Below are positions 1 through 64,000 of a stretch of DNA of 64,000 bases, piece by piece (within the stretch, counting starts at the first letter, position 1; every line of letters begins with the position of its first letter). The notes under the pieces are model-generated. The model was not told the DNA's origin. It saw nothing but the letters and a program-made list of their open reading frames with translations, and did no database searches. Both the position numbers and the translations under genes were made by a program. Source of the DNA: Spiractinospora alimapuensis (GTDB lineage: Bacteria > Actinomycetota > Actinomycetes > Streptosporangiales > Streptosporangiaceae); NCBI RefSeq assembly GCF_018437505.1, contig NZ_CP072467.1, forward strand, positions 5,170,010-5,234,009. The letters run 5' to 3'.

Positions 1-517
1 GGATTCTCCGGATTCTTGGGCGGCCCAGGCGGGCGGGCCGCGGTCAATGGATGCCAAAATCGCTTCGGCCACGGATCGGGCCGACATGGCCGTCGGATTC
101 GGGAGCGCGAGGACAGCCCCGAATCGGCCATTGTGAATTGGGTCGACTCGGGCGGTTCGGTCTCCCGCAGCAAGGGGACAAATTCTTACCAGCCCCTCGG
201 GGGCAAAACCAAATGAGATCCGACTGATCGGATGAACCCCGTAGAAATGATCAAGTGGAGCCGGTTGGGTCGACGAACGACCGGGAGCGACACAAACCCA
301 GGAATAGGCGTGTTTGTGGTCGGACGTGAACTGGCCCCATCCTGGTTTCGGTCACACACTCTAGGTGTGTGCCGTGCGCACCAAAACAGGGTGCCGCGTG
401 GCCCTCCGGATCAGACGGCCGGTTCGATATGTGACGGATGACACGATTCGGTGGTGAAGGTCCTGGCGTGGTCCCCTGCAGCACCGGCCACCGAATGTCG
501 CGTCGGACGGGTGCGTC
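1..517. other. No recognisable gene
   Basis: I see no credible gene here. The short open frames in both strands have compositions rich in Arg, Gly and Pro, typical of out-of-frame high-GC DNA, and none has a convincing ribosome-binding site. The region lies downstream of the allantoicase terminators. Confidence 0.5.
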
Positions 518-593
518 CCTTTCCGAGCCTCCCGGGGGCTCGGAAAGGCAGGAACACGCGGTGGGGCCGTCGGGAGATTTTCCCGACGGCCCC
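518..593 (-). terminator. Tandem hairpin terminators after allantoicase
   Basis: Two perfect inverted repeats lie just past the allantoicase stop. The nearer has a 13-bp stem (563-575 with 581-593, loop GATTT). The farther has a 12-bp stem (518-529 with 537-548, 7-nt loop). They are probably Rho-independent-type terminators for the leftward hyi-glxR-gcl-alc unit. Neither has a long U tract, as is common in actinobacteria. Confidence 0.75.
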
Positions 594-604
594 CACGAAC
601 GTCA

Positions 605-1783
605 CTAGCTGACCGGCCGCGTAGCGCGCACCGCCTCAGCCAGGATGGCGGGGAGCTCAGCCAGCTTGCTCGCTGGGCGGGTGACGAGCACGGACTCGAC
701 GTCCGTGGGCGACAGCCCCAGGCCGGTGAGCGCCCCGTGGGCCTGGGAGGTGGGAAGCGAGTTCACCCAGCGTAGCCACACGTCGGCGTAGCCGTCCTCG
801 GTGAGGACCCCGTGGGCGCGCAGGCGAGCCACCCCGCCATCCGGATAGACGTTCAGCCGGATCCGGGTGGCGGCGGGGGAGTCCACCACGATTCGATGCC
901 GAGTGTCGGGACGGACGTCGACGCGGTCGAGGATGGGAAACCAGGAGTCGGGCCGCCCGGGATCCGCGCTGGAGGCGTCACACCCCTCCAGGCTCACCGC
1001 GCCGGGGGCGTTGAAGAGGTAGTAACTGGTGTCCACCTCCAGTAGACGTATGTGCCCCTGGCCGGCCAGGTCGAACTCCACCCAGTCGTTGCCGTCGTCC
1101 CGTCGGCGGGCGTTCTCCCACCCCTCGCCCATGTTTCGGGACTGGCCCGGGCCGATGAGGTTCGTGGGAGAGGAGTAGAACTCGTCGCTGCACCCGGCGA
1201 TCAGTCCGCCGTTCTCCAGGGCGGCCAGGTCCAGTCCGCCGGTCACCAGGAGCCGGGGGTCGGTGACGGGTGTGCCGTGCACCCGGAACCGGGCGATTCC
1301 ACCGTCGGGGTGCATGCTGATCCGCACGTGGGTGTAGCGCCGGGATCCCGCCTCGGACTCCGGTGAGATGGCGAAGAGGTTGTCGCGGTCTCCTCCCACC
1401 GGAGAACGGGGCACCAGCGTGGTCCACGTGGCCGCCTCCAACTCCGCGTTGGTCGGGTATCCCTCCACCCCGGTCGCCTCCACGGAGATCTCCGGCGGGT
1501 AGTTCCCCTTGAACCACGACGTGTCCACCACGACACCGCGCACGAGACCGGGCACCCCGAGCCGGACGATCGCCCAGTCGCTCCCCGGGGTACGGCGGCG
1601 CCGCGTCTCCCAACCGTCGTACACCTTGCCCTTGTGCCCGAAGTCCGATGCGTCGAAGGTGGCCCGCCCCGGTCGGATGAGGTTCTCGCGTTCGGCGAAG
1701 GCCTCGTCGTTGGCGTGGACCACAGCCCCACCCAGGGTGCGGCTGGCAAGGTCCGGGTACCGGAGAAATTCCTGGTCTGACAC
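605..1783 (-). CDS. alc: Allantoicase
   Basis: Converts allantoate to ureidoglycolate and urea in cytosolic ureide breakdown. The 392-residue protein has the two tandem beta-sandwich halves of the family. Each half carries the repeated pattern 'W..RRRR..G.DW' (near residues 58-70 and 220-232) and a 'HPDGGIARFRVHG' or 'YPDGGVARLRAHG' segment (near 157 and 310). The start is GTG at 1783 with a purine-rich leader. About 60 residues after the second half form a C-terminal extension that I do not recognise. It is the last gene of the leftward hyi-glxR-gcl-alc unit. The family call is firm; the role of the extension is unknown. Confidence 0.93.
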   Translation of the reverse strand: MSDQEFLRYPDLASRTLGGAVVHANDEAFAERENLIRPGRATFDASDFGHKGKVYDGWETRRRRTPGSDWAIVRLGVPGLVRGVVVDTSWFKGNYPPEISVEATGVEGYPTNAELEAATWTTLVPRSPVGGDRDNLFAISPESEAGSRRYTHVRISMHPDGGIARFRVHGTPVTDPRLLVTGGLDLAALENGGLIAGCSDEFYSSPTNLIGPGQSRNMGEGWENARRRDDGNDWVEFDLAGQGHIRLLEVDTSYYLFNAPGAVSLEGCDASSADPGRPDSWFPILDRVDVRPDTRHRIVVDSPAATRIRLNVYPDGGVARLRAHGVLTEDGYADVWLRWVNSLPTSQAHGALTGLGLSPTDVESVLVTRPASKLAELPAILAEAVRATRPVS

Positions 1784-1851
1784 GCTCTCTTCATCTCCTC
1801 GCAGGTGGGGGCGTCGGGCGAGGACCGCCCGACGCGGCTGACCGCCGCCGG

Positions 1852-3570
1852 TCAGGCGGCGGATTCGGGGAGTGGTTCGAACTCACGCACGGCGTCGATG
1901 GCCGGGCCGTGGGGAGTGTTGGCCTCGCGTTCGATCATGATCTCCACGAGAACTGGGCGTGACGTTCGCTGTGTCTCCTTTCGTGCCCATTCCAGGGCGC
2001 CGCGGATCTCCTCGGGGTCGAAGACCCGACGGCCGGCACAGCCGTAGGCCTCCATGATCCCGACGTTGTCGGATCCGTAGTCGTCGTAGTGGAGGTCGAC
2101 CTCGTAGTTCATCCCGTAGGGAATCTCGGCCTGTCGGATCAGGCCCAGGTACTCGTTGTTCAGCATGATCAGCACGAAGGGCACGTTGTACTGGGCCGCC
2201 ACAGCCAGCTCCTCCACGGTGTACTGGAAGCTGTAGTCGCCAACGACGCCCACGACCTCGGCGTTCGGCTCGGTGTGCTTGAGTGCCTTCTTGACGCCGA
2301 TCGCGGCGGGGATCTCCCAGCCGAGTGGGCCGGCCTGGCCACAGACCTGGTAGTGGCGCGGTCGGGTCGCTTTCTGGTGCTGCCCGCCCCAGATCTGGTA
2401 AAGCCCGATGGCGGTGACGAAGTACGTGTCGTCGTCGAACGTCTCGTTGATTTCCTTGTACACCCGCGGTGCCTTGATGGGGGTGCTGTCGAAGTCCTCG
2501 CGCCGGGTGAGGGTGGCGCGCAGGTCCGCGATTCGCGCCGTCCACGCGCTCGGCCCCCGCTGGGCGCCGCGTCGTTGGGCGGTGTCCAGCAACGCGCGGA
2601 GGAACAACCGGGTGTCGGAGACGATCCCGAGGTCGGGTTGGAACACCTTGCCGATCTGGGTCGGTTCGATGTCGACGTGGATGAAGGAGCGGTGTCCCCG
2701 GTAGACGTCGAGGGTGCCGGTGTGACGATCCCCGAACCGAGCCCCGAGGGCGAGCACCAGGTCGGACTCCAGGAACGACGCGTTGCCGTACCGCTGGGAG
2801 GTCTGTACGCCCGTCATGCCGGAGTACAGGTCGTGGTCCTCGTCGATGCTGCCCTTGCCCATCAGGGTCACCTGGACCGGCACCCGCAGGTATTCCGCGA
2901 GTTCGACCAGTTCCTCGTGCGCTTCGCCGGTGATCACGCCACCGCCGGAGAGCAGGAGGGGGCGTTCGGCGGCGAGCAGCATGTCCAGCGCCCGCTCCAC
3001 CTGCGGCTGGTGCGGTTCCACCGGGTGTATCGGCAGGGGGGCGTCGATGGCGCTGTCCCAGTTGATGATGCCCTGTTGGACGTCCAGCGGGAGGTCGATG
3101 AGCACCGGACCGGGTCGTCCCGACCGCGCCACCCGGAAGGCCTCCCGGAACACCCATGGAGCCTGGGCGGGTTCCTTGACTTGGACGGCCCACTTGGTGA
3201 CCGGTGCCGCGATGGAGACGATGTCCACCGCCTGGAAGGCTTCCTGGTGCAGCTTGGTGCTCACCGCCTGACCGGTGACGCACACCATCGGGACGGAGTC
3301 GGCGTGTGCTGTGTAGAGTCCGGTGATCATGTTGGTGCCCGCCGGGCCGGACGTGCCGACCGCGACCCCCACACCGCCGGTGGTGCGTGACCACCCATCC
3401 GCCATGTGGGTCGCGCCCTCTTCGTGCCGGACGATGAGGTGCTCGATGCCGCTTCCCCGCAACGCGGAGTAGAACGGCAGGATGGCGGCGCCGGGGCACC
3501 CGAATATCGTGTCCACTCCCTCGGAGTGGAGGACGTCGACGACGGCGTCCATGGCTGCTGTCTGTACCAT
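1852..3570 (-). CDS. gcl: Glyoxylate carboligase (tartronate-semialdehyde synthase)
   Basis: A 572-residue ThDP enzyme that would join two glyoxylates into tartronate semialdehyde with CO2 release. Family segments include 'GTSGPAGTNMITGLY', 'SGRPGPVLIDLPLDVQ', 'HVDIEPTQIGKV' and the ThDP/Mg motif beginning 'GDYSFQ' and ending near 'LNNEYLGLIRQ'. Oddly, residues 48-53 read RHEEGA, whereas E. coli Gcl has RHVEGA. The E. coli enzyme is known for Val51 replacing the canonical ThDP glutamate; here Glu is back at that column, as in acetolactate synthases. Neighbours glxR and hyi support the glyoxylate role. The start is ATG at 3570. Confidence 0.9.
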   Translation of the reverse strand: MVQTAAMDAVVDVLHSEGVDTIFGCPGAAILPFYSALRGSGIEHLIVRHEEGATHMADGWSRTTGGVGVAVGTSGPAGTNMITGLYTAHADSVPMVCVTGQAVSTKLHQEAFQAVDIVSIAAPVTKWAVQVKEPAQAPWVFREAFRVARSGRPGPVLIDLPLDVQQGIINWDSAIDAPLPIHPVEPHQPQVERALDMLLAAERPLLLSGGGVITGEAHEELVELAEYLRVPVQVTLMGKGSIDEDHDLYSGMTGVQTSQRYGNASFLESDLVLALGARFGDRHTGTLDVYRGHRSFIHVDIEPTQIGKVFQPDLGIVSDTRLFLRALLDTAQRRGAQRGPSAWTARIADLRATLTRREDFDSTPIKAPRVYKEINETFDDDTYFVTAIGLYQIWGGQHQKATRPRHYQVCGQAGPLGWEIPAAIGVKKALKHTEPNAEVVGVVGDYSFQYTVEELAVAAQYNVPFVLIMLNNEYLGLIRQAEIPYGMNYEVDLHYDDYGSDNVGIMEAYGCAGRRVFDPEEIRGALEWARKETQRTSRPVLVEIMIEREANTPHGPAIDAVREFEPLPESAA

Positions 3571-3721
3571 CTGCGGTGAACCCTTCGTTCGCGTGGGGGG
3601 TTCGGCGTCCGCCGGCGGGACGGGTGCGCCAACACCCTCTGACCATCACGTCTCGCGTCGATGACACACGCTGCTCGCGAGTCCGTGCGGTCAGGCCCGC
3701 CTGCGGGGTCGCCGTCCGGCG

Positions 3722-4615
3722 TTACCGGTGTTCGTCGGTGGAGAGCTGCTCCACGAGGCGCAGCAGCGCCGAGTGGTCGAGGCCGCCGTGCCCTTGCGCC
3801 TTCAACGCGCCGACGAGCTGTGCCACCTGGGCGCCGAGGGGGATGGTGACACCCGCGTCGCGCGCGGCCGTGGTGACGATGCGCAGGTCCTTGTCGTGTA
3901 GGGCGATCCGGAATCCGGGCTCGAAATTCCGGTTGCGCATGGCCTCGCCCTTGCGCGTGATGACCGTGCTCCCGGCCAGGCCGCCGTTGAGGACTTCCAG
4001 ACCGGCGGCCGTGTCGACGCCGTGTGCCTCCAGGAACACCAACGCCTCGGCCAGGAGCTGCAGGTTGCCGGCCACGATCAACTGGTTGGCCGCCTTGACG
4101 GTCTGTCCGGCCCCGGCCGGACCCACCAGTACCGCCGTCGTTCCCAGCACGTCGAACAGGGGAGCGGCCGCGTCGAAGGCGGACTTCTCCCCACCCACCA
4201 TGATCGACAGGGCGCCCTCGATCGCGCCGGCCTCCCCGCCGCTGACGGGGGCGTCGAGGACCCGAAGGTGGTGTCGCACGCCCGCGCTCGCGAGGTCACG
4301 CGCGACGTCGGGGCGGATCGTACTCATGTCGATGATGAGGCTGCCGGGCTCGGCGTTGGCGAACACGCCGTCATCGTCCAGCAGGACGCTCTCGACGTCC
4401 GGACTGTCGGGGAGCATCGTGATCACGACGTTCGCCCCCCGGACCGCCTCGGCGACGGAGCCCGCCGCGGTGCCGCCCCTGGCGGCGAGTTTCTCCGCGG
4501 CTTGTGGGGAGCGGTTGTAGCCGGCCACGGTGTAGCCAGCGTCGACGAGGTTGCTGGCCATGGGGAGTCCCATGATTCCGAGGCCGATGAAGGCGACGGT
4601 GGGGTTGGCGGGCAT
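3722..4615 (-). CDS. glxR: Tartronate semialdehyde reductase (2-hydroxy-3-oxopropionate reductase)
   Basis: Reduces tartronate semialdehyde, the Gcl product, to D-glycerate with NAD(P)H. The 297-residue protein starts with the Rossmann fingerprint 'FIGLGIMGLPMA' and has the beta-hydroxyacid dehydrogenase signatures 'DAPVSGGEAGA' and 'GAGQTVKAANQLI' with the catalytic Lys. I place the start at ATG 4615, after an AAGGAATCC leader. A longer frame upstream adds 27 residues of basic, non-homologous sequence. It sits between hyi and gcl in the same leftward unit. Confidence 0.93.
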   Translation of the reverse strand: MPANPTVAFIGLGIMGLPMASNLVDAGYTVAGYNRSPQAAEKLAARGGTAAGSVAEAVRGANVVITMLPDSPDVESVLLDDDGVFANAEPGSLIIDMSTIRPDVARDLASAGVRHHLRVLDAPVSGGEAGAIEGALSIMVGGEKSAFDAAAPLFDVLGTTAVLVGPAGAGQTVKAANQLIVAGNLQLLAEALVFLEAHGVDTAAGLEVLNGGLAGSTVITRKGEAMRNRNFEPGFRIALHDKDLRIVTTAARDAGVTIPLGAQVAQLVGALKAQGHGGLDHSALLRLVEQLSTDEHR

Positions 4616-4705
4616 CGGATTCCTTGCCTTTCGTGGGTCCTTCGGGTGTGGTCCGCGACAGGGGTGGTGTGGCCGGTGGCGCCAGACAGCGGCCACACCA
4701 CCTCA

Positions 4706-5521
4706 CTAGTGGCGCCAGTCGAAGTTGGGAGAGCTGGGTGTGGTGGGGGAGTACTCCAGGCCGACGAACCCGTCGTAGCCGCCGGACCGCGTGTCCGACA
4801 GCAGCGCGTCGAGGGGGAGTTTGCCTGTCCCGGGCTCGCCCCGGCCGGGGACATCGGCGATCTGGACATGCCCGAATTCCCCGGCGTGCTGGCGAACCAC
4901 GGCGTTCAGGTCGTCACCGTTCATCGCGAGGTGGAAGAAGTCGGCGAGGAAGGCGACGTTGGGGGCGCCGGCCGCGTGCGCTGAGGCGACTACGGCGAGC
5001 GCGTCCTTCGCGGTCTTCAGGGGGTAGTCGGCCGCGCCACTCACGGCCTCGATCAGCACGGTGCCGTCGATCGCTCCGACGCCCTCCGCGGCCGCGAGGA
5101 TGTTGCGCAGGGCGACGCGGTCCTGTTCCTCGGAGTCGACGTCGGTCTGGCGCAGGCCGTAGAGCGCGTTGAAGGCCTTCGTGCCTGTTCGGCGCGCGAT
5201 GTCCACGACGACCGCCACGTTGTCCCGGAACTCCCGCTCTCGGGCGGGGTGGGACAGCACCCCACGGTCCGGCCCAGGCATCTGGCCGGAGAAGAAGTTC
5301 AGGCCGCTCAGGTACACCCCGGCGTCGGAGATCGCCGTGACGAACGCGTCGACCTCGGCGCCGCGTGGGACGGGGCTGTCGAACGGCCACCAGAACTCGA
5401 CGGCCTCGAAGCCCGCCGCGCGCGCCGCCGCGGGGCGTTCGTTGACCGGGAGCTCGGTGAAGATGAGCGAACAGTTCAGCGAGTAACGGAGCGTATGAGG
5501 TACAGCGCCGTTAGCCGGCAC
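4706..5521 (-). CDS. hyi: Hydroxypyruvate isomerase
   Basis: Interconverts hydroxypyruvate and tartronate semialdehyde. It is a TIM-barrel protein of the xylose-isomerase-like family, 271 residues. The N-terminal 'LRYSLNCSLIFTELP' strand and the metal-ligand regions 'VLIEAVSG', 'NVAFLADFFHLAMNGDD', 'FGHVQIADVPGRGEPGTG' and 'GFVGLEYSP' are visible. The chosen start is GTG at 5521 because GGGAGG lies 5 bases upstream; an ATG 15 codons earlier lacks this. It is the first gene of the leftward ureide/glyoxylate unit and faces the urate genes across a shared control region. Confidence 0.9.
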   Translation of the reverse strand: MPANGAVPHTLRYSLNCSLIFTELPVNERPAAARAAGFEAVEFWWPFDSPVPRGAEVDAFVTAISDAGVYLSGLNFFSGQMPGPDRGVLSHPAREREFRDNVAVVVDIARRTGTKAFNALYGLRQTDVDSEEQDRVALRNILAAAEGVGAIDGTVLIEAVSGAADYPLKTAKDALAVVASAHAAGAPNVAFLADFFHLAMNGDDLNAVVRQHAGEFGHVQIADVPGRGEPGTGKLPLDALLSDTRSGGYDGFVGLEYSPTTPSSPNFDWRH

Positions 5522-5571
5522 TTGTCCTCCCGAAGGCTTGGATGCTTCCACGACACGGGCCCCCAACTACA

Positions 5572-5594
5572 CAGATTAATTTCATATTCCGGAA
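5572..5594 (-). promoter_or_regulatory. Putative ureide-regulon operator, copy 1
   Basis: On the minus strand this reads TTCCGGAATATGAAAT, then TAATCTG. It matches the copy at 12808-12830 in 19 of 23 positions. It contains the perfect palindrome TATTCCGGAATA (5585-5596 on the plus strand). It lies about 50 bp before the hyi start, where a repressor could act on the leftward unit. A TTC-N8-GAA core would suit an IclR-type dimer; that is inference. Confidence 0.55.
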
Positions 5595-5801
5595 TAATAT
5601 TTTCGTATTGAGGTATAAGGCGAGTGTGCTCGCCACCATCCTCGATGTCAACCAGCTGCGGGGAAAGGGGGGTCACCTGCGGTGACCATCGCGTTCTCGG
5701 AGGTGTTTGGTCGTTCCTACAAGAGTGGTGGCGTCGGAGTGGGCCTGGATTGTGGCCGACTACAAAACGCTTCCGATTGGTGACGTGGGCCACTCAAATT
5801 G

Positions 5802-5829
5802 TTGACAGCGCTACGTGACGGCGGACTAT
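5802..5829 (+). promoter_or_regulatory. Putative promoter of uraD-uraH-uricase
   Basis: A perfect TTGACA (5802-5807) is followed after 16 bp by GACTAT (5824-5829), a plausible sigma-70-type promoter. Transcription would start near 5837, just before the operator-like copy at 5854-5876. Confidence 0.5.
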
Positions 5830-5853
5830 GGTCTCCGTCATACAGAAATCAAA

Positions 5854-5876
5854 TTCTGCACTACGAAATAGAGCTG
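5854..5876 (+). promoter_or_regulatory. Putative ureide-regulon operator, copy 2
   Basis: Reads TTCTGCACTACGAAAT, then AGAGCTG, and matches the 12808-12830 copy in 16 of 23 positions. It sits just downstream of the predicted promoter, where repressor binding would block the uraD unit. Confidence 0.5.
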
Positions 5877-6044
5877 CATCTCGTGGGTGAACGAGTCCTA
5901 CCGCGGAGGGGCCACCACGCGCCACCAGGCCCGCGCCCCGACCCGTCGACGAGACGGACCACGGCACCGCCGGGCAGATCGCCGCGGTACCGACTGGCGC
6001 GGAAGGCGCGACATCACCCATACCCGCGCACCACGTGGAGAGTC

Positions 6045-6587
6045 ATGTCCGACAGTCCCAGTGACCCACTCGCCGACCCGGGCCTGGCCCGGGTCAACGA
6101 CCTCCCGCCGGAGGCGTTCCGAGTGACCTTCGCCCAATGTCTCAACGTCGAGCGCTGGGTCGAGGCCCTGCTCGCCGAACGCCCCTACACGGATCGGCCC
6201 GCGCTGTTCGACGCGGCGGATCGCCACGCCCGTGGCGTCACCGACGACGAGGTCGACGCCGCGCTCGCCCGCCACCCGCGGATTGGAGAGAAAGCGCGCG
6301 GATCCGGGCAGGAGTCAGCGTGGTCACGCGGCGAGCAAGCCAGGTTCGGCTCGACCGGCGGGTCCACCGCCTCCGGCGAGGATGAGTTCCAACGGGCGCA
6401 GGTCGCCTACGAGGCCCGGTTCGCAAGGATCTACCTCGTCTGCGCGAGCGGCCGCACCCGCGAGGACCTTCTCGGTGACCTGCGATCCCGTCTGGACAAC
6501 GACCCCGCGACCGAGCGGCGCGTCGTCGCCGACGAACTCCGCAAGATCGCGCTCCTTCGCATCGGAAAGGCCCTGGACTCCGTATGA
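6045..6587 (+). CDS. uraD: OHCU decarboxylase (2-oxo-4-hydroxy-4-carboxy-5-ureidoimidazoline decarboxylase)
   Basis: Third enzyme of urate breakdown; decarboxylates OHCU to S-allantoin. The 180-residue all-helical protein has the family segment 'HPRIGEKARG' (near residues 80-89) followed by 'SRGEQARF', and a C-terminal 'RVVADELRKIALLRIGKAL' helix. The start is ATG 6045 behind GTGGAGAGTC; the open frame continues upstream without homology. Its stop overlaps the uraH start (ATGA), so the two are probably translationally coupled. Confidence 0.92.
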   Translation: MSDSPSDPLADPGLARVNDLPPEAFRVTFAQCLNVERWVEALLAERPYTDRPALFDAADRHARGVTDDEVDAALARHPRIGEKARGSGQESAWSRGEQARFGSTGGSTASGEDEFQRAQVAYEARFARIYLVCASGRTREDLLGDLRSRLDNDPATERRVVADELRKIALLRIGKALDSV

Positions 6588-6922
6588 GCCACGTGACGAC
6601 GCACGTCCTCGACACCGCCCTCGGTCGCCCCGCGGCCGGAGTCCCCGTCACGCTCGAAGCGCGCGCGGCGGACGACACCTGGACCCTCGTCGCCCATGGC
6701 ACCACCGACGACGACGGCCGAATCAGTGACCTCGGTCCCAGCGCGCTCCCCGCCGGGGCCCACCGGATCACCTTCGACACCGCCACCTACTTCGACGCCA
6801 GCGACCAGCGCGGTTTCTTCCCCGAGATCACCGTGACCTTCGAGCTCTCCGACACCGCGTCCCACTACCACGTTCCGCTCCTGCTCAGCCCCTACTCCTA
6901 CTCCACCTACCGAGGGAGCTGA
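6584..6922 (+). CDS. uraH: 5-hydroxyisourate hydrolase (transthyretin-like)
   Basis: Hydrolyses 5-hydroxyisourate to OHCU. The 112-residue protein has the family landmarks in order: 'THVLDTALGRPAAGVPV' at the N-terminus with the active-site His, 'HRITFDTATYF' in the middle and the diagnostic C-terminal YRGS. It overlaps uraD by 4 bp and lies 83 bp before the uricase gene, matching the urate-to-allantoin order of chemistry. Confidence 0.95.
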   Translation: MSHVTTHVLDTALGRPAAGVPVTLEARAADDTWTLVAHGTTDDDGRISDLGPSALPAGAHRITFDTATYFDASDQRGFFPEITVTFELSDTASHYHVPLLLSPYSYSTYRGS

Positions 6923-7005
6923 CCCGAACCGACCAGTGCCACCGCGGACGAGGACCCGACGCCGCGGGCGCACCCACCGCACCATCGAACGAGAAGGGAA
7001 ACGCC

Positions 7006-7902
7006 GTGGGCATTCGTCTCGGCGAGAACCAGTACGGCAAGGCCGAGGTGCGTCTCGTCCGCATCAACCGCGACACCGACGTCCACCGCATCGAGGACGT
7101 CAACGTCACCAGCCAACTCCGTGGCGACTTCGAAACCGTGCACACCCGAGGCGAGAACGCGTCCTGCGTCGCCACCGACACCCAGAAGAACACCGTCTAC
7201 GCCCTGGCCAAACAGAACGGCGGGGTTGGCGCCATCGAGGACTTCGCGCTGCTCCTCGCCCGCCACTTCGTCGACGGTTTCGAGTGGGTCACCGGCGCAC
7301 GACAGGAGGTCCAGCAGTACGAGTGGGACCGGATCCCGACCGGCGACGGACCCCACGACCACGCGTTCGTGCGCCGTGGTGCCGAGACACGCACCACGGT
7401 GGTCACCAAGGACGGCCCCGAGGAGTGGGTCCTGTCCGGGTTCGAGGGGCTCACGGTATTGAAGTCGACCGGGTCGGAGTTTCACGGGTACCCCAAGACC
7501 GACTACACCACCTTGCGCGAGACCAAGGACCGCATCCTCGCCACCGACGTGACGGCGCGCTGGCGCGCGATCGGCACCAACCACGACTGGGACGCCACCT
7601 ACACCTCGGTGCGGTCCCTGCTGTTGGAGACGTTCGCGGTCACACACAGTCTCGCGTTGCAGCAGTCCCTCTACGAGATGGGCAAGGCCGTGCTGGAAGC
7701 GCACGACCATATCGCCGAGATCCGCTTCTCCATGCCCAACAAGCATCACTTCCTCGTTGACCTGGAACCCTTCGGGCTGGAGAACCCCAACGAGGTCTTC
7801 TACGCCGCCGATCGACCCTACGGCCGCATCGAGGCCACAGTGGAGCGCGACGACGCACCGCCCGCGGGTCGTGCGTGGGACACCGTTCCCGGCTTCGTCT
7901 AG
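7006..7902 (+). CDS. Urate oxidase (uricase)
   Basis: Cofactor-free oxidation of urate to 5-hydroxyisourate. At 298 residues it is full length for the family. Visible landmarks are 'NQYGKAEVRLVRI' at the N-terminus, 'DTQKNTVYALAKQ' with the active-site Thr region, and the C-terminal 'IRFSMPNKHHFLVDL' that forms part of the substrate pocket. The start is GTG at 7006 after GAGAAGGGAAAC. It follows uraD-uraH on the same strand. The permease follows after a 480-bp gap that contains a tandem repeat. Confidence 0.95.
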   Translation: MGIRLGENQYGKAEVRLVRINRDTDVHRIEDVNVTSQLRGDFETVHTRGENASCVATDTQKNTVYALAKQNGGVGAIEDFALLLARHFVDGFEWVTGARQEVQQYEWDRIPTGDGPHDHAFVRRGAETRTTVVTKDGPEEWVLSGFEGLTVLKSTGSEFHGYPKTDYTTLRETKDRILATDVTARWRAIGTNHDWDATYTSVRSLLLETFAVTHSLALQQSLYEMGKAVLEAHDHIAEIRFSMPNKHHFLVDLEPFGLENPNEVFYAADRPYGRIEATVERDDAPPAGRAWDTVPGFV

Positions 7903-8105
7903 GCGAGCCCATTCCAGGGCGGCGGCCCGTTCGACACCCGAGGACCATCGGTCCGAGGCAGCGCCGCCCCGCGTGACCGCACGGACGGAGGACCCGGCCG
8001 GCGCACTCCAGCCACGTGCGCCGGCGGGCCACGGGTCCACCGCCGACCCGGAACACTGGCCCTGTCCACCGCCGTCTCCCAGCGATGACGCGTGACTCGA
8101 GCTGA

Positions 8106-8405
8106 CCTGGTTCCGTCCGCGTTGTTCTCCACCTGAGCAGGGGGCTGGGGCTGCCATGAGACCCGAGAGAGGAGACGCAGCCCTGGTTCCGTCCGCGTTG
8201 TTCTCCACCTGAGCAGGGGGCTGGGGCTGCCATGAGACCCGAGAGAGGAGACGCAGCCCTGGTTCCGTCCGCGTTGTTCTCCACCTGAGCAGGGGGCTGG
8301 GGCTGCCATGAGACCCGAGAGAGGAGACGCAGCCCTGGTTCCGTCCGCGTTGTTCTCCACCTGAGCAAGGGGCTGATACTGCCATGAAACGCAGCAGACG
8401 CAGCA
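8106..8405 (+). repeat. Four-copy 76-bp tandem repeat before the permease gene
   Basis: Units start at 8106, 8182, 8258 and 8334, exactly 76 bp apart. The first three are essentially identical. The fourth diverges after about 35 bp and its ATG becomes the permease start at 8384. Every unit contains CTGCCATGA, so the array looks like duplications of the gene's own leader and start region. The 76-bp period is not a multiple of 3, so the copies are not in one frame. Its function is unknown; candidates are a repeated operator, a leader mRNA element or recent slippage. Confidence 0.9.
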
Positions 8406-9835
8406 ACCCTGGCGCCGGCGCCGCTCGCGCCGAACACCCCCCGCCCGAACGTCCTGAGGACGAGAAGCTTCCCATCCACCTTCAGATCACTTACGGGACG
8501 CAGCACATTCTGGCGATGTACGCGGGCGTGATCACCCCGCCGCTCATCGTTGGGGCCGCGGCCGGTTTGACCGTCGCCGACATCGGGATCCTGGTGAGTG
8601 CGGCCTTGCTGGTGAGCGGTTTGGGTACCCTCCTGCAGACGTTGGGCGTGTGGCGTTTCGGGGCCCGTCTCCCACTCGTCATCGGGATCTCCTTCGTTCC
8701 CGTGGCGACGATGACCGCCCTCGCCGACGAGAGCGGCCTTCCGGTCGTCTTCGGTGCCACTCTGGCGGCGGGCCTGTTCGGCCTGCTGGTCGCACCGTTC
8801 TTCGCCGGTCTGGTGCGGTTCTTCCCTCCCGTGGTCACCGGCAGTGTCATCACCGTGATCGGGATCTCGCTGGTTCCGGTGGCTGTCGGGTGGGTCGCCG
8901 CCGGCGCGGAGTCCGCGCCGGCGTCGGGTGACCTGGCCCTGGCCGGGGCGACGCTCCTCATCGTGTTGATCCTGTCCTGGGTTCTTCCCGGTGTCTGGAG
9001 CCGGATGGCGATCCTGGGTGGACTGGTGCTCGGCACGGTCATCGCCGCCCTGTTCGGCCGCGTCGACTTCAGCGCCGTGGGTGACGGGCCGGTCTTCTCG
9101 TTCGGGCAGCCGCTCTACTTCGGGTTCCCGGAGTTCGAGGTCGCCGCCATCCTCATCATGTGCATCGTCATGATGGTCATCCTCACCGAGGGTGTCGCCG
9201 ACATCCTCGCCGTCGGGGAGATCGTCGGTTCCAAGGTGGACTCGCGCCGCCTCGCCGACGGACTCCGCGCGGATGCCGGAGCCACAGCGCTCGCGCCACT
9301 CCTCAACAGCTTCCCGGCCAGCACGTTCTCCCAGAACGTCGGGCTGATCGCGCTCAGCCGGGTGTCGAGCCGGTACGCCGTGGCGATCGGCGGGCTGATC
9401 CTGATCGCCCTGGGCTTGTTCCCCGTCCTGGGGCGGGTCGTCGCCATGATCCCGATGCCGGTACTCGGTGGAGCGGGTCTGGTCCTGTTCGGAACCGTCG
9501 CCGCCGCCGGCATCCGCACGCTGACCAAGGTGGACTACGACCGCAGCCTGAACCTGGTTATCGTCGCCGTCGCCATCGGCTTCGGCGTCATCCCCATCGC
9601 GGCGCCCGACTTCTTCTCGGGCTTCCCCAACTGGCTCGCCACCGTCATGCACTCCGGAATCGTCGGAGCCGCGATCCTCGCTCTGTTCCTGAACCTGGTG
9701 TTCAACGAACTCGGCAGGAGACCCTCCGCCCCCGAATCCACACCGCCCGCTTTCGCCACCCCCCACCCCCCGGTCGTCCCGACCCAACCGACTTCTCCCG
9801 AACAGGCGGACGTCGCCACGAGCCAGAAAGAGTGA
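8384..9835 (+). CDS. NCS2-family purine/uracil permease, probably urate or xanthine
   Basis: A 483-residue membrane protein of the nucleobase:cation symporter-2 family, with about 12-14 hydrophobic segments after a basic, soluble N-terminus of about 35 residues. The family segment 'ASTFSQNVGLIALSRVSSRY' (near residues 310-329) carries the QNxG motif that faces substrate, and 'YGTQHILAMYAGVITPP' opens the first helix. It lies directly after uricase, so urate or xanthine uptake is the likely role. The substrate cannot be fixed from sequence. The start at 8384 falls in the last unit of the tandem repeat, with AAGGGG upstream. Confidence 0.88.
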   Translation: MKRSRRSNPGAGAARAEHPPPERPEDEKLPIHLQITYGTQHILAMYAGVITPPLIVGAAAGLTVADIGILVSAALLVSGLGTLLQTLGVWRFGARLPLVIGISFVPVATMTALADESGLPVVFGATLAAGLFGLLVAPFFAGLVRFFPPVVTGSVITVIGISLVPVAVGWVAAGAESAPASGDLALAGATLLIVLILSWVLPGVWSRMAILGGLVLGTVIAALFGRVDFSAVGDGPVFSFGQPLYFGFPEFEVAAILIMCIVMMVILTEGVADILAVGEIVGSKVDSRRLADGLRADAGATALAPLLNSFPASTFSQNVGLIALSRVSSRYAVAIGGLILIALGLFPVLGRVVAMIPMPVLGGAGLVLFGTVAAAGIRTLTKVDYDRSLNLVIVAVAIGFGVIPIAAPDFFSGFPNWLATVMHSGIVGAAILALFLNLVFNELGRRPSAPESTPPAFATPHPPVVPTQPTSPEQADVATSQKE

Positions 9836-9847
9836 CCAGGACGAAAT

Positions 9848-9884
9848 CGCGGGGGCCGGGCGGAGCGAACGCCCGGCCCCCGCG
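9848..9884. terminator. Bidirectional terminator between permease and allantoinase
   Basis: A perfect 15-bp stem (9848-9862 with 9870-9884) with loop GAGCGAA lies in the 107-bp gap between two convergent genes. It could stop transcription from both sides. Confidence 0.8.
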
Positions 9885-9942
9885 GCGCCCGCGAGGACAC
9901 TCCGAGCACGGCGTCACGCTTGGCAGGCCGCGGTGGAGCGCG

Positions 9943-11289
9943 TCACCGGCTCAGTAGGTGGCCCCGGGGATCGTCGAGGATGACCTCCTCACCGCGAAGC
10001 CAGGTTTGGACGACTTTACCGGTGAGTTCACGGCCGTCGTAGGCGGTGACGGGGTTGCGGTGGTGGAGGGCGTGGGCGTCGACGTGGAGGGTGGACAGCG
10101 GGGCGAAGACGACGAAGTCGGCGCTGTGTCCGACCGTGAGCTGGCCCTTGCCACGGAGGCCGGCGATCTGGGCGGGGCGCGTGGCCATCCACCGGACGAC
10201 GTCGGTGAGGGGGTGGCCGCGGCGTCTGGCCTCGGTCCAGACGGCGGGGAGACCGACCTGGAGGCCGGCGATTCCGCCCCAGGCGGTTCCGAAGTCGCCG
10301 GTCTCTCGGTGCTTGAGGTCGGGCGTGCTGGGGGAGTGGTCGCTGACGACGCAGTCGATGAGGCCGTCGGACAGGGCGGCCCACAGCGCGTCGCGGTTGG
10401 CGCCGTCGCGGATGGGAGGGCAACACTTGAACTCGGTGCCGCCGGCGGGGATTTCCTCGGCGGTGAGCGTGAGGTAGTGGGGGCAGGTCTCCACCGTCAG
10501 CGGTACCCCCTCGGCCTTGGCTCGTGCGATGAGCGGCAGCGCCGAGGCGGAGGACAAGTGCAGGATGTGGCAGTCGGTTCCGGTCCGCCGCGCGGTTTCG
10601 ATCACCAGTTCGATCGCGGAGTGTTCCGCGGTGTCCGGGCGTGAGGCGAGAAACGACGCGTAGTCCCGACCGCGCGCGGTCGGAGCCGACTCGAGGACCG
10701 TCGGGTCCTCGGCGTGCACGATCATCGTCCCGCCGAGGTCTCCCACCGTCTTCGCCGCGTGGGCGAACTCCTCGGCGGACAGGTGGCCGAACTCCGGGAC
10801 ACCAGACGGGGAGAGGAAGCACTTGAAACCGAAGACGCCCGCGTTGGTCAGGCCGGGAAGGCCGTCGGCCGGGGCGTACGGTCCGGCGTTCTCCGGGACG
10901 GCGCCACCCCAGAAGCCCACGTCCACGGCGACGCGCCCGCGCGCCGCCGCCCGCTTGGTGGCCAACGCCGCCACTGAGGTCGTGGGCGGGACACTGTTGA
11001 GAGGCATGTCGACGATGGTGGTGACGCCGCCGGCGGCCGCGGACCTCGTCGCCGAGGCGAAACCCTCCCACTCCGTGCGTCCCGGTTCGTTCACGTGCAC
11101 GTGTGTGTCCACCAGGCCGGGCAGAAGGACCTGGTCCCGGTCCAGTTGGACGACTCTCCCGGTTCGTGCCGTCGAGCCCCCCTCCTCCAGGGACACGATC
11201 ATGCCGTCGCGGACACCGACGCTCACGGAGCGCTCTCCTGCGGGCGTGACGGCGCGGGGCGCGTGAATGACAAGATCACACTCGATCAC
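9943..11289 (-). CDS. allB: Allantoinase
   Basis: Opens the allantoin ring to give allantoate. The 448-residue amidohydrolase has the metal-binding 'DTHVHVNEPGRTEWEGF' (HxH near residues 60-76), 'GGVTTIVDMPLNSVPPTT', the likely carboxylated Lys in 'GFKCFLSPSG', later His ligands in 'MIVHAEDP' and 'CHILHLSS', and Asp in 'VVSDHSPSTPDLK'. It lies downstream of the aldolase-like gene on the same strand with a 134-bp gap. It supplies the substrate of allantoicase, which is encoded 8 kb away. Confidence 0.94.
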   Translation of the reverse strand: MIECDLVIHAPRAVTPAGERSVSVGVRDGMIVSLEEGGSTARTGRVVQLDRDQVLLPGLVDTHVHVNEPGRTEWEGFASATRSAAAGGVTTIVDMPLNSVPPTTSVAALATKRAAARGRVAVDVGFWGGAVPENAGPYAPADGLPGLTNAGVFGFKCFLSPSGVPEFGHLSAEEFAHAAKTVGDLGGTMIVHAEDPTVLESAPTARGRDYASFLASRPDTAEHSAIELVIETARRTGTDCHILHLSSASALPLIARAKAEGVPLTVETCPHYLTLTAEEIPAGGTEFKCCPPIRDGANRDALWAALSDGLIDCVVSDHSPSTPDLKHRETGDFGTAWGGIAGLQVGLPAVWTEARRRGHPLTDVVRWMATRPAQIAGLRGKGQLTVGHSADFVVFAPLSTLHVDAHALHHRNPVTAYDGRELTGKVVQTWLRGEEVILDDPRGHLLSR

Positions 11290-11423
11290 GGGTCAGATCC
11301 TCTCTCGGCGGTCGACAAGGAAGCACGGATCAGGCGGCCCCGGCCAGGGTGAGGGACCGCCCCCCGATGCGTGATCGACGCGGGCCGTGGTGGGGAGCGG
11401 GACCACGCCACGCCGCTCGATCC

Positions 11424-12740
11424 CTACCCCACCCGGCGACTCGCCAGCGTGGTCAAGTCGGTCAGGGTGGCGCCGGTGGCGGACGTGACCTCGTCCTCGG
11501 TCAACGCTCCGCACCGCAGCCCGCGCAGGAGGCCGGCGGCCAAGGCCTGTGCCGTCGCCGGTTCGTCGATGACCCCGCTCCCGTCTCCGGCGAGGTAGGT
11601 GCGGAGCCGTTCCGCGGCCCGGGGGAAGGCGTCACGGAAGAACACGTACGTCGCGAGGTATCGGGTGGGCAGTTGGTGGGGGTGTAGATCCCAGCCTTGG
11701 TAGAAAGCCCGTTCCAGCGATCGGCGGACCAGGTCCGAGTGGGTGCGCCACGCGGCGTGTACCGCCTCGGTCGATCCCACGGGAAGGATGTTGGTCGAGC
11801 CGTCGGAGAGCCACACCCCGGTTCCTGCCGCGGCGACCTGCATCACCGCCTTCGCGTGGTCGGCGGCCGGATGGGCCATGCTCTGGTACGCCGCGGTCAC
11901 CCCGCACGCCGCGCTGTAGTCGTAGGTGCCGAAGTGCAGGGCGGTGACCCTCCCACCGTTGGCCGCGCCGCCACCACCGGCGTGGATCATTCGGGAGACG
12001 GCCGTGGTTCCGTCGGTGTCGAGGATCGACTGGGTGGTCTCGATCTGCAGCTCGAAGCCCAGGACCCCCTCCGGGAGACCCAGCCTTTTCTCCAGCCGCT
12101 CCGTCAGCCACGCCATCGCCTCCACCTGCCGCACTGATGTGATCTTCGGGAGCGTGATCCGCAGACCGTCCGGCAGTCTGTCGGCGCCGGCCAGCACCTC
12201 CTCCAGGAACATCGTCAGGGTTCGGACACCGCGGTGCCGACCGGCCGCCTCCATACCCTTGGGGCGCAGACCCACGAACGGGGGCGCCTGTCCCGCCCGC
12301 ATGTCGGCGAGGAGCGCTCGCGCGGACGCGAGGACGTGCCCGTCCTCCTCCCGGTCCGACCGGGTGCCGTAGCCGTCCTCGAAGTCGATGCGCAGGTCCT
12401 CGACCGGTTCGGTGCGCAGCTTGTCCCGTACGAGGGGGAGAGCGTCGGTGACCGCCGCGTGGTTCAACCCGAGGGCCGTTGCCAGCGTCTCGGCATCGGG
12501 CGCGTGGTCGTCCACACAGCGCAGCGCCCGCCGCCCCCAGTCCGCGCAGAGACCGGGTCGGAGCTGGTCGGCGGGTACGTAGACGGTGTGCACGGGCTGA
12601 CGGGAGGGGGAGTCCCCGGGATACCGTTCCGGTAGTCGTGCGTCTTCCGCCACGAGCTGGGTGTCCAACGCCTGCAGCAGGGTCTGGAGCTCACGGTCGT
12701 GGACTCCTCGGTTCGCCGACTCGGGGACCTCGCCTGTCAT
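11424..12740 (-). CDS. DUF6986-type aldolase/citrate-lyase-like protein
   Basis: A 438-residue protein of the HpcH/HpaI aldolase or citrate-lyase beta-subunit-like group. Segments include 'DLRIDFEDGYG' (acidic metal ligands), 'LRITLPKITSVRQVEAM', 'GFELQIETTQSI' and 'LHFGTYDYSAACGV'. The start is ATG 12740 after AAGGGAGCGGC; an upstream ATG lacks support. It is first in a leftward pair with allantoinase and carries the shared operator motif upstream. By analogy with the malate synthase genes found in some actinobacterial allantoin clusters, it may act on glyoxylate. That is inference; the reaction is not known to me. Confidence 0.75.
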   Translation of the reverse strand: MTGEVPESANRGVHDRELQTLLQALDTQLVAEDARLPERYPGDSPSRQPVHTVYVPADQLRPGLCADWGRRALRCVDDHAPDAETLATALGLNHAAVTDALPLVRDKLRTEPVEDLRIDFEDGYGTRSDREEDGHVLASARALLADMRAGQAPPFVGLRPKGMEAAGRHRGVRTLTMFLEEVLAGADRLPDGLRITLPKITSVRQVEAMAWLTERLEKRLGLPEGVLGFELQIETTQSILDTDGTTAVSRMIHAGGGGAANGGRVTALHFGTYDYSAACGVTAAYQSMAHPAADHAKAVMQVAAAGTGVWLSDGSTNILPVGSTEAVHAAWRTHSDLVRRSLERAFYQGWDLHPHQLPTRYLATYVFFRDAFPRAAERLRTYLAGDGSGVIDEPATAQALAAGLLRGLRCGALTEDEVTSATGATLTDLTTLASRRVG

Positions 12741-12807
12741 GCCGCTCCCTTCGGGGTCAGTGATACCACGACCCCCATCCACACATTTCTAGATTGTGGA
12801 TGTCAAG

Positions 12808-12830
12808 TTCTGCTATATGAAATTATTCTG
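12808..12830 (+). promoter_or_regulatory. Putative ureide-regulon operator, copy 3
   Basis: Reads TTCTGCTATATGAAAT, then TATTCTG, in the 156-bp gap before the aldolase-allantoinase pair. On the minus strand a TTGACA (12802-12807) lies directly next to it, so a bound regulator would cover the likely -35 box of the leftward promoter. Confidence 0.55.
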
Positions 12831-12896
12831 CGCTGTTGTCGACCAGGGGCTCCCTCATCACCGAGATCTCGGGAACGAGGTGGGACGCCGGCGCGA

Positions 12897-13931
12897 TCAC
12901 GGTTCGGCGATCGCGCGGGCATGGATCAGGTGGGACACGGTGCGTTCCAGTCCCTGGTCCAGAGGTACGGTGGGTCGCCACCCGGTCCGTCGGCGAAACG
13001 CGGTGGCGTCCACGCGGTAGCTCTGGAAGTCGGGTGGAGTCGCGTGTGCCGGGGGTTCGACGCCAACCACGGGAACGGGGGACGTACCCGTCCGCCACGC
13101 GACGGCCTCGCTCAGACGGGTGAAGATCCGATCCAGACTCGTGCACTCCTCCGATCCGAGGAGCCAGTGCCGTCCCACGAGCGCGTCGGGCCGATCGAGC
13201 GCGGCGACCACGGCGCTGGCGGCGTCGTCGACGTAGAGCAGGTCGCGTTCCACCGAACCGTTGTTCCACAGGGTGAGTGGGTGGCCCGCCAGGCCACGAC
13301 GGATCATCGCGCTGACGATCCCGTGGTCGATCACGGAGCCGTGCGCCGGGGCACCGAAGATCGTCGGGAACCGCAGCGAGACTCCGCGGACCAGCCCCCG
13401 CCGCGTGCCCTCGAACAGGATCCGTTCGGCCGTGAGCTTTTGCCGGTCGTACGCGCTGGCGGGCGCGTCGACCTCCGAGCCGTCCAGCCGCGGCCTCGTG
13501 TGCACGCCGACCTGGCTCACCGACCCCGCGAGGAGACACAGGGGTGGAGTCGACGGCGGGTCGGCCGCCAGCGTGTCGAGGAGATCGCGGACCGTACCCA
13601 CGGTGACCCGGTCGCCCGCGGGATCGTCGTCGGAGAACCGCCAACTCCTCTCACCGTCGTGGTGACGCATCAGGTGGACCACGGCGGTCGCGTCCTCGAC
13701 CAGGCCGGACAGCGCGCCGTCGTCCGTCACGTCGACCGCGCGGGTCTCGATGTCGGCGACGGGATCGCTCGGGAGCGGGATGTGGCGCCGCGCCACCAGC
13801 CGGAGACGCACCGGCCTGCCGGCGAGCAGCCGCACCACCGCCGAGCCGATGAATCCCGTAGCCCCGAACACCACGACGCGGGGCGCGGGTTCACCCGACG
13901 CGGGCGTCAGACCGCGCCCGCCCGGCATCAT
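12897..13931 (-). CDS. NDP-hexose 4-ketoreductase (EvaE-like)
   Basis: Extended short-chain reductase of 344 residues that would reduce the C-4 keto group in the last step of the amino-deoxysugar pathway. The N-terminal 'VVFGATGFIGSAVVRLL' is the NAD(P)-binding GxxGxxG. 'SAYDRQKLTAERIL' holds the catalytic Tyr and Lys, and 'RDLLYVDDAASAVVAAL' is typical of the family. The start is ATG 13931 (or 13928), placed by AAGGAG five bases upstream and by an ATGA overlap with the epimerase gene. Downstream lies the control region of the ureide pair, so this is the left edge of the biosynthetic locus. Confidence 0.85.
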   Translation of the reverse strand: MMPGGRGLTPASGEPAPRVVVFGATGFIGSAVVRLLAGRPVRLRLVARRHIPLPSDPVADIETRAVDVTDDGALSGLVEDATAVVHLMRHHDGERSWRFSDDDPAGDRVTVGTVRDLLDTLAADPPSTPPLCLLAGSVSQVGVHTRPRLDGSEVDAPASAYDRQKLTAERILFEGTRRGLVRGVSLRFPTIFGAPAHGSVIDHGIVSAMIRRGLAGHPLTLWNNGSVERDLLYVDDAASAVVAALDRPDALVGRHWLLGSEECTSLDRIFTRLSEAVAWRTGTSPVPVVGVEPPAHATPPDFQSYRVDATAFRRRTGWRPTVPLDQGLERTVSHLIHARAIAEP

Positions 13932-14545
13932 CGAGGCTCCTTCTCGGTGAGGGCCGCCTGCAGCCGAACACACTCCGCGTAGTCGGGGAGCCCGCCCTCC
14001 GCCCGGACGGTGGCGAGTGTGGGTGCCCCGGTGTCGCGCGGGGAGAGCACCAGTGACCCGTCCCCGGCCAGGGGAAGCGCGAGCTCGGGGTCATGGACGG
14101 TGACGGCCCGCTCGTGCTCGGGAACGTAGCCGCCGGAGAGCATGTAGGTGATGACCGTGTCGTCCTGGCGCACCTCGTACCCGTGGCCCAGGCCCACGGG
14201 GAGGAAGATGCCACGTGGCCGCGCACCGTCCAGGTCGACGCTGTCCCACGCGCCGAAGGTCGGTGATCCCACCCGCAGGTCCACCACGAAGTCGCGTACG
14301 TGCCCCTGGGAGCAGTACACGTAGGTCGCCATCCCGGGCGGAGCGGTCGTGAAGTGGATCCCCCGGAACACCCCACGTCTGGATCGGCTGTGTCCGATCT
14401 GGGCGATCGGGAAGAGCGGGTGGCCGGTCGCCAGCTCGAACGGTCCGCGTTGGAAGGGGGCGACGAACGCGCCCCGTACGTCTGTGAACGCCCGGGGCGT
14501 GAATTCGTAGGCTCCGGTGATGGTGAGTGGTCGAACGTGCATCAT
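13928..14545 (-). CDS. dTDP-4-keto-6-deoxyhexose 3,5- (or 5-) epimerase
   Basis: A 205-residue RmlC/EvaD-type cupin that would invert C-5 (and possibly C-3) of the 4-keto sugar, giving an L-sugar. Family features are 'DVRGAFVAPFQ', 'SRRGVFRGIHF' with the catalytic His, 'VRDFVVDLRVGSPTFG' and 'GLGHGYEV'. Its stop overlaps the ketoreductase start. A 235-bp stretch with no gene separates it from the 2,3-dehydratase. Assignment to 5-epimerase rather than 3,5-epimerase rests on pathway context only. Confidence 0.88.
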   Translation of the reverse strand: MMHVRPLTITGAYEFTPRAFTDVRGAFVAPFQRGPFELATGHPLFPIAQIGHSRSRRGVFRGIHFTTAPPGMATYVYCSQGHVRDFVVDLRVGSPTFGAWDSVDLDGARPRGIFLPVGLGHGYEVRQDDTVITYMLSGGYVPEHERAVTVHDPELALPLAGDGSLVLSPRDTGAPTLATVRAEGGLPDYAECVRLQAALTEKEPR

Positions 14546-14780
14546 TGACCTTTCACGTGGTCGTCACGCCGCGGTCCGGCTTCCGCCGCGGCGGGCTCAC
14601 CCCAGGTGGTGTGGGCGGCCGAATGGGCGAATGGGCGAAGGTGGACGTTGGCTTCCTCGACTGGTCGCGTTGGGTGGGGGACGAGGTTCGGCCCTCCGCG
14701 GCCCCGAACACCGGGGAATCGCGCCGGCCCCGGTGATGCGGTCGGTCGGACCGGCGCGTGATCCTCACCTGCCGGACGGG

Positions 14781-16262
14781 TCACCAGAGGCTGTGCAGGC
14801 AGGCGAGCATGGTTCGGGTCTCGATCGTGAGTTGGTGGCCGAGCTCAGCCAGGGTGAGCAATTCCCCGACCGTCACCCAGCGGTAGGAGGGCGGCAGCGC
14901 GTCGACGTCTGACGGTCGGGACCCCGGGTCGACCTCCACCACCTGGTAGCGCGTGTCCGCGTGCAGGAATCGACCCCCCTCCTCGGAGAGGACGGTGTCC
15001 AGACGCGTCCTGGACGCACCCGAGGCCCCCGCCGCCGCCAGCACCTCGGCCGACGGCTCGTGGTCACAGGGGTCGACCCCGCCGGGAACACGGATGGAGG
15101 GCGCCACCTCCACCACGTGCCGAAGCCCGGGTTCCGGCGCGGCGCGCACCAACAGACGCAGGACACCCTCGACGATCATCACCACCAGCACACAGTGCCC
15201 CTGGCCCCGTGGGGCGAGCAGCGGCTGCCCCCAGGCGGCGACCTCCCGGGAGGCGGTGTGGACCCGCGCCGCCGTGATCCGGAAGTCGCGTCGCGCGCCG
15301 TCCACGATCTCCAGCGCCGAGCGCTCCCACCCGTCGATCTGGCGCAGCGGGATCGGGCGCGCGCTCCAGGGGGTGGCCGCGCGCAGCGCCGTCAACCAAC
15401 GCCGCAGTTCCCCGTGGCCACCCGTGCGGTCCGTGTCGGCAGGGAGGGAGGTGTAGGACCGCCGCAGCGCCGCTCGGAACCCGTTGTCAGGCAGTCGGGT
15501 GTCCGGCCCAGCGAGTGGAGCGGGGGCGAAGGGGAGGCACCCCAGGATCGACCTCGCGTCCATGTTGACGAGGTGGTCGGCGGCGACGAGGCGGCGCAGA
15601 CGCGCCAGCGGGATCCAGCGGAAGCTCTCGTGCTCCGGCACCGAGGAGGTGACCTCGACGACCATGTTGCGGTTCTGCTTCTGCCAAAACCAGATGCCCT
15701 GCTCGGACTGTAGGGAGTCCGCCAGCACCGCGTCACGCGGAGGGTCGGTGAAGTACTCCAGATAGGGAGGAGAGCTCCCGCCGTGCACCCGCGCCTGGTT
15801 GCTCGCGGTCGCCTGCACGGTGGGGGATAACTGGGGGCCGTCGATGTTTCCGGGCTCAGCCTTCGCCTGCACCAACACCCGCAGTACGCCAGCTCGCTCC
15901 TGAACCAGGAATCCCAGGATCCCAGTCTCCGGCTGGTGCAGGATCGGCTGGTCCCGCACGGTGACGCCGTGCCGACGGACGCGCAGGCCGGTCACGGTGA
16001 AGTACCGCCCACTGTCGTGGGCGAGGTCCCCGGACTCCCGGTCGAACCCCCACGTGGAGAGCGCGTCGAAGGCGACGGGACGTGCGAGCATTCGGTCGTC
16101 GCGGCGCCGCTCGTTCCACCAGGCGCGGAACCAGCTCCACTCCGCGCCGTCGACGAGGGGTTCCTCGGCCGACCGGGTGAGGCGCTCGACGGTGTCGAAC
16201 TCTCGCGAAGGAAGCGAGCGGTGCCCGGTGCCGGCCGGGCCGCTCGGAGGTCCTCCCGGCAT
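14781..16262 (-). CDS. NDP-hexose 2,3-dehydratase (EvaA/TylX3-like)
   Basis: Removes the 2-hydroxyl of dTDP-4-keto-6-deoxyglucose, which commits the sugar to the 2-deoxy series. The 493-residue protein shows the family's internal duplication: 'GILGFLVQERAGVLRVLVQAKAEPG' in the first half matches 'GHCVLVVMIVEGVLRLLVRAAPEPG' in the second. The N-terminal 'EWSWFRAWWNER' and 'FRWIPLARLRRLVAADHLVNMDARS' are also typical. The start is ATG 16262 with GGGAGGGTAGACC upstream. It lies 3 bp after the aminotransferase stop. Confidence 0.92.
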   Translation of the reverse strand: MPGGPPSGPAGTGHRSLPSREFDTVERLTRSAEEPLVDGAEWSWFRAWWNERRRDDRMLARPVAFDALSTWGFDRESGDLAHDSGRYFTVTGLRVRRHGVTVRDQPILHQPETGILGFLVQERAGVLRVLVQAKAEPGNIDGPQLSPTVQATASNQARVHGGSSPPYLEYFTDPPRDAVLADSLQSEQGIWFWQKQNRNMVVEVTSSVPEHESFRWIPLARLRRLVAADHLVNMDARSILGCLPFAPAPLAGPDTRLPDNGFRAALRRSYTSLPADTDRTGGHGELRRWLTALRAATPWSARPIPLRQIDGWERSALEIVDGARRDFRITAARVHTASREVAAWGQPLLAPRGQGHCVLVVMIVEGVLRLLVRAAPEPGLRHVVEVAPSIRVPGGVDPCDHEPSAEVLAAAGASGASRTRLDTVLSEEGGRFLHADTRYQVVEVDPGSRPSDVDALPPSYRWVTVGELLTLAELGHQLTIETRTMLACLHSLW

Positions 16263-16265
16263 GGT

Positions 16266-17378
16266 CTACCCTCCCGCCGACAGCACCTTCCGGAGTCCCT
16301 CGATGACGCGGTCCTGGGCGGCGTCGGTCAGCGACGGGAACATCGGCAACGAGAAGATCCCCTCGGCGGCCTTCTCGGTGCGGGGAAGTGATCCCGCCCC
16401 GTATCCCAACGAGCGGAACCCGGTCATGGTGTGGACGGGCCAGCGGTAACTGACGTTGAGGCGGACCGAGTGCCGGGCCATCTCCTCGATGATCCGGTCG
16501 CGGTCGGGGTGGCGCACCACGTACAGGTAGTACACGTGGTCGTTGCCGGGAGCGACGGTGGGCAGAACCAGGTCGGTGTCGCGGAGTCCGTCCGCGTAGC
16601 GCTCGGCGATGTGCCGACGCCGCGCCACGTAGGTGTCGAGCCGACGCAGTTTGCGGACCAGGATCGCCGCCTGCACCTCGTCAAGGCGACTGTTGTGGCC
16701 GGGAAGACGCTCCACGAAGTAGCGGTCCTCCATGCCGTAGTAGCGAAGCCGGCGCAGTGCGGCGTCGGTGGTGGCGTCCGCGCTGAGGACCGCACCGCCG
16801 TCACCGTAGGCCCCGAGCACCTTCGTCGGATAGAAGGAGAACGCCGCCGCGTCCCCCATGGTGCCGCACGTCCGCCCGTGGTGGCGCGCCCCGTGCGACT
16901 GGGCGCAGTCCTCCAACACGACCAGGTCGTTCGCGCGGGCCACGCGCAGGACGGGCTTCATCTCCACACACTGCCCGTAGAGGTGCACCACCAGCACACA
17001 CCTCGTCCGGGAGGAGATGAGGCCCGGGAGGGACGCCACATCCATCAGGTAGGTGTCGGGATCGACGTCGGCGAAGACCGCCTTTGCCCCCACCGCGTCG
17101 ATCGCGACGACGGTCGGTGCCGCGGTGTTGGCGACGGTGATCACCTCGTCCCCAGGCCCGACGCCGAGGGCGCGGAGGGCGAGGACGATGGCGTTGGTCC
17201 CGTTGTCGACACTGACACAGTGCGGTACGTCGTGGTAGCCGGCGAAGTCGTTCTCGAACCGGGTGACTTCAGCGCCCAGGATGAGGCGTCCCGAAGCGAA
17301 GACCTCGTCCACCGCTTCGAGGATCTCGGCGCGTTCCTCGTGGTACTCGTCCAGGTATCCCCAGACATCGACGGTCAT
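16266..17378 (-). CDS. NDP-sugar 3-aminotransferase (DegT/DnrJ/EryC1 family)
   Basis: PLP enzyme of 370 residues that would transfer an amino group to C-3 of the 3-keto-2,6-dideoxy sugar. The PLP Lys is Lys186 in '[18 protein letters not shown]'. '[13 protein letters not shown]' holds the PLP-ring Asp, and '[18 protein letters not shown]' the phosphate-binding region. I chose ATG 17378 because the GGGAG site overlaps the upstream GTG at 17390. The 2,3-dehydratase gene follows 3 bp later. Position in the set favours an EvaB-like C-3 aminotransferase. Confidence 0.9.
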
Positions 17379-17399
17379 GATGACTCCCACCTACGCCGG

Positions 17400-18065
17400 T
17401 CAGTCGAGTTGGTCGCGAGCGGAACCATCGGTGGACAGCTCCGGAACGACGTCGCTGTCGGGCGGCCCCTCCAGGCTGTCCCCCGCCGACGCGTCAAGGA
17501 CGGAAACCATCCAGGTCGCCAGGTCCTGCCCCGCGCTCGCCGCCGCCTTCTCCCACAGGGTCTTGCGTTCGCTCGTCACCTTCATCTGTATCTGCGCCTC
17601 GGGCGTCGGCGCCGGGGCTGTGCTCTGCGCGGCGGCCTTGAGCCGTCTCCGTAACTCGTTCCGCGACCAACCGAAGCGTGAGGCCCGATCCAGCCATTGG
17701 TCCTGTTCCTCGGGCGCGAGGGAAACGACCTCGCTGTGGTGCTGGAAGCTCAGGTCCTTTCGACGTCGTTTCACCGGAAAATGCCGCGCGACCCACGCGT
17801 AATTCCTTAATGTTTGGTAGCTTAAAGGCGTCCCCTCCAGAGCGATGCGGTAGCGATCCGGGTATTTCGACTGGCCATACATCAGCCAATCTCCCAGCCA
17901 CCAGCCAGAGGCGTCCCAGACGAAGAAAATCTGTTCGCCCAGTTTGGCCCATTCCTCCAGTAGCAGGTCCGCAGGGAGCTGGAGGAACGAACGCTGGGCG
18001 GAATGGGTCAGTTGAGGTATCGGTGGGTAGGTGATATCGGTTCCAACGGAGCTGGGGTCCGTCAT
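17400..18065 (-). CDS. LmbU-family cluster-situated regulator
   Basis: A 221-residue DNA-binding protein resembling LmbU (lincomycin) and NovE (novobiocin) regulators. The conserved block runs from 'LPADLLLEEWAKLGEQIFFV' through 'SGWWLGDWLMYGQSKYPDRY', 'SYQTLRNYAWVARHFP' and 'RFGWSRNELRRRL'. The C-terminal 60 residues are variable. The start is ATG 18065 with a weak ribosome-binding site. Codons 81 and 86 are TTA (17823-17825 and 17808-17810), so translation may depend on bldA tRNA. It leads the leftward sugar operon and borders the 630-bp divergent control region with an inverted repeat. Confidence 0.88.
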   Translation of the reverse strand: MTDPSSVGTDITYPPIPQLTHSAQRSFLQLPADLLLEEWAKLGEQIFFVWDASGWWLGDWLMYGQSKYPDRYRIALEGTPLSYQTLRNYAWVARHFPVKRRRKDLSFQHHSEVVSLAPEEQDQWLDRASRFGWSRNELRRRLKAAAQSTAPAPTPEAQIQMKVTSERKTLWEKAAASAGQDLATWMVSVLDASAGDSLEGPPDSDVVPELSTDGSARDQLD

Positions 18066-18697
18066 AACCTGGCTGTTCCTTCCATGCTCGGGTAGGCCAT
18101 GTGCGCAGTGTCCTTACTGTGCGGGGGCGGGGCACGTGTGTCTGCTCGAATGATTGTCCACGAACGAGTGAGCTGTGTCCATGCGAGGAAAGGTGAATTC
18201 CGGCCGAATGATTATGTGTTGTAATCATTCGATCACTGAAAGTGTTGCACTGATGGATTGTCCGGGTGGCAATCGATATAGGCTCCGACGTTGTTTTTCG
18301 TTCGAATGTCCATGCTTTAGTAGCTCCTAGCCAGCGGTTCGGCTCCGTGTAATGCGTGACCCGCCCTGCCGTGTGTCGTGGCTGATCGACGTGGCTCGCC
18401 GCGCAATTGGGGTATTGCTGACTGTCCCGCCGGCGAGACAGTCTTCACCTTTTATTCGCCCTTCGGGTGGGTGGTCTGTCCGGGTTGTCGGGGGGCTCGC
18501 TTGGCGTGATCAGCACATGGTGTGACTGGTGGTCAATGCGCAGAGTAACGGGATCGCGATTGCGAACACAGAGCGTGGTCGCGCTCGGGTGGGCGTTCTG
18601 TTCGCGAAAAACCGGAGAAAGTCTTTCTGGAGCGGTGAATAGTATTGTTCGTCTCCCGTGTCTGGCCTCGTCGCGGTGAGCGACGTAGATTGCTGCC
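18066..18697. promoter_or_regulatory. Divergent control region of the biosynthetic locus
   Basis: A 632-bp relatively AT-rich gap between the regulator/sugar operon (left) and the first carrier-protein operon (right). It contains a perfect inverted repeat at 18205-18231, a matching half site CGAATGATT at 18147-18155 and a shorter CGAATG near 18302. No gene is credible. Confidence 0.65.
18205..18231. promoter_or_regulatory. Perfect inverted repeat, candidate operator
   Basis: Arms CGAATGATTA (18205-18214) and TAATCATTCG (18222-18231) are exact reverse complements with a 7-bp spacer. The half site recurs 58 bp upstream. The arrangement suits a dimeric activator or repressor; the LmbU-type protein next door is the obvious candidate, which is inference. 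Confidence 0.6.
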
Positions 18698-18946
18698 ATG
18701 CCAGAGCGTGCGAATATCGACTTTGATTCTGTTGTCAAGATGATCGAAGAAGTCTCGGGTGTTTCGGGGGATTCGGTCCGGAAAGACAGTCTTCTCGTCG
18801 AGGACCTGGATATCGACTCCCTCACCATGGTGGAAATAGCGTTCAATCTGCAGCGGGAGATCGGGATCGAGATCCCCGACGAGAAGCTCGCCGACGTACG
18901 CACCCCTCAGGACCTCCACGACTTGTTGATCAACGGTGACCACTAG
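18698..18946 (+). CDS. Acyl carrier protein 1
   Basis: Free-standing carrier protein of 82 residues. Ser41 in 'DLDIDSLTMVEIAFNL' is the 4'-phosphopantetheine attachment site, and the acidic helix pattern is typical. It is the first gene of a rightward unit with the short acyl-AMP ligase (54 bp downstream) and the ammonia-lyase, so it probably carries the acid made by those two enzymes. GC content is lower than in its neighbours. Confidence 0.9.
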   Translation: MPERANIDFDSVVKMIEEVSGVSGDSVRKDSLLVEDLDIDSLTMVEIAFNLQREIGIEIPDEKLADVRTPQDLHDLLINGDH

Positions 18947-19000
18947 CTGGTCTCGGCATCGCTGGGGATCCCCGAACCATCACTGAGCAGAGGCGGCACC

Positions 19001-20119
19001 GTGACTTTTCTCGATACCTCCCCCGAGGAGCTGCTGAGTAATGGCACAGCGGCCCCGGAAATCAATGACCGTCCCTGGTCTGTTCGTTGGGACCACGAGA
19101 GTGGCGCCGCTGAGCGAATCGCCGCGCGGTTCCCCCCGCTGGTTGATTTCCATACCTCGGGGAGCACCGGGGAGTCCCAACGGTGGCGTAGGTCGTGGGA
19201 CCAACTGTGGCGGGAGGCCGGCATGTTGGCCGACCTGGCGGGGCGAGACCGGCCGGACGCCGTGCTGTCCTTCGCTCCGCCCCGCCACGTCTACGGGGCC
19301 CTGGCCACACTGCTCATGCCGGCGCGCCTCGGCCGCCCCGCCTGGTACCGGCCCCAATACTTCGGGCATATGCCCGCGCCGGCCGGCAGGCGATGGACCA
19401 TCGTGGCCGTGCCGTGGACGTACTCCATCCTGCTCCGACAACGAGCGTGGATCGAACAGGTGAGCCACATATCGGTGCTGCACAGCACCGCCATGCTTCC
19501 GCCGACGGCCGAACGACTCCTACGTCGCCTGGGGCCGGACAAGATGTCGCTCACCGAGATCTTCGGGTCCACGGAGACCGGGGGTATCGCCTGGAGAACC
19601 AGAGAACGTGACGACCCACCGTGGAACCTCTTCGCCGACGTGGAGTACGCGAAGACCACGGAGGACGGACGGGAGGCCCCATTGGTCGTCCGCAGTCCCC
19701 GGTTGGCGATCGGAGCGTCGGGAGCCCGCCTGGATCTCTGGGAGACGGGCGACTACGTCACCCCCGACGGCGACCGCCGCTTCCGTTTCTCCGGTCGAAG
19801 GGAACGGCTGGTCAAGGTCAACGGTCGACGCGTCAACCTCGACGTCGTGGAGTCGGATTTCCGGTCGGTGCTGCCCTGCGCGGACCTGGCGTGCCTGCCC
19901 ATGTCGCACGACGTCAGCGGAGAGCACATCGAGCTCCTCATCGTCCCCGGGCCCGACGGCGTGCGCGGGGAGGACGACGTGCGAGGCCGGCTCGCCGCGG
20001 CGCAGGGGCAACTCCAGCCACGCCAGATCACCTTCGTTCCGAGTATCGACCGGTCGGACTCCGGCAAACCGCGACAGCGACAGCCTGGCTCCCCCCACTC
20101 CCTGGAGGTCACCGAATGA
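19001..20119 (+). CDS. Short acyl/aryl-AMP ligase
   Basis: Adenylate-forming enzyme, only 372 residues against about 500 for normal acyl-CoA ligases; the N-terminal part of the large domain is missing. Core motifs are present: 'FHTSGSTGESQRW' (50-62, phosphate loop), 'EIFGSTETGGIAWR' (186-199), 'LWETGDYV', 'FSGRRERLVKVNGRRV' and a C-terminal 'RSDSGKPRQR' with the catalytic Lys. The start is GTG 19001. It overlaps the ammonia-lyase gene (ATGA) and follows carrier protein 1, so it probably loads a cinnamate-type acid onto that carrier. The substrate is inferred from neighbours only. Similar short ligases occur in aryl-polyene clusters. Confidence 0.8.
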   Translation: MTFLDTSPEELLSNGTAAPEINDRPWSVRWDHESGAAERIAARFPPLVDFHTSGSTGESQRWRRSWDQLWREAGMLADLAGRDRPDAVLSFAPPRHVYGALATLLMPARLGRPAWYRPQYFGHMPAPAGRRWTIVAVPWTYSILLRQRAWIEQVSHISVLHSTAMLPPTAERLLRRLGPDKMSLTEIFGSTETGGIAWRTRERDDPPWNLFADVEYAKTTEDGREAPLVVRSPRLAIGASGARLDLWETGDYVTPDGDRRFRFSGRRERLVKVNGRRVNLDVVESDFRSVLPCADLACLPMSHDVSGEHIELLIVPGPDGVRGEDDVRGRLAAAQGQLQPRQITFVPSIDRSDSGKPRQRQPGSPHSLEVTE

Positions 20120-21636
20120 AGACGCCGACGACGCACCCCACGCGTGAGACCGTGGGCGCGCGGGTGGGGAGTCTGTTGCGCGATGCGGCGGAGGACGCGC
20201 TGATAGCGCCCTGCTCGGCGGAGGAGCTCGCCGGGATGCGCGCCAGCGTCCATACGCTCGCCGACACCGTCGCCACCGACCAGGTCTACGGGGTGACCCG
20301 CGGCTTCGGCGCCCTCGTCGAGTACGAGGCGGCCGCGTCGCGGCTGGCTCAGGGAACGGGGCTGATCTCTCACCTGGGAACCGGTCAGGGTGAGCCGCTG
20401 AGCCCCCAGGTGAGTCGACTCGTGCTGTGGTTACGGTTGCAGAGCATGCGTCGCGGGTTCTCCGCGGTGGAGCCGGAGTTCTGGGACCAGATCGCGGGTC
20501 TGTGGAACCGCGGGTTCACCCCCGTCATCCCGTCGGAGGGCACGGTCAGCGCGAGTGGTGACCTACAGCCGCTCGCCCACGCCGCCCTCGCCTTCACCGG
20601 CTTCGGCGAGGCGTGGACTCGCGGCGACACAGGACAGTGGACCCGCCAGCCGGCGCAGGACGCCCTGCGTGCCCTCGGGCACCACCCACTGAGATGGCCG
20701 GCGCGAGAGGCCCTCGGCTTCGTCAACGGCTCCAGTGTCAGCCTTGCCGTGAGCCTGGTGAACCACCGAGAGAGCCTGCTGATCGCGCGTGCCGTCGCGG
20801 CCCTCACCGCACGGATCGTCCGCCTGCTCCAGGCGACCCCCGAGGCCTACGACGACGCCTTCGCGACCGCCCGAGGCCAGGCCGGACAACGGACGGCGGC
20901 ACGCTGGATTCGCGACGACCTGCCAGTGGACGCCAAACGCGGGCACGACCGACCGCTCCAGGAGCCCTACAGTCTGCGATGCGCGCCCCAGGTGATCGGC
21001 GCTGTCCTGGACCAGTTGGCCCTCACCGAGGACATCCTGGTGCGCGAGGCCGAGGGCTGCACCGACAACCCGATCAGTCACGAGGGGCGGATCCTGCACG
21101 GTGGCAACTTCCACGCCCTACCCGTCGGCCTGTGCTCCGACCAAGCCGGACTCGCCCTCCACCAGGTCGCCTACCTCGCCGAGCGCCAGCTCGCACTCCT
21201 CTGCTCGCCGGGCACCAACGGCGGTATGGCGCCGATGCTCACGCCGAACCCGGGAGCCGCCACCGGCGTCGCCGGAGTCCAACTCAGCGCGACCTCCTTC
21301 GTGTCCCGGATCCGCCAACTCGTCTACCCCGCCAGCCTGACCTCGCTCCCCACCAACGGTGCCAACCAGGACCACGTCCCCATGGCCCTGAACGGCGCGG
21401 CGTCGGTCACCAAGGCCGTCGACCTCGCCTGGCTCATCGTCGGGTCGCTCGCGGTCGCCGTCGCCCAGGGCTCCGCGCTGGTACCCACACCCCTCCCCAC
21501 ACCTCACCCTTGGTCCGCTCTCGCGGAACTGTCGCCCCCCATGGACCTCGACCGCCCCCTCGCCGCCGAGGTCCGTGCCGCCGCCAGCCTCATGCGCCAA
21601 GCCGCTGAGACGTGGGTCGACGAATCGAACCCCTGA
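20116..21636 (+). CDS. MIO aromatic ammonia-lyase, tyrosine-type (or aminomutase)
   Basis: Member of the HAL/PAL/TAL family, 506 residues. Ala146-Ser147-Gly148 in 'GTVSASGDLQPLAH' would cyclise to the MIO cofactor, and Tyr58 in 'VYGVTRGFG' is the catalytic Tyr. His86-Leu87 in 'GLISHLGTG' aligns with the HL selectivity pair of tyrosine ammonia-lyases. The hutH protein at 61345-62883 instead has Ser-His at the same columns. The likely product is 4-coumarate, or beta-tyrosine if it is a mutase. The start is ATG 20116, overlapping the ligase stop; a longer upstream frame lies inside the ligase gene and is rejected. Confidence 0.85.
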   Translation: MKTPTTHPTRETVGARVGSLLRDAAEDALIAPCSAEELAGMRASVHTLADTVATDQVYGVTRGFGALVEYEAAASRLAQGTGLISHLGTGQGEPLSPQVSRLVLWLRLQSMRRGFSAVEPEFWDQIAGLWNRGFTPVIPSEGTVSASGDLQPLAHAALAFTGFGEAWTRGDTGQWTRQPAQDALRALGHHPLRWPAREALGFVNGSSVSLAVSLVNHRESLLIARAVAALTARIVRLLQATPEAYDDAFATARGQAGQRTAARWIRDDLPVDAKRGHDRPLQEPYSLRCAPQVIGAVLDQLALTEDILVREAEGCTDNPISHEGRILHGGNFHALPVGLCSDQAGLALHQVAYLAERQLALLCSPGTNGGMAPMLTPNPGAATGVAGVQLSATSFVSRIRQLVYPASLTSLPTNGANQDHVPMALNGAASVTKAVDLAWLIVGSLAVAVAQGSALVPTPLPTPHPWSALAELSPPMDLDRPLAAEVRAAASLMRQAAETWVDESNP

Positions 21637-22726
21637 CCATCCAATCGGCGTATGGATCAGTGGAGCGTGACTCGGAGTGAGCCCCCACCGAATGCGCGGG
21701 GGCCTGGCCGTGGCGACGTCGCCCGGTGTGGTCCTGGATCGGGTTGGCAGGCTGGTGTCGGCGACGGCCCGCTCCTCGCTCGAACGGTCATCGGCGTCGG
21801 TCGGGTGTCGCGCTCGCGATCGCGGGTCGTGTCCGCGATCCGCCCATGCGCACTGCGTGCCCAGCGGTACGTTCACCGCCGACCGACCGGGCACACGCAC
21901 CGACGGCCACTCCTCGACCCGCGGGGACGGACGTTGAGGGGCGGCACGCTGACCGGGGTGGGAGGGCGCGGGGCTGGTCCACCGCAGCGGGGCCGTGGTC
22001 GTGTCGAGGCGGCGTGCCGGCCACCGCTGGTCACGCCACGGTGGCCACCCCGGTGCGTGGCCCCTTCCTCACCGGCCCGTGGCCGCGGGGCGATGAGGTG
22101 GCAGCACCGCGCGACTGGCGCCGGTCGGTGCTTGTCGGGCCGGGATCCGGGGGCGACGTGGTGTGGTGGGCGCGGGTGTCGAGGCACCCTCCACCACCCA
22201 CCGCGCGGGGGCTTGACCGTGGCGTCCAGGATGCGCGAGCCGACGTTCCCGACCAGGCGCACGCAACTGTCTCCGCCGAACCCTCCCCTGACCGTCGAGC
22301 ACAGAGAACGTCCGTTGACCCCAGGGCGCTGTTCGACGGCCCGGCGGCCTCGGTGGAGCGTGGCTTCGATGGGGCGACCGGGTGCGCCCCTGGGCCGGTC
22401 CGACGTGCGCGTGCCATCGAGGGGGGCCGGGGTGCGGGCCGTCCTCGAGGTCCGCGGAGCGCCGTGGGGCCGCGGCGCGCACTCGTCCCAGTCCCTGGTG
22501 GACGCGCTGGCCCTTCCAGGGGACCGTTCGCGTGGAACCGGGACCAGACCCGTGCGTCGAGCGTCGGGTGGGAGGCCCCGCCCCGGCGCTAGCCAGCCGC
22601 TGGCCGCGATCCACCCCAGCGGGGCGAACGGCGATCGACCATCCCAGGAGCCCGGCCGATCGCGGCCTTCTCTGTTCGCCGTCCTTCACCGTCTGACGAC
22701 CGACCCGCCGCCAATTCGGGAGCGCC
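21637..22726. other. 1.09-kb gap with no recognisable gene
   Basis: Unusually long for this gene-dense locus. Frames of 229-393 codons cross it on both strands, but their translations are dominated by Arg, Gly and Pro without hydrophobic cores or known motifs, as expected for non-coding high-GC DNA. It may hold the promoter of the fatty-acyl-AMP ligase gene or a decayed gene. I see no clear repeat or terminator. Confidence 0.5.
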
Positions 22727-24550
22727 ATGTTCTTCGAACCACTTCCCACTCCCACCACCGCGCCCGCGTCAGGGAACCTGATGCCGGTCGGGGCCCGGAC
22801 CGGTCACACAGCGACGTTGGAGTACTTCCCTGACGTGGTGCGGCGCATCGCGGGGGAACGACCGGACCAGCCGGCGCTGACGGTGCTGGACGGGGGGATC
22901 GCCGCCGCCGACATCGAGGACGACGCCTTGACACGCGGTGCGCGGACCCTGGACTACGCGACGCTGGACCTACGGGTGCGAGCGCTGGCCGTCGCGCTGC
23001 GGGAGCGGTGTGACTCCGGGACGCGGGTCGCCATCCTCTGCGCGCACGACGAGCACTACATCGTCGCCTTCCTCGCCTGCCTCTACGCCGACGTGGTGGG
23101 GGTACCGCTGCACGCTCCGGAGTTCTTTCGGGGTCAGGCACGGCTGCGGGCCGTGCTTCGGGGCAGCGCCCCGGGCGTCGTGTTGACCACCTCCCGCCTG
23201 GACCGACCCGTGCGCGTCGCGTTGAAGGACGCGGCCGCCCGGGCCGAGGTCATGCACGTCGACACTCTGGACACCGCGGCGGCCGGGGCGTGGCGCCGGC
23301 CCGACTACGCGCCGGGACGCGTCGCGTACCTGCAGTACACCTCCGGCTCCACGCGGGCGCCGGAGGGTGTGCGGATCAGTCACCGGAACCTCGCCGTGGC
23401 GGCATGGCAGTTGCGGCGCCACTTCATGCCCGCCCGGACCGCGGTCTCCTGGGTGCCGCTCTTCCACGACATGGGGCTGATCTGCGGCGTGGTCAGTCCG
23501 TTGGCCGCGGGCGTCCACATGGTGCACATGAGTCCCGTGCAGTTCCTGCGTGACCCCTTCCTGTGGTTGGCCATGATCTCCCACACGAGGGCGGACTGGA
23601 CCGTCGCGCCGAACTTCGCCCTGCGGTACTGCGTCGACGCGGTCGACCCGAAACGCGCCGCGTCACTCGCGCTCGACTCCCTGAGCGTCCTCGCCATCGG
23701 CGGCGAGATGGTCCGCCCCGAGACCCTGGACGTCTTCGCGGACCGGTTCTCGGTGGCCGGGTTCCATCCGTCCGCTCTCGCCCCCAGCTATGGACTCGCG
23801 GAGGCCACGCTCACTGTCGCGGTGTCGCCACGGGGCGCGGGGAACCAGCCACGCGCCTTCGACCGCTCCGCACTCGTGCGCGGCGTCGCGACACCGGCCC
23901 CCTCGGCGGGGGCGGTCGGACCCACCACCCGACTCGTCGGCTGCGGGGAGGTCGTCGCCGCGATGGACATCCGGATCGTGGACCCCGACCAGCGTCGGGT
24001 GCTGGCACCCGGGCACGTGGGCGAGGTCTGGGTCCGCGGCCCGAACTGTTCGGACGGGTACTGGGGCGCCGCGGAGGACCCGCTGGAGCGATTCTCAGCC
24101 CGCCTGGTGGGGGAGGACGACGACGGGAGGCCATGGGTCCGGACCCGAGACGCCGGCTTCGTTCACGAAGGTGCCCTCTACGTCACGGGTCGAATCGACG
24201 ACGCGATCATCCTGCGAGGTGAGAACCACTTCCCCGAGGATCTCGAAGGCACGGTCGAGGAGGCGCTGCCCGGAACCCGAGCCGTCGTCATCGCCGTGGA
24301 ACCCGAGTACGTGGGCGGGAGGCGTCCTGACCCTCGAGTCGTCGTGCTGGTGGAGACACGACGCCGGTCGGTCGGCGGTCCCGAGGTCCCTGAACCGATC
24401 GACACGGTTCGCCGTGCGGTCCGCCGCGAGCACGGCGTCGCGGTGGCGGACGTCGTGCTCGTTCGGTCCGGCAGCCTCCCCCGGACGACGAGTGGAAAGC
24501 CGAGGCGCGCCGCCTGTCGGGAGCGCTATGTGGCCGGTGCGCTGCGCTGA
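22727..24550 (+). CDS. Fatty-acyl-AMP ligase (FAAL)
   Basis: FadD32-like adenylate-forming enzyme of 607 residues that would activate a fatty acid as acyl-AMP and pass it to a carrier protein rather than to CoA. Motifs are 'YLQYTSGSTRAPEGV' (phosphate loop), 'SWVPLFHDMGLICGV', 'PSYGLAEATLTV', 'TRDAGFVHEGALYVTGRIDDAII' and C-terminal 'LPRTTSGKPRRAAC' with the catalytic Lys. The start is ATG 22727 with CGGGAGCGCC upstream; Met19 is an alternative. Its 3' end overlaps the convergent glycosyltransferase gene by 25 bp. The carrier partner could be either of the two free carrier proteins. Confidence 0.9.
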   Translation: MFFEPLPTPTTAPASGNLMPVGARTGHTATLEYFPDVVRRIAGERPDQPALTVLDGGIAAADIEDDALTRGARTLDYATLDLRVRALAVALRERCDSGTRVAILCAHDEHYIVAFLACLYADVVGVPLHAPEFFRGQARLRAVLRGSAPGVVLTTSRLDRPVRVALKDAAARAEVMHVDTLDTAAAGAWRRPDYAPGRVAYLQYTSGSTRAPEGVRISHRNLAVAAWQLRRHFMPARTAVSWVPLFHDMGLICGVVSPLAAGVHMVHMSPVQFLRDPFLWLAMISHTRADWTVAPNFALRYCVDAVDPKRAASLALDSLSVLAIGGEMVRPETLDVFADRFSVAGFHPSALAPSYGLAEATLTVAVSPRGAGNQPRAFDRSALVRGVATPAPSAGAVGPTTRLVGCGEVVAAMDIRIVDPDQRRVLAPGHVGEVWVRGPNCSDGYWGAAEDPLERFSARLVGEDDDGRPWVRTRDAGFVHEGALYVTGRIDDAIILRGENHFPEDLEGTVEEALPGTRAVVIAVEPEYVGGRRPDPRVVVLVETRRRSVGGPEVPEPIDTVRRAVRREHGVAVADVVLVRSGSLPRTTSGKPRRAACRERYVAGALR

Positions 24551-25788
24551 CCCTGGCGGGCGAGCTCCAGAAGTGCCGGAACCACGTCGGTGGGAGTCGG
24601 CATGGCGGACATCTCGTCGCCGAGGCGCGCTGCGGCGGCGCCAAAGGTGGGGTCGGTGAGAAGCCGTTCGACCTCGGCGCGTACCCGGCCCGGCGTCGCC
24701 GCCTCCTGGTCGATCCGTAGTCCCACGCCCAGCGCGTCGAGCACGCGCGCCATGCTGGGTGCCTCCAGTTGGGAGGGGATCGCCAGTTGGGGCAGGCGAT
24801 AGAGCGAGCTGGTGGCCGTCGAGCCGAAGCCGGCGTGGTGCACCATGACCGCACAGGTGGGGGCGAGCGCGTGTAGCGGAACGAAGTCACGGCAGCGCAC
24901 GTTGACCGGCATGTCCGTGCCGTCGGTGACCGGTGCCGCGACGACTTCCACGTCCAGACCGGCCAGTTCCCGGACGATCTCCCGCACCGGAAGGGGAATC
25001 CGTGCGCCACGGTCGGAGGCGGTGAGGCCCAGACTGATCCCCACACGTGGGCGGGAGGGCGGCTCGCGGAGCCACGCGTCGACGGCCGAGGGCCCGTTGT
25101 AGGGGACATAGCGCATCGGGACGTAGGTGATCCCGGAGGGAAGCCGAAACGCGGACGGCAGTTGGTCGATGGTCGCGTACCCGAGTGTGAGCCGCTCGGT
25201 GTACTCGACCCCCGCGGCGTCGGCCACCCGCGCGAGCCAGGACGCCAACGGGTCGTCCTTCGGTCCGAGTCCGTGATCGTCCCGCAGTCGCACGAACTCC
25301 TCGCGGAGACGTCCGTGGACGTCGACCCCGAGTGTCGTGCGTACGTGGGGAACACCGACCGCCTCAGCCGCGACGGCACCCACGTAGGTGGTCGGCTCCC
25401 ACACCACCAGATCCGGTTCCCATGATCGGCAGAACTCGATCAACTCCCCGCCGATCGCCTCGTTGATCAACTGGAACCACCACGGAACGATCATCTCGTA
25501 GCCGGCCCGTAGCCGCTCCCACGTCAGCTCCTCGGAAGGAACGTCGGCGGCGTCGAACGGCGGGACCTGGGCCCAGCGGGTCGCGCCGAGGACGGTCTGG
25601 AGTACCCGCCAGAGGTCGTGGTCGTGCCCCACCGGGACCGCGGTCAGGCCGGTCCGGGTGATCGCTCCCTCCAGTTCCGGGTTGCTCGCGATCCGGACCT
25701 CGTGCCCCGCGGCCCGAAAGGCCCACGCCAGGGGAACCATGCTGAACAGATGGGACTTCTCCGAGTACGTCGCGAACAATATACGCAT
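24526..25788 (-). CDS. Glycosyltransferase 1 (EryCIII/DesVII-like, GT1)
   Basis: A 420-residue GT-B enzyme likely to transfer the dTDP-aminodeoxysugar. 'MRILFATYSEKSHLFSMVPLAW' opens the acceptor domain, and 'VMVHHAGFGSTATSSLYRLPQLAIP' is the nucleotide-sugar signature of the antibiotic macroside family. 'TYVPMRYVPYNGPSAVDAWL' is the linker seen in EryCIII-type enzymes. ATG 25788 is preferred over 25818 because AAAGGCGG precedes it and it aligns with GT 2 at 32363-33616. It is transcribed alone leftward, divergent from rmlA. No P450-like helper gene (EryCII/DesVIII type) is in the window. Confidence 0.88.
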   Translation of the reverse strand: MRILFATYSEKSHLFSMVPLAWAFRAAGHEVRIASNPELEGAITRTGLTAVPVGHDHDLWRVLQTVLGATRWAQVPPFDAADVPSEELTWERLRAGYEMIVPWWFQLINEAIGGELIEFCRSWEPDLVVWEPTTYVGAVAAEAVGVPHVRTTLGVDVHGRLREEFVRLRDDHGLGPKDDPLASWLARVADAAGVEYTERLTLGYATIDQLPSAFRLPSGITYVPMRYVPYNGPSAVDAWLREPPSRPRVGISLGLTASDRGARIPLPVREIVRELAGLDVEVVAAPVTDGTDMPVNVRCRDFVPLHALAPTCAVMVHHAGFGSTATSSLYRLPQLAIPSQLEAPSMARVLDALGVGLRIDQEAATPGRVRAEVERLLTDPTFGAAAARLGDEMSAMPTPTDVVPALLELARQGQRSAPAT

Positions 25789-25919
25789 TTTCCGCCTTTC
25801 GGTTTCGAGGTCGCGCATTGCTGTCTACGGACGCGCCGAGTATTCTCGAATTCACGATTCCCGCTGAAGGGTTCACTGTATCGCGGTGTCAAGAATTACT
25901 GCCGACTCGGATGGTGTGC

Positions 25920-26792
25920 ATGAAGGGGATCATACTCGCCGGTGGTGGCGGGACCCGATTAATGCCGGTCACCTCCACCGTTTCCAAACAACTGTTACCC
26001 GTGTTCGACAAGCCGATGATCTACTATCCACTGTCCGTGTTGATGTTGGCGAACATCAGGGAAGTTCTCATAATATGTTCGCCGGATTCAATGGCGCCGA
26101 TTCAGGCGGCCCTGGGCGACGGTTCTCGCATCGGCATCGACATCAGCTACGCCCTCCAAGAGGAACCGCGGGGCATCGCCGACGCGTATCGGGTGGGGGC
26201 GGACTACGTCGACGGCTCCAGCTCGGCGCTCATCCTGGGCGACAACATCTTCCACGGACCAGGCTTCAGCCTGACGCTGCGTCAGGCGCGGGAGAAATTG
26301 GACGGATGTTTCCTGTTCGGCCACACCGTGTCCGACCCCGAGCGCTACGCCGTCGGAGAGGTCGACGAGAACGAGGAACTCGTTCGGATCGAGGAGAAGC
26401 CCGAGGCGCCCCGGGCCAACAACGCGATCACCGGACTGTACTTCTACGACGCGGACGTCGTGGAGATCGCCCGCCAGATACAACCGTCCCCGCGTGGAGA
26501 ACTGGAGATCACGGACGTCAACCAGGTCTACCTGGAGATGGGGCGGGTCGGGTTCGAGCCGCTGGGACGTGGATTCACCTGGCTGGACGCCGGCACGTAC
26601 CGGTCGTTGCAGGACGCGAGTCAGTACGTGCAGATGATCGCCGACCGGCAGGGGATCAGGGTCGCCTGCCTGGAGGAGGTCGCGGCCCGCATGGGGTTCA
26701 TCGACAGCGACGCGTGCTACGAACTCGGTCTGGCGATGCGCGGATCGGAGTACGGGCGCTACGTCATGAGTGTCGCCGCCGAACTCGGGTGA
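25920..26792 (+). CDS. rmlA: Glucose-1-phosphate thymidylyltransferase
   Basis: Makes dTDP-glucose, the entry step of the sugar pathway. The 290-residue protein has 'ILAGGGGTRLMPVTSTVSKQ' (nucleotide loop and catalytic Lys), 'DKPMIYYPLSVLM', 'LGDNIFHG' (metal Asp) and 'RGFTWLDAGTY'. The start is ATG 25920; in-frame codons upstream have no homology. Codons 14 and 26 are TTA (25959 and 25995), rare in such genomes and a hint of bldA control. It lies 13 bp before rmlB. Confidence 0.95.
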   Translation: MKGIILAGGGGTRLMPVTSTVSKQLLPVFDKPMIYYPLSVLMLANIREVLIICSPDSMAPIQAALGDGSRIGIDISYALQEEPRGIADAYRVGADYVDGSSSALILGDNIFHGPGFSLTLRQAREKLDGCFLFGHTVSDPERYAVGEVDENEELVRIEEKPEAPRANNAITGLYFYDADVVEIARQIQPSPRGELEITDVNQVYLEMGRVGFEPLGRGFTWLDAGTYRSLQDASQYVQMIADRQGIRVACLEEVAARMGFIDSDACYELGLAMRGSEYGRYVMSVAAELG

Positions 26793-26805
26793 TGGAGGGA
26801 GAGCG

Positions 26806-27816
26806 ATGAGGATAGTCGTCACCGGTGGCGCCGGCTTCGTGGGTTCGAACTTCGTCCGCCGGATCCTGGACGAGCGGGACCCCGCGATCCCCGGCGTGAC
26901 CGAGCTGGTGCTCGTGGACCTGCTGACGTACGCGGGAAACCGGTCCAGCGTCGTCGAGGTCCTGGCGGACCCGCGGGTGCGGTTCATCCACGGCGACGTG
27001 CGCGATCCCGACGTGGTCCGCGCGGCCTGCGCGGGGTCGAGGATCGTGGTGCACTTCGCGGCGGAGAGCCACGTGGACCGCTCGATCGAGAATGGGACAC
27101 GGTTTCTGGACACCAACGTCATGGGGTCCCACGTCCTGTTCGAGGCCGCCGCCGCCGCGGGCGCGGAACGGGTCGTGCTCGTCTCCACCGACGAGGTGTG
27201 CGGCTCCCTCGCCGAAGGCGAGGCCGACGAGGACGCGCCCCAGAGGCCCAACTCCCTGTACTCCGCCTCCAAGGGCGCGGCCGAACTCGTGGCGCGCGCA
27301 TGGCACGTGACCCACGGGCTGCCGGTGTCGACGGTGCGCGCTTGCAACACCTACGGGCCCTTCCAACACCCGGAGAAACTCATCCCGCGGTTCGTCACCA
27401 ATCTGCTGCGAGGCGAGAAACTTCCCCTGTACGGCGACGGGCGCAATATCAGAGAATGGATGCACGTCCACGACCACTGTCAGGGTGTCGCCCTGGTCGC
27501 CCAGAAAGGAAGAGCGGGCGAGACCTACCACCTGGGTAGCGGATTCCGGACCAGTAATCTGGACCTGACGGCGCGAATTCTACGGCTCGCCGGGCAGGAC
27601 TGGGAATCGGTGTGTTATGTTCCCGACAGGAAAGGGCACGACTTCCGATATTCGCTCGCCACCCGGAAAATCAGAACCGAACTGGGTTTTCGGGTGGAAG
27701 TTCCGTTCGACGTCGGGCTGGAGCGCACTTTCGGATGGTATTTCGAGAACAGGGACTGGTGGTCGCCACTGCGCGCCGGTCGTGGGGTTCCCGTGACGGA
27801 TCCGGGGCTCCCGTGA
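26806..27816 (+). CDS. rmlB: dTDP-glucose 4,6-dehydratase
   Basis: Converts dTDP-glucose to dTDP-4-keto-6-deoxyglucose. The 336-residue protein has 'VVTGGAGFVGSNFVRRIL' (NAD site), 'VVHFAAESHVDRSI', 'VLVSTDEVCG' with the catalytic Thr-Asp-Glu, and 'SLYSASKGAAELVAR' with Tyr and Lys. The start is ATG 26806 after GATGGAGGGAGAGC. It forms a unit with rmlA, and carrier protein 2 and the ketosynthase follow. Confidence 0.95.
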   Translation: MRIVVTGGAGFVGSNFVRRILDERDPAIPGVTELVLVDLLTYAGNRSSVVEVLADPRVRFIHGDVRDPDVVRAACAGSRIVVHFAAESHVDRSIENGTRFLDTNVMGSHVLFEAAAAAGAERVVLVSTDEVCGSLAEGEADEDAPQRPNSLYSASKGAAELVARAWHVTHGLPVSTVRACNTYGPFQHPEKLIPRFVTNLLRGEKLPLYGDGRNIREWMHVHDHCQGVALVAQKGRAGETYHLGSGFRTSNLDLTARILRLAGQDWESVCYVPDRKGHDFRYSLATRKIRTELGFRVEVPFDVGLERTFGWYFENRDWWSPLRAGRGVPVTDPGLP

Positions 27817-27835
27817 TGAGGATGAGGTGAGTCGC

Positions 27836-28090
27836 GTGCCGGACCAGAGTGAGGTACTCGCGGAGATCGAGCAGTTCGTCAAGGAGTCGCTGAACACCGC
27901 GGGTGACGGTGACCTGGCCACGAACATTCACGACCTGGACTCCTTCAGCGTCGTCCGGCTGCTTCTGCACCTGGAACGGGCGTTCGACGTCTCGGTCCTG
28001 GAGGAGCTGCCCAACTTCGAGGGCGTGGAGTTCGCCGAGCTCGCCGAGTTCGTGGTGCGAGCGGCCGAGCAGCCAACGACGAACTCCTGA
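27836..28090 (+). CDS. Acyl carrier protein 2
   Basis: Second free carrier protein, 84 residues. Ser36 in 'IHDLDSFSVVRLLLHLE' is the phosphopantetheine site, with Phe replacing the usual Leu after it. GTG 27836 is the likely start because a near-perfect GAGGTGA site lies 5 bases upstream; GTG 27827 overlaps that site. It precedes the ketosynthase by 19 bp, so it probably presents the acyl or malonyl group for condensation. Confidence 0.85.
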   Translation: MPDQSEVLAEIEQFVKESLNTAGDGDLATNIHDLDSFSVVRLLLHLERAFDVSVLEELPNFEGVEFAELAEFVVRAAEQPTTNS

Positions 28091-28109
28091 GCGCGGGAAG
28101 GCCCCCACA

Positions 28110-29372
28110 ATGGCGACGGTCCCATCCGACATCCTCCGTCCCGAACGCGTCGTCATCACCGGAAGGGGAGTGGTGTCACCGGTCGGACCGAACTGGGAGC
28201 AGACCTGGCGCGGCCTCGTCGCCGGCCGGAGCGGCATCGGCCCCATCACGGAGTTCGAGGCCGATGACCTGCCCGTACGCATCGGCGGCGAGCTGACCGG
28301 CTTCGACGCCACCGACCACCTCTCCCGCACCCTGCTGCGCCGTGTCGACTGGCCGCTGCGCCCGCTCCTCGCCGCCGCCCAGATGGCGCGGGACGAGGCC
28401 GGCCTCGCCCTGGACACGGCGACGGCCCCCCGGGCCGGCGTGCTCGCCGGCTCCATCATCGGTTCGACCCGCCTGGCCATCGCCAGCCAAAACGCCCTCG
28501 ACCAGGAAGGCTACGGAGGGGTGGGCCCCTTCGTCTTCCCCACCATGGGTGTCAGCGTGGCGGGTGAGATGAGCCTCCTCCTGGGCGCCCGCGGCCCGTG
28601 CATGGAACTCGTGGCCGCCTGCGCGACCGGGACGGCGTGTGTGGGCGAGGGGATGCGCCTCATCCAGAGCGGTGCCGCCGACGTGGTCTTCGCTGGGGGA
28701 GTGGACGCGTTCACCCGCCTCGAGATCGCCGCGGCCGCGCGCGCCCGAACACTGTCCCGCGACAACGACGACCCCGCCCGGGCCAGTCGCCCTTTCGACA
28801 CCGGCCGCGACGGCTTCGTCATGGCGGCCGGAGCGGGAGTCCTGGTCCTGGAGAGCCTCAGCCACGCCCGACGCCGCGACGCCGAGATCCTCGCCGAGGT
28901 CGCGGGATACGCCGCCACCAGTGACGCCCACCAGCTCACGGCCCCACCCCCCGAGGCCCCCGAGGTCGAACGGGCCGTCCGCCGCGCGCTCGCCTCCGCC
29001 GACGTGGAACCAGCCGACGTGGACTACGTGAACGCCCACGGCACGGCCACTCCCACCAACGACACCAACGAGCTCACCGTGCTCCGGCGGGTTCTGCCCG
29101 ACCACGCCACGACGACCCCCGTCAGCTCCACGAAGAGCATGACCGGCCACATGCTCGCCGCCAGCGGTGCCGTCGAAGCCGCCGTCGTCACGGAGGTCGT
29201 CCGCACCGGCGTCATTCCTCCCACCGTCAACTGCGACCATCCTGAGTTCCCCGACATGGCGCTCGTCCCACACAGGGCGATCACCCGCCCTGTCGACGTG
29301 GCCCTCAGCAACTCCTTCGGCTTCGGCGGCCACAACGCCGTCCTGGCCGTCCGCGCCTGGCGGGAGAGCTGA
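28110..29372 (+). CDS. Beta-ketoacyl-ACP synthase (FabF/KAS II-like)
   Basis: A 420-residue condensing enzyme with all catalytic residues visible: Cys171 in 'ELVAACATGTACVGEG', His310 in 'NAHGTATPTND', Lys342 and His347 in 'SSTKSMTGHMLAASG'. It would extend or transfer an acyl group on carrier protein 2. No ketoreductase, dehydratase or chain-length partner is nearby. It may therefore catalyse a single condensation or rely on the host fatty-acid enzymes. The start is ATG 28110 with GGGAAGG upstream. It ends the rmlA-rmlB-ACP-KS unit. Confidence 0.9.
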   Translation: MATVPSDILRPERVVITGRGVVSPVGPNWEQTWRGLVAGRSGIGPITEFEADDLPVRIGGELTGFDATDHLSRTLLRRVDWPLRPLLAAAQMARDEAGLALDTATAPRAGVLAGSIIGSTRLAIASQNALDQEGYGGVGPFVFPTMGVSVAGEMSLLLGARGPCMELVAACATGTACVGEGMRLIQSGAADVVFAGGVDAFTRLEIAAAARARTLSRDNDDPARASRPFDTGRDGFVMAAGAGVLVLESLSHARRRDAEILAEVAGYAATSDAHQLTAPPPEAPEVERAVRRALASADVEPADVDYVNAHGTATPTNDTNELTVLRRVLPDHATTTPVSSTKSMTGHMLAASGAVEAAVVTEVVRTGVIPPTVNCDHPEFPDMALVPHRAITRPVDVALSNSFGFGGHNAVLAVRAWRES

Positions 29373-29791
29373 GGCGCGCCACGAGACGCCGTCTCGCACC
29401 GAGAACAGGCGGGTGACCGGCGCGCCCCCACGCCCCCGCCTGTGCGGGGCGACGCGCGGCAGCCGCCAGTCGCGGCGGATCCATCTTCCTGGGCGCGCCA
29501 TCCGCGCTGGACCTCGGACTGACCTCGGGACCACACGCGACGGAGGTCCTGGCGCCCCGGAAACCGCACCGAGGTCCACCACCTCACTCGACGCCCCAGC
29601 GGACGTCCGGGCCGGCCGTGCCAGGCCTGCCGCGCCCCCCGACATTCCCAGGTGGGCGGTCGACCCGCTCAGAGGATCAGGCGGTCGCGGCCCGCTACGG
29701 CGAGCGGGCCGCGACCGATGACGGGACCGTGCGGGCCCGCCTCCATCGGTGGCTGGCTCCGCGGCCTCACGCGTACGTGGGACTCGGCGGT
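29373..29791. other. Non-coding gap between convergent genes
   Basis: About 420 bp between the ketosynthase and acylase stops. Apart from the strong hairpin at 29682-29717 I see no feature and no credible gene. Confidence 0.5.
29682..29717. terminator. Bidirectional terminator
   Basis: A perfect 15-bp GC-rich stem (29682-29696 with 29703-29717) with a 6-nt loop ACGGCG between the convergent ketosynthase and penicillin-acylase genes. Confidence 0.8.
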
Positions 29792-32140
29792 CTAGTCGGT
29801 CTGGATGAGGATGCGGGTCCGCGTGTGTTCCTCGATGGCGTCGCGGCTGTACAGGAGGGGGAAGTACTCGCCTGTCTCCCACCTGGGGGCCAGGTCGTCG
29901 TAGTGGGGGCTTCGAGGGTCACCGGACTGGCCGGGGGCGTTGACAGCGAGGCTGTTGTCCCAGGCGCCGACGTCGATGACGACGCGGGATGTCGCTCCGG
30001 CGATCTGTTGGTAGGTCAGTGGATGGTAGACGGACATGTTGACGGTCTCCCAGGCACCGCCGCGTTGGATGGGGCCGACGTTCTCGCCCAGGGGGTGGAC
30101 GAACTCGGTGTGGTGCAGGTCGCCCCAGCGCCATTCGCCGGGGTCGGGGCCGAGACTCTCCGTGAGGTCCCCGAAGGCGGAGGCGAGGGTCATCTCGAAC
30201 ATCGCGTCCCGGGTCGCCTCACCCTCGGGGCCGAACCAGTCTTCGGGGTTCTCCGCGATGTCGACGATGGTGGAGACGTCGGGGACGAGGATCCGTTCCG
30301 CCGCCTCCGGGGCGAGGACGTAGATGAGGGTGTAGCTCAGGTGCCGGATCAGCCAGGCCTCGAACAGGGCGGCCTCCGCCGAGTCGGCGGACGCGTCGTA
30401 GTCCTCCCAGGACGTCAGAAGCGCGACCGCGGCCGCCGCCGCCTCGTCCTCGGGATCCAGGTTCTCGAGCAGGGGGACGATGCTGCGGGCGGGGAGGGAC
30501 ACCTCGTCGTACTGCAGCTCCGCCATGCCGTCCACGGAGTGGCTCGAGGAACCGCCGAGAACCTCGGTGATCCGGTCGTACCGGTAGGGCGCGGACCACT
30601 CGAAGCCGTAGTTCGGGGCGAGGTCGTCCGAGACCGGCAGGTTGTTGCCGTTGGCGAAGAACCCGTCGTCGGGGTTGAGGCTGTGCGGTAGCTCCTCTGG
30701 GTCCCGGAAGCCGTCCCACTCGTACCGGCCGTCGCCCGGGACCGGCAGCAGACCGTCGTGGTCGGGACGCACCGGGGTCAGGCCGGCCGGCTGCCACCCG
30801 ATGTTCCCCTCGGCATCGGCGTAGGTGTAGTTCAGTGGCGGCGAGCCCGCGTCCTGGGCCGCGGAACGGAACTCGTCGAAGTCCGACGCGTCGAGCATCC
30901 CCATCGACGCCAGATACGGGCTGGTTCCCGGCTCCAACCAGACGGTGCGCAGCGCGAAGGCCGTGTCGTTCTCCTCGTCGGTGTACAACACCGGGCCGTG
31001 CCGGGTGAACGCCACCTCGACCGACACCGGTTCCTCACCGGCGACCTCCACCTCCTCGGTGACGATGTCCATGGACTCCCACCCGTCGTCGTAGCGGTAC
31101 TGCGTGGGGTCGTCCGGGTTCAGTTCGTAGACGTACAGGTCCTCCTGGTCGATCCCGAACACGGTGAGCCCGAAGGCGACGGAGCCGTTGTGCCCCAGCG
31201 CGACTCCGGGGGCCAGCGGTTCGCCGGCGCCCACGACGTCGAACTCCGGCGTCGACAGGTGCTGCAGGTAACGCACCGACGGGGAGGGGGTGAAGCGATG
31301 TGGGTCGTTGGCCAGGATGGGGCGCCCGGTGTCGGTGCGCTCCGGGCCGACCGCCCAGGCGTTACTGCCCTCACCCGGCACACGTCCGATCACCGACTCC
31401 ACCTCGCCGTCACCGGTGAAGGTGAGCGTCTCGGTCGCCAACCGATAGGTGTCCAGCACCTCCTCGGGCACCGCGCACACGTCGAGGCCCTCCGGGACGG
31501 CGGGCTCCCAGGCCGGGCGCAGCTCCTGCTCGAGCCGGTGCGCGTTCACGTTCTCGTCGCACGCGATGAGTGAGCGGTTGACCTCCGACTCGAGGTTGTA
31601 GACGAGGCCGTGGTTGCGGATCCGCACCACGTCCTCCGGGGACCAGTGCTCCGGCTCGTACTCGAGTTCCTCGAACTCCGGGGGCAGACCACCGGGCAGG
31701 TTCTCCACGAGGTCGACGTAGAAATTGATGCCCTCGGTGAAACTCTCGACCGAGTTCCGGGTTCGTGGGTCGTAGCTCGCCCATTCCTCGTCGATGTCGC
31801 CTCGGTAGAGGAAATGTCGCGCCGCGGTGTCGGTCTCCACATAGTCGGGCCCGAGGACTTCGGCGAGTTCACCGAGTCCATGTCGGCGCCACAGGTCCAT
31901 CTGGAACAGTCGGTCCCGGGCAACGGAAAACCCCTGGGCGAAGAACAGGTCTTCGGAATTGTCGGCGTAGATGTGGGGTACCCCCCACTCGTCCACGAGG
32001 ATTTCCACCTCGCTGTCCACGTGGGACGTCTGGTAGGACGTGACCTCGTCGCCGCTGGCGGAGCTCGCGGCAAGCGGGGCCATGAGGACAATGGCCGCCG
32101 CTGTCGCGAGTCCACGGACGGCGATCCCAGATCGCTGCAT
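29792..32140 (-). CDS. Secreted penicillin-acylase-family N-terminal-nucleophile hydrolase
   Basis: A 782-residue Ntn hydrolase. A signal peptide is clear: basic start, then 'GLATAAAIVLMAPLAASSASG' (residues 10-30). The acylase alpha region has 'VEILVDEWGVPHIYAD'. Autocleavage is expected before Ser259 in 'VPGEGSNAWAVGPER', giving alpha and beta chains with Ser259 as nucleophile; 'NDPHRFTPSPSVRYLQHL' follows as usual. ATG 32140 has AAGGAGAGG upstream. It lies alone between the acyl/sugar genes and glycosyltransferase 2. It may remove an N-acyl group outside the cell (maturation, prodrug release or self-protection). The substrate is unknown. Confidence 0.87.
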   Translation of the reverse strand: MQRSGIAVRGLATAAAIVLMAPLAASSASGDEVTSYQTSHVDSEVEILVDEWGVPHIYADNSEDLFFAQGFSVARDRLFQMDLWRRHGLGELAEVLGPDYVETDTAARHFLYRGDIDEEWASYDPRTRNSVESFTEGINFYVDLVENLPGGLPPEFEELEYEPEHWSPEDVVRIRNHGLVYNLESEVNRSLIACDENVNAHRLEQELRPAWEPAVPEGLDVCAVPEEVLDTYRLATETLTFTGDGEVESVIGRVPGEGSNAWAVGPERTDTGRPILANDPHRFTPSPSVRYLQHLSTPEFDVVGAGEPLAPGVALGHNGSVAFGLTVFGIDQEDLYVYELNPDDPTQYRYDDGWESMDIVTEEVEVAGEEPVSVEVAFTRHGPVLYTDEENDTAFALRTVWLEPGTSPYLASMGMLDASDFDEFRSAAQDAGSPPLNYTYADAEGNIGWQPAGLTPVRPDHDGLLPVPGDGRYEWDGFRDPEELPHSLNPDDGFFANGNNLPVSDDLAPNYGFEWSAPYRYDRITEVLGGSSSHSVDGMAELQYDEVSLPARSIVPLLENLDPEDEAAAAAVALLTSWEDYDASADSAEAALFEAWLIRHLSYTLIYVLAPEAAERILVPDVSTIVDIAENPEDWFGPEGEATRDAMFEMTLASAFGDLTESLGPDPGEWRWGDLHHTEFVHPLGENVGPIQRGGAWETVNMSVYHPLTYQQIAGATSRVVIDVGAWDNSLAVNAPGQSGDPRSPHYDDLAPRWETGEYFPLLYSRDAIEEHTRTRILIQTD

Positions 32141-32362
32141 TCCGTCCTCTCCTTCGTGAGTCTCGGCCGGTTTCGTGTTTCCCCGATCGGCGTACAGCGC
32201 GAATAGTGATGGCAAGAAATGAAAGGGGCCAAAGCAACACCAGAGTGCCGGATGGGTTCTGGATAGGCTATTTCGTGGCCTGATTTTCGGTCAATGCTTG
32301 AATTGGGTCGCATGGAGTGGTCGACTGGAATTGTTGGCGAAATTTGCGTGAGGGGGCAGTGG

Positions 32363-33616
32363 TTGCGCGTCCTTTTCTGTCTCTATTCCGAGCGAACGCA
32401 TTTCTACAGCGTCGTGCCGCTGGCGTGGGCCTTCGCCGCCGCGGGGCACGAGGTGCGGGTCGCGAGTCAGCCCGCCCTCACCCCGCTGGTCACCGGAGCG
32501 GGGTTGTCCGCGGTCCCGGTAGGAGAGGATCACCAGTTGCGGCGCATGTTGACCGCCTTCCCCCGGCTGCTCCAGCACGCGGGAGGGTTCGATCTCCCTC
32601 CCTTCACCACCGCTGACCGGGAGGCGACGGACGTTTCCTGGGAGGAACTGCGCGACGGGTACGCGAACTTCGCCTGCTGGTGGTTCCGGCTGGTCAACGA
32701 GCCGATGGCCCAAGGGCTGGTCGACTTCGCGCGCCAGTGGCGCCCCGATCTCGTGGTCTGGGAGCCGGGGACGTTCGTCGCGGGCGTCGCCGCGGCGTCC
32801 GTCGACGCGCGGCACGTGCGGATCCTCGGCGGGTCGGACTTCTACGCCCGGGTCCGCGAGCACTTCCTCGCCGTGCGGGCCGAACGTCCCGCCGAGCGGA
32901 CGGAGGACCCGCTGGGGGAGTGGGTGGCCCAGCTCGCCGGCCGCCACGGCGTTGAGTATCGGGAGGAACTCCTCACCGGGCAGGCGACGATCGACCAATT
33001 GCCGGCGTCGTTCCGGCTTCGGACGGACGTCGACTACCTTGCCATGCGCTACGTCCCCTACAACGGCCCCGCGGCGGTCGCCGGGTGGTTGCGCGAACGC
33101 CCGGAGCGGGCCCGGGTGGCGGTCACCCTCGGCCACAGCCAGGCGGGACTCGGCGGGTCGGACATCCCCCTACCGGGGATCCTGCGCTCCTTGGCCGACG
33201 ACGACGTGGAAGTCGTCGTGGCGACGGGGGACAGCGAACTCGCGGCCCGTACCGACCTTCCCGCCAACGTTCGGCACGTCGGTGTGGTGCCCCTGAACGA
33301 GCTGGCCGCCACCTGCTCCCTGGTCGTCCATCATGGCGGTTTCGGCAGCATCGCGACCGCGCTGCGCTGGGGCGTCCCCCAGTTGGCGCTGCCCGAACAG
33401 CACGACGCCCACATCATGTCCCGGGGGCTTGTCGCCCGGGGGGCCGGCGCGCTTATACCGGGATCAGAGGCCGCTCCCGACCGGGTTCGTGCCGAGGTCC
33501 TCCGGCTGCTCGCCTCACCCGCGGCCGCGGCGGGCGCGCGCGGTCTCCGGAACGAGCTCGCGGCGACCCCCTCGCCATCCGACGTGGTCGCCACCCTGGC
33601 GACCGCGTCGGCCTGA
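32363..33616 (+). CDS. Glycosyltransferase 2 (EryCIII/DesVII-like, GT1)
   Basis: A 417-residue paralogue of glycosyltransferase 1, sharing long stretches such as 'ATIDQLP.SFRL' and 'MRYVPYNGP.AV..WLRE'. The sugar-nucleotide signature is 'LVVHHGGFGSIATALRWGVPQLALP'. The likely start is TTG 32363: AGGGGGC lies 5 bases upstream and it aligns with Met1 of the paralogue; in-frame ATG and GTG codons from 32294 lack a site. It is divergent from the acylase and convergent with the C-methyltransferase. Two paralogues suggest two sugars, or two acceptor positions. Confidence 0.86.
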   Translation: MRVLFCLYSERTHFYSVVPLAWAFAAAGHEVRVASQPALTPLVTGAGLSAVPVGEDHQLRRMLTAFPRLLQHAGGFDLPPFTTADREATDVSWEELRDGYANFACWWFRLVNEPMAQGLVDFARQWRPDLVVWEPGTFVAGVAAASVDARHVRILGGSDFYARVREHFLAVRAERPAERTEDPLGEWVAQLAGRHGVEYREELLTGQATIDQLPASFRLRTDVDYLAMRYVPYNGPAAVAGWLRERPERARVAVTLGHSQAGLGGSDIPLPGILRSLADDDVEVVVATGDSELAARTDLPANVRHVGVVPLNELAATCSLVVHHGGFGSIATALRWGVPQLALPEQHDAHIMSRGLVARGAGALIPGSEAAPDRVRAEVLRLLASPAAAAGARGLRNELAATPSPSDVVATLATASA

Positions 33617-33661
33617 TTCGCGGTAACGCGCCCATCCCAGTCCAGCCGCCAGCGGACAGGT

Positions 33662-34879
33662 CTAGCTCATGTGGACCTCGGGGACGTAGCGGATCCACTG
33701 GCCACCGGAGTCCCGGAACCCCTGTTCCTTGCCGATGATCTCTTCGGCGTGGTTCCAGGCGAACAACACGGCGTAGTCCGGGTAGTCCAGGGTGAACGTC
33801 TCGGGCGGACGGACCTCGATTCCGGACCCCGGCGTGAGTCGCGCCTGCTTGGCCGGCGTCGTGTCACTGATGTATTCGACCAGGTCCGGGCCGATACCGC
33901 AGTAGTTCAGCACCGTCGCGCTCTTGGCGGTCGCCCCGTAGCCGGCGACGCGCGCTCCCTCGTCACGCAGCCGGGTGAGCAGCGAAACGAGGTCGGCGCG
34001 GATCCGGTCCACCCGCTCCGCGAAGGCACGCAGACCCGCTGGTTCGGTCAGTCCCCGTTCTCTCTCCTCACGCAACAGCGCGGAGACGGCCGGACTGGGG
34101 GAGTGCTCACCCGATCGGCCAAGGGTGTAGCGGACCTCGCCACCGTGGACGCCCAGGCGTTCGACATCGACCAGCTCCAGACCGCAGCGCGCCGCCAGGT
34201 TGTGTACGGCGTTCCCGGTGAACAGGTAGAAGTGCTCGTCGTAGATCTGGTCGAAGGACGACTGGCGCACGATGTCGCCGAAGTAGGGGTCCTCGAACAC
34301 GAGGACGCCGCCGGGGGCGAGCAGCTCACGTACGCCGCGCAGCACCGGCACGACGTAGGGGATGTGGCACAGCGTGTTGGCCGCGTAGACGACGTCCGCT
34401 GGACCGCGGTCCCGCAGAATCCCCGCCGCCGTCTCCTCGTCGAAGAACACGTTCCACACCTCGACCCCGGCGGCCCGGGCCAGGTCCGCGACCCCACCGG
34501 AGGGTTCCACGCCGAGATGCCGCACCCCACGTTCCGCGAGGCGGCGCAGCATCACCCCGTCGTTGCACCCCAGCTCGACGACGAAGGGGTCGCTGGAGTG
34601 CGTGGGCGCGCGGTTGGCGAACTCGGCGAAGTGTTGGCGCATGACCGCGGAGCCGGAGGACAGATAGGGGTAGTCCGCGTGGAACATGCGCTCGCGCGGG
34701 ACTTCCTCCATGAGCTGCACCATCCCGCACCCCTCGCAGCGGCCGACGGAGAGGTGGAAGAAGAACTCCGCGCCGGTGTCCTCGGGGGCGCGGAAGTGAT
34801 CGGAGAGGGGTTGTCGTCCCAGGTCAAGGAATTCCAGCAGCGGACTGTCGCACACTCGACAACGATGGGAGGTGGTCAA
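33662..34879 (-). CDS. NDP-hexose 3-C-methyltransferase (EvaC/TylCIII-like)
   Basis: A 405-residue SAM enzyme that would methylate C-3 of the 3-keto sugar before transamination, giving the branched vancosamine-type skeleton. The zinc ligands Cys7, Cys10, Cys48 and Cys51 are visible. 'VVELGCNDGVMLRRL' binds SAM, 'IYDEHFYLF' has the catalytic Tyr/Glu/His set, and 'GYGATAKSATVLNYCGI' is the C-terminal domain signature. The start is TTG 34879 with AGGAGG seven bases upstream. It is the last gene of the lanthipeptide operon, physically linking the sugar and peptide modules. Confidence 0.9.
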   Translation of the reverse strand: MTTSHRCRVCDSPLLEFLDLGRQPLSDHFRAPEDTGAEFFFHLSVGRCEGCGMVQLMEEVPRERMFHADYPYLSSGSAVMRQHFAEFANRAPTHSSDPFVVELGCNDGVMLRRLAERGVRHLGVEPSGGVADLARAAGVEVWNVFFDEETAAGILRDRGPADVVYAANTLCHIPYVVPVLRGVRELLAPGGVLVFEDPYFGDIVRQSSFDQIYDEHFYLFTGNAVHNLAARCGLELVDVERLGVHGGEVRYTLGRSGEHSPSPAVSALLREERERGLTEPAGLRAFAERVDRIRADLVSLLTRLRDEGARVAGYGATAKSATVLNYCGIGPDLVEYISDTTPAKQARLTPGSGIEVRPPETFTLDYPDYAVLFAWNHAEEIIGKEQGFRDSGGQWIRYVPEVHMS

Positions 34880-34943
34880 CGCGGGCCCTCCTAGGCGCAG
34901 TGACGATGTGGAGTAGGGGTTCGGGCGGATCGGGGCACATGGC

Positions 34944-35726
34944 CTAGCCTTCGCGCCGCCAGTACACGGCCGTGCCGTCGATTTCCTCGATCGTTTCGGT
35001 GACGCCGTGTGCCTCGCGGTACTCGTGTACGGCCATCCGGCACGGCAACAGCGCGTGGTAGTCGTCGACGATGACGTAGCCGCCGGGGGACAGCCGCGGG
35101 TAGAGGTGAGTCAGTGCCTCGAAGGTCGACTGGTACATGTCCCCGTCCAGGCGCATCACGGAGAGCCGTTCGATCGGCGCGCCGGGAAGGGTGTCACGGA
35201 AGTACCCGCTGAGTAGTCGAACCTGGTCGTCGAGGAGGTCGTAGCGCCGGAAGTTCTCCCGGACCTCCTCCTCCGAGACGGCGAGCACGTCATTGATGAC
35301 GTGCATCGGGATGATGCGGTCCACCGGGAACGCCGCCGGGTCGGGTTCGGGGACACCCGCGAAGGAGTCCGCGACCCAGACCCGCCTGTCGTCGACGTCG
35401 TGCGCCTTGAGGATCGCCCGCATGAAGATGGTCGCGCCGCCGCGCCAGACACCGGTCTCGATGAGGTCACCGGGAACGTCGTCGGCGAGTACCCGCTCCA
35501 CGCAACGGCGTAGGTTCCCCAGCCTGGTGGTACCGATCATGGTGTGAGCGTGGGCGGGAATGTCCTGACCGCTATCGCGCTTGGCCTCGTCGAACTCGAT
35601 GTGGGGTAGTTCGTCCTTGAACTCGTGGATCGTGGCCGCCCAGCCCCGTGCGTGGTCCTGGTAGATCGTGTTGGTGACGACCCGCTGCATCAGATCCAGG
35701 TAGAGATCTCGTGGGCTCGCGCCCAT
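34944..35726 (-). CDS. TylF/MycF-type O-methyltransferase
   Basis: A 260-residue metal-dependent SAM methyltransferase of the macrocin O-methyltransferase family. Motifs are 'DLIETGVWRGGATIFMRAIL' (SAM site), 'WVADSFAGVPEPD', 'MRLDGDMYQSTFEALTHLYP' (metal Asp) and 'GGYVIVDDYHALLPCR'. The start is ATG 35726 (or GTG 35729) after AAGGAGG. Family members usually methylate sugar hydroxyls after transfer, so O-methylation of an attached sugar is likely; the position is unknown. It follows the precursor genes beyond a hairpin. Confidence 0.87.
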   Translation of the reverse strand: MGASPRDLYLDLMQRVVTNTIYQDHARGWAATIHEFKDELPHIEFDEAKRDSGQDIPAHAHTMIGTTRLGNLRRCVERVLADDVPGDLIETGVWRGGATIFMRAILKAHDVDDRRVWVADSFAGVPEPDPAAFPVDRIIPMHVINDVLAVSEEEVRENFRRYDLLDDQVRLLSGYFRDTLPGAPIERLSVMRLDGDMYQSTFEALTHLYPRLSPGGYVIVDDYHALLPCRMAVHEYREAHGVTETIEEIDGTAVYWRREG

Positions 35727-35779
35727 CACGTGGTCCTCCTTCGGCCTCGACGGATGACGCGCCGGCGGTGATGACGACG

Positions 35780-35806
35780 GTGTGCGGCGGCAGTGCCGCC
35801 GCACAC
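35780..35806 (-). terminator. Hairpin after precursor 1
   Basis: Arms GTGTGCGGCGGCA and TGCCGCCGCACAC are exact reverse complements around one base (realistically an 11-bp stem with a 5-nt loop). It lies between the first precursor gene and the O-methyltransferase gene, so it could attenuate downstream expression or stabilise the precursor mRNA. Confidence 0.65.
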
Positions 35807-35826
35807 CCGGACAGGCGTCAGTCGCC

Positions 35827-35913
35827 TCATCCGCACAGCTTGATGCTCGCTGAGCTGGGGATGGCGGCCTCCTCAGTGGGGACCTCCAACGCCTGGAGTT
35901 CGAGAACCTGCAT
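35827..35913 (-). CDS. Class III lanthipeptide precursor 1 (core ends C-G)
   Basis: A 28-residue precursor. The leader carries VLELQ (residues 3-7), fitting the hydrophobic 'LLxLQ' element recognised by class III synthetases. The likely core is AAIPSSASIKLCG. Ser20-x-x-Ser23-x-x-x-Cys27 matches the labionin/avionin ring pattern. The start is ATG 35913 with GGGAGGTGA five bases upstream, an ideal site that excludes longer frames. Unlike its two sisters, it has Gly after the Cys, which would block direct oxidative decarboxylation of that Cys. It is the third precursor in transcription order. Confidence 0.88.
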   Translation of the reverse strand: MQVLELQALEVPTEEAAIPSSASIKLCG

Positions 35914-36050
35914 GTCGTCACCTCCCTCTCGGGCCGGCCCGCCGCGGGGCCGATGTGCGCCGCCCCGGCGGAGCCAGTGGGCCCACGGGGCGACAGCCAC
36001 GACGGTGGAGCGCGGCAGCGAAGCGTCGTGGGGCGCGGGCCTCGCGGCGG

Positions 36051-36080
36051 GGTGTGCGGTGGACGAGGCCACCGCACACC
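36051..36080 (-). terminator. Hairpin after precursor 2
   Basis: Perfect 12-bp stem GGTGTGCGGTGG / CCACCGCACACC with loop ACGAGG, 13 bp past the stop of precursor 2. It is similar in sequence to the hairpin after precursor 1. Confidence 0.65.
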
Positions 36081-36093
36081 TACGTGCTGGGTC

Positions 36094-36177
36094 CTAACAG
36101 ACCTTCACGCTCGCTGAGCTGGGGATGGCGGCCTCCTCGGTGGGGACCTCCAGCGCCTGGAGTTCGAGAACCTGCAT
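36094..36177 (-). CDS. Class III lanthipeptide precursor 2 (core ends in Cys)
   Basis: A 27-residue precursor whose first 23 residues are identical to precursor 1. The core ends SSASVKVC, with Ser20-x-x-Ser23-x-x-x-Cys27 and the ring Cys as the last residue, the arrangement needed for an avionin if a decarboxylase acts. The start is ATG 36177 with an ideal GGAGGTGA site. It arose by tandem duplication; the repeat unit is about 244-264 bp including leader and hairpin. Confidence 0.88.
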   Translation of the reverse strand: MQVLELQALEVPTEEAAIPSSASVKVC

Positions 36178-36294
36178 GTCGTCACCTCCTTCGTGGTTCG
36201 CTGGGCCGTGCGTCGTGGGGTCCATGGACAGCGGGCCGCTCACGATGGCCGAGCGGAGCAGCGGAGCGTTCCGATGCGCCACGGGCCCCCACGG

Positions 36295-36317
36295 GTGCGG
36301 CGGCCGGGCCGCCGCAC
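36295..36317 (-). terminator. Hairpin after precursor 3
   Basis: 10-bp stem GTGCGGCGGC / GCCGCCGCAC with a 3-nt loop, between precursors 3 and 2. It shares the GTGCGGCGG arm with the other two precursor hairpins. Confidence 0.55.
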
Positions 36318-36337
36318 GTCCTGGGAGAAACTCGGCC

Positions 36338-36421
36338 TCAGCAGAACTTCACGCTGGCCGAGCTGGGGATGGCGGCCTCCTCAGTGGGGACCTCCAGCGC
36401 CTGGAGTTCGAGAACCTGCAC
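36338..36421 (-). CDS. Class III lanthipeptide precursor 3 (core ends in Cys)
   Basis: A 27-residue precursor with the same leader as the other two and a core ending SSASVKFC. The start is GTG 36421 rather than ATG, with GGGAGGTGA five bases upstream. That site lies inside the last codons of the synthetase gene, whose stop is 4 bp away, so translation is probably coupled. The ring pattern Ser20-x-x-Ser23-x-x-x-Cys27 is kept. It is the first precursor to be transcribed after the synthetase. Confidence 0.87.
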   Translation of the reverse strand: MQVLELQALEVPTEEAAIPSSASVKFC

Positions 36422-36425
36422 GTCG

Positions 36426-39038
36426 TCACCTCCCTCTGTGGTCACGGACACCAACCCCGTCCCGGTCGGGCTCGGGCATCGGGGTCGCCGGTGCCAGCCC
36501 GAGGAACGGGAGCTTGACGAAGTCGGGCGCGCGCAGCAGCTCCAACGTCGCGAGCGCCCCCGCGCTGCCGGTCGCGAAGTCGCAGGACGCGCGAACCCCG
36601 AGGTCACCGACGAGGTGCGCCCCATCGGCGTCGCGACACAGGAAGAGGTGCAGCAGCTCTGGGTAGGACCCGCGCAGCGTGCTGGCCTCGCAGCGGTTCC
36701 CCAGGGCGAGCGCACCGAGTACGAGCCCGGAGAATCCGGAGAACACCCCGGGCAACGCCGTGAACCGGGCGGCGGCCCCCGACGCCAACCGTGGCACCGC
36801 GGCCGCGAGGTCCGACACCTCCCGATGGGTGAGCAACGCCGAGGCGGCGACCGCGATCCCCATGCTGCCCACCCCGAGGTAGGGCAGGTGCCGTCGGCCG
36901 TCGTCGACGCGTAGGTCGCCGTTGGCGGTGGTGGCGCATCGGTCGAGGTCACGGCGTAGCGCGGACTCCGCGACGTCCAACCATCGGTCGTCGCCAGTGC
37001 GCTCCGCCCACCGGGTGAGGAACAGGGCGACGCCGCTCCATCCGTCCAACAGCCCGCCGGGCAGTACCGCGAGCCCCGGCTCGTCCAGGAGCTCCTCGGC
37101 GATCCGCTCGGCGCAGCGGGCCCCCACAGCGCGCATGTCGGTGCCAAGCTCCGCGTCGCCGGCGAGATAGGCGGCCATGAGTCCGACGCCCGCCAGCCCG
37201 GATCGCAGCGACGGATCGGTCGTGGCGTCGAGGTCACGATGGACCGGGTCCATCGCGTGGCGGGCCAGGGCCGGGTCGCCGTGGGCGGCGAGATACCAGG
37301 CGATTCCGGCGGCTCCCTCCCACAGGCCAGGCGGGATCGCGGGATCAACGATGTCGGTCTCCACCAGGCGTGCCAGCCAGGAGTCGAACTCCGTGGGTGG
37401 TTCGACCCCGCCGGCGCGGAGCGTCCACAGGACGCCGGCGGTGCCGTGGGCGAGGCCACCACCCGCCCAACGGTGGCGAAACTGCGCGGGGTCACCGGGA
37501 AAGAGCCGGTCCCGACGCGCGGGCCGGGCGGTGGCCAGGATCGAGCGAGCCAGGACCCCGCACAGTGGGCGGACCTCGCGCGGAAGGTCGCGCGCCTCAG
37601 ACGGGCCGGCCCGCCATCGTGTGGGCCCGGCCGCGGCATCGGTCGGGTCCTCGGCGGCCGGGGCGGTGAAGTAGTCGGTGGGAAGGCCGAACCAGTCGAC
37701 TGCCGTGTCCGCGATCGCGCCCCGCAGGTCGGTGTCGAGGGAGATGTGGGAAACCAGCGGGAGGAAGAGGTCGAGGGTGAGCATCCGCAGCGAGGCGAGA
37801 TCGCGGGCCCTGCCGTCGCCCATGTCGGTCGCGTAGCCCGCCACACCCAACAACGGCCGGTCCGTGACGTCCACCGGGGCGCACATCTCGAAGTCGACGA
37901 CGCGGACCGTCAGGTCGTCGTCCACCAGGATGTTGTTGGGGTTGAGGTCACGGTGGGCCCACCCCCGGCGATGCATCTCGTCGACCACGCGGCGGCAACC
38001 CGCGACGATCGTCTCCACGTCCGATCGGTAGCGCTTGAGATCCTCGGCGGAGTGACACGTCTGGAGCAGGGGGTTGTTCAGGGCGCGCCAGGTCGCGAGT
38101 CGCTCGCCCGGCATCTCGCTGACGGCGAGGAAGTAGTGCTCCCAGTGCTGCACCCCGGCGACCACACGGGGGATTCCCGGCACGGCCGTGAGGGCCCGGA
38201 GGGCGTCCTCCTCCTGGCGCAGTCGGGCGACGGAGTCGGTCGTGCCGTCGTCCCATCCGGTGTTCGACCGTGCCTCCTTCAGGACGACGGACTGACCGGT
38301 CGCCTTGTGTGTCCCCCGGTACACCCCACCGGCGTTGGAGAACTGCACCGCGGCAGTCACGGTGAAGGGAAAGTCGCCCACCACCGTGCCACGGTCGACG
38401 CCGGTCTCGATCCGGTCGGGCAGCGGCGCCCACTCCGGCGGGCGGAACGGGATACCACGAGTGTCGGCGACCGTCCTCCCCTCGGCGTCCCGCATCGCCA
38501 ACACCCGCGAGCCGGACGGCTGGTAGGTGTAGCGCGACTCGAAGGCGCCGTAGCGCAGGAACAACGGTCCCGCACGCCACCGTAGATCGGTCAGGATGTA
38601 GGGACCCCGAAACCCGGCCAGGCGCGCGTCGAGCGTGTCCAACGCGTGCTCGAGGGCTTCCTCGTCCCGGGGGTACAGGCAGAGGAACTTCCCGCTGGAG
38701 GTGCGGGGGGCGTTCTTGCCCGAGTAGGCGAGGAACAGCGCGCGGTCGCGGAGGAACTTGAACGAGACCGACCGCTCCACGCAGTAGCGCGCCGTGATGT
38801 CCAGCACCTGGGCCGCCTGGGCCGGAACCGTCGACACGTGGATCTTCCACCCCTGTCCCGGGAGCTCCTCGTCCGGCGGGGACACCACGCACCAGGGGCC
38901 CTCGCGGCGCACGTCCTGTCCCTCGACGATCGGCCCGACGAGGGCCTCGTAGTGGACGTTGTCGGCAGGGTTGTGGTTCTCCGGGGTGTCGAAGAACAGA
39001 TCCTTGGTCCACGTGTAGAGGTGCAGGGCTTCGCGCAT
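36426..39038 (-). CDS. Class III lanthipeptide synthetase (LanKC)
   Basis: An 870-residue trifunctional enzyme. It phosphorylates Ser/Thr of the precursor, eliminates phosphate to dehydro residues and cyclises with Cys. The N-terminal lyase domain is about residues 1-220. The kinase spans about 230-480, with 'GGVYRGTHKATGQSVVLKEAR' (ATP Lys), 'HRDLNPNNIL' (near 362-371, catalytic Asp) and 'VVDFE' (metal Asp). The LanC-like cyclase (about 520-850) has 'GLAHGTAGVLW' and 'LLDGWSGVALFL'. It lacks the Cys-Cys-His zinc ligands, which is the class III hallmark. It starts 2 bp after the GNAT stop and is followed by the three precursors. Confidence 0.93.
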   Translation of the reverse strand: MREALHLYTWTKDLFFDTPENHNPADNVHYEALVGPIVEGQDVRREGPWCVVSPPDEELPGQGWKIHVSTVPAQAAQVLDITARYCVERSVSFKFLRDRALFLAYSGKNAPRTSSGKFLCLYPRDEEALEHALDTLDARLAGFRGPYILTDLRWRAGPLFLRYGAFESRYTYQPSGSRVLAMRDAEGRTVADTRGIPFRPPEWAPLPDRIETGVDRGTVVGDFPFTVTAAVQFSNAGGVYRGTHKATGQSVVLKEARSNTGWDDGTTDSVARLRQEEDALRALTAVPGIPRVVAGVQHWEHYFLAVSEMPGERLATWRALNNPLLQTCHSAEDLKRYRSDVETIVAGCRRVVDEMHRRGWAHRDLNPNNILVDDDLTVRVVDFEMCAPVDVTDRPLLGVAGYATDMGDGRARDLASLRMLTLDLFLPLVSHISLDTDLRGAIADTAVDWFGLPTDYFTAPAAEDPTDAAAGPTRWRAGPSEARDLPREVRPLCGVLARSILATARPARRDRLFPGDPAQFRHRWAGGGLAHGTAGVLWTLRAGGVEPPTEFDSWLARLVETDIVDPAIPPGLWEGAAGIAWYLAAHGDPALARHAMDPVHRDLDATTDPSLRSGLAGVGLMAAYLAGDAELGTDMRAVGARCAERIAEELLDEPGLAVLPGGLLDGWSGVALFLTRWAERTGDDRWLDVAESALRRDLDRCATTANGDLRVDDGRRHLPYLGVGSMGIAVAASALLTHREVSDLAAAVPRLASGAAARFTALPGVFSGFSGLVLGALALGNRCEASTLRGSYPELLHLFLCRDADGAHLVGDLGVRASCDFATGSAGALATLELLRAPDFVKLPFLGLAPATPMPEPDRDGVGVRDHRGR

Positions 39039-39040
39039 GG

Positions 39041-39721
39041 TCAGCTCGAGTCTCCGTGTCGTACGGACTGTGCGAGGGAAATGGAGGTCCTGGGGTTGTC
39101 CGCCAAGTGACTGGCGAGAATCTTCCTCGCCTTTTCCTTTTCCTCCAAAGGAATGGTGGGCGGTATCGGGCCCATGTCGGGGGCGTTTGGTTGTACCGCG
39201 TCAATTTGGAAGTACTCATCGCGGAGAATCGACCAAACGATCATGTCGTGGTACTCGCCGTCCAGGAACAGAGCATCACGCATAATTCCGTCGATCGTCA
39301 ACAGGTTCGCGAAATTCGAGATCAGCATGTCCAGCATTCGATGGTTGTACGACGCCGTCATGAACTGCACACGGTGCGCGTCGTAGGACATGAACAGCAC
39401 CTCGGTCGCCCGGGCCATCGCCTCGGCCCCGAAACCGAGGTGCCATTTCCTCCTGTCGCCGACCGCGACCGTCACCTCGTAGTTCCGGTAGAACCCGGCC
39501 GTCTTGATAATGATGATTCCGATCGGGTTCTTACGTTTGTCGACGATCATCAGGAGACTGATCTCCTTGTTCAGGTACGCCTCGCGCACCTTCGCCGGGT
39601 CGTGACGGGTTATCTGGGTGTTGAGGAATCCCGCGCTGTCGGATCCGCCCGTGATCCAGTCACAAATGTCGTCGAATTCGGAAAGTCGCGGTGGACGGAG
39701 GTCGATCAGAGTTCCCTGCAT
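39041..39721 (-). CDS. GNAT-family N-acyltransferase
   Basis: A 226-residue GNAT protein of the RimJ/RimL-like type. 'EVTVAVGDRRKWHLGFGAEAMARA' fits the CoA/pantetheine-binding motif A region, and 'HRVQFMTASYNHRMLDMLISNFA' motif B. The last 40 residues are an extension. It sits directly before the synthetase with a 2-bp gap, so it belongs to peptide tailoring. In goadvionin biosynthesis a GNAT joins a carrier-bound acyl chain to the lanthipeptide N-terminus. A similar job here, using the acyl group on ACP 1 or 2, is my inference. GC content is lower than in its neighbours. Alternatives are simple acetylation or self-resistance. Confidence 0.78.
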   Translation of the reverse strand: MQGTLIDLRPPRLSEFDDICDWITGGSDSAGFLNTQITRHDPAKVREAYLNKEISLLMIVDKRKNPIGIIIIKTAGFYRNYEVTVAVGDRRKWHLGFGAEAMARATEVLFMSYDAHRVQFMTASYNHRMLDMLISNFANLLTIDGIMRDALFLDGEYHDMIVWSILRDEYFQIDAVQPNAPDMGPIPPTIPLEEKEKARKILASHLADNPRTSISLAQSVRHGDSS

Positions 39722-39791
39722 TGCCTTCCCTGGGTGCGCGTATCAGGCCGTGGGGCCGCGGACGGTGGAGGTGTCACGCGCGGGGCGCGGT

Positions 39792-41675
39792 TCAGGGCGT
39801 CTCCCGCGGGACGGATGGATCAGGGACCGCGCTGTCGGTGATCAGAAGTTGGGTCGCGGCCAGGTCGCGGTACATGGCGTCGACGCGTACGAGCTCGTCG
39901 TGCGTCCCCACGGCCCGGATCCGTCCCTCATCCATCACCAGGATCCGGTCCGCGCTGGCCACAGTGGACAGCCGGTGCGCCACGACGAGTACCGTCGTCT
40001 GTTCCCCCGCGCGCTGGATGAGGTCGCGCAACGCCGCCTCGTTGACGGCGTCCAGTTGCGAGGTGACCTCGTCGAGCAGGAGGAGGCGGGGTTCACGCAG
40101 GAGTGCGCGCGCGATCGCGAGACGCTGGCGCTCACCCCCGGACAGGCGGTTCCCCCGGTGCCCGAGGTCGGAGTGCACGGTGTCCGGAAAGCTGCCCACG
40201 AGCTGATCCAACCGCGTGCTCACCAGGACGTCGTCCACACGTCGCCGACTCACCCCGGTCAGCCCCAGAGTGAGGTTGTCCAGCGCCGTCCCCGCGATGA
40301 CCGGTGCGTCCTGTTCCACGTAGCCGATGCTGGTGCGCAGCGCGGTCGGGGGAGTGTCGTAGATGTCCTCACCGTCGATGAGGATCTGTCCCGAATCGAT
40401 CGTGTAGAACCGCTCGACCAGTGAGAACACCGTGGACTTGCCGGCCCCCGACGGGCCGACGATGGCCGTGATCCCCCGCGCCGGGACATCGAAGCTCACC
40501 CCGTGGTGGGTGGGGTGGTGACTTCCGGGATAGGTGAACACCACGTCGCGGAAGGAGAGCGTGGCCGGTCGGGCGACCGCCTCGGAGGTGGACGTGGCGC
40601 TCACCTCAGTGGCTCCCGTTTCGGGACGGGTGTCCGGCTCCGAGGCCTCCGGCGCCGCGTCGTTCTCCGCCGCCTCGTTCTCCGGCTCGGTCGCCACGTC
40701 CAGCACCTCCTGGATGCGGCGCACCGCCGCCGCGCCGATGTGGAAGTTGCGGGTGGCCGAGACCAGCGACCCCAGTGGGGGGATCATGTAAAAGAGGTAG
40801 AGGAGGAACGCGATCAGGGTCCCGATGGTGATCGCCCCGGTGGCGACCCGCAGCCCACCCACGCCGAGCACCACGAGAAACGCGAGCTGGATGGCCAGAC
40901 TCGACGCGGTACCCGACACCGCGCTGAGTTTGTTGAGGCTCAGTCCGTGCCGCCAGGCCCGGTGTGCCGCGTTCTCGGCCCGTTCGGCCTCCTGTCCCTC
41001 CGCGCCCGCGGCCTTGATCGTGCGGAAGGCGCCGAGGCTCCGCTCGATCACGGAACCGAGCTCGGCCACGCTCTCCTGGGTGCGCGTGGTCACGCGGCGG
41101 AGCCGAGGAATGATCAACGCGACTCCGCTCAGGGTGAGCAGCAGGACGACGAGTGTGACCAGGAAGAGCACCGGATCCATGAACGCCATGAACACGACGA
41201 TGGCGACCAGCATGATCGCGCCCGTCACCGACTCGACCATCGCCTGGGACACCATGGTCCGCAGCAACGTGGTGTCGGCGGTGAGGCGCGACATCAGGTC
41301 CCCGGGCTGGTACCGCGCCGACTCGGGGACGCGCATCCAGAGAATGCGGCGGATCAGCCCTGTTCGCGAATCGAGGACGACGGATTCGCCGACGCGGGAG
41401 AGAACGTAGTAGCCGAACGCGTTGAATACCGCGGAGAGGATGACGAACAGGGAGAGGAACACGAGCGGCCGAATGACCGTCTCGTCGACCTCCAAGGCGT
41501 CAACCACCATTCGGGTGGCGAACGGTTGGATCAGCCCGGCCAGGCTTCCGAGCATGGCGAGTATTCCGCCGAGGAACAGTGGCTTTCGGTACGGGCTCAG
41601 ATAGTCCAGGGTCTCGCGCCACGCCGACACCTGGAGCACACTGGGGCGGCCCGAATGCTCGTCATTCTCCGGCAT
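39792..41675 (-). CDS. ABC exporter (fused membrane and ATPase domains)
   Basis: A 627-residue half-transporter with six membrane segments in residues 30-310 and an ATPase domain from about 375. Walker A is 'GPSGAGKST' (407-415), the signature 'LSGGERQRLAIARALL' and Walker B 'LLLLDEVTSQLD'. An acidic, Ala/Glu/Thr-rich linker of about 40 residues (330-370) separates the domains. There is no N-terminal C39 peptidase domain, so it does not cut leaders. It is first in the operon before GNAT, synthetase and precursors, so product export or immunity is likely. The start is ATG 41675 after GAGGGATCT. Confidence 0.9.
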   Translation of the reverse strand: MPENDEHSGRPSVLQVSAWRETLDYLSPYRKPLFLGGILAMLGSLAGLIQPFATRMVVDALEVDETVIRPLVFLSLFVILSAVFNAFGYYVLSRVGESVVLDSRTGLIRRILWMRVPESARYQPGDLMSRLTADTTLLRTMVSQAMVESVTGAIMLVAIVVFMAFMDPVLFLVTLVVLLLTLSGVALIIPRLRRVTTRTQESVAELGSVIERSLGAFRTIKAAGAEGQEAERAENAAHRAWRHGLSLNKLSAVSGTASSLAIQLAFLVVLGVGGLRVATGAITIGTLIAFLLYLFYMIPPLGSLVSATRNFHIGAAAVRRIQEVLDVATEPENEAAENDAAPEASEPDTRPETGATEVSATSTSEAVARPATLSFRDVVFTYPGSHHPTHHGVSFDVPARGITAIVGPSGAGKSTVFSLVERFYTIDSGQILIDGEDIYDTPPTALRTSIGYVEQDAPVIAGTALDNLTLGLTGVSRRRVDDVLVSTRLDQLVGSFPDTVHSDLGHRGNRLSGGERQRLAIARALLREPRLLLLDEVTSQLDAVNEAALRDLIQRAGEQTTVLVVAHRLSTVASADRILVMDEGRIRAVGTHDELVRVDAMYRDLAATQLLITDSAVPDPSVPRETP

Positions 41676-41811
41676 TAGATCCCTCGATTCGGTGATCCCC
41701 GGTCAGGATGCATGTTTCCTGAAAGGGGTCATCGACCATTATGTGATTGGCCAATAACGGAGTCCATGGTCATGGGCCACGATTTTGGTCATGGGGTGTG
41801 TGCGCAAAGGT

Positions 41812-41845
41812 AATCCGCATGTCCCGCCGGCGGGACATACGGATT
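41812..41845. terminator. 34-bp near-perfect palindrome (terminator or operator)
   Basis: Two 17-bp arms meet without spacer (41812-41828 and 41829-41845), with one mismatch. It lies 28 bp past the stop of the DUF418 gene and 137 bp before the ABC exporter start, so it could terminate the first or regulate the second. Nearby are a perfect ATTGGCCAAT (41746-41755) and a direct repeat of TTGGTCATGGG-like sequence about 18 bp apart. Confidence 0.55.
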
Positions 41846-41873
41846 GAATTTGTGTGTGGGGTGGGTTCCCGAA

Positions 41874-43121
41874 TTAGGTTCGGGCGTGGGGGCGTCCGTA
41901 GGAGAGGCGGCGGAGCAGGACCTCGGCCGGGCCGCGTCGTCCGGCGCGTTCCATCAGGTAGGCCAGCACGACGGTCAGTGCCCACACGCCGACCGCGAAG
42001 GCGAGGAGGCTGGCGCTGTGGAGGTAGACGCCGAGCCCGAGTCCCCAGGCGGCCAGCAGGGGGGCGCTGATGACGGATTGGGCGAGGTAGCAGGACAGGG
42101 AACGTTTGCCCACGGCGGTCACGGCCGTCGTCACCACGCCGTGGTGGGCGGACCGTTGCCGGAGGTGGTGTCCGATGAGTCCGAACACGGCCACGTAGCC
42201 CAGGCCGCACAGGAGACCCGTGAAGGGCTGGGTGGACGCGAACGCCCACAGCGCGTTCTCCGGGACGTTCCAGACGCCCGTGTGGGACAGGGCGTGGGGC
42301 AGGCCGCCGAGCCACCCGACCGTGATTCCCACGACCGCCGTGGTGCGCAGGAGCCGGAGGTGCTTCCCGGCCTCCTCGAGGATCCGTCGGTTGGCCGCCC
42401 AGAAGGCGATCAGCATCGCGATGGGGACACTCAGGGTGAGTAGACCGGATGTCAGAACCACCACTGGCCATAGGGATATCCGCTCCACGGCCCCCGCGAC
42501 GTAGTCCGGGTTCTCGACGTTGTAGGAGAGCAGGACGATGTAGTCGCCGAAGCTCGTGTTCTCCATCGGGATGTCGCGGGTCGCCATGAGGTAGGCCCCG
42601 ACCGAGGAGAACACGGCCGCGAAGCCCAGCGCGAAGGTGCCGATGCCGGCCCAGACGAGCTGCGTTCTTCCGGTCCGGCGCAGGAAGAGCCACGCCAGCA
42701 CCAGGCCCGCGAGTCCGTACGCGCCGAGGATGTCGCCCACGAAGAGGAGGGCGGCGTGGACGAGGCCGAATCCGAGGAGCCACCAGTTCCTGCGGCGCAG
42801 CACCCGTCGGGCGTCGGATTCCGACGCGCCGGCGTTACGCTGCCGCAGGAATAGCTGCACCATTCCGTACCCGAACAGGAACGCGAACATCGGATAAACC
42901 CGCATGTCCACCGTGGTGATGATCAGTCCCTGCGTGATCTTGTCGATCGCCGATCCGTCGTCTGGGTGAAACCCGGACTCCGAAAGCTCACGGCCCAGCA
43001 GATAGATCGGTGTGTTCGCGATCGAAATCAGCAGCAACATGACGCCGCGGGCGAGGTCCGGTGCCAGTACGCGTTCGGTGGGTTTGGTGGGTCCTGGTGC
43101 GTCGGTACGCGTTTGGTTCAT
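41874..43121 (-). CDS. DUF418/YeiB-family membrane protein
   Basis: A 415-residue integral membrane protein with about 10 hydrophobic helices. The N-terminal 'DLARGVMLLLISIANTPIYL' and central 'RVYPMFAFLFGYGMVQLFLRQ' are the family's recognisable blocks, and the C-terminal DUF418 region includes 'GKRSLSCYLAQSVI'. The function of the family is poorly defined; it is related to acyltransferase-like membrane proteins. The start is ATG 43121 (GTG 43124 is possible). It sits upstream of the exporter operon and may belong to the biosynthetic locus or mark its right edge. Confidence 0.8.
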   Translation of the reverse strand: MNQTRTDAPGPTKPTERVLAPDLARGVMLLLISIANTPIYLLGRELSESGFHPDDGSAIDKITQGLIITTVDMRVYPMFAFLFGYGMVQLFLRQRNAGASESDARRVLRRRNWWLLGFGLVHAALLFVGDILGAYGLAGLVLAWLFLRRTGRTQLVWAGIGTFALGFAAVFSSVGAYLMATRDIPMENTSFGDYIVLLSYNVENPDYVAGAVERISLWPVVVLTSGLLTLSVPIAMLIAFWAANRRILEEAGKHLRLLRTTAVVGITVGWLGGLPHALSHTGVWNVPENALWAFASTQPFTGLLCGLGYVAVFGLIGHHLRQRSAHHGVVTTAVTAVGKRSLSCYLAQSVISAPLLAAWGLGLGVYLHSASLLAFAVGVWALTVVLAYLMERAGRRGPAEVLLRRLSYGRPHART

Positions 43122-43430
43122 CACCGGACACCTTTGGATATACGTCTATTTCATCGTAATTGTATGGTGGCGGTCTCTGGTGACGGAATAGCGCGCACGA
43201 GGAGATGTGTCGGGAAAAACGGTTCCCGAGGTCAATGTTCCGTCGGGAAAAGGTTGGTCTTTCGGGGAGTGTGTGTGGGCCGAAATCGACCGGGGGCGCA
43301 TTCCATCAGGAAGCCCACACGTTCCCGGTCGCCGCCGTGCCGGAGGGAGTGCCCGCTGCCGGCTGGCTGGTGCGTCGCGTTCGCACCGGGGAACGTGTGG
43401 GCGGAGTCCTGCTGAGGGGTGGTGGGTGAG
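43122..43430. other. Leader region with competing inverted repeats
   Basis: A 309-bp gap between ulaB and the DUF418 gene. Segment 43313-43326 (GCCCACACGTTCCC) can pair with 43389-43402 over 14 bp, or its first 8 bases can pair with 43273-43280. The two pairings exclude each other. A 74-codon rightward frame crosses it, but I cannot support it as a gene. Confidence 0.45.
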
Positions 43431-43730
43431 CTATATCCAACCCTGGGTCGTCAGCGCCTCGCGAAGGCTGGACGCGAGACCGTCCTGGTCCAGGAAGTCG
43501 TCGACCGTGAGCACGACCGGAGCCATGTCCTGCAGCTCACCAACGTGCATGCCCTGCCCGATCACCACGTCCGCCGTCATACCCCGAGCGGTCGACACGT
43601 CGGTGTTCTCCACCTTGGCGGGCACTCCCAGACTGCTGAGGGCGCCTTCGGCCGTCATCCTCAGGATCAGGCTGGTGCCCATGCCCACACCGCACACCGC
43701 GAGCACTGTCAGCGGTTCCGAGCGCGCCAT
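43431..43730 (-). CDS. ulaB: PTS ascorbate-type EIIB component
   Basis: A 99-residue phosphocarrier domain of the ascorbate/SgaB type. The phosphorylated Cys lies in 'VLAVCGVGMGTSLIL' (near residue 13). It would receive phosphate from an EIIA and pass it to substrate entering through the IIC protein. The start is ATG 43730 behind GAGGACACG. The EIIC gene lies 43 bp upstream on the same strand. No EIIA gene is visible in the window. Confidence 0.9.
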   Translation of the reverse strand: MARSEPLTVLAVCGVGMGTSLILRMTAEGALSSLGVPAKVENTDVSTARGMTADVVIGQGMHVGELQDMAPVVLTVDDFLDQDGLASSLREALTTQGWI

Positions 43731-43773
43731 CGTGTCCTCGATTCCTTCATGATCAATCGTCGGAGTTCCGAAC

Positions 43774-45285
43774 TTACTCGGTGCGTGACGTGCCGGAGTC
43801 CTCACCCTTGTCCGCCGTGTCCCCGTCCCGCTCCGTCGGAGGCGCGTCGTCCTCCGTCGGCTCAGACGCTGACCGCGTCTCGGCCCGCTGGGCGAGCTTC
43901 GCCGGAGTGAAGAAGGACAGCCAGGTCAGCACGACGAGAGTCAACAGGCCGAAGACGACCGCGACCGACCACACGCCGAGGCCACCCAGCGGACCGGTCA
44001 GGTGGCCGATCCCGATCAGCACCGCCATGATCATGTACCAGTCGGGGTCGGCCAGGGTGGACAGCTCCGGCGCCGTGTCGCTGAGCCAGCTCCACGTGAC
44101 CGCCTGACCCACCGCGAGCAGCACGCCGTTGAGCGCGCCACCGAAAACGGCGCCGCGCCAACCGGCCACCGCGTTGCCGAACACCCCACCGGCGCCACCA
44201 CCGAAGAACAGCATGATCATCGGCGGGACCAGAGTGAACCACCCGAAGCCCGCGAACACGCCCAGCAGCGCCAGGAACACGGCTGTGCTGGAGACGAAGC
44301 CGAGCATCACCGCGGTCGGCGCCATCGGGAACACGGTGGGGATGTCCAGGGCCGGGCGGGAACCGGGAACCAGCTTGTCGCTGACACCCTTGAACGCCGG
44401 CACGATCTCGCCGAGGAACATGCGGACACCGAAGAGCAGGATGGCGATTCCGGCGGCGAACCGGAACGCCGCGATGACGCCCCAGGTCCACTCGCTGATG
44501 CCCTCCTCGTAGTTGTCGGCGGCCTCCCGCACGACACTCCCGTCGGCGAACAGCATGGAGACGATGAGGATGAGCCCGATCACCAGTGCGGTGCTGACGT
44601 TGACGTCCTTGAAGAACGAAAGCTGCCGCGGCATCTTCAGCTTCTCGGTACTGTGCTTCTCCGGGTCACCGAGCGGACGGGCCGCCACCGCGGTCACCAG
44701 AGCCAACACCGAGGTGGTGTGCCCGAGGGCGAACTCGTCCCTGCCGGTGACCTTGCGCATGAACGGCGCGATCCACATCGGCTGCAGGGTCCAGTAGCAG
44801 GCGATCAGGATCGAACCAACGATCACCAGGGTGAGCTGCGGGAGGTCACCGAACACCTGCACCAGACAGGCCGTGATCACGACGCTGACCCAGAACATCA
44901 GGTGCCCGGTCAGGTACACGTACCGCGCGGCGGGGAACACGGCGACCAGCACCATGTGAATCAGGAACCCGACCGTGATGATCAGTGCGACGGTGCCCCC
45001 GTGGCTACCGAGGAACCCGTCCAACGTGTTCGCCGCCGCCGGTGGGTCCAGACCCACCGCGCTGGACACGATCGCCTGGAAGTCCGCGAGTCCCCCGGTG
45101 AACAGGTCCACGCCCACGAACAGGATGATGATCCCCAACACCGCCCGGAGCGCGCCGGCGACGACGTCCTCCACCGGCTTGCGCTGCAGGATGAGACCCA
45201 ACAGGGTGATGAGGCCGATCAGGATCGCCACCTGACCGAACACGTTCGTGGCGATCCAGACCAGGACAGACTGCACAGCGTCCAT
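43774..45285 (-). CDS. ulaA: PTS ascorbate-type EIIC permease
   Basis: A 503-residue membrane permease of the UlaA/SgaT family, with about 11 hydrophobic segments and a hydrophilic acidic C-terminal tail (last 45 residues). Landmarks are 'GADL..FQAI'-like 'GGLADFQAIVSSAV', 'GFLIHMVLVAVFPAARYVYL', 'RDEFALGHTTS' and 'RMFLGEIVPAFKGVSDKLVPG'. It would import L-ascorbate or a related sugar acid with phosphorylation. The start is ATG 45285. It pairs with ulaB; the downstream catabolic genes of the E. coli ula operon are absent here. Confidence 0.9.
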   Translation of the reverse strand: MDAVQSVLVWIATNVFGQVAILIGLITLLGLILQRKPVEDVVAGALRAVLGIIILFVGVDLFTGGLADFQAIVSSAVGLDPPAAANTLDGFLGSHGGTVALIITVGFLIHMVLVAVFPAARYVYLTGHLMFWVSVVITACLVQVFGDLPQLTLVIVGSILIACYWTLQPMWIAPFMRKVTGRDEFALGHTTSVLALVTAVAARPLGDPEKHSTEKLKMPRQLSFFKDVNVSTALVIGLILIVSMLFADGSVVREAADNYEEGISEWTWGVIAAFRFAAGIAILLFGVRMFLGEIVPAFKGVSDKLVPGSRPALDIPTVFPMAPTAVMLGFVSSTAVFLALLGVFAGFGWFTLVPPMIMLFFGGGAGGVFGNAVAGWRGAVFGGALNGVLLAVGQAVTWSWLSDTAPELSTLADPDWYMIMAVLIGIGHLTGPLGGLGVWSVAVVFGLLTLVVLTWLSFFTPAKLAQRAETRSASEPTEDDAPPTERDGDTADKGEDSGTSRTE

Positions 45286-45714
45286 CGACGCCTCCCCCGA
45301 TTCGACGAGTTCCGCTGAAGATCACCCAGCTTCCCGCCTCCCAGTCGCGGTCCAGCACCAACTTGATCACATTCCGGGAGCCTCGCGATCAGGCACGAAG
45401 TGGGGCGTAGCGGACGGCGCGCGATTCCGCGTCGCACCAGGCGTTCCGGGGTCGTTCAGTGTCCGGCTGGCGCTGTTTCGGGCCCAACGAGCGGGGACGT
45501 CGGCCGGCGTGTTGGCTGGGGAGACGGATTGCCTGGAGGCGCGCGTAGGGGCCCGCCCGACGGTCGCCCGACACGGACGCCGTGTGGTGCGGCGGTTCGG
45601 CTCACGGTTCCCGGTGCCGCGGCCACAGCGCGCGTGAGCGTCGGCGTCTCCGCGCCGCGACTTCCGGGCGTCCCGACCCGCGACGACGCCTCCGCCGGGT
45701 GGGCATTCATCGCG
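45286..45714. other. Non-coding gap before ulaA
   Basis: About 430 bp between pdxT and ulaA, both leftward. It presumably holds the ulaA promoter; I see no clear promoter box, terminator or credible gene. Confidence 0.4.
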
Positions 45715-46323
45715 CTATCGCTGTTCGCGCACCATCTCCACGAAGTACTGGTGGATCCGGGTGTCGCCGGTCAGCTCGGGGTGGAAGGCCGTGGCCAACA
45801 GGTGGCGCTGACGGACGGCGACGACGCGGCCGGTGTGGGGGCCGGTGGTGACGTGGCCGAGCGCCGTGACGTCGGAGCCGAGGGACTCGACCCAGGGGGC
45901 GCGGATGAACACGGCGTCGACCGGTCCCCCGTCGAGGGCGGCGATCTCGACGGGAGCCTCGAAGGACTCCGTCTGTCGGCCGAACGCGTTGCGGCGCACG
46001 GTCATGTCGATCCCGCCGAGGCTCCGCTGGCCCGCCGCCGCGTCCAGAAGACGGTCGGCGAGCAGGATCATGCCCGCGCAGGTGCCGTAGGTGGGCATCC
46101 CGTCGGCGATCCGCTTACGCAGCGGATCCAGCAGGTCGTATCTGGCGGCGAGCTTCGCCATGGTGGTGGACTCCCCGCCGGGCAGGATCAGCGCGCCCAC
46201 CGTGTCCAGGTCGGCCGGTCCGCGCACGGGGCGCCCTAGGACCCCCAGTGAGGCGAGGACCCGCAGGTGTTCCTCGGTGTCTCCCTGGAGGGCGAGCACC
46301 CCGATGGTCTCGGTGGTGGCCAT
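45715..46323 (-). CDS. pdxT: Pyridoxal 5'-phosphate synthase glutaminase subunit
   Basis: A 202-residue class I glutaminase that releases ammonia for PdxS. The catalytic triad is visible: Cys in 'YGTCAGMILL', His and Glu in 'TAFHPELTGD'. 'GVLALQGDTEEHL' opens the protein and 'LILPGGESTTMAKL' forms the oxyanion region. The start is ATG 46323, 8 bp after the pdxS stop, so the two are co-translated. PLP is needed by the sugar aminotransferase, but this is a general housekeeping pair. Confidence 0.95.
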   Translation of the reverse strand: MATTETIGVLALQGDTEEHLRVLASLGVLGRPVRGPADLDTVGALILPGGESTTMAKLAARYDLLDPLRKRIADGMPTYGTCAGMILLADRLLDAAAGQRSLGGIDMTVRRNAFGRQTESFEAPVEIAALDGGPVDAVFIRAPWVESLGSDVTALGHVTTGPHTGRVVAVRQRHLLATAFHPELTGDTRIHQYFVEMVREQR

Positions 46324-46330
46324 CGTCGGG

Positions 46331-47242
46331 CTACCAGCCGCGGCTGGCGTAGCGCTCCGACTCCGGCAGCTCGTCCACGTTGATGCCGACCATGGCCTCG
46401 CCCAGCCCACGGGAGACGTTGGCGATCACCGACGGGTCGTCGTAGTGCAGGGTGGCCTGCACGATCGCGTCGGCGCGCCTGGCGGGGTCGCCGGACTTGA
46501 AGATCCCGGAACCGACGAACACGCTCTCGGCGCCGAGTTGGCGCATCATCGCCGCGTCGGCGGGGGTGGCGACGCCGCCGGCGGAGAACAGCGGGACGGG
46601 GAGCTTGCCGAGCTCGGCGACCTCGCGGACGACGTCGTAGGGCGCGCGCAGCTCCTTGGCGGCGCCGAACAGCTCGGCCTCGTCCAAAGTGCCCAAGCGG
46701 CGGATCTCGGACCGGATCGCGCGCATGTGCCGCGTCGCCTCGACGATGTTCCCGGTTCCGGCCTCGCCCTTCGAGCGGATCATCGCGGCGCCCTCACCGA
46801 TCCTGCGCAGCGCCTCGCTGATGCTCGTCGCCCCGCACACGAACGGGACGGTGAACGCCCACTTGTCGATGTGCAACGCCTCGTCGGCGGGGGTGAGGAC
46901 CTCGGACTCGTCGACGAAGTCCACGCCGAGTGACTGCAGGACCTGCGCCTCGACGAAGTGGCCGATGCGCGCCTTGGCCATGACTGGGATCGACACGGCC
47001 GCGATGATGCCGTCGATCATGTCCGGGTCGGACATGCGTGCCACACCGCCGTCGCGACGGATGTCGGCCGGTACGCGCTCAAGCGCCATGACCGCGACGG
47101 CACCGGCGTCCTCGGCGATCTTCGCCTGGTCGGGCGTGACGACGTCCATGATCACGCCGTTCTTGAGCTGCTCCGCCATGCCGCGCTTGACGCGGGTGGT
47201 GCCACGCACACTCTCGGTCGGGTTCCCGGCGGTGTCACTCAC
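46331..47242 (-). CDS. pdxS: Pyridoxal 5'-phosphate synthase lyase subunit
   Basis: Builds PLP from ribose 5-phosphate, glyceraldehyde 3-phosphate and ammonia. The 303-residue TIM barrel is highly conserved: '[18 protein letters not shown]', '[18 protein letters not shown]', '[16 protein letters not shown]' and '[20 protein letters not shown]'. I favour GTG 47242 (GGAG upstream) because it gives the usual length. ATG 47266 and a GTG at 47305 with a strong AAGGAGG site are alternatives that only add residues at the N-terminus. Confidence 0.93.
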
Positions 47243-47479
47243 GGCGAGGTCTCCAAGTCTGCTCATCTGCTCAGAAAGGCTGCCGCGCGCGGTGAGAAGC
47301 CCCACCCCACGCTCCTCCTTCCATGGTAGAACCCCTGTCACCAGGGGATCCGTGGCCACCCCCTGGTATGGCGCCTCTTCCGGCCGGGCACACCGCGATG
47401 GGTTTCTCGGTTGGGCCCAGTCGGACGTATCGAACGTGCGAACGATTGAACGCGCGTGACGTCCATCTGGGAGGTTCCG

Positions 47480-48253
47480 GTGTTGGAGAACAAGATCGCC
47501 GTCGTCTACGGGGCGGGCGGGGCCGTGGGGGGTGCCGTCGCTCGGGCCTTCGCCCGTTCGGGGGCGAAGGTGTACCTCGTCGGACGATCAGAGGGCGGGT
47601 TGGCCACGGTCGCCGACGAGATCGCCGCCCAGGGCGGGTGGTGCCGGACCGAACGCCTCGACGCCGCTGACGCGGCGGCGGTCGGACGTCACCTCGACAC
47701 GGTGGTGGCGGAACAAGGGCGGGTGGACGCCTGCTTCAACGCGGTCACCTACGGCGACGTTCAAGGGAGTCCCCTCGTCGCGATGCCCTTCGACGAGTTC
47801 AGCCGGCCGATCGTCACCGCGCTGCGTGTCCAGCACGCCGTGTTCCAGGCCGCGGCACGGCACATGGCCCCCGCCGGCGCCGGAGCGGTCATGACAGTGA
47901 CCGGCTATGGGCCACCACACCCCGAGATGGGCGGAACCATGGTCACCTGGGCGACGGTGGAGAGCGTCTGTCGGCAGTGGGCCAGCGAACTCGGCCCCCA
48001 GGGCGTGCGTGTGGTCTGGCTGCGCACGGCGGGTTTCGTGGAGTCGCTCCTGGACGCTCCCGACTACGGCAGCAGCTACGCCGGAGACACGAGCGGTGAG
48101 GAGCTCCTCTCCGCGCTCCAGGGAGAGACGATGCTGAAGCGGCTCCCGACGCTGACCGAAGCCGGTGAACTCGCGGTCTTCCTCGCCTCTGACCACGCGA
48201 GGTCGGTCACGGCGACAGCGGTCAACGTCACCGCCGGAGCGGTGGCGGACTGA
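47480..48253 (+). CDS. SDR-fold protein lacking the usual Tyr-Lys pair
   Basis: A 257-residue Rossmann protein of the short-chain dehydrogenase family. The cofactor motif '[22 protein letters not shown]' is good. Where SDRs carry YxxxK, this protein reads '[18 protein letters not shown]', so Tyr and Lys are both absent, and the preceding Ser region is 'VTGYG'. It may be catalytically altered or a binding protein. The start is GTG 47480 after GGGAGGTTCC; a GTG 8 codons upstream overlaps that site. It is divergent from pdxS and followed by a strong terminator. Function unknown. Confidence 0.75.
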
Positions 48254-48256
48254 GCC

Positions 48257-48296
48257 AGGGGGTGGGTTCGGGCGATACCTCCCGAACCCACCCCCT
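48257..48296. terminator. Bidirectional terminator
   Basis: A perfect 16-bp inverted repeat (48257-48272 with 48281-48296, 8-nt loop) between the convergent SDR and MFS genes. Confidence 0.85.
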
Positions 48297-48319
48297 CAGC
48301 GATCACGCCTCGGGTGACC

Positions 48320-49918
48320 TCAGGGCGTGGCGGGTGCGTTGGCGGGTGCGTTCGCCGGTGCCTGCTCCTCGTGACCGGGGGTCTCACGGTCACCGTCGAG
48401 GCCAATCGCCCGCAGCCGGGTCGCCACCAGGACCGCGACCGCGACGAGCAGGACCGCGCCGAAGGCGTATCCGGCCTGCATTCCGGTGGTGAACGACTCT
48501 CGTGCCACGGTCAGGAGCTCCTGTCCCACCGCCGGCGGGAGCCCGTCGGCTACGGTCACCGCGCCGCCGATACTGTCGCCGGCGTCGCCCACGGCCGAGT
48601 CGGTGACGTCCCGCGGTGCGGAGCGCTCCAGGCCCCACCGGTAGATGAAGGCGCCCAGGCTGCCGAGGAACGCGAGGCTCAACGCGTTGCCCAGTCCACC
48701 ACTGACGTCACCGAGGGCGGCGGCCGATCCTGAGTGGCGTTCGGGGACGGCGCCGACGATCACGTTGTAGCCCAGCGTGAACAGGGGGCCCAAGGAGAAC
48801 GCGATCAGGGTCGCGGCGGCCACGAGTACGGGGGTGGGGGCGCCGTCCGCCAGAAGGGCGATCACCAGGGCACCGATGGCCGCTAGGACCAGGCCGCCAC
48901 TCATGACATAGGCGGGGCGGGTCCAGCGTGTGAGTGCGGGGCCGAGCATTCCGCCGACGATCGACATCAGGGCCGGGATCAGAAGCAGCCCGCCCGCCTG
49001 GGCGGGGGAGAAGTCACGCACGGACTGCAGGAACTGCGCGAGAAGCATGTCGGCGCCGCCGATCCCCAGCAGCATGAGCATCATCGCCAGGAGCGCCACA
49101 CCGAACCCGGGGGTCCGGAACAGCCGCAGGTCCAGCAGCGGGTCCTCCAGCCGGAGTTGGCGTCGTACGAAGACGGCGCCCAGGACGATACCGGCCACCA
49201 CCGTGAGCACGTAGGGCCACCGCGCGGTGTCGGCCCCGCTGGCCTGGATGTCGGCGATCTCCTGGAGTCCGAAGATCACCGCGATGATGGCGGCGAGGGA
49301 CAGCAGGACACTGAGCGGGTCCACCCGCCCGGCCGCCTCCGCCGGAGGCGAGGGCAGCACCGGCAGGGCCAGGAGAACCACCACGGCCACGGGAACGTTC
49401 ACCAGGAACACCGCGCCCCACCAGAAGTGCTCCAACAGGATCCCGCCCAAGGGTGGCCCCAACGCCATGCCCGCGGAGAAGGAGCTCATCACCACAGCGA
49501 TCGCGATGGCGAACTGGCGCGGGTTGGGGAACATGGGGCGCAGCAGCATCATGGTCGCCGGCATGATGGTGGCCTCCGCCGACCCGAGGAGGGCCCGCAT
49601 GGCGATAAGCACCTCAGGACTTGGCGAGAACGCCGCGGCGAGTGATCCGGCTCCGTAGACGACCAATCCCACCGTGAGCAGCCGTCGTGGCCCGATCCGC
49701 CCGGCCACACGCCCCATGGTGAGCGCGAACCCCACCGCCAGGAACGCCCCCACGTGCAGGATCCACAGCATCTGGGTGCTCCCGGGGGAAAGGTCACCGG
49801 CGATGCTCGGCAGCGCGAGGAACAGGACCGACATGTCTGTCGCCGCCATCACCAGGGGCAGCGTGAGTACGGCCAGGCCAAGCCAGGCACGGGTGGGGGC
49901 ACGGTCGGACGTCGACAT
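48320..49918 (-). CDS. MFS multidrug exporter (DHA2, 14-helix type)
   Basis: A 532-residue proton-coupled exporter with about 14 membrane helices. It has the DHA2 landmarks 'LPLVMAATDMSVLFLALPSIAGDL' in helix 1, 'GRVAGRIGPRRLLTVG' (motif A) and 'GMALGPPLGGILLEHFWWGAVFLVNVP' (motif C). The C-terminus is a hydrophilic tail with an 'APANAPANAPA' repeat. The start is ATG 49918 with GGAGGACC upstream. An inverted repeat lies in its promoter region. Drug or metabolite export; the substrate is unknown and there is no direct tie to the lanthipeptide locus. Confidence 0.88.
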   Translation of the reverse strand: MSTSDRAPTRAWLGLAVLTLPLVMAATDMSVLFLALPSIAGDLSPGSTQMLWILHVGAFLAVGFALTMGRVAGRIGPRRLLTVGLVVYGAGSLAAAFSPSPEVLIAMRALLGSAEATIMPATMMLLRPMFPNPRQFAIAIAVVMSSFSAGMALGPPLGGILLEHFWWGAVFLVNVPVAVVVLLALPVLPSPPAEAAGRVDPLSVLLSLAAIIAVIFGLQEIADIQASGADTARWPYVLTVVAGIVLGAVFVRRQLRLEDPLLDLRLFRTPGFGVALLAMMLMLLGIGGADMLLAQFLQSVRDFSPAQAGGLLLIPALMSIVGGMLGPALTRWTRPAYVMSGGLVLAAIGALVIALLADGAPTPVLVAAATLIAFSLGPLFTLGYNVIVGAVPERHSGSAAALGDVSGGLGNALSLAFLGSLGAFIYRWGLERSAPRDVTDSAVGDAGDSIGGAVTVADGLPPAVGQELLTVARESFTTGMQAGYAFGAVLLVAVAVLVATRLRAIGLDGDRETPGHEEQAPANAPANAPATP

Positions 49919-50891
49919 CGCGGGTCCTCCGGAGTGTGGGGGCAGTGCGGACAACGGCGAACCTCTTCGGTCCGTCAGAGTCCAAAACTAGAAGTTAAAG
50001 CAAACTTCATGTCAATTGGGTTCTGGGGCGAGGGTGCGCCACGCTGCTTCCGTCTCTATGCGCGTCACGCTTCCTCCTGGTGACGTACTGCGGAGGGTCG
50101 AGTCCCTGCGTTCTTCCAAGACCTCGAGGGCGCTACGCGTTATCTGTAAGGCTCGGCCCCGTCGATCGGTTGGGAGGTGAGGTCCGGCGTCCGTCTCCGG
50201 CCGGGGGGTGACCTCCGGTTGACGGTGTGTCGGCCGAGGGTCGGTCGAGGGTCACGGCGGTGTCGTCGCGCGTGGAGAGTGCCGGTCGGCGTGGCGCGAG
50301 CGGGCGGGAGTGCTCTGTGCCGGGAAAAGCGAGCGCGGGGAGCGAGCGGTGCGCTGGGACTGTCGCGGCTGCCGGTGTCCGAAGTTCGACGATTCGGCGC
50401 CGGGTGGGCCTCGGGGCGGGGGTATGGACTTCCGCTGGCGGTCACGCGGGTCCTCCGGGGGTGGGCGGATCGCGTGCGCGACGTGTGCCTCCGGGGTCGC
50501 CCTGTCGGATGGAGCGAGGGTGGGGATGTGGGCCCGTCTCACGGCACCGATGACGGCTACGAGCGTTCGTCGAAGTCGGCGGCACGGATCAGCTCCGCTC
50601 CCACCACGGGAAGCTTCGAGGGCTTCTCCGTCGGTGCGACCCTCGATGGATGTGGGCATCGTTCGGCTTGCGGTGGACGGTGCGTGCTCCGGTTGGTGCG
50701 TTGTCCCTGCGGGGCGGGGAGGGGGTGCGGCGAATCGGTGGTCGGCGGTCCTCGGCCGGGGGCGTGTCCCCTGTCTGGGCGTGGGGCACCCGAGGGGCGC
50801 CGCTGTGAGGGACGGCACGGTACGCGCAGGTGATTGTGCGGTTATTGTCGAATAATCATTGTTCGAGAAAAGTCGCACGTTTGGAGTTGGG
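49919..50891. other. Non-coding gap with a small inverted repeat
   Basis: About 970 bp between two divergent genes. Near the MFS start lies an AT-rich stretch with the inverted repeat at 49991-50008. The rest (50100-50850) has only Arg/Gly/Pro-rich frames that I do not accept as genes. A 'GGGTCGAGTCCC' near 50093 recalls a tRNA T arm, but no cloverleaf forms around it. Confidence 0.45.
49991..50008. promoter_or_regulatory. Inverted repeat before the DHA2 exporter gene
   Basis: GAAGTT-N6-AACTTC lies about 75 bp before the exporter start in an AT-rich patch. This is a typical size and place for a TetR- or MarR-type operator, though no such regulator gene is adjacent. Confidence 0.45.
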
Positions 50892-51251
50892 ATGGCCGCC
50901 GTCCGGACCTATGTCCACCCCGAGCCCGAGGAAATCGAGCTCGCTCGGGTGCTGTTCGCGTTGAGTGAGCCCTTGCGGCTGGCGATGGTGCGCAAGCTCG
51001 CCGCCGAGGGTGAGGTGGACAGCATCGAGCTCGGACCCGACCTGCCGCGTTCGACACTCACGCATCACACGAGCCTGCTCCGGGAGTCAGGAGTGGTCTT
51101 CGTCCGCGCCGAGGGGAGAAAGTGCATGATCACGCTCCGCGGTGAGGACCTCGCCCAACGCTTCCCGGGGCTGGTGGAGACCGTGTTGGCCGGATACCTC
51201 GCCGAAACGGAGCTCGCGCGCGACCCGGACGGCGAGGACGGCATCCGATGA
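50892..51251 (+). CDS. ArsR-like winged-helix regulator
   Basis: A 119-residue HTH protein. 'EIELARVLFALSEPLRLAMVRKLA' is the first part of the ArsR fold, 'LPRSTLTHHTSLLRESGVV' the recognition helix, and 'FVRAEGRKCMITLRGEDL' the wing. No metal-binding Cys cluster is obvious, so it probably senses a small molecule. The start is ATG 50892 after GGAGTTGGG. It overlaps the MFS gene start (ATGA), so it most likely controls its own exporter operon. Confidence 0.87.
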   Translation: MAAVRTYVHPEPEEIELARVLFALSEPLRLAMVRKLAAEGEVDSIELGPDLPRSTLTHHTSLLRESGVVFVRAEGRKCMITLRGEDLAQRFPGLVETVLAGYLAETELARDPDGEDGIR

Positions 51252-52426
51252 TCCGCACGGTGTGGCCGCTCGTCGTCGCCGCGATCGCGCTCGGTATCGA
51301 CGCCTACGTACTCGCGGGAGTGCTGCCGCAGATCGCTGGTTCCCTGACCACGACTGTGGGCGCGATCGGGTTGGGTGTCACCGCGTTCACGGGTGCCTAT
51401 GCTCTCGCCGGACCGCTGCTCTCCGGGCCGCTGGTCGCCGGTTCCACGCGGCGCGGGCTCCTGGTGGCGCTCGCGGTGTTCAACGTCGGGAATCTCGTCA
51501 CCGCGCTCGCGCCCAACCTGGGTGTCTTCCTTGGGTCACGGGTCGTCGCCGGGATCGGAGCGGGTGTGCTGACCGCGGTGGCGACTTCCGCGGCGGCCGG
51601 GATGGTGACGGCGGAGATGCGCGGCCGGGCCATGGCCCTGGTCACCCTCGGACTGTCGGCCGGCACGGTGATGGGGGTTCCGCTGGGGATGCTCATCGGG
51701 CAGCAGTTCGGCTGGCGCTGGACCATGGGCCTGGTGGTGGGCGTCGGCCTGGTGAGCATGCTCGCCATCGCGACCCGAGCGCGGCCCATGCCGGACATCG
51801 GCGGACGTGGGGGCACGGGACTGTCATCGATCATCATCCCGCGGGTCGCGGCCGGGGTCGGTGTGGCGTTCCTCTTCGGCGTGAGCAGTCTCGGCCTGTA
51901 CACCTACCTCCTGCCGATGGCGGCCGACAAGGGAATGGCCGGGTGGGGGTTCGCCTTCGTCTGGGCGTGGGGGATCGGCGGCGTGACCGGGGCCGCGCTG
52001 GTCGGCAGGCCCATCGACGTCTTCGGATCCCGCCGCCTGCTGCCCGTCATCGCGGGACTGCTGCTCGCCTCGTTCGTCGTCCTCGCCTTCGTCGACGAAC
52101 CGACCGCCTGGCTCGTCGCCGTCCTGCTGTGGGGTGCCTGCGGCTGGGCCGTGGTCCCAACCCTGCAGGACGTCCTCACCCGTAGCCGGCCAGAACGCAC
52201 CACGTCGCTCGTCGCGTTCCAGATGTCGGCGATCTACCTCGGGTCGGCCGTGGGATCGGCGGCGGGTAGTGCCCTGCTCGCCGTGGACCTGAGGGCCGGC
52301 CAGCTTCCGACCTGGGCAGCCGGGGTCGCCCTCCTGGCCCTGCTGATCACCCCGCTCGTGGTCGCCCGTCGGCGGCGCCGCGCCCCGATCGCCCACGCCG
52401 CACCCGAGGAGTCCCGCGCGGCGTGA
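51248..52426 (+). CDS. MFS exporter (DHA1, 12-helix type)
   Basis: A 392-residue transporter with about 12 helices. 'LGIDAYVLAGVLPQIAGSL' (helix 1), 'GPLLSGPLVAGSTRRGLLVAL' (motif A-like) and 'TLGLSAGTVMGVPLGMLIGQQFGWRWTMGLV' (motif C-like) resemble chloramphenicol/arabinose-type efflux proteins. It is translationally coupled to the ArsR-like regulator. The substrate is unknown. Confidence 0.87.
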   Translation: MIRTVWPLVVAAIALGIDAYVLAGVLPQIAGSLTTTVGAIGLGVTAFTGAYALAGPLLSGPLVAGSTRRGLLVALAVFNVGNLVTALAPNLGVFLGSRVVAGIGAGVLTAVATSAAAGMVTAEMRGRAMALVTLGLSAGTVMGVPLGMLIGQQFGWRWTMGLVVGVGLVSMLAIATRARPMPDIGGRGGTGLSSIIIPRVAAGVGVAFLFGVSSLGLYTYLLPMAADKGMAGWGFAFVWAWGIGGVTGAALVGRPIDVFGSRRLLPVIAGLLLASFVVLAFVDEPTAWLVAVLLWGACGWAVVPTLQDVLTRSRPERTTSLVAFQMSAIYLGSAVGSAAGSALLAVDLRAGQLPTWAAGVALLALLITPLVVARRRRRAPIAHAAPEESRAA

Positions 52427-52453
52427 GTGTCCTCGGACCGTCGACCGCCGGGC

Positions 52454-53032
52454 TCACCCAACGACGTCGAAGACCATCTTCTGCACGCCGTTGCGGTAGG
52501 CCTGGCTGTCCACGAGGCGCAACGGCTGCTTGTCCTTGTCGGTGTCGCTGAACATGCGCTTTCCGGCGCCGAGCAGAACCGGGAACACCAGGAGGTGATA
52601 CCGGTCGAGGAGCCCGGCGTCGGAAAGGCCGCGTGCCAAGGTGGCGCTTCCGTGGACGATGATCGGGGCTCCGTCGGACTCCTTCGCCGCGGCGACGTCA
52701 TCGAGCGACCGCAGGATCGTGGTCTCACCCCAGTTCTCGACGAGGTCCTCGTCCCGCAGCGTGGTGGAGACGACGTACTTCGGGAGTGTCCGGTAGGTCG
52801 CGAACTCCTCTATGTCCGGCCACACCGTTGAGAACGCCTGGTAGGAGGTGCGGCCCAGCATCAGGGCACCCGCCTCCTCCTGTTCGGTGGCCTTGATCTC
52901 GTAGGCCTCCTCCACCATCTCGATGTCCTGAAAGGTCCAGCCGACGCTGCGGTGTGTCTCGCCGGTGCCGCCACCAGGCGAGTCCACGACCCCGTCCAGG
53001 GAAACGAAGGCGGTGTAGATGAGCGTGCGCAT
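52454..53032 (-). CDS. RibD C-terminal/DHFR-like reductase family protein
   Basis: A 192-residue protein of the dihydrofolate-reductase-like RibD_C family. 'LIYTAFVSLDGVVDSPGG' opens the fold, 'GALMLGRTSYQAF' and 'PKYVVSTTL' follow, and 'IIVHGSATLARGLSDAGLLD' is the nucleotide-binding region. These stand-alone proteins usually have no known substrate. The start is ATG 53032 behind GAGGACGAACC. It is convergent with the MFS gene and divergent from the Gate-domain gene. Confidence 0.85.
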   Translation of the reverse strand: MRTLIYTAFVSLDGVVDSPGGGTGETHRSVGWTFQDIEMVEEAYEIKATEQEEAGALMLGRTSYQAFSTVWPDIEEFATYRTLPKYVVSTTLRDEDLVENWGETTILRSLDDVAAAKESDGAPIIVHGSATLARGLSDAGLLDRYHLLVFPVLLGAGKRMFSDTDKDKQPLRLVDSQAYRNGVQKMVFDVVG

Positions 53033-53403
53033 GGTTCGTCCTCTACTGGTGCGGTGGGCGACCGCTGGTGGGTCGGCCAGGGATGTTCCGGGAACTCCCC
53101 GCCGGGGGACCTCCCAAGCCCCCGTGGATCCCGCTCGGAGAAGAACACTGTACTGACGGGCCCCGACAGAATCCGGGAACGGCGACACCGGCGGTGCGCA
53201 GCGGCGATTCACGGTGTCGGCGCAGACTTTGTCTGAAATCCGAGACTCTGCGATGTGGATCTTTCCTGGTCAGCGGCCCCGAAGCGGTGGGACGGATCAC
53301 TTCGGGGGTCTGTCGGCCGGAGCGGTGGGGTTTGGCGTATCCACAATGGTGGCCACCGCAGAGACCAGGCGTTTCCCCCCGCCCCGTTCCGGAAGGTCGC
53401 GCC
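53033..53403. other. Divergent non-coding region
   Basis: About 370 bp that probably holds promoters for the RibD-like gene (left) and the Gate-domain gene (right). I see no strong box or repeat and no credible gene. Confidence 0.4.
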
Positions 53404-54771
53404 ATGCCCGAACGTTCCGAGAGTCCACCCGCCACCGAAGTCCCAGCGGCGCGAGGCCGCGTCCGGTTCGTCACGGCCACCCTCGTCGGGCTGGTGTTCT
53501 TCCTCCTCCCGATCCCGGTCGGGGGCAAGTGGACCATCCTGTTCGACGTCATCGTCAGCGGCATCACCGACGGGTTCCCGACGGCGGTTCGCTACTTCGC
53601 GCTGGTCGTCGTCATCGCCTCCGCGGTCCTCACCCTCGCCGCCGCGCTCCAACGTCGGGGACGGCTCCGTGTCGGGCGTTTCGACCTGAGCCTGTTCGGT
53701 ACGGGGCCGCTGCTCACCGTGGTGCGCCTGGTGGGCGCCGCCCTCGCCGTGATGATCGTCTTCGAGGTGGGGCCCGCCGCGGTCCTCGCCGACGGCGTCG
53801 GACCCATGATCTTCTCCACCGTCGTGGTCTCCGTCGCCGTCATCGTGCCGATCGGCGCCGTGTTCGTCAGCCTGCTGGTCTCCTACGGCGGGCTGGAGTT
53901 CCTGGGCACCTTCGCCCGGCCGATCATGCGCCCGGTGTTCCGCGTCCCAGGGCGCGGCGCCCTCGACGCCCTCGCCTCGTTCGTCGGCAGCTACTCCGTC
54001 GGACTGTACGTCACCAACCGCATGTACGTGGAAGGGCAGTACAGCGCGCGCGAGGCGGTCATCCTCGCCACCTGCTTCAGTGGGGTGAGCCTCGGGTTCT
54101 TCGCGGTCGTCACCGCCACACTGGACCTGATGCCGTACTTCCCGGTCGTGGTCGGCTCGGTGCTGTTCGTGTGTCTGGCGCTGTCGGCGATCCTGGCGCG
54201 CATCCCACCGCTCTCACGCGTCCGCGACGACTACGTCACCGACCCCCAACCCGAGTCCGCCCCCGAAGGCGGTCTCGCCCGGGCCGCGGTGACCCGCGCC
54301 GTGGAACGGGCGCGCACGGCCGACACCATCGGTCGGGAGAGCGTCCGGGCCTGCGCCGAGGGGCTGCGACTGGCCATCGTCATCCTGCCCACCATCCTGG
54401 CGATCGGCACCGTGGCAGTGCTCATCGCCGAGCACACGCCCCTGTTCACCTGGCTGGGCCGCCCACTGGAGCCGGTGATCGCCCTGCTGGGCATCCCCGA
54501 CGCGGACACGGTCGCGCCCGCGAGCCTGATCGGGATCAGCGAGGTGTTCCTTCCCGCTCTGCTGAGCACCGAGCTCGCGATCCAGGCCAGGTTCTTCGTC
54601 GCGGTACTGTCCCTGAGCCAGATCCTGTTCCTTTCGGCCACCATCCCGCTACTGCTGGAGCTGGACATTCCGATCCGCCTGCGCGACTGCCTTGTCCTCT
54701 TCCTCCTACGCACCCTGATCGCGATCCCCATCATCGCCGCGATCACCCATGTGGTGTTCCTCCTCGCCTAG
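53404..54771 (+). CDS. YjiH-family nucleoside-recognition (Gate) domain membrane protein
   Basis: A 455-residue membrane protein with about 10-11 helices. The Gate-type halves are visible in 'FARPIMRPVFRVPGRGALDALASFVGSYSVGLYVTNRMY' (a stretch from about residue 178) and 'PLEPVIALLGIPDADTVAPASLIG'. A charged loop (about residues 275-310) lies between the halves. It is convergent with hutI, 43 bp away. Members of this family occur near hut genes in several bacteria, so transport of histidine or a pathway intermediate is possible but not shown. The start is ATG 53404 after GGAAGG. Confidence 0.75.
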   Translation: MPERSESPPATEVPAARGRVRFVTATLVGLVFFLLPIPVGGKWTILFDVIVSGITDGFPTAVRYFALVVVIASAVLTLAAALQRRGRLRVGRFDLSLFGTGPLLTVVRLVGAALAVMIVFEVGPAAVLADGVGPMIFSTVVVSVAVIVPIGAVFVSLLVSYGGLEFLGTFARPIMRPVFRVPGRGALDALASFVGSYSVGLYVTNRMYVEGQYSAREAVILATCFSGVSLGFFAVVTATLDLMPYFPVVVGSVLFVCLALSAILARIPPLSRVRDDYVTDPQPESAPEGGLARAAVTRAVERARTADTIGRESVRACAEGLRLAIVILPTILAIGTVAVLIAEHTPLFTWLGRPLEPVIALLGIPDADTVAPASLIGISEVFLPALLSTELAIQARFFVAVLSLSQILFLSATIPLLLELDIPIRLRDCLVLFLLRTLIAIPIIAAITHVVFLLA

Positions 54772-54814
54772 GAGCCCAGGACGGCTCGGTGAGGACCGCG
54801 CGATGGTCACCCGC

Positions 54815-56023
54815 TCAGAGGGTGCCGCTCACCAGCTCTCCGTCCTTGAACACCGCGGACACCTGGGGAGTCCCGGGACGGTAGGCGAGATGGATCGGGT
54901 TCGGGGCGTCCAGCAGCATCAGGTCGGCGCGGGCGCCGACCCCCAGGTGGCCGACGTCGTCGCGGCGCAGAGCGCGTGCGCCGCCGGCGGTCGCCGCCCA
55001 CACCGCCTCGTCCGGCGTCATCCGCGTCTCGCGCACCGCCAGCGCGATGCAGAAGGCCACGCTGGAGGTGAAGCACGATCCGGGGTTACAGTCGCTGGCC
55101 AGCGCGACCACGGCGCCCGCGTCGATGAGCGCCCGAGCGTCGGGGTAGGGGTGGCGGGTGGAGAAGTCCACACCGGGCAGCAGGGTCGCGACCGTGGGGT
55201 GCTCCGTCCGGGCCGACTGGGCGAGGGCGTCGACGTCCTCGGGCGTGAGATAGGTGCAGTGGTCCACCGACGCGGCTCCGACCTCGACGGCGAGCCGCAC
55301 CCCGGGGCCGGGACCGAGCTGGTTGCCGTGAACGCGGGGCAGCAGGCCGCGATCCCGCCCCGCGGTGAGGACACGGCGGGATTGCTCCTCGTCGAAAGCG
55401 CCCCGCTCACAGAAGACGTCGATCCAGCGGGCGTGGGGTGCGCACGCGTCCAGCATCGGGCCGGTGACCAGGTCGACGTAGCCGCTCGGGTCATCGCCGT
55501 ACTCCGGCGGAACGACGTGCGCCCCCAGGAACGTGACCTCGTCGGTGACGCCGGCCGCCACGCGCAGGGCCCGCTCCTCGTCGGCGACCGTCAGCCCGTA
55601 CCCGGACTTGATCTCCAACGTGGTGGTGCCCTGGGAGCGCGCCTCACGCAGCAGCCGGGCCGCGTTGTCGGCGAGGTCGGCGTCGGAGGCCGCACGGGTG
55701 GCGGCCACAGTGGTTCGTATACCCCCCGCCTCGTAGGGTTGCCCGCTCATCCGGGCGGCGAACTCGCGACTGCGGTCCCCGCTGAAGACGATGTGGGAGT
55801 GGCTGTCGACGAACCCCGGCAGGACGCATCGGCCGCGGGCGTCGACGCGAACGTCGGCGTCGGGGCTGTCCGAGCTGGGGCCGGCCCAGGCGACTCGCCC
55901 CTTCTCGACCACCAGGGCGGCGTCGCTGACCTCCCCGAGTGGGTCGGATCCCCGGGCGGGGTCGTTGGTCACCAACGTGGCGATGTTGTCGATGACGAGA
56001 GACGGTGGGGTCGCTGTGCTCAC
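54815..56023 (-). CDS. hutI: Imidazolonepropionase
   Basis: Third step of histidine degradation: imidazolonepropionate to N-formimino-L-glutamate. The 402-residue amidohydrolase has '[23 protein letters not shown]' with the metal HxH, '[12 protein letters not shown]', the ligand His in '[10 protein letters not shown]', 'SVDHCTYL' and the Asp in '[13 protein letters not shown]'. The start is GTG 56023 after AAGGAGGTGCTC, overlapping the hutF stop by 4 bp. Confidence 0.95.
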
Positions 56024-57447
56024 GTGAGCACCTCCTTGATGGCGGCGTCGAGCGCGTCGGCGGTGTCAGGAACCCGAACGTGCGCGCCGTCGCGCACGAT
56101 CCACCGGCCGTCGGCCATGACGTGACGGATGTCGGCAGCGGTGGCGGCGTAGACCAGGGCGCCGGCGGCGTGCTCGGGGTCAAAACCGGACAGGCGGATG
56201 CTGTCCAGACTCACGGTGACCAGGTCCGCACGGGCGCCGGGACGCAGGATTCCCGCTTCCGGGGTGGCCACGCCGCCCCACCCCAGACGGACGTGTCCAG
56301 CGGCGCCGGCCGCGTCGTGCAGCGCGGCGGGCGCGAGCGTTCCGCGCCGACCGGAGCGCAGCCGCTCGTGCAGCTCCACCCCCCGCATCTCCTCGAACAT
56401 GTCGACCTGGGCGTGCTGATCGGTCCCGACGGTCAGTACGGCGGGCGGGTCCTCGGCATCCCCGGCCGTCAGGTCGTGGAGGCGTGGGAGTCCGTCGGCC
56501 AGGTCCCGTTCGGTGGTGGGACACAGGCACACCGCGCTCCCGCTGGATCGGACAGCGGTGATGTCGCCGTCGTCCAGGTGCGTGGCGTGCACGAGGCTGG
56601 TCCGGTTCCCCAGCGCCCCGGCCCGCTCCAGTACCCGCGTGGGCGAGAGGCCGTAGGCGGCGCCACACGCCTCGTTCTCCGCGGGCTGCTCGGAGACGTG
56701 GACGTGCAACGGAGCGTCGCGGCGCCTGGCCCACTCCGCGACGGTCGGGATCTGGTCGGCGGGCACGGCCCGGACGGAGTGCACCCCCGCTCCGACGCGG
56801 GCGTGGGGCGAGTCCGGCCGGAAACCGTCCACCCGCGCCGCCCACGTCGCGGAATCCCCGTCACCGAACCGCGCCTGCGGCCCCGCCAGCGGTAACGGTC
56901 CACCCCGCGAGGAGAGGCCGCCAGCCAGGTAGCAGGTGTCGAGCACGGTGATCCGAATCCCCGCGTCGGCCGCCGCCGCCACGAGCGCCGAGCCCATCAC
57001 GTTGGGGTCGCTGTAGGGGGTGCCGTCGGGCCCGTGATGTAGGTAGTGGAACTCCCCGACAGCGGTGACACCCGCCAGGGCCATCTCCGCGTACACCCCA
57101 CGCGCCAGCCGGTAGTAGGACTCCGGGGTGAGGCGCTCGGCCACCCGGTACATTTGCTCCCGCCAGGTCCAGAAGGAGCCACCGTTGCCGTGGGTGCGTC
57201 CCCGCAGCGCCCGATGGAAGGCGTGCGAGTGCGAGTTCGCGAAGCCCGCGAGAGTCACCCCCGGAAGTCGCTCCACCTCAGCGGTCGCGGTCGTCCCCGC
57301 CACGACCGAGACGATCCGTCCGTGGGTGTCCACCCCGATCGTCACGCCCCCCTCCACCGGATTTCCACCACGCCCGGTCCAGGCCCACTCACACCAGTAC
57401 CAGTGGTGGCCCCGATCCGGCTCGGGGGAGCGGGTGGAGGTCATCAT
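56020..57447 (-). CDS. hutF: Formimidoylglutamate deiminase
   Basis: Hydrolyses N-formimino-L-glutamate to N-formylglutamate and ammonia, the branch used when there is no direct formiminoglutamase. The 475-residue amidohydrolase has zinc-site '[20 protein letters not shown]', '[13 protein letters not shown]', '[16 protein letters not shown]', '[11 protein letters not shown]' and the Asp in '[16 protein letters not shown]'. The start is ATG 57447 or 57444 (AAAGGCGG upstream); the frame runs on upstream without homology. It is translationally coupled to hutI. Confidence 0.93.
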
Positions 57448-58408
57448 TGTCCGCCTTTCGTTCTGGTGAGGTCGTCCCCGTGCGATGAACGATGGTGTGC
57501 GCTGATTCGCCGGTCCGTCCCAGGCCCACCGGTACAGGGGCGTGGTGTCCTGCCGCGTCCCGGTGTGCCCAGCGTCCGGGGGCTGGTCGTGGCGTCCGGC
57601 GCGGGGATGCGGAGTGTCGCGTGTCGCGCCGATCGTCCGAGTGTCGGCCTGGTTCGGTAGGGGACCCCGAGCGGGCGCGGGCGGGTTCTCCCCCTGGCGC
57701 CGACACGTCCGTCGCGGCCCGGAAGGTCCGGAGTTCGCCCCCGCGATCGCGCGCCTGGTCCCTTCGAGGCGGAGGCGGAGGCGGGGCGCGATGCGTCCAG
57801 GGCGGTGGCCACGATCGCGGTGGACCGGCGGGGCGTCGCGTTCCATCACTTCTGGGCTACGTCCCCGCAGAGGGTCTGCGGGGACGTAGAACGTTGGGCC
57901 GCACCGGCCCGTATCGGGGCCAGCCGGCGCGCGTCCCGCGTGGGAGTGTGGGCGGTCGTGGTTCCGCGTCTGGCGGTGCGGGTCGGTGGCGGAGTCGGGT
58001 GGCGGGTTGGCGGCCCGCGCCCGCCCGGATCCGGCCACGTCCGCGTGCGCATCCGCCGGAGACGGGTGGGTGATCATCCGTCCCACCTCCCGACTGTGCC
58101 GCCAGAAACGGGGCGCGGGTGCCTCACTTCAGCTGGGGGGTGCCTGGTTGTGGCGAGCCGCTGTCCATGACTCCCTCCCCCGCCGGGGCGCGGGAACATG
58201 GTGCGCGCGGGGCGTCGGTGTGGCCCGGTGACCCGCGAAACCCCGATGTTCGGCAGGCGGGTGAGAACGGTGTCACTCCGCCAGCCGGGACCGCTGTCGC
58301 CCACCAACTCCGGGGGCCTGTACCGCGCATGGAGGGAGAGTGGCCGTTCCGGCGCGAGGGTCGGCGACCGGCCCTGTGGGGCCGGTCGGGGGACACCGCC
58401 GTTCGTGG
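57448..58408. other. 0.96-kb gap splitting the hut genes
   Basis: Between the M20 hydrolase gene and hutF, both leftward. It contains a strong hairpin at 57857-57889. Frames in both directions look non-coding. It probably holds the end of the hutHU unit and the promoter of hutFI. Confidence 0.5.
57857..57889. terminator. Perfect 14-bp hairpin inside the hut gap
   Basis: CTACGTCCCCGCAG (57857-57870) pairs with 57876-57889; the loop is AGGGT. It is likely a terminator for the hutH-hutU-hydrolase unit. Confidence 0.7.
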
Positions 58409-59635
58409 TCATCCCGCGCCGCCGTTGAGGAGTTCGGCGAGTACGTCGGCCAGCGCGGTGACACCCGCGTGGCAGTCGTCGGGGTTCGCGTGTTCCTCGG
58501 GGGAGTGGGAGACACCGGTGGGGTTGCGGACGAACAGCATCGCGGTGGGGACGCTGGCGGCCAGGACACCGGCGTCGTGGCCCGCTCCGGTGGGGAGAAC
58601 GGGGGCCGGGTCGCCTGGGTCGCCGACGATGGTGGCCAGGCGGTCGCGGAGTTGATGCGGGAAGTCGACTACTGGGGTCACGGACTCCGCTGTGTGGGTG
58701 AGGGCGACGGCGTGGGCGTCGGCGTGCCGCTGGGCGCTGTCGGCGACGCCGTCGACTACCGCGTGGAGCGTCGCCTCCTCGGGGGCGCGGGCGTCGAGCC
58801 AGGCACTGACCTGGGAGGGGATGGCGTTGGTGCCGTTCGGGCTGACCCGCACCTTGCCGACCGTGGCCACGGCGTCGTGTCGCTCGGCCAGCGCGCGCGC
58901 CGCGAGGACGGTCTCGGCGAAGGGCAGCATCGGGTCGCGGCGGTCGGCCAAGCGTGTCGTGCCGGCGTGGTCGGCCCTGCCGGTGAAGTCCATGCGCCAG
59001 CGCCCGTGTGGCCACACCGCCGAGGCCACACCGATGGGCCGTCCCATCGGGGCGAGGGCCCGCCCCTGTTCCACGTGGAGCTCGACGAACACGCCGACGC
59101 GCCGGAGCAGCGCGGCGTCCGGCCCGATCCCCGTGGGATCCAGCCCCGCGTCCTCCATGGCGCGCGCCCAGGTGACACCGTCGGCGTCGCTGAGCGCTGC
59201 GGCTCGTTCCGGGGAGAGCGTTCGGGTCAGCAGGCGGCTGCCGAGGCAGGGAATCCCGAACCGCGCGCCCTCCTCCTCCACGAACACCGTCACGGCGAGA
59301 GGCCGCCGGGGGCGCACACCGCGCCGCTTGAGTTCGTCCACCGCCGCGAGTGCCGTCACGACGCCCAGCGGCCCGTCGAAGGCGCCACCGTCGGGCACCG
59401 AGTCGAGGTGCGATCCCGTGACGACCGCGTCGTCACCGGGCTCCCCCCACCACGCCCACAGGTTGCCGTTGCCGTCGGTGCGCACATCCAGGCCGCGGGC
59501 GGTGGCCGCCTCGACGAACCACGCGCGCGCCTCGGCGTCGGCGGCTCCCCAGGAGTATCGCCGGTATCCGCCGGTGGTGCCGTCCCGCCCCAGTGGGGCC
59601 AGGTCAGACCACAGGGCGTCGAAACTCGCGGACAT
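58409..59635 (-). CDS. M20-family amidohydrolase, probable N-formylglutamate deformylase of the hut pathway
   Basis: A 408-residue metallohydrolase that looks like allantoate amidohydrolase or N-carbamoyl-amino-acid hydrolase. Metal ligands lie in 'GSHLDSVPDGGAFDGPLGVV', 'FVEEEGARFG' and 'FVELHVEQG', with 'GAGHDAGVLA' near the end. The ureide genes here use allantoicase instead and lie 46 kb away. This gene is joined to hutU (1-bp gap). It therefore probably replaces HutG in turning formylglutamate into glutamate. Streptomyces hut clusters have the same arrangement. The start is ATG 59635 after GGGAGGGATGAG. The substrate is inferred from context. Confidence 0.82.
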   Translation of the reverse strand: MSASFDALWSDLAPLGRDGTTGGYRRYSWGAADAEARAWFVEAATARGLDVRTDGNGNLWAWWGEPGDDAVVTGSHLDSVPDGGAFDGPLGVVTALAAVDELKRRGVRPRRPLAVTVFVEEEGARFGIPCLGSRLLTRTLSPERAAALSDADGVTWARAMEDAGLDPTGIGPDAALLRRVGVFVELHVEQGRALAPMGRPIGVASAVWPHGRWRMDFTGRADHAGTTRLADRRDPMLPFAETVLAARALAERHDAVATVGKVRVSPNGTNAIPSQVSAWLDARAPEEATLHAVVDGVADSAQRHADAHAVALTHTAESVTPVVDFPHQLRDRLATIVGDPGDPAPVLPTGAGHDAGVLAASVPTAMLFVRNPTGVSHSPEEHANPDDCHAGVTALADVLAELLNGGAG

Positions 59636-59636
59636 C

Positions 59637-61328
59637 TCATCCCTCCCGCATCGGGATCCGCAGGCCGTGTTCCTCGGCGACCCGGTCGGCCTCGGCGTAT
59701 CCGGCGTCGGCGTGCCGGAGCACACCGGTCGCCGGGTCGTTGGTCAGCACCCGCCACAGTTTCTCCCCCGCCAAGGGGGTGCCGTCAGCGACACTGACCT
59801 GCCCGGCGTGCAGGGACCGGCCCATGCCCACCCCGCCGCCGTGGTGGATGGACACCCACGATGCCCCCGACGACGTGTTGACCAGCGCGTTCAGCAACGG
59901 CCAGTCGGCGATGGCGTCGGACCCGTCCTTCATGGCCTCGGTCTCGCGGTAGGGGGACGCCACGGACCCCGTGTCCAGGTGGTCCCGCCCGATCGCCAAC
60001 GGCGCGCTGACCTCGCCGGAGGCCACCAAGTCGTTGAACCGTTGCCCGGCGGCGGCCCGCTCTCCCTGGCCCAGCCAGCAGATGCGGGACGGCAACCCCT
60101 GGAAGGAGACCTTCTCACCCGCCAGCCGGATCCACCGAGCCAGCGCCTCGTTCTCCGGGAACAGGTCCGACACCGCCCGATCGGTGCGCGCGATGTCGGC
60201 CGGGTCCCCTGACAGCGCGGCCCAACGGAACGGACCCTTCCCCTCGCAGAAGAGCGGACGAATGTAGGCGGGCACGAACCCGGGGAAGTCGAACGCGCGG
60301 GTGTACCCGGCGGTGCGGGCCTCCCCACGGATCGAGTTGCCGTAGTCGAACACCTCCGCGCCGGCGTCGGCGAAGCCGACCATCGCCGCGACGTGGGCCG
60401 CCATCGACTCACGTGCCCGCTGGGTGAACTCCTCGGGCTTCGCCGCGGCGTAGTCCCTCCACTCCTCGAAGGAGACCCCGACGGGGAGATAGGACAGGGG
60501 GTCGTGCGCCGAGGTCTGGTCGGTGACGATGTCGATCGGGGCGTCGCGGGCGAGCAGTTCCGGAACCACCTCGGCGGCGTTGCCCAACAGGCCGATGGAA
60601 CGGGGGCGTCCCGCGTCGCGCGCCGCCACCGCGAGGCGCAGCGCGTCGTCGAGGCTCTCGGCACGCTCGTCCAGGTAGCCGGTGTCGATGCGGCGGGCGA
60701 TCCGGCTCGGGTCACACTCCACCACGATGGCGACGCCGCCGTTCATCGTGACGGCGAGAGGCTGTGCGCCGCCCATGCCGCCCAGGCCCGCGGTGAGGGT
60801 GATGGTGCCGGAAAGGTCACCATCTCCGCTGCCCGCCCGCCCCCGTTTCGCGGCGACGGCGGCGAAGGTCTCGTAGGTGCCCTGAAGGATGCCCTGGGTG
60901 CCGATGTAGATCCAGGAACCGGCCGTCATCTGCCCGTACATGGTCAGGCCCAGGGCGTCCAGGCGCCGGAACTCCTCCCAGTTCGCCCAGTCGCCGACGA
61001 GGTTGGAGTTCGCGAGGAGCACCCGGGGGGCCCACTCGTGCGTTCGCAGCACTCCCACCGGCCGGCCCGACTGCACCAGCAGGGTCTCGTCGCCCTCCAG
61101 CTCGGTCAGGCAGGCGGTGATCCGGTCGAAGCTGTGCCAGTCGCGGGCCGCTTTCCCCGTTCCGCCATAGACGACGAGCTGGTCCGGGTGTTCGGCGACC
61201 TCGGGGTCCAGGTTGTTGTGCAGCATGCGCAGCGCGGCCTCCTGCTGCCACCCCCGGGCGGTGAGGGACGTTCCGCGTGGGGCGCGCACCGGGCGCGGAC
61301 GACCGCCAGCGGGTTCGGTGGTGCTCAT
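59637..61328 (-). CDS. hutU: Urocanate hydratase
   Basis: Hydrates urocanate to imidazolonepropionate using tightly bound NAD+ as electrophile. The 563-residue protein is full length and well conserved: '[16 protein letters not shown]', '[15 protein letters not shown]', '[13 protein letters not shown]' (NAD region), '[15 protein letters not shown]' and '[23 protein letters not shown]'. The start is ATG 61328 after AGGAAGGAAC. It lies 16 bp after hutH and joins the M20 hydrolase gene. Confidence 0.96.
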
Positions 61329-61344
61329 GGGTGTTCCTTCCTGG

Positions 61345-62883
61345 TCAGGCGAGCGGAACGACGGATTCGGCGGCGGCCAGAACGGAGCCGTCGGTAATGA
61401 GGTTGGCGCCGGCGGCGATGTCGGGGGCGAGGTATCGGTCCGGCCCCGGGCCAGGGATACGTTGGCGCACCGCGTCACGGACCGCCGCGGTGGCGGGCGC
61501 TGGGCTCAGCGGCGAGCGCAGGTCAAGGGCACGCGCCGCGGTAAGGAGCTCGACGGCGAGAACGCGGGTCAGACCGTCGACCGCACGACGCAGCTTGCGC
61601 GCCGCCGCCCACCCCATGGAGACGTGGTCCTCCTGCATCGCCGAACTGGGGATGGAGTCGACGCTGGCCGGAGCGGCGAGGCGCTTGAGCTCGGAGACGA
61701 TCGCGGCCTGGGTGTACTGGGCGATCATGTGGCCCGAGTCCACGCCGGGATCCTCGGCCAGGAAGGCGGGCAGCCCCTGGGAACGGGCCACGTCCAACAT
61801 CCGGTCCGTGCGCCGTTCCGCGATCGACGCGACGTCGGCCGCGGCGATGGCGAGGAAGTCGAGGACGTAGCCGACGGGGGCACCGTGGAAGTTGCCGTTG
61901 GACTCCACCCGACCGTCCGGAAGAACGACCGGGTTGTCGATCACGGCCACGAGCTCCCGGGCGGCCACGTCAGTGGCGTGCGCCAGCGTGTCCCGCGCGG
62001 CTCCCGCCACCTGCGGTGCGCACCGCAGCGAGTAGGCGTCCTGCACCCGACCACATCCCTGGTGGGAGGCCGTGATGGCCGAGCCCGACAACATCGCGCG
62101 CATGTTCGCCGCCGCGGCGGCCTGACCCGGGTGCGGCCGCAGGGCCTGGAGTTCGGCGGCGTAGGCGCGATCCGTGCCCAGCAGTGCCTCCACGCTCATG
62201 GCGGCGGTGACGTCGGCGACGCGGAGCAGTCGACCGAGGTCGTGGCAGGCGAGTACCAGCATCCCGAGCATGCCGTCGGTCCCGTTGATGAGCGCGAGCC
62301 CTTCCTTGGCGGCGAGCTCGAGGGGGAGCAGACCGGCGGACGCCAGGGCCTTCGCCGCGTCGACACGAGTCCCGGACGCGTCGTCGACCTCTCCCTCGCC
62401 CATCAGTGCCAGCGCGACGTGAGAGAGCGGCGCGAGGTCCCCGGAACAGCCGAGACTGCCGTACTCGTACACGACCGGAGTGATGCCGGCGTTGAGCATC
62501 CCGGCGAGCGCGTCGGCCGTTTCCATGCGGACGCCGGTGCCCCCGGAGGCGAGGGTGCGCAGCCGCAACAGCATCAGCGCGCGCACCACCTCACGTTCCA
62601 CCTCCGTCCCGCTCCCGGCGGCGTGCGACCGGATGAGAGACCGTTGCAACCGCGCACGCAGGTCCGGCTCGATGTGCCGGGTGGCCAGCGCCCCGAAGCC
62701 GGTACTGACCCCGTACGCCGGCTCGCTCTCCTCCGCGAGCCGCCGCACCCGGGCACGCCCATCGGCGACGTCCTGCCGTGCTTCGTCCGTGATAACCACG
62801 GCGACCCCGTCGCGGGCGACCGCCACGACGTCGTTCAAAGTGAGTGGCCCGCGCCCCAGCGCGACCTTCGACGGTGAGTTCAC
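61345..62883 (-). CDS. hutH: Histidine ammonia-lyase
   Basis: First step of histidine degradation, giving urocanate. The 512-residue MIO enzyme has Cys146-Ser147-Gly148 in '[14 protein letters not shown]' rather than the common Ala-Ser-Gly. MIO formation from CSG is expected, and I recall this form from Streptomyces HutH. Tyr57 in 'AYGVSTGFG' and the HAL-type Ser86-His87 pair are present. The GTG at 62883 is the best start by length, though its ribosome site is poor; the open frame continues another 675 bp upstream without homology and across the IclR promoter. Confidence 0.93.
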
Positions 62884-63191
62884 ACCCCCATTGCACGCTC
62901 CCAGCCGCCCCAGAGCGAGTACCCAGGCGGCGGAACCGTCCGAAATCTCAGACCCGCTGCCGCCCCGCGCGCTTCCGGCAGCCCAGCACGCCCGGGCCGT
63001 ACGTGCGCGGACCTGTCTCCCGTCTCCGTCTCCGGGGAACTCCTCGCCGTCGGTGCATCCCCGTGTGCGCGGGGCTTTCCCGCCCCACGCATCGTCGCCC
63101 CCCTCCCCAGCGGTCCATCCCGGCGTGCGGATCGCCTCGGCGCGCGCCTCGTACGTGTTCAGAGGGGGTGCCTGCGTGTGACAATCTCCCC
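62884..63191. promoter_or_regulatory. Divergent control region of hutH and the IclR gene
   Basis: A 308-bp gap between divergent genes that should hold both promoters and the regulator's operator. I see no strong inverted repeat, and the ureide 23-bp motif is absent. Confidence 0.45.
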
Positions 63192-64000
63192 ATGAGTCAC
63201 GTTCCGGCCGCGACCAGGGCATTGCGGTTGTTGCGCTACTTGGCCACCCGGCCTGGGCCGGTGTCGGCGGCGGCGATCGCCACCGATCTGGGCCTACCGC
63301 GATCCAGCGTCTACCAGATCCTGGAGACGATGGCGGAGGAAGGCTTCGTGACGCATCTACCGGAGGAACGGCGGTGGGGGTTGGGGATCGCGGCGTTCGA
63401 GATCGGGACGGCGTACCTACGGCATGACCCCCTGGAGCGGCTGGCCCGTCCGCTGCTGGGGGACCTGAGCCGGGAGACGGCGGCCACCGCGCACCTCGGC
63501 ATCCTGCACGGGGCGGACACGCTGTATCTCCTGAAGGAACAGCCACCGCACGTGCCAACCCTGGTGACCGGCGTGGGGGTGCGGCTTCCGGCGCACCTGA
63601 CGGCGTCGGGGTGCGCGATCATGGCGCATCTGCCACGGGCCCAGGTTCGGGCCCTCTACCCCGGCCGGGACCAGTTCGTCTCACGGACGGGAAACGGGCC
63701 GGCGACTCCGAGTGACCTGCGGGACGTACTCGCCCGTGAGCGCAGACAGGGGTGGTCGAGCGAGGAGGGGCAGGTCACGACCGGGTTCTCCTCCGTTGCG
63801 GCGGCCGCGTTCGACCACAACGGCAGTCCGATCGCCGCGATCAGCCTCACCGTGCCCAGCGCGCGTCCGGTGACACTCGACGCGCTCGCGGCCGGGGTTC
63901 GTGACGCCGCCGCCGATCTCACCCGGCGGATGGGAGGACGACGAGCCGGAGCCGCGCGGTCGGCTCGCCCGCGGCGCCGTCCCGCCGGGGCGCACCGAGC
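63192..64000 (+). CDS. IclR-family regulator of the hut genes (cut by window end)
   Basis: At least 269 residues with no stop before the window edge. The winged HTH is at residues 6-65 ('ALRLLRYLATRPGPVSAAAIATDLGLP' region followed by 'SSVYQILETMAEEGFVTHL'). The effector domain follows, with 'HLTASGCAIMAHLPRAQV' and 'SSEEGQVTTGFSSVAAAAFD', and ends in a basic Arg/Ala/Pro-rich tail. It starts at ATG 63192, divergent from hutH, so it most likely controls the hut operon by sensing histidine or urocanate. A link to the ureide operators is conceivable, but those sites are far away. Confidence 0.9.
   Translation, partial: MSHVPAATRALRLLRYLATRPGPVSAAAIATDLGLPRSSVYQILETMAEEGFVTHLPEERRWGLGIAAFEIGTAYLRHDPLERLARPLLGDLSRETAATAHLGILHGADTLYLLKEQPPHVPTLVTGVGVRLPAHLTASGCAIMAHLPRAQVRALYPGRDQFVSRTGNGPATPSDLRDVLARERRQGWSSEEGQVTTGFSSVAAAAFDHNGSPIAAISLTVPSARPVTLDALAAGVRDAAADLTRRMGGRRAGAARSARPRRRPAGAHR

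Follow-up and report, generated by a model that had tools for sequence, protein, structure and literature searches.

Precursor genes and the synthetase operon

The window, by which we mean the whole 64,000-nucleotide stretch of Spiractinospora alimapuensis DNA that was analysed, carries on its minus strand three very small genes in tandem: P1 (36338..36421; GTG start, 27 aa, core end SSASVKFC), P2 (36094..36177; ATG start, 27 aa, core end SSASVKVC) and P3 (35827..35913; ATG start, 28 aa, core end SSASIKLCG). These positions and sequences bear out an initial annotation that had described three tandem class III lanthipeptide precursors of 27-28 residues with identical leaders and these core ends, a GTG start in the first gene of the transcription order (P1) and a ribosome-binding site at each start. 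The sequence GGAGGTGACGAC lies directly 5' of the start codon in all three, and the P1 translation, with GTG read as Met, is VQVLELQALEVPTEEAAIPSSASVKFC. In P1 the TGA within GGAGGTGA is the stop codon of the adjoining synthetase gene, which the Shine-Dalgarno site overlaps. Upstream of the short starts the frames stay open, giving longer ORFs of 502 (P1), 62 (P2) and 81 aa (P3); given the Shine-Dalgarno site at each short start and the occurrence of ORFs of the same length and with the same leader in other genera, the 27-28-residue forms are probably the ones translated.

The three copies are 88-90% identical in pairwise DNA comparisons and clearly more alike than the two spacers between them, whose alignment comprises 120 identical, 32 mismatched and 36 gap positions. 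Synonymous differences occur at codons 9, 13, 21, 22 and 27, and codons 2-23 vary synonymously at most. Amino acid changes, start codon aside, are limited to codons 24 (V/I) and 26 (F/V/L) and to the additional Gly of P3, as expected from the earlier claim that variation begins only after the second ring Ser. That the differences are synonymous outside codons 24 and 26 and the ends points to selection, rather than chance, acting on leader and ring residues. P1-P3 are a maintained tandem family in which variation is confined to the second Ser-Cys interval and the tail, and the precursor sequences favor the suggestion that a small set of congeners would be made. A scan for promoters and intrinsic terminators between the precursors found nothing. 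Each gene is followed by a perfect GC-rich inverted repeat (36295-36317, 36051-36080 and 35779-35807, with arms of 11, 12 and 14 bp) that has no T run and may therefore act as an mRNA stabiliser or attenuator.

The assignment to class III draws on both precursors and synthetase. The precursors combine a leader motif VLELQ, of the L.LQ (L-x-L-Q) type, with the S-x2-S-x3-C core SSASxKxC. The adjoining gene (36426..39038, minus strand) encodes a LanKC with matches to RamC_N, Pkinase and LANC_like, that is, lyase, kinase and cyclase-like domains, and scores 787 bits against NF038151 (cut-off 575) over residues 6-832. Next to it on the same strand are genes for a GNAT-superfamily protein (39041..39721; PF13302, 26.5 bits against 25.4), a putative acyl-to-peptide transferase with homologs near LanKC genes in other loci, and for an ABC exporter (39792..41675) that is 54-57% identical to the exporters of the sister clusters described below. 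The AlphaFold model of the GNAT (mean pLDDT 75.6) finds its closest PDB folds mostly among SpeG N-acetyltransferases. The ABC exporter, GNAT and LanKC genes lie upstream of the precursors; downstream, still on the minus strand, follow a TylF-type O-methyltransferase (34944..35726; PF05711, 351 bits) and a sugar C-methyltransferase (33662..34879; PF08484, PF08421 and PF13489). Beyond the exporter are genes for a DUF418 membrane protein (41874-43124), a PTS permease and a PdxT-like protein; a homolog of the DUF418 protein (40% identity) occurs about 2 kb from the GNAT gene of a Nocardiopsis locus, L048.

Aromatic, acyl and sugar genes around the precursors

The annotation had passed over a cluster of GNAT, ketosynthase, tyrosine ammonia-lyase (TAL)-like, amino-sugar and glycosyltransferase genes surrounding the precursors, as well as the lack of an avionin-forming decarboxylase gene in the window. 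On the plus strand, genes for an acyl carrier protein (ACP; 18698..18946, PF00550) and a 4-coumarate ligase-like adenylate-forming enzyme (19001..20119; TIGR02372, 84.8 bits, below the cut-off of 334.7) precede one for a TAL-like MIO enzyme (20116..21636, start codon by our reading), which belongs to PF00221 and the HAL/TAL families, with scores under the curated cut-offs of the HAL and TAL models. This enzyme carries His-Leu, which we take to be the tyrosine-type residue pair of MIO enzymes; Ser-His occupies the corresponding positions in another MIO-family ORF of the window (61576-62757), presumably HutH. The TAL-type pair and the ligase-like neighbour together suggest a 4-coumaroyl group; for the same two reasons an aminomutase supplying a beta-amino acid was considered less likely.

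Also on the plus strand are a gene of the fatty acyl-AMP ligase (FAAL) family (22727..24550) and one for a FabF-type ketosynthase (KS; 28110..29372), which is 58-65% identical to the KS of four sister genomes. Beside the latter lies a gene for a small protein (27827..28090) that has no family match and that we read as an ACP from its DSF motif; homologs of this protein occur near KS genes in two other loci (L123 and L125). KR and DH partners for the KS were not recognised among the genes tested. KS, ACP, FAAL and GNAT genes all lie in the cluster, which accordingly contains the acyl biosynthesis and acyltransferase genes by which lipolanthine clusters are recognised.

Deoxysugar genes are distributed over both strands. 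They encode a sugar-phosphate nucleotidyltransferase (25818..26792, plus; PF00483), a dTDP-glucose 4,6-dehydratase (26770..27816, plus; TIGR01181, 362.5 bits, just under the cut-off of 365.1), a DegT/DnrJ/EryC1 sugar aminotransferase (16266..17390, minus; PF01041), an NDP-hexose 2,3-dehydratase (14781..16262, minus; PF03559), a dTDP-sugar 3,5-epimerase (13928..14545, minus; PF00908) and an SDR protein, putatively a sugar 4-ketoreductase (12897..13973, minus; PF01370). With the C-methyltransferase, every gene family of a 4-epivancosamine pathway (2,3-dehydratase, aminotransferase, C-methyltransferase, epimerase and ketoreductase) is represented, and we take the set to be of the TDP-epivancosamine type. 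Two EryCIII-like glycosyltransferases, GT1 (24526..25818, minus) and GT2 (32294..33616, plus), match TIGR04516 and belong to an activator-dependent family; a search for the activator P450 gave 11 matches genome-wide, all below cut-off, and none in the window. An LmbU-family transcriptional regulator (17400..18065, minus; NF038070, 220 bits) is also encoded, as is a penicillin-amidase family protein (29792..32215, minus; PF01804, 698 bits) with what we read as a signal-like N-terminus; no match to the latter appeared when sister loci were searched, and its role could be to join, to deacylate or to activate the product. The cluster probably ends at about 12.8 kb, since urate-pathway genes (uricase, HIUase, OHCU decarboxylase and permease) lie beyond that point.

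Short precursors, GNAT genes and related clusters

Scanning the species genome collection for LanKC yielded 79 loci, kept from the best 80 of 185 confirmed relatives and spanning several families. By a precursor filter, 21 of these loci had precursors of at most 33 residues, 44 had longer ones and 14, having none, did not enter the Fisher test. A GNAT homolog accompanied 15 of the 21 short-precursor loci and none of the 44 others (p = 2.6e-10, a value that ignores kinship). One of the 14, L029, has three 27-residue precursors missed by the ribosome-site filter, together with a GNAT gene, which brings the comparison to 16/22 against 0/44. Multiple precursor copies, again counted regardless of kinship, were present in 16 of the 21 short-precursor loci and in one of the 44 with longer precursors. 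The small-ORF-aware search beside LanKC genes that the annotation had proposed thus found such precursors in several families, and "extremely short" describes P1-P3 well against ordinary class III precursors; it does not make them exceptional, since precursors of 27-32 residues occur in 22 of the 79 loci (L029 included, among the best 80 of 185 relatives) and shortness is the rule where a GNAT is present. From the GNAT counts (16/22 against 0/44), short precursors appear to mark acyl-lanthipeptide hybrids of the lipolanthine or goadvionin kind. Shortness alone is no proof of acylation, because two loci, L036 and L053, have 32-residue precursors with no GNAT, KS or LanD gene in the flank; these loci, from Actinoallomurus and Actinomadura, have precursors ending in ICCIQTN or ICCIHTA.

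Among the GNAT-bearing loci listed, the window alone has the S-x2-S-x3-C spacing, the others having x2 in the second interval. Two loci (L066 and L100) combine LanKC, a LanD-like gene and 31-residue precursors ending in S-x2-S-x3-C, and are possible microvionin-like clusters; another (L037), in Streptoalloteichus tenebrarius, contains two different LanKC genes in one 22-kb stretch. A search with the GNAT through 250 genomes of the family matched 45 at an E-value of 1e-5, with 12 places at 1e-16 or better, the window's own among them; in one genome (G046) a glycosyltransferase gene lies together with LanKC, GNAT and three precursor ORFs, which measure 27-29 aa by their listed starts.

Four Streptomyces and one Nocardiopsis have much the same gene combination. 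S. aureocirculatus (L033), S. alboflavus (L039), S. flavofungini (L042) and Streptomyces CB00316 (L051) share a hybrid stretch of 13-14 kb that contains ACP, ligase, TAL-like, ABC exporter, FAAL, TylF, GNAT, LanKC and glycosyltransferase genes and 27-residue precursors. The ABC gene stands between the TAL and FAAL genes in all four, so that lanthipeptide and aromatic modules are interleaved. The Nocardiopsis locus (L048; Nocardiopsis sp. MG754419, scaffold_76) has no TAL in the flank and has one on another contig of the genome. In L033, L039, L051 and L048 a KS at 58-65% identity lies on another contig, together with glycosyltransferase and C-methyltransferase genes and in part with sugar genes, and these contigs likely join those bearing LanKC; the S. 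flavofungini genome yielded no KS of the window kind (best 39-41%), and the two Nocardiopsis stretches yielded neither FAAL nor TylF.

Relative to these clusters, in not every one of which every gene was found, the window proteins are 63-66% identical for TAL, TylF and C-methyltransferase, 58-65% for KS and 50-57% for ABC, FAAL and ligase; LanKC reaches only 40-42% and GNAT only 30-36%. Between the Nocardiopsis and Streptomyces sisters the corresponding values are 51-52% for LanKC and 34-40% for GNAT. Because its LanKC and GNAT are more diverged than its TAL, KS, TylF and C-methyltransferase (58-66%), the window cluster may act on substrates that differ from those of the sisters. In free trees, one of 84 LanKC rows and one of 35 chosen from these, the window LanKC sat on a long branch away from the TAL/GNAT hybrids; constraining it to a clade with them was not rejected on the 35 rows (AU test, p = 0.185).

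A second combination of TAL and LanKC emerged from the 4-coumarate ligase-like gene, which was found in ten of 394 genomes of the class. LanKC was present in five of the ten: the window's own genome, G046, and three others (G174, G183 and G204; loci L147-L152) in which TAL, ligase and LanKC accompany 32-residue precursors ending in NSG[LIV]SY[VF]GCS (for example, NSGLSYVGCS) and at least five glycosyltransferase places. No GNAT or KS match was seen in these three; they encode a KAS III-like protein sharing 61-62% identity with its counterpart in a further locus, L097, which itself has TAL, ligase, several glycosyltransferase and LanKC genes, no GNAT or KS match, and no precursor by a relaxed scan. 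In the remaining five genomes (G711, G033, G056, G133 and G198), TAL and ligase were present and no LanKC was seen in the stretches read, those of G056 and G133 being short contigs. As the LanKCs of G174, G183 and G204 group, with starred support in the 35-row tree, with those of L097 and of L066 and L100, apart from the GNAT hybrids, it would appear that the TAL module combined with lanthipeptide synthetases on two or more occasions, or that the synthetase was exchanged.

We also placed PF02441 flavoproteins, which we take to be the family of the avionin-forming decarboxylase LanD. The window has none, and the whole genome has two, about 0.9 and 4 Mb away, one of them Dfp-like by our reading of its sequence. 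LanD-like flavoproteins were found in the flanks of five short-precursor loci (L052, L054, L061, L066 and L100) and, about 12 kb from LanKC, in L037; L028 is doubtful, its flavoprotein lying 24 kb away beside another LanKC match. No PF02441 match was present on the LanKC contigs of L029, L033, L046, L048, L051, L057, L084, L089 and L097; the nearest to L093 lay about 240 kb off, the genome of L106 contained none, and a weak match 5 kb away in L092 was discounted as an L122-type flavoprotein (L039 and L042 were left out of this placement). Precursors extended beyond the Cys numbered 0 of 7 unique sequences with LanD and 10 of 29 without (L029 being outside this list), or 0/8 and 10/28 after L037 is moved to the LanD side; with numbers so small and L028 doubtful, a link between C-terminal extension and a missing LanD was not convincing.

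Proposed product, alternatives and known systems

Reading outward from the observed ORFs, gene content and conservation, we infer a single hybrid cluster yielding three congeneric, hydroxycinnamoyl-capped, glycosylated small lanthipeptides, a proposal to which we give about an even chance and in which the catalytic steps, ring chemistry, cleavage site, acyl group and sugar positions are all predictions. P1-P3 would serve as substrates of one class III LanKC, giving three congeners of about 8-10 residues, each with a single S-x2-S-x3-C ring system (labionin or lanthionine) and a C-terminus that is not decarboxylated. Computed [M+H]+ values for the doubly dehydrated cores are 792.37 (SSASVKFC), 744.37 (SSASVKVC) and 829.42 (SSASIKLCG), to which the residues A/I/P would be added were cleavage to occur further upstream, and a coumaroyl group would contribute 146.04. 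A tyrosine ammonia-lyase would supply 4-coumarate, to be activated by the ligase-like enzyme with an ACP, while FAAL, KS and the second ACP may extend or complete the acyl part; the GNAT would then join acyl part and peptide, probably at the new N-terminus. One or two sugars would then be attached by the two glycosyltransferases; one at least should be an epivancosamine-type C-methylated 3-amino-2,3,6-trideoxyhexose, and the coumaroyl phenol, where glycosylation starts in saccharomicin, is a possible site. TylF would act as an O-methyltransferase and the ABC protein as exporter.

That two neighbouring clusters merely touch, a lanthipeptide operon (GNAT and KS perhaps furnishing its peptides with a fatty acyl group) and a saccharomicin-like aromatic glycoside cluster, strikes us as unlikely. 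Such a juxtaposition would fit the absence of TAL within the flank in 11 of the 15 GNAT/short-precursor loci (L048 counted among them, its TAL being on another contig), the five genomes with TAL and ligase and no LanKC in the stretches read, and the greater divergence of LanKC and GNAT than of other genes; it fits poorly with a combination that the window shares, in interleaved gene orders, with four Streptomyces and a Nocardiopsis, and with the second TAL and LanKC combination of G174, G183, G204 and L097. Within a single cluster the GNAT might instead acylate the invariant Lys25 of the core on its side chain, as in selidamides; GNATs that act on Lys or Orn side chains are described. All three window cores contain this Lys, which no other listed precursor core has (L036 and one L053 precursor, unlisted and lacking GNAT, have a core Lys), yet homologous GNATs occur in loci whose cores lack Lys and the class III precedents (microvionin, goadvionins and lipoavitides) are N-terminal, so that we regard this site as decidedly improbable.

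The nature of the C-terminus and the role of the GNAT bear on two further readings. A lipolanthine in the strict sense was rejected, and avionin is unlikely, because the window lacks a LanD gene and P3 carries Gly after its Cys. Oxidative decarboxylation of the C-terminal Cys to avionin by an enzyme encoded elsewhere would suit P1 and P2, which end in Cys, and the LanD-like flavoproteins of the six related loci named above, but it must contend with the Cys-Gly end of P3 and with a genome whose two PF02441 proteins are both remote from the cluster, one being Dfp-like; we give it very little weight. Slightly less weight still goes to ordinary class III peptides that carry no acyl group, morphogens for instance, the GNAT then serving self-protection: resistance is a possible role for such an enzyme, but the GNAT tracks short precursors across families and a KS also lies inside the flank in eight of the 15 GNAT loci.

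Among these readings we prefer the acylated, glycosylated hybrid, and the window suggests not plain lanthipeptides but a hybrid form of the acyl-lanthipeptides already described. More tentatively, and at somewhat less than an even chance, we propose a new class of glycosylated hydroxycinnamoyl-lanthipeptides, in which a saccharomicin-like coumaroyl module has been joined to class III systems at least twice. A GNAT version would have 27-28-residue precursors (the window, the four Streptomyces and Nocardiopsis MG754419) and a KAS III-like version 32-residue precursors (G174, G183 and G204), with L097 sharing the synthetase clade and KAS III-like protein of the latter. If correct, this would add aromatic hybrids bearing amino sugars to the acylated lanthipeptides, give two compound families, the lipolanthines and the saccharomicin-type glycosides, a module in common, and make very short precursors markers of such hybrids. 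A search of the open-access literature, outside which most subscription papers fall, showed no glycosylated cinnamoyl-lanthipeptide among the matches listed. In a large RODEO mining study, gene products below 30 residues were discarded and the longest remaining ORF per stop codon was kept (PMC7268733); under these two rules the true 27-28-residue forms would be lost, longer read-throughs being the most that could remain.

Several known systems share parts of this arrangement. According to published accounts (PMC10435860, PMC13060382, PMC9505594, PMC12159101, PMC3469384 and PMC8234114), GNATs lipidate the class III lanthipeptides microvionin, goadvionins and lipoavitides. Nocaviogua has an acyl-capped core of eight residues with the pattern S-x2-S-x2-C; nocaviogua A and B are reported to lack antimicrobial activity, whereas the lipolanthine microvionin is reported to act against MRSA and pneumococci. 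Saccharomicin biosynthesis involves a TAL (Sam8), an acyl-CoA synthetase (Sam7), a penicillin-amidase-like protein (Sam36), 4-epivancosamine and glycosylation from the p-phenol onward. Like the system predicted for the window, the lipolanthines (microvionin, nocavionin, goadvionins and nocaviogua) combine a class III synthetase with a small bicyclic S-x2-S-x(2,3)-C core and a fatty acid or polyketide acyl part. The window departs from them in having no LanD gene, a Gly after the Cys of P3 and an x3 ring spacing (x2 in nocaviogua), and goes beyond them in its TAL-like, amino-sugar and glycosyltransferase genes. Lipoavitides rely on non-modular fatty acid synthesis and an acyltransferase, whereas the acyl part predicted for the window is aromatic and glycosylated. 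NAI-112 is a glycosylated class III lanthipeptide with a deoxyhexose on Trp, a longer peptide and no known acyl module; it has in common with the product predicted here a class III peptide bearing sugar. The saccharomicin (sam) cluster, likened here from its published description, has a TAL, an acyl-CoA synthetase, a penicillin-amidase-like protein, 4-epivancosamine and glycosyltransferases, for which the TAL-like, 4-coumarate ligase-like, penicillin-amidase family, epivancosamine-type and glycosyltransferase genes of the window are putative counterparts; it differs in the partner of its aglycone, which is taurine rather than the lanthipeptide predicted here, and in having ten glycosyltransferases rather than two. 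By this analogy it would be the nearest precedent known to us for the TAL, ligase, amidase and sugar set that surrounds the three short precursors.
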